Source: a virus
Reading direction: 5' to 3' (one strand)
Length of the DNA stretch: 48,879 nucleotides
IMG/VR virus record: IMGVR_UViG_3300029319_007059
Span: 1 to 48,879 of that record
Shown here: in pieces, positions 1-48,879 of the stretch
How positions within the stretch are numbered: the first letter of the stretch is position 1
Layout: each line of letters begins with the position of its first letter
Position numbers and translations under genes: made by a program
Notes under the pieces: generated by a model
Told to the model about the DNA's origin: nothing
The model's input: the letters and a program-made list of their open reading frames with translations, nothing else
Databases searched by the model: none

Positions 1-230
1 TGGATGTGACTTACATCGCCCCAACGCCTGACAAGGCGTCGTAAATTTTTGGTGCGGAAGTCACACGCCCAGCACTTCGCTACATTCTTGTCAAAATTGA
101 CTGACAGTTTGGGTTTGTGGTGCGAGCAGCATCGGGAAGGGTAAAGAAATTCCTTGCCTTGGCGGTATGGTCTGCCAAGGATTTCATCAAGGATTTTCTT
201 TTTCTTCGCTGAGTTAGGGTCGTTAAACAA
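1..230 (-). CDS. DNA primase, N-terminal zinc-ribbon fragment (3' end outside window)
   Basis: An open frame runs without a stop from 230 off the left edge and gives 76 residues. It contains ILGRPYRQGKEFLYPS, then CCSHHKPKLSVNF, then KCWACDF. This is the layout of the N-terminal zinc ribbon of phage DnaG/CHC2-type primases, which make RNA primers for replication (usual form CPxC-x-HHKPKLSVN ... CWxC). The first expected Cys of the ribbon is Ser here, although a neighbouring Cys might substitute. No ATG or GTG lies between the stop of the upstream gene and the ribbon, so the only good start is TTG at 230-228. It directly follows, in the same frame, the TGA (233-231) of the HAD gene, and I see no clear Shine-Dalgarno. 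Translation probably depends on termination-reinitiation. The zinc-ribbon resemblance is fairly strong; the start is tentative. Confidence 0.65.
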   Translation of the reverse strand, partial: MFNDPNSAKKKKILDEILGRPYRQGKEFLYPSRCCSHHKPKLSVNFDKNVAKCWACDFRTKNLRRLVRRWGDVSHI

Positions 231-872
231 TCACAGTCCAAGTGCTTTGAGTTGTCTAATCGTATTATCCACGTCATCTGGATTATGTTTAATAGCGATG
301 CCGCCACCCTCTCGGAACTCGTTGACATATTTGTCACGGTCGTCAATCAGAAGTCCTTGTTTTCCGTTCCAAACTCCGTAGGGCTTCTTGCTGTCAGACA
401 AGTTAACTTTTTCTAGTGGCAAACCCAACTCACGCTGGACCCATACTTTCTTTCCGAGTTTCGAACCTTCTGCCATTGGAGCAGACAAAATCTCCAGCCC
501 TGGGATATCTTTGATGTAATCCCAGAGTTCTTTGCCACCACGCTCCCAGCCGAGATTGGCCCAGAGAGAAGCGTTGTCTTCAACCAGTCGGTACATAAAG
601 TCTCGGATCCGCTTGTTGCGTCCGAGGCTACCTTCTTGGTCAGAGCGGGCGATGTGCCACTTGTTGATTTCTACGTCCCAGCCGCCAAGCTCTCTAGCTG
701 CGGCTCGGGCAAGCTTGTAGAGCTTGTAATCAGGACTGCCAGAGCCTTTCAAGGCTTTGTACTTTTCCTGATTGCTCGCAATCTCTTGGAATTTTTCGTT
801 CATATATTCTAGAACGCCACCCTCAAAGTTGACGAGGACGCCATCCATATCGCTAAAGACTTGGTACTTCAT
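231..872 (-). CDS. HAD-family 5'(3')-deoxyribonucleotidase-like phosphatase
   Basis: The 213-residue protein opens with the HAD nucleophile motif FSDMDGV (Asp8, Asp10). Near its end is LLIDDRDKYVNEFREGGG, the acidic motif and following loop typical of 5'-nucleotidase-like HAD enzymes of phages. The likely role is dephosphorylating (deoxy)nucleotides or another small phosphate ester in the cytoplasm during host nucleotide turnover; the substrate cannot be read from sequence. The ATG at 872 is chosen because GGGAGGTG lies 5 nt upstream and because an in-frame ATG at 896 would fall inside the predicted -10 box. It is the first gene of the unit that continues into the primase. Confidence 0.75.
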   Translation of the reverse strand: MKYQVFSDMDGVLVNFEGGVLEYMNEKFQEIASNQEKYKALKGSGSPDYKLYKLARAAARELGGWDVEINKWHIARSDQEGSLGRNKRIRDFMYRLVEDNASLWANLGWERGGKELWDYIKDIPGLEILSAPMAEGSKLGKKVWVQRELGLPLEKVNLSDSKKPYGVWNGKQGLLIDDRDKYVNEFREGGGIAIKHNPDDVDNTIRQLKALGL

Positions 873-877
873 AGGAG

Positions 878-885
878 CACCTCCC
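878..885 (-). promoter_or_regulatory. strong Shine-Dalgarno that fixes the start of the HAD nucleotidase
   Basis: On the minus strand GGGAGGTG precedes the ATG at 872-870 by 5 nt (7 nt from its GGAGG core). The in-frame ATGs at 896 and 893 lie upstream of this site and have no comparable site of their own, so translation should begin at 872. Confidence 0.75.
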
Positions 886-894
886 TTCAACATC

Positions 895-922
895 ATAATA
901 CCACTAGTTTTTATGAAGTCAA
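895..922 (-). promoter_or_regulatory. sigma70-type promoter with extended -10 before HAD-primase unit
   Basis: On the minus strand TTGACT (922-917) is followed by a 16-nt spacer and TATTAT (900-895). TGG sits immediately before the hexamer, making an extended -10 (TGnTATTAT). A start of transcription near 888 would give a leader of about 15 nt carrying GGGAGGTG. It lies just after the resolvase stop, at the junction between virion genes and nucleotide/replication genes. This fits a host-polymerase (early) promoter separating two expression classes. The match is by eye and no transcript data support it. Confidence 0.6.
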
Positions 923-926
923 GCGG

Positions 927-1505
927 TTAATCAACTAAAATTATTTTTTCCGTAAGAAAACCTTTGTTGTTCTTATTTCTGAGAAGGTATTCTCCAGCAC
1001 GGGCTATAACAACAGCATCTGCTCTGTCGTCTGTGCCCTTCTTGTAGTTGCGCCCACCTCGGGCCATCTCATATTTAAACGCTGTTTTTTCTTTCTCTAT
1101 TACAGCCTCAATGACCATCTTTTTTCTTTGCGGGCCTTTGGTGCTTCTTGGGAAGGATAATCCGTAAAGAGTTCTAGCAGTATTAACATTTATGTATGTT
1201 GGATCCTTTTCAAAACACTCGAAACAAATCCAAGAAACTATACCGTTGAACTTAGCCAGCTTAATAATCGTATCCGCCCGAGACCGTCCTGGTAAAAACT
1301 TCTTTAACGCAGTTTCGATAAAGACTTCCGTTATGTTGTATTTTGATCTAAGCGTGTAAAGTTCAGCGCCAATAATCTCTGCTTTTTCAAAAATTGTTTG
1401 TGCTTTTGATATGTCCCAGCCCTCAACATTAACTAAGGCTCTGCTGTTAGTATCTATTACTGCAACTCCAACCATAGTGGTTGATATGTCCAATCCCAAA
1501 ATCAT
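927..1505 (-). CDS. RuvC-like Holliday junction resolvase / RNase H-fold nuclease
   Basis: The 192-residue protein begins MILGLDIS with Asp6, has FIET with Glu64, and near the C terminus TDDRADA with Asp160 and Asp163. These are the spaced acidic residues of the RuvC/RNase H-fold active site, which binds two metal ions and cuts branched DNA. In T4-like phages resolvases clear branched replication intermediates before packaging. The length is close to bacterial RuvC (about 170). The ATG at 1505 begins the conserved first strand, though the Shine-Dalgarno is poor. It lies 12 nt after the last virion gene and may be co-transcribed with it. The fold call is firm; the cellular role is inferred. 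Confidence 0.8.
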   Translation of the reverse strand: MILGLDISTTMVGVAVIDTNSRALVNVEGWDISKAQTIFEKAEIIGAELYTLRSKYNITEVFIETALKKFLPGRSRADTIIKLAKFNGIVSWICFECFEKDPTYINVNTARTLYGLSFPRSTKGPQRKKMVIEAVIEKEKTAFKYEMARGGRNYKKGTDDRADAVVIARAGEYLLRNKNNKGFLTEKIILVD

Positions 1506-1517
1506 ATACTGAATATA

Positions 1518-3440
1518 TCAGAAGTCAAGCTTAAGTTTAAATGTGTAAGAATCTGTTTCTTTTTTCAACACAGGGGTAGCTAGTTTTGCAATACCTAAAA
1601 GATTTTTATTGTCGTCATAAATCGCTATTTTACTAATGAATGTTTGTTTTTCAAAATTATCTTCGTAGTTACAAAACTCAGACTCAATGGTGTTTTTAAC
1701 TGCTATCTCTTTAGGTTCAACATAAGACGAACTATCAAAATGAACCAACTCTTTCCAATTAGAGTAAGAAGATGAAATCCAAGTTGGATTAAGGGAGTTG
1801 TTTAATTTTCCGGCTGGTGCGTGTGCAAACATTGTCATAGTTGGTATTGTGTTTTTACCTCTAAAGCTCATCACAAAGTGACTAGAACTTGGAAAGTATC
1901 CAAAGTTAGTGTCTGTCCTAGTGGCTCCTCCGGGTGCATGATCAACTCCGTCTGCTGGGGCTATGCCTTGACTTCCTGATGATCCCGTATTGTATGACCA
2001 AAAATATGTCCAATTTGGTCTAAGTCCTAGACCTGCACCATCAGACCCTGTGGCCGAGTATGAATCTAATATATCTTCGTCACCATTTATAGGCACCTCA
2101 TTGTATAACAATATAAAACCTTCATCATACAAAACAAGCCCAACAGTAGATCCGCTAACCATAGATCCCGGCTGAGTCGAAATAAGTTCTCCGTTTTGTT
2201 TTTCATCTCTGCATCGATCCATCAAAGTCCCGGTGTAATAAAACTCTAGATCCACGCTGCCTTTTTCTATGGTAGTTCCATAAAAAATCGATGGTATACT
2301 TATTAAGTTTATAGCGCCCGTCAAGAAAGGTGGAATGGTTGGATCAACTGTTTTGCTTCCAGAAAATGTGTATAGTGACGTATATCTTTTATACTTTTCA
2401 ATTGTTGACCTCAGAGATAGCAAGTTTTTGCTTTGACTAAAATATAAATCTGTTGTATTAGCAGCTACAAATACTGGGTTGCCCGCCACCTTTGGGGCAG
2501 CGTCTCCAAAGTAAGTTCTGCCACCATAGATATATTGCCTAGCAATACTCGAAGTTAATGGGAATGCTCCTGTAATTTTTGTTCCATAATCCTCTTCGCT
2601 ATATGTTCCAGTGGTTATGCTTCTAAAAGACATGTTTGAGCCGTCTTTTACGACATAGGCATAACTGTTTGGCTCGGCGGCTCCGCCACCAAAACCAACC
2701 TCAGCCGCTTTGGCCTCAATAATAGCACTAGCCGAGTTTGCTACTAATATAGGGGTGTTACCCCTAATACCAGATTTTGAAGGTGCTGGATTCATGTGTC
2801 CTGCGCCGAGTTCGTAAAGCTTATTCATATTCTGGGTTAAGTTAACCACTGCCCCATCACGAACAGCTTCAATCCCCAAAATAGGGTAACGCTCGCCGGC
2901 CCTGCTGATCCCTCCAGCCGTAGCCTCAGAATTATTGGTTCCGTTAGCTAACTTGACAGCATTTTCAAAAGCTCCAGCGTGAGCGCCGCCTGTAGAATAT
3001 CCACCTTGCGAGCCTACTTTAATAAGGGCTGTAGCATTATAGCCCTCTAGCAATACAGGAGAAACCGAAGATCCATCGGAAGCTGTTATGTTGTTATAAT
3101 AAACAGGAGCATCAGGGGCATAGTTGCTATCATATTGGAAAACAACAGCCACACCGCCTTGATCTCTTAATACAATTGTGCCTGATTGTACGTTTGCTGC
3201 TGTCGCTGCCTGAAAGGTTATACTTCCTGTAGCAGCACGAGCGACAGATGTTCCTGAGATAGCTGTGCGATCCACATTCATCTCAAGCAGGCTCATAGAA
3301 CCCGTGCCAATATTCTGTCCCTTAAATCTGGATTCGTCAATATAGAGCGATCCGCTATAGGCAGTAAACCTCTTACCCGGACTAGTCTCTAGGTTGTTCT
3401 GGAATATGTCATCTGGACCAAACTCGTGGAGGAACGGCAT
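1518..3440 (-). CDS. virion-type protein, 640 residues, C-terminal part paralogous to the 382-residue upstream protein
   Basis: I do not recognise a named family. The protein is rich in Ser, Thr, Gly and Asn with short beta-strand-like segments, typical of tail fibre or baseplate proteins. From about residue 290 to the end it can be aligned by eye with the next gene upstream. Both have an IEKG/IQKG segment followed by an EF-x(n)-TGT stretch, a GLxxY-x(2)-G segment, an NPT(Y/W) segment, and a C-terminal strand ending in (R/K)LD(Y/F). The first 290 residues are unique and Ala/Gly-rich. The start at 3440 is supported by GGAGGTGG just upstream. It is the last gene of the virion block. It could be a host-interaction or decoration protein, but no function is assigned. 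Confidence 0.7.
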   Translation of the reverse strand: MPFLHEFGPDDIFQNNLETSPGKRFTAYSGSLYIDESRFKGQNIGTGSMSLLEMNVDRTAISGTSVARAATGSITFQAATAANVQSGTIVLRDQGGVAVVFQYDSNYAPDAPVYYNNITASDGSSVSPVLLEGYNATALIKVGSQGGYSTGGAHAGAFENAVKLANGTNNSEATAGGISRAGERYPILGIEAVRDGAVVNLTQNMNKLYELGAGHMNPAPSKSGIRGNTPILVANSASAIIEAKAAEVGFGGGAAEPNSYAYVVKDGSNMSFRSITTGTYSEEDYGTKITGAFPLTSSIARQYIYGGRTYFGDAAPKVAGNPVFVAANTTDLYFSQSKNLLSLRSTIEKYKRYTSLYTFSGSKTVDPTIPPFLTGAINLISIPSIFYGTTIEKGSVDLEFYYTGTLMDRCRDEKQNGELISTQPGSMVSGSTVGLVLYDEGFILLYNEVPINGDEDILDSYSATGSDGAGLGLRPNWTYFWSYNTGSSGSQGIAPADGVDHAPGGATRTDTNFGYFPSSSHFVMSFRGKNTIPTMTMFAHAPAGKLNNSLNPTWISSSYSNWKELVHFDSSSYVEPKEIAVKNTIESEFCNYEDNFEKQTFISKIAIYDDNKNLLGIAKLATPVLKKETDSYTFKLKLDF

Positions 3441-3452
3441 TTTCCACCTCCA

Positions 3453-4601
3453 CTAATAGTCTAATCTAACTCTCAAAGTGAACTCATTCGCTGGAGTTTT
3501 CTTGAGCGGTTCGCTTAATTTTGCTACAGCTAACAACTCGTTATTTGCACCATACAGTCCGACAGTTGTTATATAGGATACAGGAGAATCCTCTCTGCTT
3601 TCCTTAACTCTTATTTGACTCTTCGAAAGATAAGTCGGATTACTTGAGTAGTTAAAGTCAGATGCATTTGCACGGCAGAAATAAATTGTTGAATTTAGTT
3701 CTGTAGTGTTAGCAAAATAAATATCTTGTAGCCTATTGCGTAAATCGTCTGCTGTACCACTAATCGAGTTTGATTGTAGGTCCTCATCAATATTAAAGTT
3801 TGAGGCACTACTCATTGTGACCTTGCCGCCTGTATTGGCTGCCAAATTGCCGCCCCATCCATAGAGTTCATTTCCAAGTAGACCACCGCTAGCATGGACC
3901 TTAAACAACGAGGAAGTAAGCACAGCGATACCGGCCTGATAAAATAACAACCCGCAAGCAAGACCTGAGTTATTGGGGAGGTTCGTGTTCAATGTCCCAC
4001 TAGTCGAGGACGTAACAAACAAAATACCATACTCACCTGCTGGTGAATTAGTCTTGAACGAATTTGAGCCACTCTGGTCTTCAATCTTAATAACCCTGTT
4101 GGTTCTGGAGATCTGGTCATATGTCCCTGTTGGGTCCACACTAAACTCCATTCTAAAAGTGCCTTTTTGTATTTCGTCTTTTACCAACAGTCTAGAGAAG
4201 TTAAAGAACAAAGCATCGTGAAACTTTTCACCAGAGGTTAAATCACCATCTTTATCAAATTCTCTAATACTACCTGTAGCGTCATGACCAACTAACACCT
4301 GAGCCATTTGATTGTACAATTGTAGCTTTTGTTTTCCTTGAACATTTGTTGAGGCCGACAGGGCTGAGTTAGCGCTTAGTCCAACCGTAATATCAAATAT
4401 ATGGTTTGCGGAAGAACTTAAAAACGGGTAGTCAAAAACGCTTTGAAACATTCCATGACTAAAGTTTTTTACGTTGATTGATTCATTACCTACCAAATAT
4501 GTTCCAGAGGTAATGGTCCCAGTTATCGGAATAGCCTCATGCAATTTAGTTCTTGTTGACTGTATATCAGAAGCCTGAAGTGATTTAAAAGAAGTTGCCA
4601 T
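3453..4601 (-). CDS. virion-type protein, 382 residues, paralogue of the neighbouring 640-residue protein
   Basis: No named family is recognised. The composition (Ser/Thr/Asn-rich, no membrane segment, no signal peptide) and position within a virion gene run suggest a structural protein. The C terminus ends FTLRVRLDY, echoing FKLKLDF in the downstream 640-residue protein. Similarity by eye also covers the NPTYLSKS, VGLYGANNELLAVAKLSEP and EIQKGTFRMEF segments. It therefore looks like the short form of a duplicated gene. The start at 4601 has AAGGG 7 nt upstream. The gap to the preceding gene is 13 nt, so translation is probably from the same message. Confidence 0.7.
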   Translation of the reverse strand: MATSFKSLQASDIQSTRTKLHEAIPITGTITSGTYLVGNESINVKNFSHGMFQSVFDYPFLSSSANHIFDITVGLSANSALSASTNVQGKQKLQLYNQMAQVLVGHDATGSIREFDKDGDLTSGEKFHDALFFNFSRLLVKDEIQKGTFRMEFSVDPTGTYDQISRTNRVIKIEDQSGSNSFKTNSPAGEYGILFVTSSTSGTLNTNLPNNSGLACGLLFYQAGIAVLTSSLFKVHASGGLLGNELYGWGGNLAANTGGKVTMSSASNFNIDEDLQSNSISGTADDLRNRLQDIYFANTTELNSTIYFCRANASDFNYSSNPTYLSKSQIRVKESREDSPVSYITTVGLYGANNELLAVAKLSEPLKKTPANEFTLRVRLDY

Positions 4602-4614
4602 TATTTAACCCTTA

Positions 4615-5655
4615 TTATACTTTCTTGACGAATCTTACAGGGATATCAACTCTGTATCCAGTTGTAAAACCTGTTACTCTAATTGTTGAGTCAATAAACC
4701 TAAACGAAGCTCCGCTGTTAACATAGTTGCTAGCGGTAGTTCCACCTAGTTTATCAAATAAAACGTTACTTGTTTGAAGATTTTCTGATGCCAGTAGGCG
4801 AAACGCAAACCTTGTTCCATAGCGACCACCATTAGTATCGCCAATTACTGAGAACGTATCGGCTGGCGAGTCATCATTTGTAGACCTATTAAATTCTGCC
4901 ACACCCGGAGCTTGTCCATCAGGTGCTGCAAAATACTGTGCATTTGAATTCAAAGAAAAATAGTAGCTTGCAATGTTATCATCATCAATAAATGATGGTC
5001 TTGCAGCCGAAGTTCCATCAAGCGACAGAACCTGTACTAATCGATTGTCCATTTCTACGAGGTACTGAGTTTCTCTTAGGGCATCGGCGTTATCTAGTTT
5101 CTGCACCGACAAGTCTGTATTATCTATCCCTTGATCAAGACAAACAAACTGACCGGCTGTTGCAAAGCTTCGATTACCACGAACAACACCAATGAATGTT
5201 CTAAATGGCGATGTATTCGTTGCAGCAGAGAAAGTATCAGGATCAGAAGTGGTATAGTCAGTGGTTACCAAATAACCACCTACCGGAATATCAGTAAAGG
5301 CCGTTGTATTCTTATCAACGGTTTGTGATACCGTATCATTGTTTTTAATAACTGGCAAGTAAAGCAAGTCATCTCGAACATAAGAAACTAGTTTATGATT
5401 CATAATTGAAGTATTATTAGTGAATGCTTCAAGGACTGGCGATTGTAAAATGTTTACATCATAAAACGCAGACCCACTTGGATGGACACCTTCTGCTGAA
5501 TTGCTATTTCTGTAAAGTGTATAATCAATCTCGTCATCACCAACAGCAAATTTTGCAATACGGAAACTGCCGTCACCTGCTGCTAACCTCTTTCTGCCGG
5601 TGTCTGTTAAAACCGCATCTAAAATGATATCACCACTGTTATCTAAAAACGCCAT
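4615..5655 (-). CDS. conserved phage virion-type protein with an LTDTGRKRLA-type N terminus
   Basis: This 346-residue protein begins MAFLDNSGDIILDAVLTDTG, followed by RKRLAAGDGSF and GDDEIDY. I recognise this N-terminal pattern from uncharacterised structural proteins of large phages, but no function is established to my knowledge. The N-terminal block has the same spacing as that of the 337-residue virion protein at 12788-13801 (LT, then Gly at residue 20, then a DD pair and Tyr), suggesting a shared assembly module. The start at 5655 has GGGAG 5 nt upstream. It follows the longest non-coding gap of the window (73 nt). Confidence 0.75.
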   Translation of the reverse strand: MAFLDNSGDIILDAVLTDTGRKRLAAGDGSFRIAKFAVGDDEIDYTLYRNSNSAEGVHPSGSAFYDVNILQSPVLEAFTNNTSIMNHKLVSYVRDDLLYLPVIKNNDTVSQTVDKNTTAFTDIPVGGYLVTTDYTTSDPDTFSAATNTSPFRTFIGVVRGNRSFATAGQFVCLDQGIDNTDLSVQKLDNADALRETQYLVEMDNRLVQVLSLDGTSAARPSFIDDDNIASYYFSLNSNAQYFAAPDGQAPGVAEFNRSTNDDSPADTFSVIGDTNGGRYGTRFAFRLLASENLQTSNVLFDKLGGTTASNYVNSGASFRFIDSTIRVTGFTTGYRVDIPVRFVKKV

Positions 5656-5728
5656 GTTGGCTCCCTCTTATGAATAACTATTATTGTTGAACGTCCTAGT
5701 TCTTAATAAGTAGTATTGTTTTCTCTTT
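5656..5728 (-). other. 73-nt intergenic gap, largest in the window
   Basis: It lies between the 1155-residue and 346-residue virion genes. It is AT-rich, holds the Shine-Dalgarno GGGAG next to the downstream start and a weak GAAC/GTTC inverted repeat, and has no convincing terminator or exact T4-type late promoter. It could carry a phage-specific promoter, but nothing decisive is visible. Confidence 0.4.
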
Positions 5729-5748
5729 TTATTCGTTTTCTCTTTTTT
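5718..5748. repeat. 13-nt direct repeat, 17-nt period, spanning a stop codon
   Basis: On the plus strand GTTTTCTCTTTTT occurs at 5718-5730 and again from 5735. The copies straddle the TAA (5731-5729) of the 1155-residue gene. It may be a slippage duplication that altered or created the end of the protein (KRENE). Confidence 0.6.
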
Positions 5749-8700
5749 CGGTGCTTGTAAAGTCTAGGACTAAATCAACTTTTCTGCCCGTTTCTCTCGA
5801 TGTAATTCGGACTATGAACTTATTTGCGGTAATGCCGTTTTGTCCTGTCTGTGGAACTAAACTTTTTTCTGAGGAGAAAAGACCAGTTCTAGAGTTTGTG
5901 AAGCCGTTTGCCTGACTGGCCTCGGCGAATGGCTCCACTTGAATATCTGCCCCCTTAATCTCAATGAACCTTTTCATCTTCTTGGTTGGTGTTTTTGAGG
6001 TTGATATTGACGGAACAAATTCTTTGACTATCGGAGTATAGAACCCTTCAATCAAACGAAGCTCAACCTCATAAATTGGAGTAGGATTTGAATAGAAAAT
6101 TTTACCTGGGACATCCTCGGTAAGCGCCCTAAAGGTATAATAATATTTTCTGTTTGGTTCTATATCATCAACAAAATCAAATCCTGTTGCAAAGGTCTCA
6201 CGGGGTGCTCCAGTTGACAAATTTAGTCTTTTAATTTCTTTGCCAGCAAAAGATCTATATAGCTGCCTTCTGTTAGCCACGTTTGTGTTAATTTCATCCG
6301 TGCGATAAATAGCTATTTCTGGAGGCCTTAGCGATTCCTTAAATGATACTGTGCCGCCAGGTTGTGAAGGGTCTAATATTCTTTGATTAAATGATAGATC
6401 CCTAAACACTTCAGCCTCTTCGTTATCAAATGGGATCGTAACTATGGCATTCTCCCCGAGAAGTTCGCCAACTGACGGCGATAGGTTTATCAAAATTTTA
6501 TTACTAGTGTTTTGGTACGAGAAAATACTAACCTCTGGTGTCATTGGTGGGTATGGCATTATTTTTATAATTGGATACGACACGCCACCAACTATATAAT
6601 CCGGTCGCCCCTGAAGCACAGGAACGGCAAAACCTCCTAGTTGTCCCCTTTGCCCAACATTTCTCCATCCACCAATAACAAGAGGGTATTCAACTATTTT
6701 TACATTTGGCGTACTGTCTATATTAAAAGAATAAAACCCCAGCGTTCCGCCCTCTGCTTCACGAGCATTGCGTCTGTGTAATATAGGTTCGTCAGGTTGA
6801 GGGTACTGTGCAAATCTAGTCCTAAATAAGAACTTTGAACCATACACAACATCATATGCATACAACTCATATTGATAATATTTATTTGATTTTACTTGTG
6901 TGTCCACAAAATTTATTACGTCTATCTCGTTAGTGTTAGCAAAATAATAGTTCTGTAAAACCTTTCTCCTGCGTGGGCTATGGACAGGAATCTCAGCAGA
7001 ATATTTTACCAACTTATACATTATGGTTTCAGAATCGCAAAGTGTCTTTGTTCCCTCAAGTAACTTCTTATATGTAACAAGTCTGTTTTGAGACTGAGTT
7101 CTAACCTCTCTCCTAACCTGATTGGTCCACGCTGACAAAGCTGCCTGCCCACCGTTGCGTTCTCTCCACGGCCCATTTAAGCTGAGTTCAGCGAGATCAT
7201 CTAAAGATAGTGCTGCTCTGGTGTCCCTGATCCAAGTTTCAAAATCATAAACCTTTGTTCGAGTCCTATCCTGTACAATCGCTATATTTCTTTCTCTTGA
7301 ATCAAGCACGTCAGGACCTAAACGATCAACACCTCTTGGTGCAATGGCTCCATACGTTGTAAATATAAAAGGCATGATCTGTTCACCAGATGCATTAATA
7401 ATTGAATTCACCATAGAGGTGGCTCCAAGACTTTGATTTAAAAGTTGATTTAAGCTGCCTTGTTCAACCATCGGAATGGCAACTTCATTGTAAAGAGGAA
7501 ACTCATGCTTATATGCGTTAAATTCCTCAAACAAATTCATTGATGTAGCATCAGTTGTTTGGTTATAATATCGTCGAGCAATTGAGGATGTAAGATCGAC
7601 AACAACATTGGTGTCCCTGGTTGCTCTACCGTACTGAATAAGATAATCAGATATACCTCGGTCTTCGCCTGATTGCTGTTGGGCTCTTAACCTTGGCAGT
7701 GTTCCCTCAATAAATTCATTCAACGTTACCAGTCCATCATAGCCTCTTCTAACCTCATCGCCCTGTGGGGATGAGTCCCAACCCCGTCCGGACAATCCAC
7801 CAATCGGATCTGATCCGACTGCTAACTGATACACATATAGGTTTGGAAGAGCCGATTCAGGTATCGCTCTGTTTTCAATTTCATCAGTAAATCCTGGCAA
7901 ATTGTAATTAAACACACCCTGTATTTTTGCTGGCTTAGGTATCTTAACCGTATTGGGTCGGTCTTCGGTGCCAAGATTTACAAGCCCGCCTGGATGTAAC
8001 CTTGTTGACGGCACTTCGTCCAACACAACAGTGTAAGGGTCTCTAACAAAACTTGTTTTTGTTTCAAAATCATAAAATTCATAAACAACTGGCTCTTGTT
8101 CCCTTGCCAAGCTTATTCTCTCTGCCGTAGTTAAAGTTGCCTTTGCTGCCTCTAAAACTTTCTCAAGTCCATATCGACTAAATATTCGCTCCATAACAGC
8201 ACGGATGGAGTCATTATGACCATCATACGGAGATAGTCTCTGATTATTTGGTATGTGTCTATCGCTGTAATACGGGTTGCCAACTTCCTCTATGATAAAC
8301 ATAGGATGATCCACTTGAAACTCTTCAAAGTTATCATAATCTAAAACTCTAAGGATTGATCTCATTCTAGGACTAACTGTCCACCGACGCTCGGTTCCTC
8401 GACCGCTCCGTACTACGTTTGCTGGTCCGCCAATGGTTTTTGTCAAGGATCCATTTTGTAATCCAGGGCCTCGGTTAGGTTGGTTTTCTAACTCAACAAG
8501 AGGATAGAATCTTCGAACATCTTCCATAGTTTCAAAGATTTCTGGCAATCCTGCCTCAGCTAGAGCGTTTATCTCTTCTATAAAGTTAAAAGGTTCGTTA
8601 GTGCCTGCAAAACTTGCTCCTTTGGGGAATCCTGTTGGGAAAACATATCCCTTATATCTTTCTTCTGTCCCCTCAAATCGCACAGGCACTCCATTACGAG

Positions 8701-9196
8701 CGTTAATAAGGTTAGTCTTTTCTTCAAAATCAACTCCCTGTACAATTGTTCTACGACCACCACCTCTGCTTCTATATCCACCAACATTAAAATTTACATT
8801 AATAGAAGTTGGAGACTCAACAGTAAATGCTTGATTAGCGTATGCGTTATTTGTTTCCAGGGGTGTGTACCTTATTTTATTCCTTATGTCTCTATCGCCA
8901 CCCATCAAGTAATATTTGTTGATCGGATCCATTTTGTTTAGTTGGCGCTGGCCGATCACTTGCCTAATATTAAAATTAGGCGTTCTCTCGCCTGAAAGAA
9001 CATTTAGTGAATTAAATTTTTGATCGCCATCTAAAACATCTGGCTGTATAAATTCATAGAACTCTTGTCCGCTGCCAACAAGTCCTCGCCCTTCATCATC
9101 AGTAATGTCTAAGACAAAAGATGCCCTTCGTTGGTTAAGCTCTCCTTGGCTTACCACAGGGGCCTGGTTTCCTTCATTTCTGTCGCCAGCAGGCAT
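5729..9196 (-). CDS. large virion-type protein, 1155 residues, possible FN3-like domain near C terminus
   Basis: No named family is recognised. The protein is hydrophilic, Asn/Arg/Tyr-rich, and has no membrane segments or signal peptide. Around residues 880-1060 the text (PEVSIFSYQN, ISLS-like strands, PPEIAIYRTDE, PNRKYYYTFRALT, YSNPTPIYEVEL) resembles a fibronectin type III-like beta sandwich, common in tail proteins that touch host surfaces; this is tentative. The start at 9196 (MPAGDRNE) has a purine-rich GAGGGGGG Shine-Dalgarno that also encodes the end of the upstream gene. It is next to two other unassigned virion proteins and probably belongs to the distal tail or baseplate periphery. 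Confidence 0.7.
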   Translation of the reverse strand: MPAGDRNEGNQAPVVSQGELNQRRASFVLDITDDEGRGLVGSGQEFYEFIQPDVLDGDQKFNSLNVLSGERTPNFNIRQVIGQRQLNKMDPINKYYLMGGDRDIRNKIRYTPLETNNAYANQAFTVESPTSINVNFNVGGYRSRGGGRRTIVQGVDFEEKTNLINARNGVPVRFEGTEERYKGYVFPTGFPKGASFAGTNEPFNFIEEINALAEAGLPEIFETMEDVRRFYPLVELENQPNRGPGLQNGSLTKTIGGPANVVRSGRGTERRWTVSPRMRSILRVLDYDNFEEFQVDHPMFIIEEVGNPYYSDRHIPNNQRLSPYDGHNDSIRAVMERIFSRYGLEKVLEAAKATLTTAERISLAREQEPVVYEFYDFETKTSFVRDPYTVVLDEVPSTRLHPGGLVNLGTEDRPNTVKIPKPAKIQGVFNYNLPGFTDEIENRAIPESALPNLYVYQLAVGSDPIGGLSGRGWDSSPQGDEVRRGYDGLVTLNEFIEGTLPRLRAQQQSGEDRGISDYLIQYGRATRDTNVVVDLTSSIARRYYNQTTDATSMNLFEEFNAYKHEFPLYNEVAIPMVEQGSLNQLLNQSLGATSMVNSIINASGEQIMPFIFTTYGAIAPRGVDRLGPDVLDSRERNIAIVQDRTRTKVYDFETWIRDTRAALSLDDLAELSLNGPWRERNGGQAALSAWTNQVRREVRTQSQNRLVTYKKLLEGTKTLCDSETIMYKLVKYSAEIPVHSPRRRKVLQNYYFANTNEIDVINFVDTQVKSNKYYQYELYAYDVVYGSKFLFRTRFAQYPQPDEPILHRRNAREAEGGTLGFYSFNIDSTPNVKIVEYPLVIGGWRNVGQRGQLGGFAVPVLQGRPDYIVGGVSYPIIKIMPYPPMTPEVSIFSYQNTSNKILINLSPSVGELLGENAIVTIPFDNEEAEVFRDLSFNQRILDPSQPGGTVSFKESLRPPEIAIYRTDEINTNVANRRQLYRSFAGKEIKRLNLSTGAPRETFATGFDFVDDIEPNRKYYYTFRALTEDVPGKIFYSNPTPIYEVELRLIEGFYTPIVKEFVPSISTSKTPTKKMKRFIEIKGADIQVEPFAEASQANGFTNSRTGLFSSEKSLVPQTGQNGITANKFIVRITSRETGRKVDLVLDFTSTEKRENE

Positions 9197-9197
9197 T

Positions 9198-12100
9198 CTA
9201 GTCCCCCCTCAAAATGAAATATCTATTGTAAATAGGAAGATCAAACATTTCTTTAAAGTCTATGTCAACGCCCTTGTTTAAGTTATTGGTGTTGCCAGAA
9301 ACTTCGCCCTGTGTAACAACTAAATCATTTTTTGAAATATTCCTAACTCGACACAAAAGCGTTGTATTTGTTGATGAATTGTAAAAATCAGGTGTGAATT
9401 TTCTCCACACGGGACGTGAAGCCTTTCTTGAAAAGGTTGGATCACTTGGCCCACTTCTTGCTCCAAAAGGAATGTTCTCAAGGCTCTCAAAACCCGCCAA
9501 ATATTCTATGACGCCTATTTGTTTATAATTCATCCAAAAAGTCAAAAACTTAGCGTATGTTTTCATCGGATCACGAGCGGACTTATATGGTGGGAAATCT
9601 TCATTTTGATTAATGTATGATATCGAGTCTGAAAAGTCTCCTACATCGACATCCTCTAGTTGCGGTCTGACCGCATCAAAACCTAGCCCGCCAAGAGATT
9701 TTGGTCTTTGAGAAGTTGCTACAACGAACATAGATTTAATTTGGTTTGGAATTTCAGAATATTTGTTTTCTATTGCACTTTGGACACTAATGTCATCTAG
9801 CCCTAGTTTATTAACATTTGCTACCATAGAATTAAAAGACTCTTGAAGATATGTTACTCCATCCAGCTTGGAATCTATTTGTAGTTCACCAAGAATTGCG
9901 AATGTTAATTTTGTAGGAGGCAAGCCAGCGGGAACTCTTGGCAACTCATCTTTGTCCAACGATGAGGGGTCAAAGACGGCTCCGTAAGTTCCGGTTGCAT
10001 AAGGGGCCAGTTCTTGCTCTGTTGTCTTTAAAAAGTCTTTTGCCTCTAAGTCGGTATCTTCATTTCCTCCAAGAAAAGTCCCTATAATTCTTGGAGCGTC
10101 TACTTCAGGATGTTCATTGCCATCTTTGCCAATTTTAATAATTTTACTAACATTTTCCCCGACAGTAGGGACAGAAAATTGCTGTTCTATGCCCTCGTCA
10201 ATTATACACCCCAAGGACGACAAAGAGTGATTAGCACTATTATATAAATCTCTGGGTGTTACGTCGAAGTCTTGTGCCGAAAAGAAGGGCAAGCTATTGT
10301 TGTGAGAATAAATCTTATTCTTAATAAGGTCCGAGAACAAGTCCGCATAGGTGTTGATATCATAGGATAATATATTCTCATCCTGCGACCTGTAAGATGT
10401 CTGAACTATGGTTTGTTTTCCAAAGTTTTTAATCGCTTTTGGAGTAAAATATTGGTAGCTAGAATTTTCATATACAGTACCGTCCGGGCTTGCAAACGAA
10501 GCGGGTGAGCCTGGCTGGTTGTAAGTTCCAAAATACTTGTTAAACTCTTCTCTTCTTCTATTGTTGAAAAAATCTCTAGAAAATGTTGGCAATCCTCCAG
10601 GGTTTGGTATGTTTCCGGCCACATCCTGAGAGAGATAAAGATACCCTGTGCCGTACCTTTTTCCAAATTCAAACAAGTCACTAAAATAATGTTTATGGTT
10701 TAATATATTGATTCTTGTGGGGGTCGTATTAGCAGACAGTTTTTGCAGCGCTGTTGTTGACTCCAAGGCCGGATCTTTTGGGAACTTGGTTTCAACTATT
10801 TGCTCTATGCCTCTTTTAAATAACTCCACGGTATCGTAAAATTGTTTTATACCATTTGGATCTTTTTTATTGACCATAGACGTTAACATATTAACAATGG
10901 CATCGGAACTTAATCCGCTAACAGGGATCATTTTTGTATATAAATCAACAAACTTTGTAATATCAAAAGTCAAAGATTCTAGCAGTGTTTGCCCATTGAA
11001 AGCTATCGAACCAAGCGGAACTAATCTTTCGTTTTTTCCCATATCATATAAACCAACACCATCTGATACTATGTCCACTTTTGTCTCAAAGTCGCCTGGT
11101 GGCGAGTTAACAATCATGTCATACGCTCCAATGGCACGAGATGATATTGAAGATAGAAGATTCAAGTATTTTCTAAGATACATTAAAGATGGATCATAAA
11201 CATTAACTTCAGCGGCATATTGAAAAGTTCCCGCTGTTAAAGTCTTAAACTCCTCCTCATAGGTATCATAACCCTCATAGAAGCTCATTCTGCCTATGAC
11301 AGTAGGATCTAAAAAAGCACCTAAACTTGGTATTAGAACAAGGCTTGGAATGACTTCCTCTGGCCTATAATATGACTCATCAAATTTTTTCTGTCTACCA
11401 AAAGTTAAATCATTTAGCGCTAAAGATGGCTCAATTCTGATTTGCCTTTTAGACATTATTATATCCAGACACTTTACAGTATCTTCTTCAACAAACCCCA
11501 TATCTGGATTTCCATTTAATAAATCTCTTGCTGTATTAGGATTAACGTAGAGAAATGGGAACTCGCTTTTTTTTGATAAAAAAGATAGTTTATCAAATAC
11601 AAAGCCAAACCTAGCACTATCATTTTCACACCTAGTTACCCAGAAATCAGAGAAAAAATTCTCCATCTTAATCTCTTCTGAAATTTTGTTGTCCAAGTCC
11701 AGGGTTTTTAGAAGTTCGTTGGTTGTAGCGTTAATCTGTCCCTTAAGATCAATAAGCTTTAGTTGTTCATATCCCCTCTCGTCAGACAATTTAGCGGCCA
11801 AAGCAGGGTTTGTTATTTCTGTTTCTATCTCATCTGGGGTTATTGCTAGTGATTTTTGCTGTGTCCTATAATTAAACTCTGTTCCCTTAAAGACCGATCT
11901 CTTAATAAAACTCATCCCTGTTTCTAAGAGTCTTTCCTCTTCTGCTATGGCATACTCTTTTGAAATGCCCTGTCCTTCAAGGAAGGCCGCATTGTCCATA
12001 TATGTAAAAGCATAAAATCTTATGTTTGATAAATCAGTATTTGTATATTGTTCGGTTTTACCGAGCCTAAACTCAAATGTTTTCAAAACAATATTTTCCA

Positions 12101-12788
12101 AAACATAATTTTGAAACTGTTGAGAATTTGGTAAATCAGCGTTCTTTAAGACTGCCCTAACTTTTTTATCCTTCAGCACTCTACCGTCTTTGTCTTTAAC
12201 TATTGCATCATTTGCTGGCACATCACATACTATGATACCCTCATTTGTTGATGTTTGGTCATAATAAATCTTGTCTTGTAAATTTGTTTTTAATATGTCT
12301 AAAATAGACTCTGACCCAAATGGTCCAATCGGTGATAAAAGTGCATAATTAGATGGACCTATGGCATTAATCAAACCGTTATAAAACTGATCGGCGTTTT
12401 CCTCTCCAGAAACAGACATCAATCCAGCACTATACTCATTCATCCTTTGTGTTATAAAGTCTAAATTTGAACCTTGATTTCCAAAACAAGCTATGATCCT
12501 AATCCTTAAATTATTGATGTAATTTGCAGTAGTATAAAATCTTGCAAACTCTGGGTCTTCTATCAATGGTTGTAAAATAGCTTCGGAGATTTTTGGTGTA
12601 ACAGAAACAATCACCGTTTCCTCTCCCGCTGTCTCATCTGTTGTTTTTATGTCATTGGTTACAGTCACCTGATCTATGGTAACACTAGGGTAATTTGACG
12701 ACAAGTAAACTAAATTAGTCTTATCCTGTAGTCCTGGTACCAGGCTCGGGAAAAATGTATTTTGATTTTGTGAAATTTCAACAGCCAT
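9198..12788 (-). CDS. large virion-type protein of unknown role, 1196 residues
   Basis: No family is recognised. The start (MAVEISQNQNTFFPSLVPGL) overlaps the preceding stop by one base (TAATG), which indicates translational coupling. The protein is acidic-to-neutral, rich in Asn, Asp and Phe/Tyr, and contains Lys/Glu-rich probably helical stretches such as those around residues 325-375 (DEIETEI, LLKTLDLDNKISEEIKMEN). It has no signal peptide or membrane segment. Its position between the 337- and 1155-residue virion proteins suggests a structural part of the baseplate or tail. Nothing points to an enzyme. Confidence 0.7.
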   Translation of the reverse strand: MAVEISQNQNTFFPSLVPGLQDKTNLVYLSSNYPSVTIDQVTVTNDIKTTDETAGEETVIVSVTPKISEAILQPLIEDPEFARFYTTANYINNLRIRIIACFGNQGSNLDFITQRMNEYSAGLMSVSGEENADQFYNGLINAIGPSNYALLSPIGPFGSESILDILKTNLQDKIYYDQTSTNEGIIVCDVPANDAIVKDKDGRVLKDKKVRAVLKNADLPNSQQFQNYVLENIVLKTFEFRLGKTEQYTNTDLSNIRFYAFTYMDNAAFLEGQGISKEYAIAEEERLLETGMSFIKRSVFKGTEFNYRTQQKSLAITPDEIETEITNPALAAKLSDERGYEQLKLIDLKGQINATTNELLKTLDLDNKISEEIKMENFFSDFWVTRCENDSARFGFVFDKLSFLSKKSEFPFLYVNPNTARDLLNGNPDMGFVEEDTVKCLDIIMSKRQIRIEPSLALNDLTFGRQKKFDESYYRPEEVIPSLVLIPSLGAFLDPTVIGRMSFYEGYDTYEEEFKTLTAGTFQYAAEVNVYDPSLMYLRKYLNLLSSISSRAIGAYDMIVNSPPGDFETKVDIVSDGVGLYDMGKNERLVPLGSIAFNGQTLLESLTFDITKFVDLYTKMIPVSGLSSDAIVNMLTSMVNKKDPNGIKQFYDTVELFKRGIEQIVETKFPKDPALESTTALQKLSANTTPTRINILNHKHYFSDLFEFGKRYGTGYLYLSQDVAGNIPNPGGLPTFSRDFFNNRRREEFNKYFGTYNQPGSPASFASPDGTVYENSSYQYFTPKAIKNFGKQTIVQTSYRSQDENILSYDINTYADLFSDLIKNKIYSHNNSLPFFSAQDFDVTPRDLYNSANHSLSSLGCIIDEGIEQQFSVPTVGENVSKIIKIGKDGNEHPEVDAPRIIGTFLGGNEDTDLEAKDFLKTTEQELAPYATGTYGAVFDPSSLDKDELPRVPAGLPPTKLTFAILGELQIDSKLDGVTYLQESFNSMVANVNKLGLDDISVQSAIENKYSEIPNQIKSMFVVATSQRPKSLGGLGFDAVRPQLEDVDVGDFSDSISYINQNEDFPPYKSARDPMKTYAKFLTFWMNYKQIGVIEYLAGFESLENIPFGARSGPSDPTFSRKASRPVWRKFTPDFYNSSTNTTLLCRVRNISKNDLVVTQGEVSGNTNNLNKGVDIDFKEMFDLPIYNRYFILRGD

Positions 12789-13801
12789 TAAATATCATCA
12801 CACGGATCAACAGGATCAGTAGGTCCGCCCTCGTATAAGGTTTCGCCTCTTATCTCTATGTCTTCAATATCATCGTCAACTCTTATTGATAAAAAGTACT
12901 CAACATAACTAGGATCTAGCAGCGGGATATTTTCCCCAATTATTTCGTCGTCACCAGATAAGGCCCTGGCATATTCATTTGGGTCTTCTTGTATCCTCAT
13001 TCCCGCTGCGTCAACAAAATTATCGTTTATAAAATTTAACCTTTCCAGAGGTCTATCTTGCTGTTCCTCTCTTATTGGTGCCCTAAAAACTTCAATATCA
13101 AAATTACCGTTCACATTAAATATTGAATTAAATTCTTGAATATCAAGCAAAAGACGACCTTCCTTTGTTAATTCAAATAGATCCTCTGTGACCTCTCGCC
13201 CACCCCGTTGAATAACAACATCATTAGCATCAACATTAACTGTTATTTGGTCAATTTCATATTCCAACGGCAAACTAGAAGAAAAATAAGGAATAATAAT
13301 TTCTGACCCAGAGGCACCGCTTCTTAGGGGAAACTCCTCAGTTCCAGATACCGACAGTGGTTCGCTGCCAGGCATAGTTTTTATTTCCCACGCTGGTGCA
13401 AAACTCTTAAGTGGACTACTAGTTCCAATCGGTCTAAGAAATTTAGCATTGGCCGGAGTTACTTGGTCGGGATTCAAAGCTCCTGCGTTTGTATTCTCTG
13501 TGTGTCTTTCACCTGTTGCCGTAAAAAATTTATGATTTCTTTCCCAACCGCCATCACTTATGACAGATAATCTTGGGGTTGTCTCAATTCGATCAACGAT
13601 ACTGTTTTGCTTTTCTTGGCTAACTTTAGGATTGTCTTTTTGTATGCTTCCACTTGGCGAAAACTCACTATCATAAAGCACATCATCATCATGAAAAGAA
13701 TAAAACTTAGGAACAAACTTACCCATAGAAAATGACCGCTTGCCATGCTTGGTAAGTTCAATCTCCATTACCTGTTCTTTTCGATCAAAAAAATTAGCCA
13801 T
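12788..13801 (-). CDS. conserved phage virion-type protein, 337 residues, acidic C terminus
   Basis: The N terminus contains MEIELTKHGK, SFSMGKF and FHDDDVLYD, a pattern I associate with uncharacterised structural proteins of large phages. The spacing matches the N terminus of the 346-residue protein at 4615-5655, so the two probably share a fold there. The C-terminal 60 residues are strongly acidic (SIRVDDDIEDIEIRGE, ending DPVDPCDDI). The ATG at 13801 follows a 36-nt gap after the giant gene. That gap contains TTAAATA on the minus strand but no obvious strong Shine-Dalgarno. The stop overlaps the next start (TAATG). Function is unknown; it may be an assembly or joining protein of the tail periphery. 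Confidence 0.7.
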   Translation of the reverse strand: MANFFDRKEQVMEIELTKHGKRSFSMGKFVPKFYSFHDDDVLYDSEFSPSGSIQKDNPKVSQEKQNSIVDRIETTPRLSVISDGGWERNHKFFTATGERHTENTNAGALNPDQVTPANAKFLRPIGTSSPLKSFAPAWEIKTMPGSEPLSVSGTEEFPLRSGASGSEIIIPYFSSSLPLEYEIDQITVNVDANDVVIQRGGREVTEDLFELTKEGRLLLDIQEFNSIFNVNGNFDIEVFRAPIREEQQDRPLERLNFINDNFVDAAGMRIQEDPNEYARALSGDDEIIGENIPLLDPSYVEYFLSIRVDDDIEDIEIRGETLYEGGPTDPVDPCDDI

Positions 13802-13837
13802 ACAATAAATACATTCCGATATGAATTACTTCACTAT

Positions 13838-16800
13838 TTAATAGCCGCCGCCACCGCCGCCGGATCCTCCTCCAGTACCGCCGCCACCTCTAGGAGGCTG
13901 CCCTGGCATTGAACTTGGTGCAAAGCCTTGCTGTTGTGGCTCTCTAGCTTTAGACATTTCTTCTGCACGGCGACGCTCCATCTGGGCAGGAGTCATATTT
14001 CTAAACTGTTCTGGTATATCCTCTTGTCGCATTTTACTCATATCAAATTGCTCTGGAGACATTGGTCGCTCCCCTGCGTTTGGATCTTGTTGCGGGAATT
14101 GTTGCCCTTCTGGTGGTGGTTCCATGCCCTCTGGTATCACGAGCGGTGGTAACCCCTCTGGTGTTCCCTCCCCCTGTTGAGCAAGAGCGTTCTGCGCTCC
14201 TGGGGGTAGTCCCCTAAATCCTTCAGGTGGTGGAGGGGCGTCACCAACACCCACTGGTGGTGATACGGTCGGAGCATTGATTCTCACTTGTTCCATTTGT
14301 TGGTTTTCAAGAATCTTTTTATTTCTTGCTCCACGGCTTCGAGCGTTTGTTTCCTGTTCCTCTGAGATATCCTCAACTTCTCTTTCTAGTTCTGGCCTAA
14401 ACCCAACGTTGACAGATATTTTTCCTAATTCCACAAGGGAACAATAGTCATATGGCCAGTTATATGTATTTCCAGCGACCCCCAAATCATCGCTAACATA
14501 TAGCCCCTTAGTGTATTCTGTTTTTTTCCGGCGCAAGAAATCTTTTTGTTCGTCTGGTAAGTTATCTGCTATCACGCCAAAGATGTTGTCATAAGAGAAA
14601 GACCCAGGTCCTCCGTTTAGCTCCTCAGACATAAATCTGAAAAAGGTGTCAACCCCACGCTCTTTAACTTTGAACACCATCCATTTAATCTCTGGTATGA
14701 ATCCATCCTTAGATCCTACTGGGGCGATGTCGATTAGGTCTACCCTTGGGTGACCGCTTCTTGGAATACCCAACTCAAGCTCTTTAAGGATTAATTCTGG
14801 AAATATTGTTTTGTTACCAACGCCAGAAGCCCTGTCGCCCGGCATGTAGTGGTCAATCGCAGAAACGCTTGTTTTCATTGTAGCACCAATGTCGGGCATA
14901 ATACCTTGCCACATATCCGCCAAATCCTGTCTGGAGAGCGCCACTGTGTGTTCAAGCAGATAGACTACGGGTATGTTAACATCTTCGTCTGTTGGCAAGA
15001 TAGAGTCGTATTCATCGCCACCGAATGGATTAATAAAAGAAGATACCTTTGGATAGTTCGGAGGCAACAAGGATGTCAGTTGTTTTTTGAGAGATGGCGG
15101 CAAAGAGTATTTTGTAAAATTCTTTCTAAACTCTTTGACTTTTGGTCCCAAAGCAGACATATTGCCTTTCAAGGTTACAACCTTCATTTCCTGGCTTGTT
15201 GGCTCTAAATAAAATGGCATTGCTAGCACGGCCTCAGAAATTGTCTTTTCACCGCTTTCCGCTAATTGTCCAAGTCTTCTTGCTTTTTCTGGCTGGAAAG
15301 TGCCGGGAGACTGTATGTCGTCTTCTTTAAATCCAACTAGCCTAGCCAAGGAATCCACTTCACGATTAGAATCTATAACAAACTTAGGAACTTTCTTGAC
15401 AACTTGAACTTTTGCCGTTCCAGACAAAACAGTGCCGGTCGATTCGTTAGTTCTCTGAGCGCCAGATCCTGTTGGATTCCCAAGAAGTCTTAACTCTGTT
15501 GAGTCTACTGAAACGTCCGAAATATACATAAACACACCCTCAGCAGATGAAGAGGGCATTACTCCATATTGATGCCACATACCTCTGACTTTTGGATCAT
15601 GTTCTCCAACATTAACAGAGGAACTAAAAGCATAATCGTTATCTGCTGTTGGGAAGTCCAAGATAGGACACTCCCACTTAGGCATAATCACCCACTTATT
15701 TTGATCTCTTGGTGATACGTCTGCTGCATCTGTGGGATAAACATTGTCAATAACAAGAGATGCATCCAAATCTTGTCTATTTTGCCAGGCTCTATTGAAG
15801 CCGTAAGCAGGAACGCCATCGAGACTTAACACCTGATCGTTGGCCCCCATAAAAGATCCGGAGTCAAAATCATAATAGTATCCATTTTCGTTATTATATT
15901 CAACAAATAAATCTTCGCCGCTTAAAATCTCTCTTAGAGTGACCTCTCCTGACTTCCTGGGCACATAGGTAATTCGAACAACGCTCGGTCCATAAAAATA
16001 TGTGGGCGTATACGGGGCAAACTCTGCTCGGTGATATGGCCACTCTTGCCCCTGAGGCAGTCCGCCGCTTTGGTCAGTTGTTGCAACAGTAAACAGTGGT
16101 GCCAATAAACCTCCAGCAAATGGACCTTCAACCGTAACGCCCGCACTGGGTTGGTCTGGCTGGACGGCGCTGCCAACAATCTCGGCTCCATTAAAGCGAT
16201 TAGTGAACAACCTTTGTGTCATTGTCACTTCGCCTGTTGACCCATTCGCAGCCGAATCAGTCTTTAAGTCTCCATTAGTGTCAGCTAAGTTCAATGCGTT
16301 GAATATGGCCCCGCCAACAGAAACAGCATCACCTACACCTTGGCAACCTATGACATATTCAGTAGCACTACTTCTTGCTGGGCTACTAACCGCAACACTC
16401 TTGTCAAACAGGAAAGTAACTTCGGCTGTTTCGCCAGATTCATTAGACCCAGTTATTCCAATAAATTTGCCATCAAGAATATTTTCATCAAAGTTGTTTA
16501 TTTCCATACTGGCTGTGGCCTGAGCGCCATATTTCACTGAATTGGGGGATTCTGCGTTTGGTCCAGCGGCTAGCATCTCGTTCCAGTCAAACGATCCAGT
16601 CGCTGTCGCTGGTCCAAAAGCTGCCGGGTTACTATACATCATGTGTCTATCAGTCTGCTTCATACCGATTTCCATAATATAGGCCTTGTCCTTCGAGACA
16701 CTGACGGTTCTTGCTTCATTTTGTTGGGCAGCAGCGGCACCAGCGGGGTTATCTGCCGGGGCTCTAGATGGTATCTCTGCCACAAACTTAGACATAAATC

Positions 16801-19800
16801 CGCCATCTTTTTGTTTTTTCAAAAAGAACCTTGGTATGTTAGCCATAAAGTTTGACATACCTAAACGATACAAATCATCATCAAATTTCTGGAATATTGT
16901 TGATGTTACTATTCCCATAAATCCTTCTTCGTAACTTTGAACAAGGGCACCAGTTGTGGGGACAGAGGCTGTTATCTCTTGATATAGGACTGGGTTTGTG
17001 TCAGATAATACAATGCCTCGCTTGTCGGTTGAGATGTGCTCCATCGGCTTGAAAATACCCTCGAAAGGAATCACATCAGAATAAAACATTCTATGAGGGG
17101 CACCTCGGCTGCCATCTTTTAATTGGTCGCCATCAACTCCTGCATCTAACTTAAAGAAATCAAAATTATCAGCGGCACCTTCTTTTCTTCTTCTTCGACC
17201 GCCAGGAATTGTAATGGCAGTCTCAGATGATCCAGAGATACCAATGTCTCCTGAGGCTAACGAAAAGAATATTGATGCGCTAAGTTGTCCATGTGTAGGA
17301 TCTTGGACCGAAGCGGATTGAATTGACCCCATACCCTTTCGCATAATTGGATATTGCACCCCAACACCCGCTTTAATAGAGTTATAAACAATCCCTGGAG
17401 CAAAGAATGGGCGGGATAACGTTCTAAATGCTCGGGGCTGTTTATCGTTATTTTCAGTGGGCGATGGTGGCTCAAGAGTTTTAAAGTTTGGTGCCCCATT
17501 TGTATAACCCTCTCCGCTGTATTCAACGGCGTGACCATATGATTGTGAAAAGAGCCTAGCCAATTCCAGGGTTCTTAACACTGGATAAAATCCTTCATAT
17601 GGCAACAGTTTTAGTAATGCCTCTGACTTAATCTCAAGGTGCCTTGGGTCTTTGTTGAATTCTTGATCCTTTGAACCAAGCTTCATAAAGCTCTTTAGAT
17701 ATTCTGCTGCGTCAGTTGTAGCGTATCTTGGCAAGAACTCTCTATCTGCACTATTAAATGCTCCTCGGGTGCCAGTGTCATTTGTGGCCCCCGTTACACT
17801 TAGAGCACCAGATACGACGGTCCCAAAGCTACCCAACTCTTTATAGGTAGGCATAAGCTCGCTAATGCGATACTCAGGAATAATTGTATAATCTTTACCT
17901 AAGTTTCTAAGTTCTTGGTGCCAATCATCGTAATTATTATACCACGGAAATCTAGCCGGTGCAAGAGTATTCTTCTTGGGACCATCTACAAACTTTCTTC
18001 TTCTAGCAGCAGTCCAAGCCGGTCTAGTAACTGGTCCTGCTACTGCGTTAGCTTCGGCCACAAATTTAGCTGTCCTACTCGATATATCCGTCGTTCGTAC
18101 TTTTTCTGTTGGGACGGTATAAATGTATTGCGGCGAGTTTATGCTTGAAGTATTAAATCGAATGCCGCCTAGTTCCGAACTGCTGTTAGCTGCATTACCA
18201 CTCATAACAATGCCATAGTGAGGCATCATTAGTTCCCCAGCCGGCATTGTTGATGCCATACAGAAAAGAAGATTTGTACCAAGGTTTGTTCCGCTATAAG
18301 TTGAGGAAGGAAGAACACCAGAAAATTCTGCGTAGTAAAAAGAGTCTAAGGGCCACTTTGAGCCAGTACCAAAATTTCTACTACCATCGCTACCAATATA
18401 AGGAGTAACCTTTAGCGGCGGGGTCCAGCCTGCATTCCCAGAGGCATTACCTTGGAAAATTGCAACTGGAAATTGCTCGTCCATCCTTACAAAGTAATCA
18501 AAAGACGATGAGTAACCTCGACCAAGAGTTTCGTCAGTAACCCTTCTTTCCCAGGTATTGTTGAACTTTGATATATTATCGTTATGAAGAAGCCCTGAAA
18601 GTTCTGTTATGTTTGTTTGAAGGAGTTCTTGCAATGAGCCTGTTGTTTTATCAGACCGCCAAAAGCTGTTTTCATAGAAGTTTCTCGCCCGAGTAGCAGA
18701 AAGATACGTGTATATTTCTTTTGGATAAATTGTTTCTTTATAGCTCATTAGTTTGATAAGCTCAACTCCATCGACAGATGGGTCAACGCCGTCAACAAAA
18801 GTATCCCTAATAATTTCGTAAGGTCTTTTATGAAACCCAAGCTTAAAGTCTTGTTTGTTTCCTAAATCTATATTCAGACCCCTGTTGGCAAACCCTTGTA
18901 GCTCGTTTCCATAAGAATATTTAACACTTACGTCAACTGATTTTTTCTCAGTTAATGCTGCTGTACCTCTTTTTGTCTTTATTTGATGTATGATTGGCTT
19001 GTACCTAGACGTCACTGGTGGCTCTTTGTATCGCTTGGCAATGTGATGTATAAGTATGTTACCACCACCACCAGAATAGACCTGCAAGGCGTTGTCTGAA
19101 TCTGTTACTGTTGATTTTTGAAAGTCTTTAAATGTTTCCATCTTTTCTGTAGCAACTAACTTTTTACCCGTTTGCTGATCGACAGATTCTGCTTTTTTCG
19201 TTATATGCGTAGCATCGATTAAGTAAAAGTTCTGCTTGGCATTAAACTTTCCTTTGCCGGTATATTGCCCAAACCTTGTCTGGGTCCAGGGTGCCCATAG
19301 TCCTGCTCCGTTTCTTTCCCAGATATATGTGAACCCTCCAGCCGAATTACTGAAGATGCCCTTTGCTTGTGCAGCAAAAGCGTTTGGATACAACTTATAC
19401 TTTTCTGAATGAGCAATTGACGAAGTGTATAAAGTTATATCGGACGGGAATCTAGATGCAGATAGGATAAAATTGTGAAAGTTATCTCCAACATTCTGCT
19501 CAGGATAATCGCCAAGATCTTGTTGCGAATGAGACAGGGCCATAAACCAAGCGTATCTATCGCCAGCGGGTATTGGCCTTGTAACGAAAGCATTGTCTCT
19601 AACCGTACCAGTTGTCATAATTGGCACTAACGGAGATTGAAGATTGCCGGAAACTAATTCTATTCTTAGTGTTCCGTTTCTTTGTGTCTTGTGGACAGCA
19701 ACCAAAGATGCAGTAAGCACAGACAATGGATCACCATGGACAGCAGGCAATCCACCAGAAGGTATAATTATACCCTCATTAAAAGCGCCCAGGTCTATGG

Positions 19801-22800
19801 AGTCATATCTGTCTAGTAACGTTACCAAAGATGAAGTCTGAAAACCACCAAAACCAGTGTGTCTTCTCAGTAAGGTATTGTATCGCTGTCTAACTTTTAT
19901 ATTTCTAAACGGCAGCGCATTGTTTGGAGAAAATTGATCAGATGTTCTATCTCTAAATAACTGTTTGGAATCTTCTTTACTACCAGGCGCAGAGAATCTA
20001 TCAGCTATAATTGTATTGTTTGTTCTAACTCCCGATCTTTGCCTTGGTGCTGTAAATTCAGCGGACCCAGTTAATCCCTGGTTTCTCCTTGGTACATCGG
20101 TCAAAAACGCCGATGGCATCGTGCCGCTCTGTAATGATAAGGAAGAAGTATGATAAGCATCGGGATTAAAAGCAAGATCCATATTAGTGGCCGCACGATT
20201 TGAGGTATTTACCACTTCGTAAAACTTAGAGAAATTGCCCAAGACTCTAGCACCACCCTCTGGAGCTATATCCGTTGTAAGTGTTTGTATGTTTGCCACG
20301 TTTACAGGTCTAGACGCTCCCGTACCTCGTTTATATTGCCCTTTCGGAGTCTTTGCTGCTGGTTTATCAAACTCACCGGCACCATCTGCAATCTCTAACT
20401 GATAAGATTCTTTTCGAACATTATCGGATTGATTAAGTTTGGCACCCACAGGTGCTGATCTGGCTTGTTGTCCGCCGACGTGAGCATTGCTAAATGGTGT
20501 CTGCATAGCAACAGGTCGAACATGAAGGTTTGCCATGTCAACATTTGTTAATCCGGCGTCCTGTAGTTGCTTTTGATAACCAGAGGTAACAGTTGAACTT
20601 ACCGGAGTAAATGGTAGCACAATTTGCCCTTGAAGATCTTTCCCATCCACGGAGGCACTTAGCTGTCGTTGAGATTTTTGATTTGGTATGATAACATCTT
20701 TATTATCTTGGTCAAGTTGAAGACCACCAAACTTAACGTTTGCGTTTCCTACCTCGGATTTCTTTTCTTTTGTGTTGCCAATACCTTGATTAGTTGGTTG
20801 ATTTTCTTCTGGCAAAAATGCTGATATCCCTACTAATCTATTAGGAGCATAATAAGATTGTGCCTGTCTGAAAATTGCCTCTCTAGTCGCCATAACGCCA
20901 GGGTTGGATTGTGAAATCGTAACCGTATGTCTTTCGGCCCTTGTCATCCACCAAAAGGCATTTTGATTTTCGGGGGGCGGGGATTGAGGCAGCGGTGCCC
21001 TTAATTTTGGGTAGGCTATAGAAAATGGAGTACCAAATCTATTTTCAACTCTAATGTTCTTTGGCCTTGTGACAACTTGAGGCGGAACTACAGGAGCACC
21101 AGCTTGAGGTGTATTTTGTCGGGCTGGGGTTTGATTATTATCAGGTGTTTGACCAGGCGCTTCATTGTTACTAATAACATTAGCTTCATTTCCGCCAACC
21201 CTGGATTGACGGAAAGATTTTTTCCTGTTCCCCATAAATGTATATTTGAATTTTGCTCTTTCAAGAAGATGACTCTCAACTATATTTCTAACGCCAGGAG
21301 CAACTTTTGCTGAAGCCGGAAATAATTGTTCTAACATCTCGCCAATAGACGAATCGAGCCACTTATAATAATCGAGATATTTTTGCAAGTCAGGAATATT
21401 ACCAACTTTAGAAAAGAATATTTGCCTAAGTTTTTCCATAGACTTATAGTTTGGTCTATACCTATTAACAGGGTCTCCAATTAAGTTATTTAATTCTTCT
21501 ACAGACGCAAACAAATGTAGCATTCTTTCGGAAATGCTTCGATACATGCTTTTTTCTATAGCATAGTAAAAAGTTTCTGGCCTTAGCATTGGCGCATAAG
21601 CTGCCTCGTCCAAGTTTTTAATCTTTACCATGTCACTACTAACAGCGTATTCCGGTAACTCTAGCCTATCTGTGTATATAAGCTCTTTTCTAATTGGTGT
21701 TGAAGACGCTGGGAAAAAATCTCCACGCCCTGTGTGCTGTCTTGAGTTTATGTGTTGCGGTGACTCGTGGAATAAATCACCACCACTTCCTGAATCCAGA
21801 GACCCTGACGAAAAATCATTAACGTTGAATCTTCCAGAAGCATCGCTTCCAGTTACATCAGCAAAGTCCCAATGCAAGGCAAGAGTATTAATTTGAGGGA
21901 CATAAACACCAGGGTTTTTACTCTGGAATGTGTAAGCTTGTCTTGTTGGGTTAAGGGTACCATAACTATCAACACTTCTGGCGTGCATATCTATTGCACC
22001 AGTAGGTAAAACGTCTGTCCAATACCTAAGACTTGATGCACGAACATCACTAGAGGTTAAAACTGTTCCAGTAAAGTTTGTTCTGTGTGCGCCAACATAA
22101 TATCTTTTTGCAGCAGAAACAATATCAGACCCAGACTTATAAGTTAGAGACCCTGTTTTGTAATAACTCTCTTGCCTAAGTCCTGAATCATAGTTAACAG
22201 CATAAAAATCTATATCATACCCATCATGAACATTTGCATTTGCTCCAGAATTTTGTGCAAACGGAAATCTTTTTGGGTGGACAGACAACGCAATATTCCA
22301 CTTCTGATTATCGTACACATTTCTAAACACAGGCGATACTATTAGTTCGTTGTTATGTCTGTCTAAGACCTTAAACAAAACATCTTTAACTTTGTAATCT
22401 GGCGAAATAACTTCGGCCATCTGGGACGCTGATTTGATAGCGACAACTTGCAACCCAGAGTCCGCATTAGGATAGTGCCAACTTGTGTCCGTGGAAGAGG
22501 ACAATAACTTGTGCTCACCTCGTGGCGTGTGCCAACCAAACAAAGATGACGTGACAACATGCATTGGCGTGTGCGAAAGTGTATCAACCTCTTTTTTGTT
22601 TGGGAATACAAACTCACACTCAGCAGTAAAACCAAACTCTATTAAGCTAAGGCTTCCACTACTGCCACTTATTACACCATATGATTCTGGAAGATCTGAA
22701 TTAGGGTATTGATAAACTGAGGCGTCAGAGGAGTCTCTGTCTATTAGCCCTGTAAAATCAGCAAACTTTTTATTGCTGGTGTCTGCTCTATAGTTGTTGT

Positions 22801-24679
22801 CAAGTTTGTATGTTGAGTTATCAGAATATATGTTTACTTTTAATATTTCTTCATCAATACCAAAGCACCTGACTAAATTTCTAATAGCCTTTTCATTTCC
22901 TTTTGATTTAAGGACATGGTTTAGGTTGTTGTAGATATTTTTGTATATCGTGTTCTTTATTGAAGACAAGTCGTGTTGAAAATTCAAGCTGCCATCTCGC
23001 TTTAGAAACTGTGAAAGCAGGTCCGCATTTTGAAAAAGTTCGGGCGCTTCAATACCCAACTCCTCAACTAAACGATCATTATGTGGAAACTCAAATATAC
23101 TACCAGTAGCGCTACCACTAATATAATCCATAGATTTAATACTTGTTAGGTAAGAAATCTGGGAAAATACAGTATCAAAATATGTTGATATTATTTGAGT
23201 GGAGTTTCTAAGTTCAGACCCAAACTGTGAATCCTCTTCAACCACCCAATCTGGGAACGTGTTTAAGATAAACGATGAGTTTGTTCTATCGTGCTGTTCG
23301 CCTATTAATTTTAGTTCGTCCCGACGAACAGTCAAGGCGGAAGCCGAGGGTATAACTATTGGATCTTCTGGTTCTGTTCTAGCTGCTACCGATTGAGTTA
23401 AGGCCTGCAATGTGATTGCAGAGCCCGTATCCCTAGCACCGGCAACATATCCAGTCCACGTCCCGTTTGATAACCTGCCAGAATAGTCAAGAACTACATT
23501 GTCAACACTACTGGTTCCAAAAACACCCTCGTTAAACTTATAATAGACTCCAAGTCCAACATTGGCGTCCTCAGTGTTTGTTCCGCCATTAACGTGGGTG
23601 AACCAGTTTCTTCCTATATCTTCACCTGTTCTCGCTGTTTTCCAAAATCTAAATTCGTCTATGGAGCCTGAGAGTTTGCCTCGACCCTCCATTGAATTAG
23701 CGTCAGAGACACCAGATGGAGCAACACGAAGGGCACCGATATTACCTATCAGACTTCCAGTCACAAGGCTAATTTGCCCCGCTTGATGACCGTCGGGAGC
23801 AATGCCGGTTTCGTGACAAACGCCATTAATATAAAAGTCGATTGTTGGAGAACTCTCAGACGTATTAAACACAAACGCAAAGTGATTAAACCCACTACCT
23901 GTAATATACTTGCCCACACCCCCAGTGGTTGGTATAGATTGCGTTACATAGCCCTTGGTGCCTGATAACATTGTAACCAAGAACCTGTCTTCCAGACTTT
24001 TTGAAAGCTCAATTCTTAAATTACCATAACATCCATTGGTCTCGTCATCATCTACGGATCCTGTGGATACACCATTCCACAAATCAAATATAACTTGCCT
24101 TGGCGACTGGGCAGTTGATACAGTGCCACCGCCGGGTATATCTGATTTGGATAGAAAGAACTCAACCGTAGAGCCACTTGGTCCGCCGAATTCTAGATTA
24201 TTCTGCCTAAAGTTGGACGAAAATACAGTGCCTGAATGTGGTCCGCCCTTAATCTGTATATACTCAGTCTTTGGCGATGAAAAATAATGAGAACTATGAG
24301 ATACGGCCGTGCCGTAGTTAGTCCCAATGCTAACAAAGCCTGTTGACTTAGGATACCTTTCATTGAAGATATATTTTTCTAGAGGATTCAGATCATTATA
24401 AAACTTTTCTTTCTCAAAGGCAGACCCATCATAAGGATAATTTTGGAGAATATAATTGAAAGCGTTCTCATAATATTTTTCAGCAGAACCATACTTTGCG
24501 AACTCTTCTGGGTTTCCGTAATCCAGAGGAGCGGTAAATTCATTTTGTCTTCTTACGCTTTGGCTTAAGTGGTTAGCGGATTCCATACCTCCGCTCAAAG
24601 CGCCTACAGCACTACTTTTAAGGTACTTTCCTACAGATTTTCCTTGTCTGTTTTTTTCAAATAACTTTTTTATGCTCAT
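13838..24679 (-). CDS. giant virion protein, 3613 residues, LamG/concanavalin-like lectin domain and Gly/Pro-rich tail
   Basis: This single gene fills 22% of the window. Residues about 165-410 form a LamG/concanavalin A-like sandwich (TVEFFLSKSD, NHFAFVFNTS, DFYINGVCHE, GSIDEFRFWKTART, GVYYKFNEG), a fold that binds glycans or proteins. A second possible LamG-like region lies near residues 690-880 (FGFTAECEFVFP, WNIALSVHPKR, YYVGAHRTNFTG). Residues about 1200-1500 include Asn/Gln/Pro-rich linkers. The last 175 residues are Pro/Gln/Met-rich and end in a glycine run. No membrane segment or protease motif is evident. The start overlaps the upstream stop (ATGA). It probably belongs to the baseplate periphery or long fibres and may contact host surface sugars. 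The lectin domain call is good; the rest is unassigned. Confidence 0.8.
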   Translation of the reverse strand: MSIKKLFEKNRQGKSVGKYLKSSAVGALSGGMESANHLSQSVRRQNEFTAPLDYGNPEEFAKYGSAEKYYENAFNYILQNYPYDGSAFEKEKFYNDLNPLEKYIFNERYPKSTGFVSIGTNYGTAVSHSSHYFSSPKTEYIQIKGGPHSGTVFSSNFRQNNLEFGGPSGSTVEFFLSKSDIPGGGTVSTAQSPRQVIFDLWNGVSTGSVDDDETNGCYGNLRIELSKSLEDRFLVTMLSGTKGYVTQSIPTTGGVGKYITGSGFNHFAFVFNTSESSPTIDFYINGVCHETGIAPDGHQAGQISLVTGSLIGNIGALRVAPSGVSDANSMEGRGKLSGSIDEFRFWKTARTGEDIGRNWFTHVNGGTNTEDANVGLGVYYKFNEGVFGTSSVDNVVLDYSGRLSNGTWTGYVAGARDTGSAITLQALTQSVAARTEPEDPIVIPSASALTVRRDELKLIGEQHDRTNSSFILNTFPDWVVEEDSQFGSELRNSTQIISTYFDTVFSQISYLTSIKSMDYISGSATGSIFEFPHNDRLVEELGIEAPELFQNADLLSQFLKRDGSLNFQHDLSSIKNTIYKNIYNNLNHVLKSKGNEKAIRNLVRCFGIDEEILKVNIYSDNSTYKLDNNYRADTSNKKFADFTGLIDRDSSDASVYQYPNSDLPESYGVISGSSGSLSLIEFGFTAECEFVFPNKKEVDTLSHTPMHVVTSSLFGWHTPRGEHKLLSSSTDTSWHYPNADSGLQVVAIKSASQMAEVISPDYKVKDVLFKVLDRHNNELIVSPVFRNVYDNQKWNIALSVHPKRFPFAQNSGANANVHDGYDIDFYAVNYDSGLRQESYYKTGSLTYKSGSDIVSAAKRYYVGAHRTNFTGTVLTSSDVRASSLRYWTDVLPTGAIDMHARSVDSYGTLNPTRQAYTFQSKNPGVYVPQINTLALHWDFADVTGSDASGRFNVNDFSSGSLDSGSGGDLFHESPQHINSRQHTGRGDFFPASSTPIRKELIYTDRLELPEYAVSSDMVKIKNLDEAAYAPMLRPETFYYAIEKSMYRSISERMLHLFASVEELNNLIGDPVNRYRPNYKSMEKLRQIFFSKVGNIPDLQKYLDYYKWLDSSIGEMLEQLFPASAKVAPGVRNIVESHLLERAKFKYTFMGNRKKSFRQSRVGGNEANVISNNEAPGQTPDNNQTPARQNTPQAGAPVVPPQVVTRPKNIRVENRFGTPFSIAYPKLRAPLPQSPPPENQNAFWWMTRAERHTVTISQSNPGVMATREAIFRQAQSYYAPNRLVGISAFLPEENQPTNQGIGNTKEKKSEVGNANVKFGGLQLDQDNKDVIIPNQKSQRQLSASVDGKDLQGQIVLPFTPVSSTVTSGYQKQLQDAGLTNVDMANLHVRPVAMQTPFSNAHVGGQQARSAPVGAKLNQSDNVRKESYQLEIADGAGEFDKPAAKTPKGQYKRGTGASRPVNVANIQTLTTDIAPEGGARVLGNFSKFYEVVNTSNRAATNMDLAFNPDAYHTSSLSLQSGTMPSAFLTDVPRRNQGLTGSAEFTAPRQRSGVRTNNTIIADRFSAPGSKEDSKQLFRDRTSDQFSPNNALPFRNIKVRQRYNTLLRRHTGFGGFQTSSLVTLLDRYDSIDLGAFNEGIIIPSGGLPAVHGDPLSVLTASLVAVHKTQRNGTLRIELVSGNLQSPLVPIMTTGTVRDNAFVTRPIPAGDRYAWFMALSHSQQDLGDYPEQNVGDNFHNFILSASRFPSDITLYTSSIAHSEKYKLYPNAFAAQAKGIFSNSAGGFTYIWERNGAGLWAPWTQTRFGQYTGKGKFNAKQNFYLIDATHITKKAESVDQQTGKKLVATEKMETFKDFQKSTVTDSDNALQVYSGGGGNILIHHIAKRYKEPPVTSRYKPIIHQIKTKRGTAALTEKKSVDVSVKYSYGNELQGFANRGLNIDLGNKQDFKLGFHKRPYEIIRDTFVDGVDPSVDGVELIKLMSYKETIYPKEIYTYLSATRARNFYENSFWRSDKTTGSLQELLQTNITELSGLLHNDNISKFNNTWERRVTDETLGRGYSSSFDYFVRMDEQFPVAIFQGNASGNAGWTPPLKVTPYIGSDGSRNFGTGSKWPLDSFYYAEFSGVLPSSTYSGTNLGTNLLFCMASTMPAGELMMPHYGIVMSGNAANSSSELGGIRFNTSSINSPQYIYTVPTEKVRTTDISSRTAKFVAEANAVAGPVTRPAWTAARRRKFVDGPKKNTLAPARFPWYNNYDDWHQELRNLGKDYTIIPEYRISELMPTYKELGSFGTVVSGALSVTGATNDTGTRGAFNSADREFLPRYATTDAAEYLKSFMKLGSKDQEFNKDPRHLEIKSEALLKLLPYEGFYPVLRTLELARLFSQSYGHAVEYSGEGYTNGAPNFKTLEPPSPTENNDKQPRAFRTLSRPFFAPGIVYNSIKAGVGVQYPIMRKGMGSIQSASVQDPTHGQLSASIFFSLASGDIGISGSSETAITIPGGRRRRKEGAADNFDFFKLDAGVDGDQLKDGSRGAPHRMFYSDVIPFEGIFKPMEHISTDKRGIVLSDTNPVLYQEITASVPTTGALVQSYEEGFMGIVTSTIFQKFDDDLYRLGMSNFMANIPRFFLKKQKDGGFMSKFVAEIPSRAPADNPAGAAAAQQNEARTVSVSKDKAYIMEIGMKQTDRHMMYSNPAAFGPATATGSFDWNEMLAAGPNAESPNSVKYGAQATASMEINNFDENILDGKFIGITGSNESGETAEVTFLFDKSVAVSSPARSSATEYVIGCQGVGDAVSVGGAIFNALNLADTNGDLKTDSAANGSTGEVTMTQRLFTNRFNGAEIVGSAVQPDQPSAGVTVEGPFAGGLLAPLFTVATTDQSGGLPQGQEWPYHRAEFAPYTPTYFYGPSVVRITYVPRKSGEVTLREILSGEDLFVEYNNENGYYYDFDSGSFMGANDQVLSLDGVPAYGFNRAWQNRQDLDASLVIDNVYPTDAADVSPRDQNKWVIMPKWECPILDFPTADNDYAFSSSVNVGEHDPKVRGMWHQYGVMPSSSAEGVFMYISDVSVDSTELRLLGNPTGSGAQRTNESTGTVLSGTAKVQVVKKVPKFVIDSNREVDSLARLVGFKEDDIQSPGTFQPEKARRLGQLAESGEKTISEAVLAMPFYLEPTSQEMKVVTLKGNMSALGPKVKEFRKNFTKYSLPPSLKKQLTSLLPPNYPKVSSFINPFGGDEYDSILPTDEDVNIPVVYLLEHTVALSRQDLADMWQGIMPDIGATMKTSVSAIDHYMPGDRASGVGNKTIFPELILKELELGIPRSGHPRVDLIDIAPVGSKDGFIPEIKWMVFKVKERGVDTFFRFMSEELNGGPGSFSYDNIFGVIADNLPDEQKDFLRRKKTEYTKGLYVSDDLGVAGNTYNWPYDYCSLVELGKISVNVGFRPELEREVEDISEEQETNARSRGARNKKILENQQMEQVRINAPTVSPPVGVGDAPPPPEGFRGLPPGAQNALAQQGEGTPEGLPPLVIPEGMEPPPEGQQFPQQDPNAGERPMSPEQFDMSKMRQEDIPEQFRNMTPAQMERRRAEEMSKAREPQQQGFAPSSMPGQPPRGGGGTGGGSGGGGGGY

Positions 24680-26184
24680 ACGGGTTCTTCATCAAGCTTA
24701 AATTTAAATATTTCAGGCTGCTCTACATACTTTCCATTTAAAAGATACACGAACTGCAACCCATAAGCAAACCCCTCATCAAGCATGGTGGTATCAAGTT
24801 CAAAATAGTTTCCGCTAATGTCGTAGGACATTCTTGTATGATTATATGTTCCTGTGCCGTATGGGACAATCTCTAAGTTATCAACAACTCTATATAATCT
24901 CCAGTACGCATCCTCTATTATTTCTGTTGGCGGTTCAGAGGAAGCGACACTATACACGTTAGGGCTCCAATTTTTCTCTCTGGCATAAACTCTAAGGACA
25001 GGTTTTTGTCCCTTAACGTAAGATTTTTTAAGGTTTGTAATATCGGTAATGTGTTGAGTTTCATATTGAGCAAAACTTGCAGTCAGCCCCTCTAAGTTGA
25101 TTGAGCCTGTAAAATATTCAATGCTACCGGAGTGCCACACATCGTGAACGGTAGTCAAAGAGCTAGTAATAGCAAAAGAACAACTATATATTCCCGTCTT
25201 AGCCATACCGCCCTCAACAACTATTCCGCCTGTTATCTCTTGTTGAACAAGTCCGTCCGTATCAAGAACATGAAGTCGATGGCCGGTTGGCAGATTATCG
25301 TTGCTTCCACTATAAAAACTAACGTATATTATCTGGTCAGTGCCAACTAGGCTAGGTATGTCTCTCAATTGTCCCCTTATCCTGTTATAGAGGTACACAG
25401 TGTTGAGATTATCCGACGGTGGGGCCAGGGCACTGGAAATCAGAGTAACCCCTCTTTGGTCCTTTCTAGAGGAGTCCCACCTGGCTTCGATATACGGTCT
25501 TTTCAGAAAATAATCGCTTGTTCTTCCAAAAAACTTCTTTGTAAAAAATGAACCAGATGAACCAGATATTATGTCGTCATCGTGTTTTATCATAAATCCG
25601 AAATTAGAAGCTGTCCCAACACCATCTGCTCGCCACAAATCTACTGCAAAAGTAACATCAACATCCAAATCTTCAGCACCACCAGAGAGGTAAAAGCTTG
25701 ACGAATAAGCAGTGTCTCCGCTACTTGCACTATTGTAAAAGTCTCCACCTTCGTGCTCCCAAGCTATCAAGTTCGAACTAGATATCCAGTTACAGACTCC
25801 AAAATCTGTATACTCGTTCATATCCAGTCCCCTGCCTTCGGTCCAAAAATTACCACTAACAACAGCAACCTTTAATGGGTACTCATAGGGCAGACTATCA
25901 GCATGAGGAGCATTAAACATCTTTAGTCTATACTCCACACTCGAAGATGGAATAACCCCATCATTAATGTCAGAAACTATTGAATCTATTGGAAACTGTA
26001 TAAGTATTCTTGCCTGTTCAGCATTTGTGGCATCTATAGATGCGGTGGTTTGCCCATGAATCACAAAAGCCTCTAAAATATCGGACGCCCCCATATTAGA
26101 GCCTGTCCCTCTTGTACGAAGGTTAGCTTCGAAAGCATTTGTAATTGTGTTATCCTGCGTAGCAAAATATCTCTTAATGGCCAT
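24676..26184 (-). CDS. conserved phage virion-type protein, 502 residues
   Basis: The protein begins MAIKRYFATQDNTITNAFEA, then LRTRGTGSNMGASDILEAF. I recognise this N-terminal pattern from structural proteins of large phages, encoded beside gp6-like wedge genes. The rest is Ser/Gly/Tyr-rich and beta-like. A segment near residues 90-185 (EYPLKVAVVSGNFWTEGRGLD, then a W/D-rich stretch) looks like a jelly-roll region of the DNRLRE type, tentatively. Both ends are coupled: TAATG with the gp6-like gene upstream and ATGA with the giant gene downstream. It is likely a baseplate component connecting wedge and fibre network; the exact role is unknown. Confidence 0.75.
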   Translation of the reverse strand: MAIKRYFATQDNTITNAFEANLRTRGTGSNMGASDILEAFVIHGQTTASIDATNAEQARILIQFPIDSIVSDINDGVIPSSSVEYRLKMFNAPHADSLPYEYPLKVAVVSGNFWTEGRGLDMNEYTDFGVCNWISSSNLIAWEHEGGDFYNSASSGDTAYSSSFYLSGGAEDLDVDVTFAVDLWRADGVGTASNFGFMIKHDDDIISGSSGSFFTKKFFGRTSDYFLKRPYIEARWDSSRKDQRGVTLISSALAPPSDNLNTVYLYNRIRGQLRDIPSLVGTDQIIYVSFYSGSNDNLPTGHRLHVLDTDGLVQQEITGGIVVEGGMAKTGIYSCSFAITSSLTTVHDVWHSGSIEYFTGSINLEGLTASFAQYETQHITDITNLKKSYVKGQKPVLRVYAREKNWSPNVYSVASSEPPTEIIEDAYWRLYRVVDNLEIVPYGTGTYNHTRMSYDISGNYFELDTTMLDEGFAYGLQFVYLLNGKYVEQPEIFKFKLDEEPV

Positions 26185-27977
26185 TACTTAATAACTCCCG
26201 TTACATCGTCTCGTGGTGACAAAACATCTGCAACTGCGTCTGGCGGTATTATTAAAAATCTTCCATCATCAGACATATTTTTATCAATTTCATAAGCAAA
26301 TGAACTGTATGACCCGCCTGTTTTATTAACTAGCTTGACCATAGTTGTATCTACAACCCCTGGGACTGCGTTCAGGTGCTTGAAGATTTCAGATATGTAT
26401 ATTGGCTCGCCCATCTCTTTGGTTACGTTTAAAACTTTATTGGTTATTTTTTCAACACAAGCATTCAAGACATCAAAGCGATTTACTCCAGTCTCTGCGA
26501 TTACCTCAAATTGTATTCCATAGTTTATAATTTTACCATCCAAGATATCAACACTATCATTTATCATTCGATACCTATCGATCCAAGTTTTTAAGTTTGT
26601 TTTCAATTGACTTGGTGGTAATTGCAATCTGCCGTCTGACCCTTGGGCCAAAACATATAAATTTAAATTTCTATTAGCTGATCTTGGGTCTTGTATTATG
26701 TTAACACGTTGAACTCTGCCAAATCCGCCTGGCATTCTATAGCAAACGCTGATATAATCTTCTTTGGTTACGGCTCTGTTTTGTGAAGCATAAGTGCTAT
26801 ACGCTCTAATTTTTATCTCTTCCGCCGTTAGCTCCTCGGTATCCCCAAGTATTGGCTCAGGATTCTCAACCTCTATGGAAGCCTCAACCGCAGCCAATAG
26901 TGGCGGAGATAAGATATCTCGATTATCAAACGTAAGAGAGGAGTCTAAAATCTGCGTAACAGTTGAAGCTGCTGCGTTTATTGTTGAACCCTCATTCGAT
27001 CTGTATGTTATGGTCAAAGTCGTGTCCTCTGGGGCCACACCAAATTTATCAGTCTTAATTAAGTTACTAGGATCAAAAGTAGAGTCCGATATATATTCTC
27101 TACCTGTCACATCCAAAACAACATCTGCTGGGCTAGCTAACAGGTCGCCAGTTAAATTATCAGAAGAACCATAACCAAACTGTAGAAATGTATTACCTTC
27201 GGTATCAAACTCTGTCACAAACCTGCGTGGACAAGGTTTTGTTTTCATTATAAATGGAACAGAATCTCTGTTGGTTCCCCTATTCGGCTCTTTAGACAAC
27301 ACAATATCCTGCGTAAGGTAATCAACTTGAAAATACTCATTTCCTTGTGAATCTACCACTGACACAATCTCTGAGACTTCATCTGCCGACATTTGTAATC
27401 TAAGGAATCTTTGATAACTCCCTACTTCTATTTCCTCTTCTCTCAGCCTTCCTGACACTACCTGTCCAGTTCCTTTAATTGCAAACTCTGTTGGGACACC
27501 AGTATCAGGATTGACTTTTGCCACGGTTATTTCATTGTTACTATCAGTAAAATCAATGTCTTGACTCACCGTATATACTGCACCGCCGCTGCCGCCAACA
27601 AGTGTACCTCTTTTAAGAATTGGTATATAATTTGTATCCGGACCACCAGTTGTTGCCGCAGCAGGGATTAAAACATAAAAGTTACAAATCCCAGTAGCAG
27701 TTGCGGACCCTGGTAATTTATATCCAAGTTGTTTGGCCAGTCTTTGAACATTTGGAAGTTCAATAGCAGTATCTAAGAAGCTTTCGTTTGCTTGATAATC
27801 AGTGTAAAACGATAGTTGATCACCAACGTAAGCTACCAGATCTAACATCAATGCGCCAAAAGACGCCTCATTAAAATCCTGAAACGTATTCGCATAATAA
27901 CGTTTTGCATAGTTCACAAGAGATTCTTTGATTGTTTCAAATTCTCTGTTTGTGTAATTTATTGGACGTTTTGGCAT
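26184..27977 (-). CDS. gp6: baseplate wedge protein, gp6 / baseplate J family
   Basis: The 597-residue protein begins PKRPINYTNREFETIKESL, followed by DFNEASFGALMLDLVAYVGDQLSFYTDYQANESFLDTA. This is the conserved N-terminal signature of T4 gp6-like wedge proteins. The middle and C-terminal parts (AYSTYASQNRAVTKEDYISVCYRMPGG and following) match the baseplate_J core. In contractile phages gp6 forms the inner wedge ring around the hub and binds gp25. The length is near T4 gp6 (660). It lies directly after the gp25-like gene, the usual order, and is coupled to the next gene. Confident family call. Confidence 0.92.
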   Translation of the reverse strand: MPKRPINYTNREFETIKESLVNYAKRYYANTFQDFNEASFGALMLDLVAYVGDQLSFYTDYQANESFLDTAIELPNVQRLAKQLGYKLPGSATATGICNFYVLIPAAATTGGPDTNYIPILKRGTLVGGSGGAVYTVSQDIDFTDSNNEITVAKVNPDTGVPTEFAIKGTGQVVSGRLREEEIEVGSYQRFLRLQMSADEVSEIVSVVDSQGNEYFQVDYLTQDIVLSKEPNRGTNRDSVPFIMKTKPCPRRFVTEFDTEGNTFLQFGYGSSDNLTGDLLASPADVVLDVTGREYISDSTFDPSNLIKTDKFGVAPEDTTLTITYRSNEGSTINAAASTVTQILDSSLTFDNRDILSPPLLAAVEASIEVENPEPILGDTEELTAEEIKIRAYSTYASQNRAVTKEDYISVCYRMPGGFGRVQRVNIIQDPRSANRNLNLYVLAQGSDGRLQLPPSQLKTNLKTWIDRYRMINDSVDILDGKIINYGIQFEVIAETGVNRFDVLNACVEKITNKVLNVTKEMGEPIYISEIFKHLNAVPGVVDTTMVKLVNKTGGSYSSFAYEIDKNMSDDGRFLIIPPDAVADVLSPRDDVTGVIK

Positions 27978-28001
27978 TACTTAACCTCTAAGCTTCAGTA
28001 A

Positions 28002-28406
28002 TTAGTTCTGATTCTGAGTTATTATCAAGGTATCGCTATCATTAATTGACCCTACGTTATACCTTATAACTAGCCGGACTGCATTGGGGGATAGACTCTC
28101 GTCTTCCTCCGGAGTTAAAAGTAACAATTCTTCTATTTCAACAAAAGGCATGAATTTACTAATTTGCGTTGAGATACGTTGTCTTAAAGCTGAATATGTT
28201 TCAGCGGTTGCAGGCTCAAACAATAAGCGTCGGACTCCTGCGCCAAAGTCTGGTATCATAACTCTTTCGCCAGGGGATGTCAATACTAAATTTTTTAAAT
28301 TTTGCTTAACAACATCTTTCAATGTCTTGTTTAACCTAAAAGGCCCGTCGGTGTTATCATAAGTTAGGGGTAACGAAACTGATATACCTTCTAGTTTATT
28401 TGCCAT
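28002..28406 (-). CDS. gp25: baseplate wedge protein, gp25/GpW family
   Basis: The 134-residue protein contains DVVKQNLKNLVLTSPGERVM, then PDFGAGVRRLLFEP, the hallmark of the gp25/GPW baseplate family. The EPR-type loop is represented by FEP. The family nucleates the inner baseplate and initiates the tail sheath. Length fits T4 gp25 (132). It abuts the LysM protein's stop without a gap and precedes gp6 by 24 nt, as in many contractile tail systems. Confident. Confidence 0.93.
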   Translation of the reverse strand: MANKLEGISVSLPLTYDNTDGPFRLNKTLKDVVKQNLKNLVLTSPGERVMIPDFGAGVRRLLFEPATAETYSALRQRISTQISKFMPFVEIEELLLLTPEEDESLSPNAVRLVIRYNVGSINDSDTLIITQNQN

Positions 28407-31400
28407 CTAGTCCCCCTCCAGTTCAGCTATAAAATTTGCCATCTCTGTAATTATGCTCTCGACTCGATTTCTTTGATCGTTATTCCAGGCATCTATACCT
28501 AAATCTCTAAACAAGGATGATTCATCAAGTTCGGCGACTTTCTTAGTAATATTTGCTAAAATACCTATTACCGTATTACCTCTAGCAGCCCTAGTGCGAA
28601 CAGTACCGCTATTGTAACTAAAAAGTCTATCTATTTTTCTAAACGGCGGCGCTCCTGACGGTAGGTTGTTAGCTCCTATCTCTCCATCAAATCCAACAAA
28701 ATGATTAAACGCACGAATAATGGCACCATAAAAAGCTGTTTCTTCCATAGGATCTTTAAGTCCGGCAGTTTCAGAAATCATACCGTCTTCTATAAGATTT
28801 TCAAGATAGCCAAGTTTTTGATTACCAAAGGCCTGCCTTTTACTAAACGGAGGTGACCTGTGATAGTTTCTAGATAAGGTAAAATCGGCCTGGGTAATAG
28901 AATCTTTACCTCCCACCTTCAAGTCAATTTCTGAGTTATAAGCTCGCTCTTCTATCACTCGGACGCCTTCCGACCCATACGGAGAAATTCCCAACGAAGA
29001 TAAATTATTTATAGTAGAAACAATTCGTTTAATTTTACCACGGTATGCTTGATCATCTCCTGCCTGTAAAAAATCCTGATATCCATCTCTTTTACCAAAA
29101 ACATTTCTGCCTGTTGTCTTGTAAAGGTGTTCCGATCGTGCAACCTCATTTGCAAAGTAGCCAAGTCTCCTTTCAAGGGCTATCTTCTGGGCACGAATAG
29201 CGTTACAAGCCTCCAAAAGCGCTTGGTATCTTGCTTGGTCTCTTGTTAAATCTCGCCTATTATTGTAAGTTCTACCCCCGAACTCAACCGGGAATGGGTT
29301 TGGTGTGCGCTCCTCCTCTGGTACTACTTGGAATCCGCCGGCAATCAGACCAACTTGTCGTTCTTGTTCTTGTTGTCGTTCTGCCATTTCTTCTGCGTCA
29401 GGACCTCTGAAGAAGTTTAATAGCTGCTCTCTTCTGGCTTCCGCTTTTTGATCGTCTTCTATTAGTTCGTTCAATGTTTTTGGTTGCCTCAAGTCTGATT
29501 GTATTAAGTTTGCGGTAAAACTCGCAGCAGGATCAAGAATTGATTTTAACCCTTCGTCAGCGGTTTGCACTCTCTTTTTGGCATAAAAAGCCATTGTTGG
29601 CAATTTATCAGTGATCGCAACAACCTTATCGTAAAAAATATACTGCAACCCAACTAATAAAGGTATCGGGACCGCAGCTAGAAACTGTTCGTTTTTAAAT
29701 GTTTCAAAACTATCTGAAAAACCAAGACCACTTAGCCCGCCTGGTTCTGCTAGGTAACCTTCTTCACCTTCGGGCCCGAACCCAGAAAAACTTAAATTAC
29801 TGTTTCCAAATGTTCCAAAAGTATTGCCTGTATGCATATATCTAATCAACATTTCATAAGCTGATTTTCGATCTAGGGCGGGTCGGCCTTCTATGTTTCT
29901 TATAACGTCCTGATCTTCGATCTCTTCAAACAAGTTCATATTCAACCGACCCCATCCTCTAAAATCGTCATCTTCAGTATCAGCTTCAGATGACATATTA
30001 TAAAGTGTCTTTCTCAACATCTGTTGAATAACGTATCTTACTTGTGCTTCGGGGTCAGAAATTAATGCAGGATTAAAAACTATTCCAGATTCATCGATAT
30101 CGGTTCTTGAACAAGTCCTAACAACAAATTCCATGCCTTGTATTAAATAACCAAAAATGTTTTGCTCTCGAAAGTCTGCAATAACTTTATTTGAAATATA
30201 CGCTGTAATCATTTTGAGTGTGTCTGGCGTTTCGACTGAGTAACCATTATTAAAAAGAGGTGCTACATTTAAAGCAAAATTAAATAGTCTTTGCTGAATA
30301 GCGTTGATAGTCGCTACGGCCTTCTGCTCATCAGGTCCATAATTGCAGGGATCCCCATTTGGAAGAAAGCCTGGTATGGCTGCTTGTTTAATCGTGTCAT
30401 CAACTCGGTTTTTCACTCTTTCATTTGCATACAAATTATAGCTAACGGTCCTAGTAACGTTGTATAAAGAATTAAGATATGGATACATTATTCCACGAAC
30501 AGCCACACCATCCACTGTGTTGTTTTGAGGAGTAAAACCAGAGAAAACACTACTGGCGACCGCATCAGCAACTGTCCTTGTTCCAGTGCCACCTTTACTG
30601 TCCTTGTTTCCAATTGTTTTTCCATACCCAATATGCATTAAGTTACTATGATTTCTGTTAATTGTGTTTGAATGATTTTGGCGCACTTGCTGCGATCCTT
30701 TTAATATGTCCGACGCCTGATCTAAATGGTAGCTAATTTTATATTTGTTGGCGTTAGCTCCGTTTCCGGCTTCCGGGTCGTCGAGGGGCGAAACGGGTTC
30801 CTCTAATTTAAATTCGCAAATTAGTTGAGGAGGGAAGGATCGATATCCTATACGAGCTTCCTCTCCAGCGCCGATAACCGCTCTTTCACTCTTGTTGAAA
30901 TAAACCCTAACGGTACCGGCTGGCTCATTGTCACGAGGAATGTAATCCAACTGAAGGCGTCCGAACGATTTATCATTTGGCGGACTAGCATTACGTCCTA
31001 ATCCAGTATTCTCAAAACCCATATCATAATGTGGATGATTGCCAGGTATACCCGCTACTGGACTAATACTATACTTAATTGAAGTTGGTGGAACATATTG
31101 ACTAGTTCTAGCTCGCCTTACCTCTCGCTGACCGTCGCTAATTGCTGCATAGTTATCACCAAAATAGCGTTCATAGAATTTATATATCTGTGTTAATTGC
31201 ATTTTATTGTCTGCGCCAGCAGCCGTAAGAGAAGCTTGGTCGATCTCTTGTTCAGCTAAAGATCTCAATGCTTGCGTGGTTGAAGTAGCTTGAATGCCTT
31301 GTGCATCTCTTGAAGCCTTTCCAAGGAGAGCTAGCAAATCTAAAAACCATTGTGCAAGTCCAAGATTGTCCCAAAAATTGCTTATTTCCAGTCCAAAATC

Positions 31401-34400
31401 AAAGTCTTTAGCGGCCATTTCACATAAAAGACCTATCTTAAGGGAATTTTGTTCTATTCTTTGTCCAATTTGTGATCTTAATTGTCTTTTTGTTAGTCCG
31501 CCGGCAACTATTGCATCATCTTCTGCATCTGTTAGTTCTTCTAATCCGATGTCCAGCCCTGCACCCAGCCCGTAAGCTAATATATCTCGATCATCACAAT
31601 ATGCTTCTTTGGTGTCAAGGGGTTTTGCAATCCCTAATGAAATATCAGGACCAAGAAGTTGCCCCAACCGCTTAAAATATCTTACAATAAGATCTTTAGA
31701 AAAATTTAACGTGGCGTAGCGAACATCTCCTATGTATACAGATTCCTGAACACTGTTGAGCAAATGTCTTGTAAACTCGTCACTATAGCGATCTCCTGCT
31801 AAAATGGCTTGTTGGTCTGCGTTTGAAAGTTCATCTACCCTTAAAGTTCCTAAGTTTATTCCTCGATACAGGGAATCTATTAGGGCTTGTCCCCCAGATC
31901 CCTGAAGAACTGCCACAACATCTATGTCAACCATTAGGTCAGAACAATCATCGTTTAACTGCCTTAGTTGCTCAAGAGAAGGTGGCCTTTTCACAAGTCG
32001 AGACGCATTACCCCTGCCTTCACTAACGATAGTTGTGTCCTCAATACCTAGATCTCTAGCTACCTCTAGCAAATCAATATTTGCATAATCAACAAGTTCG
32101 TTAATTCTAACACGACCATAAGGCGAATGAACTCCCCTAACCTTGTTGTCTGTTAACCTACCCTTAGCAACAACAGTTTCTGGCCCGCAGCCGGAAACAG
32201 CTAGTAGCAATTGCTTGAAGGCTTGCAATATTAACTGTTTGACAAACTCAATTATTAGTTTGTATAACTGATCTCTCCATAATTTCCACAAATCAAAAGT
32301 AGGAGTTTTAGTAAGACTTATTCCACGAGGAGGCGTTAATCCTTGTTTTACCAAAGATTGAACTTCGGGTGGGACACCGCCCGGCTCCAAAACCTCCTTT
32401 GTTAAAACATCTCCAAGCACCCTAAAACAAGCGTAGAACTGCCTATTAATTTCTCTTTCAATATCACGACCTATTTGGTCTGGGTTGTCAACATATCCTG
32501 CACCCTGTAACAATAAGTTTTCATTCTTTTTAAGCTCAACAACTTCATCTCTAAGAATTTTTACAACAACACCAACAACTTGCTTAAAGCTTGACTTGCC
32601 ACCAAAAAGTTGATATACTAAAAAAGCATCATTAAGATATTTTGCAAGTGGTGTCTCGCACCCTGCGTTATTTAGAGTGCTTGTAAAGAAGCCGAGTGCC
32701 TGATTGCCGATTTGAAATCTTTTTTGAAACTGTCTTTGAACTTCTGCTTTGGTCTGAGCCTTAGCCTGTTTCTTGTTCTTTTTTGGACTTGCCTCAAAAG
32801 TGTTTTTACCTAGCGCAGTGCCAGATGGTTCTTGAGGATACTTGTTGTTGCTTTTTTTATTTTCTTCTTGCTTATTTTTTATATCCGTGGGCTTTATAAT
32901 TGGACTAGGATAAACATATTTTTGAACAAACTCAATGGGGGGCGGCAATTCACTATCACTAACTTCTGCCAATCCTGCAATTTCAACAGAGTGGAATAAA
33001 AAAGCGATACTTGTAGGGGGAACTTCTCTGAATATTAGAAAAGTGTAAATTGATGGTAAATCTTCTAGGGAAAATTGTTGCCCATTGTAAAATAATTCAA
33101 TTGGTTTATATTTTGCGTCACAAACAATTTCAACTTTTGCACTGTTGTCTATCTCTATCCCAAATTTCGCAAGATACTTTTCCAGTGTGGTAATTATTGA
33201 TGCTAATCGCTCCGCTTCTTCTGCAAGATTGACGCCATTCATCATTGATGGGGTTATATTTTCTTGCTCAAGCTTTCGATGATATAATTTTAAAACCCTC
33301 TGCGTGGCTCTAATATTTTCTTTCATTTCTCCAACTACCATTGGAGTTCGTCTTAGTCCGTTGTTGTCAGGCTCCCCCCTGTTTTCCAACAGCTTCTTGG
33401 CTCTTTGTAACACAGTCGGACTTTCATCCTGTGTAGACTTACCACCAACCTTACTAAGTTTTTCAATCTCAGCTTCAGGTATTTTTACAGCCAGTGTCCA
33501 AAAACTTTGCCCCGCAGGCGCAGGTTGTGGCCTGTTTGGACTACCATAGAAACTAAGGAACTCGACTTTACTAGGGTCAATCGCTGCCCGATTTCTTGCA
33601 TTGTCTCTATCAGCAAATTTAAGGATCTCAGGAACAGCGAAATCAAACTTAAAGTTTGATATATTTTGAACTGCCTGGTTGCCACCAGCAATATCGAATG
33701 ACTTAGGGTTTTTAGCAAGAGTCCTAAAAACACACCAATAATTTTTTTGTTGAGGATTGTAGTAAACTTTTTTCAAAAGATTTTTATTTGCATAGGTGGC
33801 AACGTTTACTGATATCTCGTTTGTTACGCCCAGTTGTTCATTGCTTGTTCCCGCATCTGACGGAACATTGTTTGTCCAATCGTCAAGGTCCACCTCGGGG
33901 TCTACTTTTTTATTTTCCTCATCTAGCTCTTTTTTTACCACTGTCAATCCAGATGGTATTGTGTCCCCAGGCTGTCCAGCAGCCTGTAACAATTGTTTAA
34001 CCCTGTTGCTAGAATACGCAGGAACTAACTCCGGCAATCTTGAATTTGCCTCATTAAAAGGAAGTGTTACAATTTGACCTGGCTCGATAAGGTCTGGATT
34101 GGCTCTAAACTGAGCGTTTTCCTCCACTGCTAACAATTGCTCTAAAGTAATCCCATACCGTACAGCTATTTTAGATAGCCAGTCACCCTCTACAACCGTA
34201 TACTTTGCTTTGTTGTTTCTTGGTCCAGCCGGATCATTAACAGTCTTTTGGTTCTCTGGTCGTTGAGCCGCCTCTGTTGTCACTGTGTCAAGGGTTGAAT
34301 TTTGCATATTGATGGCATTTGTAATAACCGTCAACATATCTTGCTGTTCTTTTTTACCTACAAAAAACAAAGCCCATGTTTGGCCAGATAGTCTTGGGTT

Positions 34401-34766
34401 TTGTGGGTTGCCTGGTGATGTTGAGGAGCGAGCAACTTTTGCGTTTTGGGGATATAGTGCTGCATATGCCAAGGCGTCATCCAGAAGTAGAAATCTATTA
34501 TCTTCTGTTAATCCGTATCCTTGGACAGCACGAGAAACCTGTTGTCCGATATTTAAGTGACCATAGCCACCCAACACAGAGGAGTGAATCATATCAAGAA
34601 TAAACTTGTTTCTTTCATCTTCGTAGTCATATCCAAGACCACGCCTGATGGGGGTGTTGCCTTCGGGTATGTTGGTCCATCCCGTTATTTGTCCATCATC
34701 GTTTTTGATGGCTTCGGGCAAATCGTCTTCAAATATTTCTGGTACTGGGTTTACTATGTTTTTCAT
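28407..34766 (-). CDS. giant baseplate/tail protein with LysM domain, 2119 residues
   Basis: Residues 188-236 (YTVVEGDWLSKIAVRYGITL, ending PGQIVTLP) form a textbook LysM peptidoglycan-binding repeat. The following parts include Lys/Glu-rich probably helical regions and a basic linker near residue 630-690. The remaining 1800 residues contain no motif I can name; the hydrophilic helical parts, for example 1000-1250, look structural. No signal peptide is present. It is encoded between the putative spike and gp25, so a place in the central baseplate is likely. LysM would bind or orient it to cell wall or act in hub assembly. One single LysM in a protein this size is unusual. Confidence 0.8.
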   Translation of the reverse strand: MKNIVNPVPEIFEDDLPEAIKNDDGQITGWTNIPEGNTPIRRGLGYDYEDERNKFILDMIHSSVLGGYGHLNIGQQVSRAVQGYGLTEDNRFLLLDDALAYAALYPQNAKVARSSTSPGNPQNPRLSGQTWALFFVGKKEQQDMLTVITNAINMQNSTLDTVTTEAAQRPENQKTVNDPAGPRNNKAKYTVVEGDWLSKIAVRYGITLEQLLAVEENAQFRANPDLIEPGQIVTLPFNEANSRLPELVPAYSSNRVKQLLQAAGQPGDTIPSGLTVVKKELDEENKKVDPEVDLDDWTNNVPSDAGTSNEQLGVTNEISVNVATYANKNLLKKVYYNPQQKNYWCVFRTLAKNPKSFDIAGGNQAVQNISNFKFDFAVPEILKFADRDNARNRAAIDPSKVEFLSFYGSPNRPQPAPAGQSFWTLAVKIPEAEIEKLSKVGGKSTQDESPTVLQRAKKLLENRGEPDNNGLRRTPMVVGEMKENIRATQRVLKLYHRKLEQENITPSMMNGVNLAEEAERLASIITTLEKYLAKFGIEIDNSAKVEIVCDAKYKPIELFYNGQQFSLEDLPSIYTFLIFREVPPTSIAFLFHSVEIAGLAEVSDSELPPPIEFVQKYVYPSPIIKPTDIKNKQEENKKSNNKYPQEPSGTALGKNTFEASPKKNKKQAKAQTKAEVQRQFQKRFQIGNQALGFFTSTLNNAGCETPLAKYLNDAFLVYQLFGGKSSFKQVVGVVVKILRDEVVELKKNENLLLQGAGYVDNPDQIGRDIEREINRQFYACFRVLGDVLTKEVLEPGGVPPEVQSLVKQGLTPPRGISLTKTPTFDLWKLWRDQLYKLIIEFVKQLILQAFKQLLLAVSGCGPETVVAKGRLTDNKVRGVHSPYGRVRINELVDYANIDLLEVARDLGIEDTTIVSEGRGNASRLVKRPPSLEQLRQLNDDCSDLMVDIDVVAVLQGSGGQALIDSLYRGINLGTLRVDELSNADQQAILAGDRYSDEFTRHLLNSVQESVYIGDVRYATLNFSKDLIVRYFKRLGQLLGPDISLGIAKPLDTKEAYCDDRDILAYGLGAGLDIGLEELTDAEDDAIVAGGLTKRQLRSQIGQRIEQNSLKIGLLCEMAAKDFDFGLEISNFWDNLGLAQWFLDLLALLGKASRDAQGIQATSTTQALRSLAEQEIDQASLTAAGADNKMQLTQIYKFYERYFGDNYAAISDGQREVRRARTSQYVPPTSIKYSISPVAGIPGNHPHYDMGFENTGLGRNASPPNDKSFGRLQLDYIPRDNEPAGTVRVYFNKSERAVIGAGEEARIGYRSFPPQLICEFKLEEPVSPLDDPEAGNGANANKYKISYHLDQASDILKGSQQVRQNHSNTINRNHSNLMHIGYGKTIGNKDSKGGTGTRTVADAVASSVFSGFTPQNNTVDGVAVRGIMYPYLNSLYNVTRTVSYNLYANERVKNRVDDTIKQAAIPGFLPNGDPCNYGPDEQKAVATINAIQQRLFNFALNVAPLFNNGYSVETPDTLKMITAYISNKVIADFREQNIFGYLIQGMEFVVRTCSRTDIDESGIVFNPALISDPEAQVRYVIQQMLRKTLYNMSSEADTEDDDFRGWGRLNMNLFEEIEDQDVIRNIEGRPALDRKSAYEMLIRYMHTGNTFGTFGNSNLSFSGFGPEGEEGYLAEPGGLSGLGFSDSFETFKNEQFLAAVPIPLLVGLQYIFYDKVVAITDKLPTMAFYAKKRVQTADEGLKSILDPAASFTANLIQSDLRQPKTLNELIEDDQKAEARREQLLNFFRGPDAEEMAERQQEQERQVGLIAGGFQVVPEEERTPNPFPVEFGGRTYNNRRDLTRDQARYQALLEACNAIRAQKIALERRLGYFANEVARSEHLYKTTGRNVFGKRDGYQDFLQAGDDQAYRGKIKRIVSTINNLSSLGISPYGSEGVRVIEERAYNSEIDLKVGGKDSITQADFTLSRNYHRSPPFSKRQAFGNQKLGYLENLIEDGMISETAGLKDPMEETAFYGAIIRAFNHFVGFDGEIGANNLPSGAPPFRKIDRLFSYNSGTVRTRAARGNTVIGILANITKKVAELDESSLFRDLGIDAWNNDQRNRVESIITEMANFIAELEGD

Positions 34767-34774
34767 AAAATTAC

Positions 34775-35698
34775 TTAGTTTGTATTATTAAATGTGCTAT
34801 TAATGTAGCCGGATCCGGGTACTTCAAGAAAATTTGTCTTATATCTAATAGCGTTCTTGCCGTAAGTTCCTAAATTAAATCCAAGGGTACCTAATTGAGA
34901 AAATTGTGAGATAGCGGTGACAGCAAAGTCCGGGGATGGACTAACTGGCGCACCGGGTGCAACAGCTATATGAGTATGAAGAGATAAAGCTATCAACATC
35001 TGACAATACAAAGTGTATAGTGTTGTTAAATTACCATTCACATCGCTTACCAAATCTGTCAACTCGCTTAGGGCGGCTGTAAGATTATCACCCTTTACCA
35101 GGGGCTGGAGGTCAGCATCATTGTTCCCAGCAATTAGGTCTATGCCTTCCTGTATATCTATTCTAACTCCCTGCCCATCATAAACATCAGTGCCTGTGAC
35201 CAGCTTTATACCGTCTCTTGCAATAAGCCTAACGGCATCGGCCTTAACTGCAACCGCAGACTTGTTTCTTGAACTACCTACATTTCCCTCTGGTAAAATA
35301 AAATTATCATCAACATCCGTTCTTTGACTTATATAAATTCTTGCCGAGTCAAGCTCAGGACTCTTGTCCGTATAAACGGACATATTTTCTTCGTTAACCT
35401 CTACACCAGTTGCTCCCCCGAGTCCAACAACTAAATCTATTGTTCCACACTGTGTGACTCCAATGCCACCGTATCCAGATTCTATATCTCTTGGCCTGTC
35501 TCTGCCCATCACAATATAAGAATTGTGTTTTCCTTGGTAGACAGTTTCTGCCTCAGTGTGATTAAAGTTTGGCACAGCCTCAACAACAGAGGTGTTGAAT
35601 AGTCCGCTGTTTTTTTCTTTGGCTCCGGGCTGATTCTTTAGCTTGTCTAGTTCAGATTGAGGAACCCCAACTGTACTCTGTCCTTCTTTTAGTGTCAT
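34775..35698 (-). CDS. putative central spike / baseplate hub accessory protein, 307 residues
   Basis: Residues about 115-215 consist of short beta repeats (ARIYISQRTDVDDNF, KADAVRLIARDGIKLVTG, GVRIDIQEGIDLIAG). They resemble the intertwined beta-helix of phage spikes, with regularly recurring V/I-R-I/L patterns. A helical stretch follows (LTAALSELTDLVSDVNGNL) with a LHTH segment. It is encoded directly after the M15 hub gene, with which it may form a split counterpart of T4 gp5. No PAAR motif was seen. The spike assignment is inference from pattern and neighbours. Confidence 0.55.
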   Translation of the reverse strand: MTLKEGQSTVGVPQSELDKLKNQPGAKEKNSGLFNTSVVEAVPNFNHTEAETVYQGKHNSYIVMGRDRPRDIESGYGGIGVTQCGTIDLVVGLGGATGVEVNEENMSVYTDKSPELDSARIYISQRTDVDDNFILPEGNVGSSRNKSAVAVKADAVRLIARDGIKLVTGTDVYDGQGVRIDIQEGIDLIAGNNDADLQPLVKGDNLTAALSELTDLVSDVNGNLTTLYTLYCQMLIALSLHTHIAVAPGAPVSPSPDFAVTAISQFSQLGTLGFNLGTYGKNAIRYKTNFLEVPGSGYINSTFNNTN

Positions 35699-37252
35699 TT
35701 ATTTTAACCTTGGATAAACGTAATTTGGACCAAGATCTGGATCCACGAAAACATCTCCCGCTGCTTCCTTCTTTCTGAGTGCCTTGGCTTTGCCTGGGAT
35801 TCGAAGCGGCTCAAAATGAACTGGGTCATAAAAGCCTCTAAAGTTACCGCCCCAAATAAAACCAAATCTTTTTGCTATGTTGTTAATCTCTTTCCATCTA
35901 CTTATCTCTTGCGGAGTCTTAGGAAACCTCTTCCCCCACTGACCACCTTTAAACATCTTACCAGTTCTTTTATCACGTCCTCGGGCAATTTCAGCGCAGT
36001 CAAAAGCCACGCCAAACTGGTGTATGCTGCTCTTAGGTAGTCCTCTAGCATTTGTAAGTTTTTTAGCACCAGGCCTTACAGTACGTCCAACCGCATATAA
36101 TGAATCTTGTTTTTGAACAGTCCTGTATGCCGAGGTTACCCTAAGATAAATATTTTCTTTGTCCGCAGCATAATTTATAAATTGCGAAACAACTTTTCTG
36201 ATGTCTGGATGCAGAGTCTTTATAAGGTGGTCTGATCTCTTATCCCAGGTTGGTTCGGGTTTATCTGAATTTGTTTCTGCACCTAATGGCTGCTCAAACC
36301 TTACATTCTTATTGCCTTGTGGGGTTTGGTTACGGTAATTGCCGACAGTTAATATTTGGCCATCACAAGGATCTGTTTTCCTAGAACCTCCAGAAGGAGT
36401 GGTTGCGTTAGTACCCGGCGACGCTTCAAAAGGGCCTGGACCAGCAGAGCGAGCATTTACACCTTGGTTGTCTGGGTTTGCTGTTGGAGGTGACCCCGGA
36501 ACATTTGCAGGTTGTTCTTGTTCCGGCAATCTTGAATTTTGAATCGCTGCTGTAGAGTCCTCTGTCGGAGAATTTAACTTTCTTGGGTTTCTTTCACTAA
36601 CTGTCGCTGCTCTATTTTCTCCAGATATTGCAGCACCACCTGCCGGAGTAACTGAGGATTTGCTAGGGTTGCCTGGTCCTGTACAATCATCAGGAGTAGG
36701 TTTAAAGAAATTTGCTATTTTTCCAACAATCCCTTCGACTATTCCAGGGTTTTCCCCACCTGCAACTTTTGTTGTTTTAACTATTCTTTCTATTTGACCA
36801 TTGCCAAATAACTTAGTCTTATTAGCTTTGTTGTAAAAACTTACTTCAATAACATCGCCAAGTTTTGGCGTTCCACCAATTTTGTCAGGATCGCCAGAAA
36901 ATTCAACAAGTAAATCAATTCGTGATTGGTCGTCATATGTTTCCGGAATCATAACTGTACTATGAGTAATATCTGGTTCGTCTATCCTGGCTCGAACTCT
37001 TACCTGCGACGCACCAAAAATACTGTCCAAAAATCCATTCTCTTGCTCAACTCTATACACAGTTGCAAAATGTTTATCAACTGTAAGATTATTTCGAGAA
37101 TCAACCTTTAAGTGATCAAACATTACCTCCTGAAGAACGTCAAAGAACCCTTCTCGGCCAGGCGCATAAGGTCTCTGTAGGTTTGGAGATTGTGGGCGTG
37201 GTATTCCAAAGGATTCATATTTTGGTATAGCTGGTTTTTTGGACTCTGACAC
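35699..37252 (-). CDS. baseplate hub protein: N-terminal OB-like region fused to M15 cell-wall peptidase
   Basis: This 517-residue protein starts with GTG at 37252, with AGGAGG upstream. Residues 60-165 (VRVRARIDEPD, KLGDVIEVSFYNKANKT, FGNGQIERIV) look like the OB fold of gp5-type hubs. Residues 185-320 form a Pro/Ser/Asn-rich linker. Residues 345-488 are an M15 D-Ala-D-Ala carboxypeptidase/L-Ala-D-Glu endopeptidase domain: SAYRT, then SSIHQFGVAFD (zinc ligands His411, Asp418) and DPVHFEP (His479). This enzyme would cut peptidoglycan stem peptides during tail penetration, where T4 uses a lysozyme. A virion role rather than a free endolysin is favoured by the N-terminal extension and baseplate neighbours. 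The M15 call is firm and the OB call tentative. Confidence 0.82.
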   Translation of the reverse strand: MSESKKPAIPKYESFGIPRPQSPNLQRPYAPGREGFFDVLQEVMFDHLKVDSRNNLTVDKHFATVYRVEQENGFLDSIFGASQVRVRARIDEPDITHSTVMIPETYDDQSRIDLLVEFSGDPDKIGGTPKLGDVIEVSFYNKANKTKLFGNGQIERIVKTTKVAGGENPGIVEGIVGKIANFFKPTPDDCTGPGNPSKSSVTPAGGAAISGENRAATVSERNPRKLNSPTEDSTAAIQNSRLPEQEQPANVPGSPPTANPDNQGVNARSAGPGPFEASPGTNATTPSGGSRKTDPCDGQILTVGNYRNQTPQGNKNVRFEQPLGAETNSDKPEPTWDKRSDHLIKTLHPDIRKVVSQFINYAADKENIYLRVTSAYRTVQKQDSLYAVGRTVRPGAKKLTNARGLPKSSIHQFGVAFDCAEIARGRDKRTGKMFKGGQWGKRFPKTPQEISRWKEINNIAKRFGFIWGGNFRGFYDPVHFEPLRIPGKAKALRKKEAAGDVFVDPDLGPNYVYPRLK

Positions 37253-37253
37253 C

Positions 37254-37550
37254 CTAATCCTCCTTAATCATCTTAAATAGATTTTCACGATCAAAGTCTG
37301 TAAGACCCTCTTGAGCACTAGCAGCCTCTCGTTTTTGGACTAAAGTGGCCAACTTAACCAGTTGTTCATTACTTCTTTGGAGGGTCTCCACATATTTTGC
37401 AGCGACAGGTCCAGAATCCGAATATCTGTCTTGATTCCCAGGTACGCCCATATACTCCTGTAGTTCCATCAGAAGTGTTTCAGTAAGCTGTCTATCGTTT
37501 TTTATGTTATCTAAAGCCTGCTCTATTAATGAATCTAGGTCTTTTTTCAT
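37254..37550 (-). CDS. small helical phage protein, 98 residues, unknown function
   Basis: The protein is predicted all-helical and charged (MKKDLDSLIEQALDNIKND at the start; YVETLQRSNEQLVKLATLVQ in the middle), with a possible coiled coil around residues 50-75. I recall similar short proteins in T4-like marine phages but no function. The ATG at 37550 is chosen over GTG 37559 because GGAGG is placed 8 nt upstream and the GTG lies within that site. The stop is 1 nt before the GTG of the hub gene. Could be a chaperone, adaptor or terminase-small-like protein; none of these is demonstrated. Confidence 0.65.
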   Translation of the reverse strand: MKKDLDSLIEQALDNIKNDRQLTETLLMELQEYMGVPGNQDRYSDSGPVAAKYVETLQRSNEQLVKLATLVQKREAASAQEGLTDFDRENLFKMIKED

Positions 37551-37585
37551 CTGTGGCACCTCCGCTTACTTTAAATAGGTCGGTA

Positions 37586-38266
37586 TTATATTTCTCCGTT
37601 GTCCCATTTTTTCTTAAAAGTGCCGTACCTTTCTCTCATGCGATTTAAGGAACTAACAATTTGTTTTGTGTTCAGACCAGTTATTTCTCGAAGATAAAGG
37701 TATATGGCTTTTTTATTGAATATCTCTATTTGATCAATACTCTCCATCAGGGTTATTACAGCGTTAAGAACGCACTTTTCATTTTCCCTAAGATTAGGTC
37801 GGTCCCAGCTTTTAACTTCGCTTAAAAGGTGAATCCAGAATTCTGCTTCTTCTTGTTTTTCTTCAAAGGTCTTGCTCTCATTTGCGGTAACTACTTCTAT
37901 CTCTTTCACTAAATCATCGTAGTTTATTTCTCTTTTGTTTCTCTGTGTTTGCTTTTTTGCTTTATGGGTAAACCAATTTTTTGTAACGACTGAAAAATAA
38001 GAAAAAGCTTTTGTGCCCTTTGAGGCATCAAATTTCCCTAATATAGTTGTTAGCCATATTTTGCAATCATCTTTCAAAACGTCTATATTATCTAAGGACG
38101 TGAATTTATATGTGTAAACAATTTTGTCAACTAGTTCATTAAACGCAGGCTGTATCTTGTCTCTGTACAGATCCTCTCTAATTTGTTTACACTCAGACTT
38201 TGCATATTGTATTATGGCCTCTTCTGTTTCAGTAGTGAAGTAATAATTATTCTTCTTCTTCGGCAT
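37586..38266 (-). CDS. gp55: T4 gp55-like late-transcription sigma factor
   Basis: The 226-residue protein contains a region-2-like block: AFNELVDKIVYTYKF, then a D/C-rich helix, then KFDASKGTKAFSYFSVVTKNWF and a basic stretch with KAKKQTQRNKR. This is the recognisable core of phage gp55-type sigma factors, which bind host RNA polymerase and direct it to short late promoters. The C-terminal half (residues 125-226) carries helices but no clear region 4, also like gp55 (185 residues). GGAGG lies 6 nt before the ATG. The start overlaps the upstream membrane-protein gene by 20 nt. It probably drives the virion genes downstream. Confidence 0.82.
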   Translation of the reverse strand: MPKKKNNYYFTTETEEAIIQYAKSECKQIREDLYRDKIQPAFNELVDKIVYTYKFTSLDNIDVLKDDCKIWLTTILGKFDASKGTKAFSYFSVVTKNWFTHKAKKQTQRNKREINYDDLVKEIEVVTANESKTFEEKQEEAEFWIHLLSEVKSWDRPNLRENEKCVLNAVITLMESIDQIEIFNKKAIYLYLREITGLNTKQIVSSLNRMRERYGTFKKKWDNGEI

Positions 38267-38552
38267 AGTATTCCTCCTCTGCTACCTCGGCTAGAAAGAA
38301 TACTTCTTCAAGTTCTTGCAAGTCAGCAACCAGATCTTGAGTGTGCGCCATGAGTCCCCTCATTGTCTCATCGCCATAAAATGTAGGCAACTCATAAACA
38401 GCACTAAGATGTTGTCTGTATCTCTCCACCTTTTCTTTAAAAATAAAGCTATTATCTGATAAGTATCTGAATCTTTTTAGTAACTCTCTTACATACCAAG
38501 CCAAACATGCAGAAACTAAAACAAAAAGAACAAGCAAAAACCAAGCAATCAT
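38247..38552 (-). CDS. small phage membrane protein with one N-terminal transmembrane helix
   Basis: Residues 2-20 (IAWFLLVLFVLVSACLAWY) form a single hydrophobic helix, followed by Arg/Lys and a charged helical tail (YLSDNSFIFKEKVERYRQHL, VYELPTFYGDE, glutamate-rich end). The pattern YGDET after a helical region resembles small uncharacterised proteins I associate with T4-like phages, encoded near the same late regulator. It would sit in the inner membrane with the tail in the cytoplasm (positive-inside rule). Function is unknown. It overlaps the zinc-ribbon gene by ATGA and the sigma gene by 20 nt. Confidence 0.7.
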   Translation of the reverse strand: MIAWFLLVLFVLVSACLAWYVRELLKRFRYLSDNSFIFKEKVERYRQHLSAVYELPTFYGDETMRGLMAHTQDLVADLQELEEVFFLAEVAEEEYYAEEEE

Positions 38553-38806
38553 TTATTTTCACGACTCCTTAGTCTTTTCTTCTCTCTCTCCATCTCTTGT
38601 TTTGTCTCCTCAATTGTCTCTTTAACAATTTTACCAGGCGAGGCGTTTCCTTTGTTCAAGCGCTTTGCAATGTTAACCGGAGTGTTTAACATTTTGTTAA
38701 GAGCTTCGCTTCCACAAGACTCGCAGGTGGTCATTTTGACTTTATAAGAGTGAAAATATTCAAATATTTCCTCGCACTCACCACATTTATAAACATAAGT
38801 TGGCAT
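38549..38806 (-). CDS. FmdB-type zinc-ribbon protein
   Basis: The 85-residue protein begins MPTYVYKCGECEEIFEYFHS, and the knuckle is completed by TTCESCGS (Cys8, Cys11, Cys28, Cys31). This is the FmdB/CxxC_CxxC_SSSS regulatory zinc-ribbon family; the C-terminal 40 residues are highly charged (Lys/Glu/Arg). Such small proteins are widespread in bacteria and phages, but their molecular role is poorly known. Coupled to both neighbours (TAA adjacent to the start upstream, ATGA downstream). Confidence 0.85.
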   Translation of the reverse strand: MPTYVYKCGECEEIFEYFHSYKVKMTTCESCGSEALNKMLNTPVNIAKRLNKGNASPGKIVKETIEETKQEMEREKKRLRSRENK

Positions 38807-38995
38807 TTACTCGGTTTCGAATACGTTAGCTTCTTTATTCTCGGTGTAAATAGGAGGTGGATTATCAACATAGATCTCCTCGTTTTTTACAGAGAGATCC
38901 CACTCTGACAAAAGCTCTGTTATGTCAATTTCCTCAGATAGACATTTTTGCAGAGTCATTAACAAGGCTCCAATGGCCTGATTAGATAGTTTCAT
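38807..38995 (-). CDS. small conserved phage protein, 62 residues
   Basis: MKLSNQAIGALLMTLQKCLS is followed by EEIDITELLSEWDL and VDNPPP. The layout (helix, EIDITxLL, then an NPP motif) is familiar from short uncharacterised proteins of T4-like phages. AAGGAG is placed 6 nt before the ATG at 38995, which overlaps the HAD gene by 14 nt. No enzyme motif or membrane helix is present. It is real on the basis of its Shine-Dalgarno and tight packing. Confidence 0.7.
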   Translation of the reverse strand: MKLSNQAIGALLMTLQKCLSEEIDITELLSEWDLSVKNEEIYVDNPPPIYTENKEANVFETE

Positions 38996-39299
38996 TTTCT
39001 TTCTCCTTAAAGTATTCTAAAGTATTTATGGCCTTATCACATATGAAAAGATCATATGGTGGCTTCCACATTTTAATTTGATGACATTTAACACCCCACT
39101 TTTTTAACTGTTCCCGAGTTAACTCTGTCCAGTCAATCCCTGTGGTCCCACCCCTGGCGGTCCAATAAACTATCTGGTGTCCTTGGTCATAGAGGTCATT
39201 AATTTTTTGTATTCTTTCCTTAATTGGAATAGCGTCTGGATAATGACGCTCTCCCTCATAGGTACATATTGTATCATCTATATCAACGTAAATTAGCAT
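38982..39299 (-). CDS. small HAD-family phosphatase of the sugar cassette
   Basis: The 105-residue protein (start MLIYVDIDDTICTYEG) carries the HAD nucleophile motif DIDDT (Asp6, Asp8), VYWTARGG as motif II, and MWKPPYDLFICDKAIN with the Lys and Asp of motifs III/IV. Its size and pattern match the small capsule-biosynthesis-type HAD phosphatases. Following a heptose-type kinase and nucleotidyltransferase, it could serve the GmhB-like dephosphorylation step; that is inference. The ATG at 39299 is preferred to an upstream in-frame start because the HAD fold begins right there. It overlaps the transferase gene by 17 nt. Confidence 0.72.
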   Translation of the reverse strand: MLIYVDIDDTICTYEGERHYPDAIPIKERIQKINDLYDQGHQIVYWTARGGTTGIDWTELTREQLKKWGVKCHQIKMWKPPYDLFICDKAINTLEYFKEKENETI

Positions 39300-39681
39300 T
39301 TTGTAAAATTCTTGTCGTTGAGTATTCACCAATACGGTCAAAAAACTTTAGTTCTTTTGCATATTGGGAACCAACAACATATTTCCCTTCCCAGTCCGAT
39401 CCTACAACAAGAATATCAGGCTTTATAGATTTTATTAAGCTTTCTAAATCGTTCCTTGATGAAAATGAAATTGTTTCATCAACATACCTTATCGATTTTA
39501 CTAAAAATTCTCTGTCTTCTAGGGTGTTGAAAGGCCTGTCCTGTCCTTTGGCAAGTTTAACTTTTTCGTCCGTATCAAGTCCTACAATAAGTTTGTCACC
39601 TAAAGATCTTGCGTATTTAAACATTTCAATGTGTCCTCGATGTAAAACATCGAAGCAACCATTAGTCCAAACAATTTTCAT
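39283..39681 (-). CDS. RfaE2/HldE-C-type nucleotidyltransferase
   Basis: The 132-residue protein begins MKIVWTNGCFDVLHRGHIEM with the nucleotidyltransferase HxGH motif (His14, His17). It ends with GEYSTTRIL, the STT-R/K segment of the cytidylyltransferase-like family, and has VVGSDWEGKYVVG in between. This matches the C-terminal domain of HldE, which transfers AMP to D-glycero-beta-D-manno-heptose 1-phosphate. Other sugar- or polyol-phosphate substrates are possible. The ATG at 39681 (ATGA overlap with the kinase stop, GAGGTG upstream) is better than an in-frame start at 39723, which would add residues before the conserved first strand. Confidence 0.8.
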   Translation of the reverse strand: MKIVWTNGCFDVLHRGHIEMFKYARSLGDKLIVGLDTDEKVKLAKGQDRPFNTLEDREFLVKSIRYVDETISFSSRNDLESLIKSIKPDILVVGSDWEGKYVVGSQYAKELKFFDRIGEYSTTRILQNANLR

Positions 39682-40421
39682 ACTACACTTACACCTCGCT
39701 TTTGGACTACTTTTGTGGCGCATTGATTTGCAAAGTGTATCGCATCGTCAATATTGAAATCTTTTAAATATTCGACCACAAGTCCCGCTATAAATGTATC
39801 GCCCGCACCAGAGGAGTCCTTTATTTCAACCTTCTCGACAGGGTATATTTTACCACGGTGCTCACATCCGTTTGACCCAAGAGTTATAATCAACTGGTCA
39901 TATAACTCTTTTTTTAATAAGTGTTTAGTCCTAGCGTGCTCATAATAATTTATCTTAATGTAATTCATATGATCACACCAATCACCTAATAGTTTTTTAG
40001 TGTCTAAGAAAACTTTATCGTGCATCATAGAAATTTTTTTCATCACTGCCTCAGATAAAAATCCTTTACAGTAATCAGATATTATAACAGCGTCGTAGTT
40101 TTTTATGTTTTCCTCTATTAAAGAAATATCAAGCTCATCTACAACTTCATCATTCTCATCAATTCTTAAAAGCATTTGATTTGTTTTATTGTCAATATAT
40201 CTGCTTTTTTTAACCAACTGCCAGTTACTGTTTGTGATAATATCACACTCCACACCAAGTGATTTAATATTATGCAAAACGTTCATGGCCATACCATCCG
40301 ATACAGTGGTTGCTGTCCCGTTAAAAACTGGGACGGGTGCATCAGGACATAGGCGGTCGCAGTTGCCGTAATTAAAAACATCTTTGCAGCTTTCGCCTAT
40401 AACCAAAATTTTAACAGACAT
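39678..40421 (-). CDS. PfkB-family sugar kinase, HldE-N/RfaE1-like
   Basis: The 247-residue protein begins VKILVIGESCKDVFNYGNCDRLCPDAPVP in the HldE style. It has an adapted GG-like signature (SDGMAMNVLHNIKSLG), VIISDYCKG, and the C-terminal PfkB signature DSSGAGDTFIAG with catalytic Asp208. In bacteria HldE-N phosphorylates D-glycero-D-manno-heptose 7-phosphate at C1. The protein is about 70 residues shorter than the bacterial kinase domain, mainly in the middle. It is coupled to the GMD-like gene (TAATG) and to the transferase (ATGA), so the phage has the two HldE activities as separate polypeptides. Confidence 0.78.
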   Translation of the reverse strand: MSVKILVIGESCKDVFNYGNCDRLCPDAPVPVFNGTATTVSDGMAMNVLHNIKSLGVECDIITNSNWQLVKKSRYIDNKTNQMLLRIDENDEVVDELDISLIEENIKNYDAVIISDYCKGFLSEAVMKKISMMHDKVFLDTKKLLGDWCDHMNYIKINYYEHARTKHLLKKELYDQLIITLGSNGCEHRGKIYPVEKVEIKDSSGAGDTFIAGLVVEYLKDFNIDDAIHFANQCATKVVQKRGVSVV

Positions 40422-41431
40422 TATCTAGAAAGAAACTCCTTATCGCCCTTGACTTTTTGTCGCCAATAATCTAACAAGTCATTCATCGTTTTTTCAAATG
40501 GTATCGTTGGTTCCCACCCTGTATGATTTTTAAACTTAGTCGTGTCTGGAACTTGTAGATCTGCATCAATTGGTCGTAATCTGTCTGGGTCAGTCTCAAT
40601 TTTTATATCTTTTACAGTTGACTGGCTGATTAGGTATCTCAACATATCTTCAACGGTACAACTGTAGCTTCCACCAATGTTATAATATTCGCCGGCTGTT
40701 GGGTTATGAGTTACAAGTAAATAATAGGCCCTAACCGCATCTCTGACGTCGGACCAAGTTCTTAATGATTGTAGATTACCAACCTTAATTACGGGAGGTA
40801 ACTTGCCAGCCTCAATCATAGCAATCTGTTTTGCAAAGGTTGATTCTGCAAAAACATCCCCACGTCGGGGTCCTGTGTGTGTAAACATCCTAGTTGTCAT
40901 AACGGTTAGTCCGTATGCTTCAGCATAGTATCTTCCAACTAAATCAGTACCAACTTTAGATATCGCATAAGGTGACGCCGGATGGAAAGTAACTTCCTCA
41001 TTAATTGGAAGGAACTCTTTTGGTACTCTTCCAAAAACCTCTGACGACGCACAAACATGTATCACAGGTTTCATATCTAAGTCTCTGATAGACTCTAGAA
41101 GTTTTGCCGTCCCCAATATATTGGTTTCAAGTGTCTCAAGCGGTGCAGCAAAACTTGTTTGCGGATAACTTTGAGCAGCAAGATGAAACACATAATCTGG
41201 CTTACTTGTTCTAAGAGCTTTTGTTATCGAAGGATAATCATTTAAATCGCCATAGATTAAGTTCACTCTATCTTTAGAATTTATTCTCGGAAAGATATGT
41301 TGTATATTTTCAAAATTATCATTCCACCTACAAAATCCGTAGATATCCCAGTCAGTATTTTCTAAAAGATAGTCGGCTAGGTGTGAGCCCACCATTCCGG
41401 TGATACCAGTTATAAAAGCACTCTTAGACAT
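40421..41431 (-). CDS. gmd: GDP-mannose 4,6-dehydratase-type NDP-sugar dehydratase
   Basis: The 336-residue extended SDR starts with GITGMVGSHLADYLLE (GxxGxxG NAD(P) fold). It contains FHLAAQSYPQTSFAAPLET, an ASSEVFG segment with the active-site Ser/Thr-Glu region, SPYAISK with the YxxxK pair, and TRMFTHTGPRRGDVFAEST, all typical of GMD. The family converts GDP-mannose to GDP-4-keto-6-deoxymannose in the cytoplasm; a GDP-heptose 4,6-dehydratase is an alternative given the HldE-like neighbours. The ATG at 41431 has AAGGA 8 nt upstream. An in-frame TTG just before it is not needed. It overlaps the upstream epimerase by 8 nt. Confidence 0.85.
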   Translation of the reverse strand: MSKSAFITGITGMVGSHLADYLLENTDWDIYGFCRWNDNFENIQHIFPRINSKDRVNLIYGDLNDYPSITKALRTSKPDYVFHLAAQSYPQTSFAAPLETLETNILGTAKLLESIRDLDMKPVIHVCASSEVFGRVPKEFLPINEEVTFHPASPYAISKVGTDLVGRYYAEAYGLTVMTTRMFTHTGPRRGDVFAESTFAKQIAMIEAGKLPPVIKVGNLQSLRTWSDVRDAVRAYYLLVTHNPTAGEYYNIGGSYSCTVEDMLRYLISQSTVKDIKIETDPDRLRPIDADLQVPDTTKFKNHTGWEPTIPFEKTMNDLLDYWRQKVKGDKEFLSR

Positions 41432-42386
41432 CAATGTTTTCCTTATACCAATGTAAAGTTTTTTCTATGCCTTTATCAAGGGACACTTGCGGTGACCAAC
41501 CCAACTTATCAAAAGCCTTTGTACAATCTAAATACAGACTAGTTTTAATAGTTGGCTTAGTTAAGTCAGAGTAAATTTCCAATTGTTTACCAGAAGAATC
41601 AATAATTTTTTGTACAAGATTGCGAACCGATGTTGCTTCACCTAATCCAACATTAAATAACTCATAGTTTTCGCTCTGATTCTCTAAGGCCAATTCAACA
41701 AAGTTGCACAAGTCATCAACGTGAAGAAGATCTCTTTTTTCCTCGCCTGTCCCCCACATAACAACTTTATCTTCTGCGGTCATAACTTTAGTGACTGTAG
41801 CACCAAAGACATGACTCCTCTCAAGGTCATATTTGTCGTGAGGACCATATATGTTTGAGTGCCTAATAACTGTATGCTTTGTTCTTCCTAATCTGGAGTA
41901 GAAGTCGCACATCTTTTCGATATAAACCTTTGTGTTGCCCACACCAAAATATTTTGGATATATCTCATCCTCTCCCGAAAAATCACTCTCAGATAAGGCC
42001 TCTTCACTTGGCTGGTACATCACCGTGCAACTTGGGAAAACAAAATGTTCAACGTTGTTTTCATAGGCAGATCGCAGCAATAAAGAATTCATAACCGCAT
42101 TATCTGTAACGTGAATAAATGGCTTGGTTGTAATATCTTTAGCACCAGATGTTGTGGCAGCGAACTGAAGGACAATATTAATACCCTCCATCACCCTATC
42201 TACATCTTCTTTATTGTTTAGGTCAGCATAAATAAATTCAACATTCGGGTGCTCACTTGGTTCAATATCTGGCTGTTTATTATGGTAAATGGCTCGGACA
42301 CTATACTTGTCCTTACTGGAGAAGTGTTCTAGCAAGTTTTTACCGATAAATCCAGTGGCACCGCACAAAAGAATTTTCTTTGTCAT
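41424..42386 (-). CDS. NAD-dependent epimerase/reductase, GDP-fucose synthase-like
   Basis: The 320-residue extended SDR begins KKILLCGATGFIGKNLLEHF. The segment SNIYGPHDKYDLERSHVFGA, then VVMWGTGEEKRDLLHVDDL, is close to GDP-L-fucose synthase, which epimerises C3/C5 and reduces C4 of GDP-4-keto-6-deoxymannose. In the expected catalytic block the text is YFGVGNTKVYIEKM, so Tyr is not four residues before Lys as in the classical YxxxK. The ATG shares ATGA with the preceding stop. It is one of three related SDR proteins encoded in succession. The substrate is unknown, but it fits a role after the dehydratase. Confidence 0.8.
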   Translation of the reverse strand: MTKKILLCGATGFIGKNLLEHFSSKDKYSVRAIYHNKQPDIEPSEHPNVEFIYADLNNKEDVDRVMEGINIVLQFAATTSGAKDITTKPFIHVTDNAVMNSLLLRSAYENNVEHFVFPSCTVMYQPSEEALSESDFSGEDEIYPKYFGVGNTKVYIEKMCDFYSRLGRTKHTVIRHSNIYGPHDKYDLERSHVFGATVTKVMTAEDKVVMWGTGEEKRDLLHVDDLCNFVELALENQSENYELFNVGLGEATSVRNLVQKIIDSSGKQLEIYSDLTKPTIKTSLYLDCTKAFDKLGWSPQVSLDKGIEKTLHWYKENIDV

Positions 42387-43117
42387 TTACTTCTTTCCTT
42401 TATAAATCTTTCAATGTTTCCCAACGATGTATACCAAGCTGTTGGAAATTTTTCTTGAAGACACCTGTTTGATATGACGGGTGTCTCATAAAGGTAATCC
42501 CCAAAACTTACAGTCTTAGAAAAATGTTTTGCTATATCTTTAAGTCTTATATTTTTTGACGCTACAAAATCCATAATACCAGAGTAGTTGTTGTTTGCGG
42601 AAACTTGTATCATCGACAGTATATCACTTTGTAAGACATAATTAAACGTTGAATCTTCCGACAAGGATAATGCAGGATTATTATCATCTAATATTCTTAA
42701 AAGACTATTCTTTCTCATTGTTGGCCCAATAATTGCACTTGTTCGAACAACCAAAGGACTCGTTGCTAACTCTCTAACAATAGACTCGGCCATTAATTTT
42801 GTTGTCTTATAAAGATTATCCTCCTCTCGATAAATGTCAACAGAGGACAAAAATACAAACTTATCGTGAGACAGAGAACACAAACGCTTTGTTAAGAAGA
42901 TATTGTCTTCCAATATTTTATAGTAATTGTTAGTATTCTTTGAAGCGTTAAACGCACAATGCACAATTAGATCAAAATGCTTGTGTTTCCTAAAAACAGA
43001 ATCAGCGTTTTCTCTAGTTAAACCAATACAATCAATGTTAGAGGCAATGTATTTTCCAAGTCCGCTGCTAGCTCCCGTGACAAGCACACTATTTCCTAAA
43101 GGCATTGTGGCGGTCAT
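42383..43117 (-). CDS. NAD(P)-dependent epimerase/dehydratase-type SDR, 244 residues
   Basis: The N terminus carries SVLVTGASSGLGKYIASNID (TGxxxGxG). A VFLSSVDIY segment and LYKTTKLMAES follow, the latter with a canonical YxxxK. The protein is shorter than its neighbours and resembles dTDP-4-dehydrorhamnose-reductase-like or WcaG-type SDRs that reduce or epimerise nucleotide-linked keto sugars. The ATG at 43117 has AGGAG exactly 8 nt upstream; the TTG before it is not the likely start. It overlaps the upstream gene by 29 nt. The reaction cannot be named. A C4-keto reductase completing a deoxysugar is a reasonable guess. Confidence 0.75.
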   Translation of the reverse strand: MTATMPLGNSVLVTGASSGLGKYIASNIDCIGLTRENADSVFRKHKHFDLIVHCAFNASKNTNNYYKILEDNIFLTKRLCSLSHDKFVFLSSVDIYREEDNLYKTTKLMAESIVRELATSPLVVRTSAIIGPTMRKNSLLRILDDNNPALSLSEDSTFNYVLQSDILSMIQVSANNNYSGIMDFVASKNIRLKDIAKHFSKTVSFGDYLYETPVISNRCLQEKFPTAWYTSLGNIERFIKERSK

Positions 43118-44066
43118 CAATCAAGCTCCTATTTTCCTCGAACCAATCAATCGTCTCTTGGATACCGTCGGCTAAACTAATTGTCGTCTCAAATCCCACC
43201 TCTTTAGCACGAGTTGAATCAAGGATCCTTCTTTTATCTCCGGCTGGTTTAGTGGTGTCCCAAGCCACCTGAAGTTCTTTTGGGCACTTGTCAACTACAA
43301 TATCAACTATCTCTTTGATTGCGATGCCTTCGCCGCTGCCTAGATTTACTGGCTTGGTCACTTTGTTATCAACCATGTGAATCATACCTAAAGCAACATC
43401 TCTAGAGTGAATGAAATCTCTAATTGGGGAGCCATCACCCCAAACTTCTAAAGTATCATTCTCAAAAGCCTTACGAATCAAAGAGGGAATAACCATTGCA
43501 TTCTCAGGGTCAAAATTATCATAAGGACCATAAACATTTGCTGGTCGAACAATAGACACGCAGTCCCAACCGTATTGAATACTATAGGCCTCCGCTTGTA
43601 GTTCTCCAATTCTCTTTGCCCATCCTGCAAACCTGTCATTTTCTGAAGGGAAGGTTGACCAAACATCATCCTCCCTAAAAACTTCTGCCGGATGGTATAC
43701 ACCAACACTGCTGGTATACAAATACCACTTAACGCCTGCACGGCGAGCAGCCTCCATCATATTGGTGTTGAATTGGAGCATTGGGACCATAAAATCTGCG
43801 GGCTGCTCTTTACACATTTTTGGTGAACCCTTGACGCCGACCAAATTAAAAACATAATCCATACCATCGCAAATTTCTTTACAAGCAGAAAAATCTGTTA
43901 GGTCGGCCAGTTTGTACATCACACCTTCTGGCAATCCTCTTGGTGGATCTAAAGAGACAACATAAACCTTGGCACCACGAGCAACTAAAAGATCAACAAG
44001 TTGCCTTCCTATCATTCCGGTGCCGCCAGTTACTAAAACTTTTTGGTCTTGAAAGTTAACAGTCAT
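43089..44066 (-). CDS. NAD-dependent epimerase/dehydratase, GDP-fucose synthase-like
   Basis: The 325-residue extended SDR begins QKVLVTGGTGMIGRQLVDLL. It has LYTSSVGVYHP, NVYGPYDNFDPENAMVIPSL and EVWGDGSPIRDFIHSRDVA, again a GDP-fucose synthase-like series. In the catalytic block FAGWAKRIGEL, Phe and Ala occupy the positions around K-5 and K-4, so the canonical Tyr of YxxxK is missing. A second Tyr could substitute in the folded enzyme. The start at 44066 overlaps the aminotransferase-fold gene by 11 nt. It probably modifies a 4-keto intermediate of the same pathway. Confidence 0.78.
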   Translation of the reverse strand: MTVNFQDQKVLVTGGTGMIGRQLVDLLVARGAKVYVVSLDPPRGLPEGVMYKLADLTDFSACKEICDGMDYVFNLVGVKGSPKMCKEQPADFMVPMLQFNTNMMEAARRAGVKWYLYTSSVGVYHPAEVFREDDVWSTFPSENDRFAGWAKRIGELQAEAYSIQYGWDCVSIVRPANVYGPYDNFDPENAMVIPSLIRKAFENDTLEVWGDGSPIRDFIHSRDVALGMIHMVDNKVTKPVNLGSGEGIAIKEIVDIVVDKCPKELQVAWDTTKPAGDKRRILDSTRAKEVGFETTISLADGIQETIDWFEENRSLIDDRHNAFRK

Positions 44067-45231
44067 TTAATATCTCGCATAATGTTTTAATTTGTTTAAT
44101 TTTAAGGTCAGTGTGGTTTCCTACATAAAGTCCATAATCGTGTATATGGTTTGATACACTTAGATCACCAATAATTTTGTGAGGATATTTCTCTAAGTAC
44201 GGCTGACGAGCTTGATTCCCTCCTCCGGCTGTACCTATTCTATATTCTACCTTGGCCTCTTCTAAGGCTGAACACACTCTATTGAACAGTTCTTTATCCT
44301 TCTCTTTCAAAATCAAAGGTAAAGCGAAACTACTATTTCCCTCTAATAAATAATCGGTAAAAAACTTATCTTTATCTAAGTTTTCAAGCCAAAGATTCAA
44401 ATTTTGTGCTCGCTGCCTACAGTGTCCATTAAGGCGATGTAATTGTTTTAAACCCAATACAGCGTTAAATTCTGTGTTTCTCAAATTATATCCTGGCACC
44501 GCAAACAAAAACAACGGATTTAAGTCTGGGTATTTATTCGTGTAACCGTCGGAAACATCCTCGCTGGCTTCTCGAATCATACCATGGGATCTGAACATTT
44601 TTGCCAATTCGTATATATCTTTGTTGTTCGTACAAACAACACCTCCCTCAACAGTGGTGATGTGGTGCCCAAAATAAAAAGAAAAGTTTGACATATCCCC
44701 AATAGTGCCAATCTTTCTCCCGTTAAATGTAGCACCATGAGACTCACAACAATCCTCAATCAATACTAAATTATGTTTGTCGGCTAATTCAACCAGTTTA
44801 TCGGTCAGCCCATTAAAACCAAGCGCATGAACTAACACAATGCCAACTGTTTTGTCAGTAATTGCACTCTCAATATTCTCAGCAGTAATAGCCAGGCTTT
44901 CTGGATCAACGTCCACAAACACAGGAGTCATACCCAGGTTGACCACTGGGGCTATATCGGACACCCAACCAATTGGTGGCACAATCACTTCTCCACCGCC
45001 CTTGAGTTCCTTCATAATTGAAGTCATAATATAGTTTGCAGAAGCACCAGAGTTAACAAATACTGTGTATTTAACCCCAAGCCAATCAGACCACGCTTGT
45101 TCAAATTTTTTGACATACTTTGATTGTGTAAACCTTACACCTGGCTCTTGTAGCCACCTAATCAAGGCGAGTTTGTCGTCGGCAGTAATATTATCATTTA
45201 TTAACGGCCAAGTAAACTTATTTTGTCCCAT
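44056..45231 (-). CDS. DegT-fold PLP/PMP sugar 3-dehydrase (ColD/RfbH-like), Lys replaced by His
   Basis: The 391-residue protein has the DegT/DnrJ/EryC1 fold: TVFVNSGASANYI, EVIVPPIGWVSDIAPVVNLG, and LVLIEDCCESHGAT with the PLP-binding Asp. At the place of the Schiff-base lysine (usual SFxxxKxxTxGEGG) it reads SFYFGHHITTVEGG, with His189 aligned to the Lys. His here is the signature of CDP- or GDP-4-keto-6-deoxyhexose 3-dehydrases (RfbH/E1, ColD), which use PMP to remove the C3 hydroxyl. GDP-4-keto-6-deoxymannose from the GMD-like enzyme is the ColD substrate. No RfbI-type reductase is seen, which favours the ColD mechanism. The ATG at 45231 has GGAG 6 nt upstream. Confidence 0.85.
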   Translation of the reverse strand: MGQNKFTWPLINDNITADDKLALIRWLQEPGVRFTQSKYVKKFEQAWSDWLGVKYTVFVNSGASANYIMTSIMKELKGGGEVIVPPIGWVSDIAPVVNLGMTPVFVDVDPESLAITAENIESAITDKTVGIVLVHALGFNGLTDKLVELADKHNLVLIEDCCESHGATFNGRKIGTIGDMSNFSFYFGHHITTVEGGVVCTNNKDIYELAKMFRSHGMIREASEDVSDGYTNKYPDLNPLFLFAVPGYNLRNTEFNAVLGLKQLHRLNGHCRQRAQNLNLWLENLDKDKFFTDYLLEGNSSFALPLILKEKDKELFNRVCSALEEAKVEYRIGTAGGGNQARQPYLEKYPHKIIGDLSVSNHIHDYGLYVGNHTDLKIKQIKTLCEILNDC

Positions 45232-45754
45232 AGAACTCTCCGTGTTCAATTATTAGTGTTGATTTTGAATCAGATCTTTCATATGCGTCTTTAAAGGCAG
45301 GAAAGATGTCTTCTGGCTCTTGCAGATCAACAACATTTACCTCGGTCAACATTCTACGAAAAGCCTCCGTGTGATCTTGGGTATGTTGTGGCCCTGCGTC
45401 AATAGGGTTCTTTGTACCAACAGCTACTCTTATGATAACACGAGGAGTCATCTCTCCTTTAGACATATCCCTTATTTTATCAAGATGATTTACTAATTGA
45501 TTGCAGGCTAAAATAAAAAAATCAAACCGAGGATACATTGTGATCGGAACATACCCCTCCAAAGCCATACCCGTTGATATACCCAATTGCGTTTCCTCAA
45601 AGACAGGTAATTCAATTCTTTTTTCATCTGGGACTTCAACTAAAGTACTGGAAATGGCATGACCACTTACTTTGCATGCTTGCCCGAGAAACACAGTATC
45701 TTCCTTGCCGGCAAGCCAATTCATTGACCTGATAAGTTCACTTTTATACTTCAT
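45218..45754 (-). CDS. thiamine-diphosphate enzyme, E1 beta-type subunit (Pyr domain only)
   Basis: The 178-residue protein resembles the pyrimidine-binding domain of 2-oxo acid dehydrogenase E1 beta/transketolase. VFEETQLGISTGMALEGYVP supplies the Glu that activates the ThDP aminopyrimidine, followed by MYPRFDFFILACNQLVNHLD, VAVGTKNPIDAGPQHTQDH (HTQ for the usual HSQ) and VVDLQEPEDIFPAFKDAYE. Normal E1 beta is about 325 residues and has a C-terminal domain that is absent here. It starts at ATG 45754 (TAATG with the alpha subunit), a natural start for the domain. The pair would act together in the cytoplasm, probably transferring an aldehyde unit to a sugar. Confidence 0.82.
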   Translation of the reverse strand: MKYKSELIRSMNWLAGKEDTVFLGQACKVSGHAISSTLVEVPDEKRIELPVFEETQLGISTGMALEGYVPITMYPRFDFFILACNQLVNHLDKIRDMSKGEMTPRVIIRVAVGTKNPIDAGPQHTQDHTEAFRRMLTEVNVVDLQEPEDIFPAFKDAYERSDSKSTLIIEHGEFYGTK

Positions 45755-46380
45755 TAGAAATTTACCCACTTTCCTGTTCCGTGGTGAGGATACTCCATTT
45801 CATACTTGTAATAGATAACGCCATCAGGAGCCTCTTGTTTTTTACCCCAAGCCATATCCGTTGGAGTATGAACACTCATATCATTATCTTCAACAACCCA
45901 CTGAATAGGGAGGTCAAAGTTTTTGCTATATTTGTAAGCTTCGTGAAAAACACCTGTTTCCATTGTCATATCACCAACAAAACACCAAACACGATTATCG
46001 CCACCTTTTTGTTTAATTCCTAGAGCCACACCCAGCGCAAGAGGTATAATGCCACCAACAATCGACGAGGCGTAAAAGTTTGGTTTTAAATTATTTGTTC
46101 CCATACTTCTGCCCTCGACAATCGAATCAAACAACTTGTCAGGATCAACACCATGCAGAAGAGCATGATAATGATTTCTCCAAGGCACGAAGACCCAATC
46201 ATCTTGACTCACGTATTGGAATATTTCTATAAGTTCGTTTTCATTATTTTTTGCTAGATGAATTGGTCCTTTAATTTTTCCAGCTTCGTAGGTATCTTTA
46301 ACCTTTGTTTCAAAATCAATTAGTTCTTGAGGGGTTATGGACACTTCTCTAACTTTTTTTAAGTGATCAGGTATGTTCAT
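45754..46380 (-). CDS. thiamine-diphosphate enzyme, E1 alpha-type subunit (short)
   Basis: The 208-residue protein contains the PP-binding core: PWRNHYHALLHGVDPDKLFD, SSIVGGIIPLALGVALG, and FVGDMTMETGVFHEAYKYS ... VVEDND, the ThDP/Mg motif GD-x(28)-N (Gly136-Asp137, Asn166). It is the alpha counterpart of the next gene. Normal E1 alpha is about 320-360 residues; the C-terminal third is missing here. No E2 or E3 gene is present, so acyl transfer to lipoamide is unlikely. Together with deoxysugar genes, use as a carbon-carbon ligase is favoured. Both ends overlap neighbours (ATGA, TAATG). Confidence 0.82.
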   Translation of the reverse strand: MNIPDHLKKVREVSITPQELIDFETKVKDTYEAGKIKGPIHLAKNNENELIEIFQYVSQDDWVFVPWRNHYHALLHGVDPDKLFDSIVEGRSMGTNNLKPNFYASSIVGGIIPLALGVALGIKQKGGDNRVWCFVGDMTMETGVFHEAYKYSKNFDLPIQWVVEDNDMSVHTPTDMAWGKKQEAPDGVIYYKYEMEYPHHGTGKWVNF

Positions 46381-46859
46381 TTATCTCTCGCCTGTAATAT
46401 TGGGTTGTTTATGGGCCAATTTATATTAACACGATCGTCGTCCCACTTTAAGGTAAATTGTTGATCAACATCTGAGTATTCTCCCTCGTATGCTAATTTG
46501 TAGCTAAAAACAGCAGAATCACTCATAACACAAAACCCATTTCCAAAACCGGGAGGTAATAAGACCTGCCTCCTGTCCTTATCATCAAGCATCATACAAT
46601 CCCACTTTAAATAATTTTTTGATCCTTGTCGATTATCAACAACAACAAAATATAACTCGCCCTGTAAGCAGCTTACCAGCTTCCAAGTCTTGTAGTCACC
46701 GTGGATTCCTCTTATGACGCCCTTTCGAGAGGAAGAGAATTTATCGTGTATAAAGTCTAAATCTACCGGGAAAGTGCTCTTCTTATATGTTGTCCAAATA
46801 TCTCCACGATATTCTCTAAACATATCAGCTTCAAAAATTTTGATCTCTGGGAAAAGCAT
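46377..46859 (-). CDS. dTDP-4-dehydrorhamnose 3,5-epimerase-like cupin (RmlC family)
   Basis: The 160-residue protein follows the RmlC series: KGVIRGIHGDYKTWKLVSCL with the catalytic His of GIH, ELYFVVVDNRQGSKNYLKWD, and LPPGFGNGFCVMSDSAVFSY, then DDDRVNINWP. In classical RmlC the segment is GFAHGF; here GFGNGF puts Asn for His. RmlC-type enzymes epimerise C3 and/or C5 of 4-keto-6-deoxy nucleotide sugars, and related proteins act on GDP-heptose. Length 160 is slightly short (usual 180). The His-to-Asn change may mean a single-position epimerase or isomerase. It is coupled at both ends. Confidence 0.85.
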   Translation of the reverse strand: MLFPEIKIFEADMFREYRGDIWTTYKKSTFPVDLDFIHDKFSSSRKGVIRGIHGDYKTWKLVSCLQGELYFVVVDNRQGSKNYLKWDCMMLDDKDRRQVLLPPGFGNGFCVMSDSAVFSYKLAYEGEYSDVDQQFTLKWDDDRVNINWPINNPILQARDK

Positions 46860-47260
46860 TATTGCCAGCTAATGTCCCAATCCTTAAACTCTGCCGCTAA
46901 ACAATCTATCTTGTAATCTTTTCGTCCGCCAGCAATTTCTTGAATTTTATTCTTGGCCGTATTACGAATACCATTTAGTCCGTGAGTTAGCTCTAGGTTG
47001 TTACCATCTTTTATGCCTTTTCTATAGTTTGATTCATTGTGCCAAATGTGCAAATTCATCTGAGACAAAACAACTATAGCTCTGACAACTTCTGCGTTTA
47101 AACCTTTTGTTTCTTTTAAGCACAGGTCTATATCGTGAACAATGTCTTTAATTTCTTGTGCATATTCTTCTTTGTGTTCTGTAATAAACACTTCTTTAAG
47201 TTGGGCAATAGACAATCTATCAATAAGTTCTGATAATGTCGGTAGATATTTTCTAGTCAT
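46859..47260 (-). CDS. small conserved protein of glycan cassettes, 133 residues
   Basis: An all-helical protein: LPTLSELIDRLSIAQLKEVF at the start, then LSQMNLHIWHNESNYRKG, and a C-terminal FKDWDISWQ. The (E/D)L(I/V)D(R/K)LSI opening and the N-x-x-WHNE segment recall small DUF families (DUF6165-like or DUF4254-like) encoded among glycosyltransferase genes; this is a tentative impression only. No signal, membrane helix or cofactor motif is seen. It overlaps the GT gene by 8 nt and the RmlC-like gene by TAATG, so it is very likely part of the same operon. Confidence 0.65.
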   Translation of the reverse strand: MTRKYLPTLSELIDRLSIAQLKEVFITEHKEEYAQEIKDIVHDIDLCLKETKGLNAEVVRAIVVLSQMNLHIWHNESNYRKGIKDGNNLELTHGLNGIRNTAKNKIQEIAGGRKDYKIDCLAAEFKDWDISWQ

Positions 47261-48176
47261 TTACTAGCTCCGGAAATTCATTTATTAAGTTTGTGGCGAA
47301 AGTATCATCCATTGAGATATATTGTTTAGCAAGTTCATAATTCTCATTGATTGCTTCAAACTTGCTTTCGTATAGTTCCTCTGAGATGTTGTCTAGTATG
47401 TCAAAGAGTTCTTGTCCTGTGTTGAACTGCAAAATACCATCTTCATTAAAATATTCCCCAATATTTGGACAACCCCAAAAAATCGGAATGGCACCTTGGC
47501 GAAACACATCCACCAGAGTTTCTGTGAAGTAATTCTTTTCGCTTGAGTTCATAACCGTAATGCTGAATCTGTAATCCTGTAAAGGTTCGTTTTTCCCTTC
47601 TCTAATAGCTCCGGCGGTCCTGCCAGATATGCTTTTCCCAAAAGGTCGATATCCCCCTCCCCACATATCAACTTCATATCTTCCCTTCAAGGCCTCTGCT
47701 ACCTTGTGTCTCAATCTATGTCCACGAGTCAAAACTTGTTTAGAAGCAATCATAGATAACATTTTACTTTTCTTGTGAACACCTGCATCCTCATTTGAAA
47801 CTCTTGATGTGCCAATCAGATTTTTAACATACTTGTCACCTCTTGCCAACAACTCTTCATCAAAAGTAAAAATTCGATCAAACTTATGTTCAACTCGTTT
47901 AACTTGTTCATAGGCCCAGTCGTGAACACCACGACACTCAACAATAAAAGCAACCTTATATTTTGATTTAACTTTATCTACCCAGGGATCAACTAAATTT
48001 TTATCTGTGAAAACTGTAACGCCATCGAACTCAGGGTAACCCATTCCAATACTTTTTTTTATCCACTCGATCTTTTGCGGCTCAAACTCACTTGAGAAAT
48101 TTTGAAACCCCCAATATTCGTCATAGAACTCCGGAGTGAGGTTATCAAACAAATTTACCTTTACTTTTTTAGTCAC
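47253..48176 (-). CDS. GT10-like (fucosyltransferase family) glycosyltransferase
   Basis: The 307-residue protein ends with YRFSITVMNSSEKNYFTETL, then VDVFRQGAIPIFWGCPNIGEYF. This corresponds to the conserved GT10 alpha-1,3-fucosyltransferase block (ENS-x-YxTEK-x(n)-PIYWG). The Lys of TEK is Thr here. The N-terminal half (VAFIVECRGVHDWAYEQVKR, TSRVSNEDAGVHKKSKMLSM) is a pattern I associate with marine phage and bacterial glycosyltransferases. GT10 enzymes use GDP-fucose; here a GDP-deoxysugar made by this cassette is a natural donor. It starts with GTG at 48176. No membrane anchor is present. The acceptor (virion protein, LPS or DNA) is unknown. Confidence 0.78.
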   Translation of the reverse strand: MTKKVKVNLFDNLTPEFYDEYWGFQNFSSEFEPQKIEWIKKSIGMGYPEFDGVTVFTDKNLVDPWVDKVKSKYKVAFIVECRGVHDWAYEQVKRVEHKFDRIFTFDEELLARGDKYVKNLIGTSRVSNEDAGVHKKSKMLSMIASKQVLTRGHRLRHKVAEALKGRYEVDMWGGGYRPFGKSISGRTAGAIREGKNEPLQDYRFSITVMNSSEKNYFTETLVDVFRQGAIPIFWGCPNIGEYFNEDGILQFNTGQELFDILDNISEELYESKFEAINENYELAKQYISMDDTFATNLINEFPELVND

Positions 48177-48534
48177 CCTTTACCACCCTGTAACTGTCGC
48201 TGTCAAAATGCTGTGTTGAAAACTCGAAAAGTTCTGAGTCTTCTAAGGCGATCATCTGATGTCTGAGCCCTCTATATACATGAAAATTGTCACCTGTATT
48301 AAGGATAAGCTCGTTCGCATCCTCCAGGCTGTCATCATCACCATATTTGATCAACATCTTGCCGGACTGAAGATAGAATACTTCGTCCTTTAGCTTGTGA
48401 TAGTGCCAAGAGCATCGCTTGTCTTTATTGAAGAATAGAAGTTTTCCGCAATATTCCTCTTTGTTGACAATCCATCTTTCCCATCCCCAGCCTTTATCGA
48501 CATGTTTCATTTCTGGAGTGTTCTTGTTTACCAT
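48169..48534 (-). CDS. cupin protein (mannose-6-phosphate isomerase-like)
   Basis: The 121-residue single-domain cupin contains GWGWERWIVNKEEYCGKLLF, then CSWHYHKLKDEVFYLQSGKM, a metal-binding HxH(x)4-5E set, and VYRGLRHQMIALEDSE with the second-motif His. The family resembles the type II mannose-6-phosphate isomerase cupin and other small sugar-linked cupins. It may isomerise or bind a phosphorylated sugar early in the pathway; the exact reaction is unknown. It overlaps the SDR gene by 7 nt and the GT gene by 8 nt. Confidence 0.75.
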   Translation of the reverse strand: MVNKNTPEMKHVDKGWGWERWIVNKEEYCGKLLFFNKDKRCSWHYHKLKDEVFYLQSGKMLIKYGDDDSLEDANELILNTGDNFHVYRGLRHQMIALEDSELFEFSTQHFDSDSYRVVKGD

Positions 48535-48879
48535 ACTGTTTTGCCTCCGTCAATCACCATATTTTCACCAGTCATATATGTGCTAGCATCCGAACACAAA
48601 AATGCGATTGCTCCCTTGTATTCATCAATGTGAGCCATACGTCCCATTGGAATAATGTTAGACAACTTCTTTACAAACTCCTCTGGGTGATCATTAAAGA
48701 CGCCAGTTGGGCTTAAGCAGTTTACTCGAATGTTTTTATTTGCAAAATAAACAGCGAGATACTTTGTCATACCAATAATAGCCCACTTGGCCGCCGAGTA
48801 TGTGATCGGCTTTACATTTTGCATGTCCTCTGCAACATCGGGCTTTCTATAAATTCTTTGATCGGGAGCAATGACCCCA
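48528..48879 (-). CDS. short-chain dehydrogenase, C-terminal part (5' end outside window)
   Basis: The frame is open to the right edge. The visible 116 residues include YRKPDVAEDMQNVKPITYSA then AKWAI, which gives the SDR catalytic YxxxK; IRVNCLSPTGVF and the C-terminal FLCSDASTYMTGENMVIDGG are classical FabG-like SDR signatures. An ATG at 48824 lies inside the gene and is not its start. It would oxidise or reduce a hydroxyl/keto group using NAD(P). Since it heads the cassette in view, it may be a sugar or polyol dehydrogenase; the substrate cannot be read. The N-terminal Rossmann glycine motif lies outside the window. Confidence 0.88.
   Translation of the reverse strand, partial: GVIAPDQRIYRKPDVAEDMQNVKPITYSAAKWAIIGMTKYLAVYFANKNIRVNCLSPTGVFNDHPEEFVKKLSNIIPMGRMAHIDEYKGAIAFLCSDASTYMTGENMVIDGGKTVW

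Follow-up and report, generated by a model that had tools for sequence, protein, structure and literature searches.

A 3613-residue protein with LamG-like folds in a marine viral fragment is probably a gp7-type baseplate wedge protein

How a single protein of 3613 residues fits into a phage particle is the question raised by the window analyzed here, a stretch of 48,879 nucleotides from a virus record of 49,438 bases. The open reading frame (13838..24679) lies on the minus strand, as do the baseplate genes and protein regions described below, and is uninterrupted between its ATG and its stop codon; the preliminary description, made from the letters of the sequence, had located it and given no strand. 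A frame of this length would arise by chance with a probability of about 10^-101 at the base composition of the window, and homologues span it from end to end, so the frame is real. Its start codon and the upstream gene's stop codon form a 4-base overlap.

Relatives of the giant protein were found at no fewer than 28 IMG/VR loci, with 33-84% identity and mostly end-to-end coverage. A second scan, with residues 100-660 as the query, retrieved at least 596 related stretches; its patterns were derived from LamG1, the first of two LamG-like regions, and those of the first scan lay outside it. Predicted viral proteins without known function in BFVD matched residues 1-1135 (E 1e-47 to 1e-58). When residues 1-2614 were compared with 50,697 phage records by tblastn, no match was obtained, and PHROGs and PDB sequence searches with the giant yielded none either; NCBIfam gave chance matches only for residues 1-1135, and the Capsid_N family (PF16903) gave no match, which is uninformative. 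A 1562-residue relative of the N-terminal part lies in a WOR-3 MAG “chromosome” (CP070664.1, 585771-593483). It was set aside as probably belonging to a phage contig joined in assembly, because it adjoins a run of N and a truncated homologue of the giant's 502-residue neighbor, without a gp6 or Gp23 match. The impression that this is one of the longest phage frames was a fair one, but the length is not exceptional, because T4-like cyanophages encode gp7 proteins of 3045-4458 residues at the corresponding locus; the longest relative seen (L200:1126-14103) has 4325 residues.

The giant lies in a baseplate gene neighborhood. On the minus strand, the order starts with a 517-residue protein carrying a C-terminal M15 (VanY-like) peptidase, a probable tail lysin (35699..37252; VanY E 1.2e-11, phrog_2649 endolysin E 5.7e-27), and continues with a 307-residue protein without family match, for which reading and position suggest the putative place of the central spike (34775..35698), and a 2119-residue LysM-domain protein, probably a tail protein from its position (28407..34766). 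The baseplate wedge proteins gp25 (28002..28406; GPW_gp25, E 8.5e-15) and gp6/J (26184..27977; Baseplate_J, phrog_219) come next, followed by a 502-residue protein (24676..26184), the giant and further genes. The 502-residue protein also stands beside the giant in relatives, and its Mel-JY01 homologue is CBM96-like. The LysM protein is nearly without matches among the phage records.

The gp6/J protein matches Microcystis phage Mel-JY01 (34% identity, full length), Flavobacterium phage immuto and an uncultured 484-kb phage (LR756508) over nearly its whole length. In these three phages, a protein of 370-430 residues comes next in the same operon, as beside the giant, and then, directly or one gene later, a giant homologue of 1265-1404 residues. 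In the window, the order after gp25-gp6 holds, but a gene for about 500 residues stands before the giant, as an extra gene does in Mel-JY01 and immuto. In S-PM2, S-RIM44, S-CAM3 and other T4-like cyanophages, the gene directly after gp6 encodes a giant annotated as “virion structural protein” or “baseplate wedge initiator”, with 3048 residues in S-PM2 (p084), 4067 and 4225 in Bellamy (gp111) and ACG-2014f, and 4458, the greatest length, in MED4-213. The gene for T4 gp7 (1032 residues) likewise comes after gp6. Among 16 checked records with relatives of the giant, nine carry a Gp23 capsid match (E 1e-58 to 1e-71), and the same nine have sheath matches; the record of the window, a 49-kb fragment, has neither. 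The best explanation for the source is a T4-related marine myovirus lineage without a cultured member in the searched collection.

We consider it probable that the giant is the gp7-type protein (“baseplate wedge initiator”, intermediate wedge) of this lineage. This reading rests on the gene order and on a helical wedge core with a K-S-K-G-x-E-K motif (residues 426-645; 22745..23404). The core (about 430-645) and the segment at about 1040-1150 are homologous to the proteins of Mel-JY01 (1336 residues), immuto (gp109, 1265 residues) and LR756508 (1404 residues), with E 2e-14 to 4e-16 for the core and E 2e-11 to 2e-5 for residues 1041-1150. The latter form the most conserved helical segment of the giant (21230..21559), with 56% mean pairwise identity, the measure of conservation used throughout. 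These three proteins have about one third of the giant's length, and LamG1 is undetectable in them.

The core was also related to the N-terminal module of cyanophage gp7 (hhalign E 9.7e-5), with the alignment lying on a K-G-T motif. The global alignment score of 32.4 was reached by none of 150 column permutations (maximum 9.8), and the local score by one of 150. The cyanophage module in turn matched T4 gp7 at residues 660-759 (E 1.3e-5). The cyanophage proteins resemble the giant in their place after gp25-gp6, their size and a homologous core with the KGT motif, but their core is N-terminal, whereas that of the giant comes after LamG1, and S-PM2, the sole cyanophage compared here, has no similarity to the C-terminal two thirds of the giant. 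Single-sequence comparison of the giant with T4 gp7 and P2 gpI gave weak links, with no significant direct match to T4 gp7. The best P2 gpI alignment falls on the KGT motif; its place and score together were reached in 0 of 150 shuffles, and its score alone in 19 of 150. P2 gpI sequences gathered from IMG/VR were near-identical and of no use as a profile.

The weak direct link to T4 gp7 and P2 gpI speaks against a gp7-type protein, as do three further observations. A gene for about 500 residues separates gp6 from the giant, unlike in T4 and the cyanophages; the core model is of moderate quality (pLDDT 63), with no PDB structure match above Z 2.9 and none to the P2 gpI fold; and residues 1341-3440 have no homology among the known phage proteins compared. 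A PDB profile search with the core also gave no meaningful match. The extra gene and the moderate core model without PDB match would also suit a separate tail protein, such as a fiber or baseplate decoration, that merely follows gp6 and leaves the 502-residue protein as the wedge partner. We regard this as unlikely, given the homology of the core to cyanophage gp7 at the KGT motif, with no permutation out of 150 reaching the global score, and given that Mel-JY01 and immuto have the same order with the core-bearing protein downstream.

For a gp7-type protein, a role in wedge assembly and a place in the virion would follow from homology, gene order and established knowledge of T4 gp7, and we infer both for the giant. 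The virion of S-CREM2 contains ORF122, a “baseplate wedge protein, intermediate”, detected with 91 unique peptides and encoded by a gene adjoining those of inner wedge proteins (PMC10665884). The proposal of a virion protein on the baseplate is well supported by synteny and by detection of the protein at the gp7 position in a virion, that of another phage. As a gp7-type wedge protein, the giant represents a familiar component whose form is unusual. This would give a place in the T4 baseplate scheme to a protein that otherwise lacks annotation and that hundreds of marine viral fragments carry.

The unusual form concerns first the LamG-like regions. LamG1 (residues 126-425; 23405..24304) follows an N-terminal part that is helical in the AlphaFold model (residues 1-125; 24305..24679; 43% identity among 71 non-redundant homologues). 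In the giant alone, hmmscan placed Laminin_G_3 at residues 256-355 (E 5e-4, 20.7-22.5 bits), below the Pfam cut-off of 27.6; a genome search that includes neighboring matches gave 28.5 bits (gathering cut-off 27.6). Laminin_G_3 was detected in 20 of 23 close homologues (E<=0.1) and in 61 of 69 wider ones (E<=0.01; best E 9e-13), and the alignment displays the motifs DEFRFWK and YYKFNEG...LDYSGR, so that the LamG-like region of the preliminary description holds in the family although it falls below the cut-off in the giant alone. A PDB profile search with LamG1 gave no meaningful match, and a LamG1 profile found none in eight phage genomes.

A second LamG had been suspected near residues 690-880. 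It is present and larger, at residues 646-998 (21686..22744; from about 634 in its widest extent). Segment-wise structure prediction, applied with AlphaFold to residues 1-1135, gave an overall pLDDT of 48, with LamG2 as the only confident part and LamG1 modeled with low confidence. The LamG2 beta-sandwich has pLDDT values mostly of 75-90 across residues 650-905, and its model matches pentraxins, the PAPP-A LamG domain and laminin LG domains with Z 11-15 and rmsd of about 2.6-4 A over 160-218 residues. It also matches phage tailspikes, namely CBA120 TSP2 (Z 12.9) and the Pan3 tailspike (Z 12.4). Structural support is therefore stronger for the second LamG than for the first. Both regions resemble Laminin_G_3 and pentraxin-like LamG domains, LamG1 in sequence and LamG2 in predicted fold, but differ from them in being built into what would be a baseplate wedge scaffold. 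The stretch at the place of LamG2 is longer in the Mel-JY01 and LR756508 proteins, but not in that of immuto. A further difference from the cyanophage proteins is that none of nine cyanophage and Methylophilales records checked has a Laminin_G_3 match inside the giant gene; a LamG-like fold match exists for a fragment of the ACG-2014f wedge initiator.

Two LamG folds could make the giant mainly a host-recognition adhesin, with LamG1 and LamG2 setting host range by binding, at the baseplate periphery, glycans of the host surface. The variable number of LamG domains would fit (five Laminin_G_3 matches in the 4325-residue relative, three in others), as would the LamG-like folds of the CBA120 TSP2 and Pan3 tailspikes. 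The conservation of LamG1 is harder to reconcile with it: mean pairwise identity among 71 non-redundant relatives was 48.7% in LamG1 against 45.4% in the core, unlike in typical receptor-binding tips, and first-scan relatives, whose patterns lay outside LamG1, showed the same trend (57.7% against 53.7%). Identity equal to or above that of the wedge core argues against a fast-changing host-range lectin, and this comparison of sequences favors a structural or conserved-ligand role for LamG1 over host-range recognition. LamG folds are, moreover, common protein-protein modules. We therefore give the adhesin a low probability, and glycan binding by the giant remains hypothetical.

A more specific proposal had been that the lectin may bind the glycan that a neighboring sugar-nucleotide cassette produces or imitates. 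Such a cassette is present at 38.9-48.8 kb of the window (39678-48824), with genes for epimerases, an aminotransferase, transketolase-like halves and glycosyltransferase-like proteins. Its presence in the same record would suit the proposal, as would the finding that 14 of 16 records have epimerase matches. Two large relatives, G004 (178 kb) and G007 (98 kb), keep LamG1 without an epimerase match, which leaves the link unsupported; these absences are weak evidence, because the records are fragments and may be incomplete. Considering also that LamG1 is conserved like the structural core, we judge the link to the cassette highly improbable.

The gp7-type reading suggests the following arrangement. 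Each of the six baseplate wedges would be nucleated by the core (residues 426-645 together with about 1041-1150) paired with gp6. With LamG1 following the N-terminal helices and preceding the core, whose two halves flank LamG2, both LamG regions could form built-in beta-sandwich modules at the wedge periphery, making mainly conserved structural contacts with proteins or with a common glycan. Any host-specific binding would be left to variable inserts, and the C-terminal two thirds may provide further baseplate modules on flexible linkers.

Two such linkers stand out by composition, as the preliminary description had noticed. In 40-residue windows, Asn, Gln and Pro together reach at least 35% only at residues 1149-1245 (20945..21235) and 3453-3568, against a mean of 16% for the giant. 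The middle region (residues 1341-2700; 16580..20659) has insertion hot spots near 1439, 1550, 1613 and 2200-2206. It is followed by an insert (residues 2705-2871; 16067..16567) that is wholly or largely absent from more distant relatives, residues 2701-2860 being alignable in only 6 of 120 homologue pairs. A conserved C-terminal module of no recognized family comes next (residues 2872-3440; 14360..16066; 52.5% identity over 2861-3440), and the Pro/Gly/Gln-rich tail (residues 3441-3613; 13841..14359) is not conserved.

At about 21 related loci, the equivalent of the giant is encoded by two adjacent genes; the distinct cases are nearer fifteen, because several of these loci are near-duplicates. 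In the numbering of the window protein, the breaks fall near 920, at 1150-1350, near 1610-1690, near 1713-1790 and near 2011-2240, and the commonest coincides with the linker at residues 1149-1245. At 17 split loci examined, the start codon of the second gene lies -4 to 40 bases from the first stop, and several have a ribosome-binding-like sequence. Sequencing errors were rejected as the cause of the splits, because of these nearby start codons and ribosome-binding-like sequences and because the places are repeated. Several linkers are thus places where giant gp7-type proteins can be fused or divided. The splits offer a natural dissection of a 3600-residue protein into separately expressible modules, with which one can ask if the lectin-like folds of a baseplate help in adsorption or in assembly.

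Insertions of 40-235 residues recur at the same places among relatives. We tentatively put forward that the wedge protein may be a modular display platform, in which lectin-like domains sit on a conserved core, while gene fission and fusion at linkers exchange, insert or detach everything else. If so, the baseplate could gain and lose binding modules with its assembly core unchanged. In one relative (L024:10001-20797), an in-frame stop at 14840-14842 divides an otherwise open frame into 1613 and 1985 residues, as either a natural split or a sequencing error.
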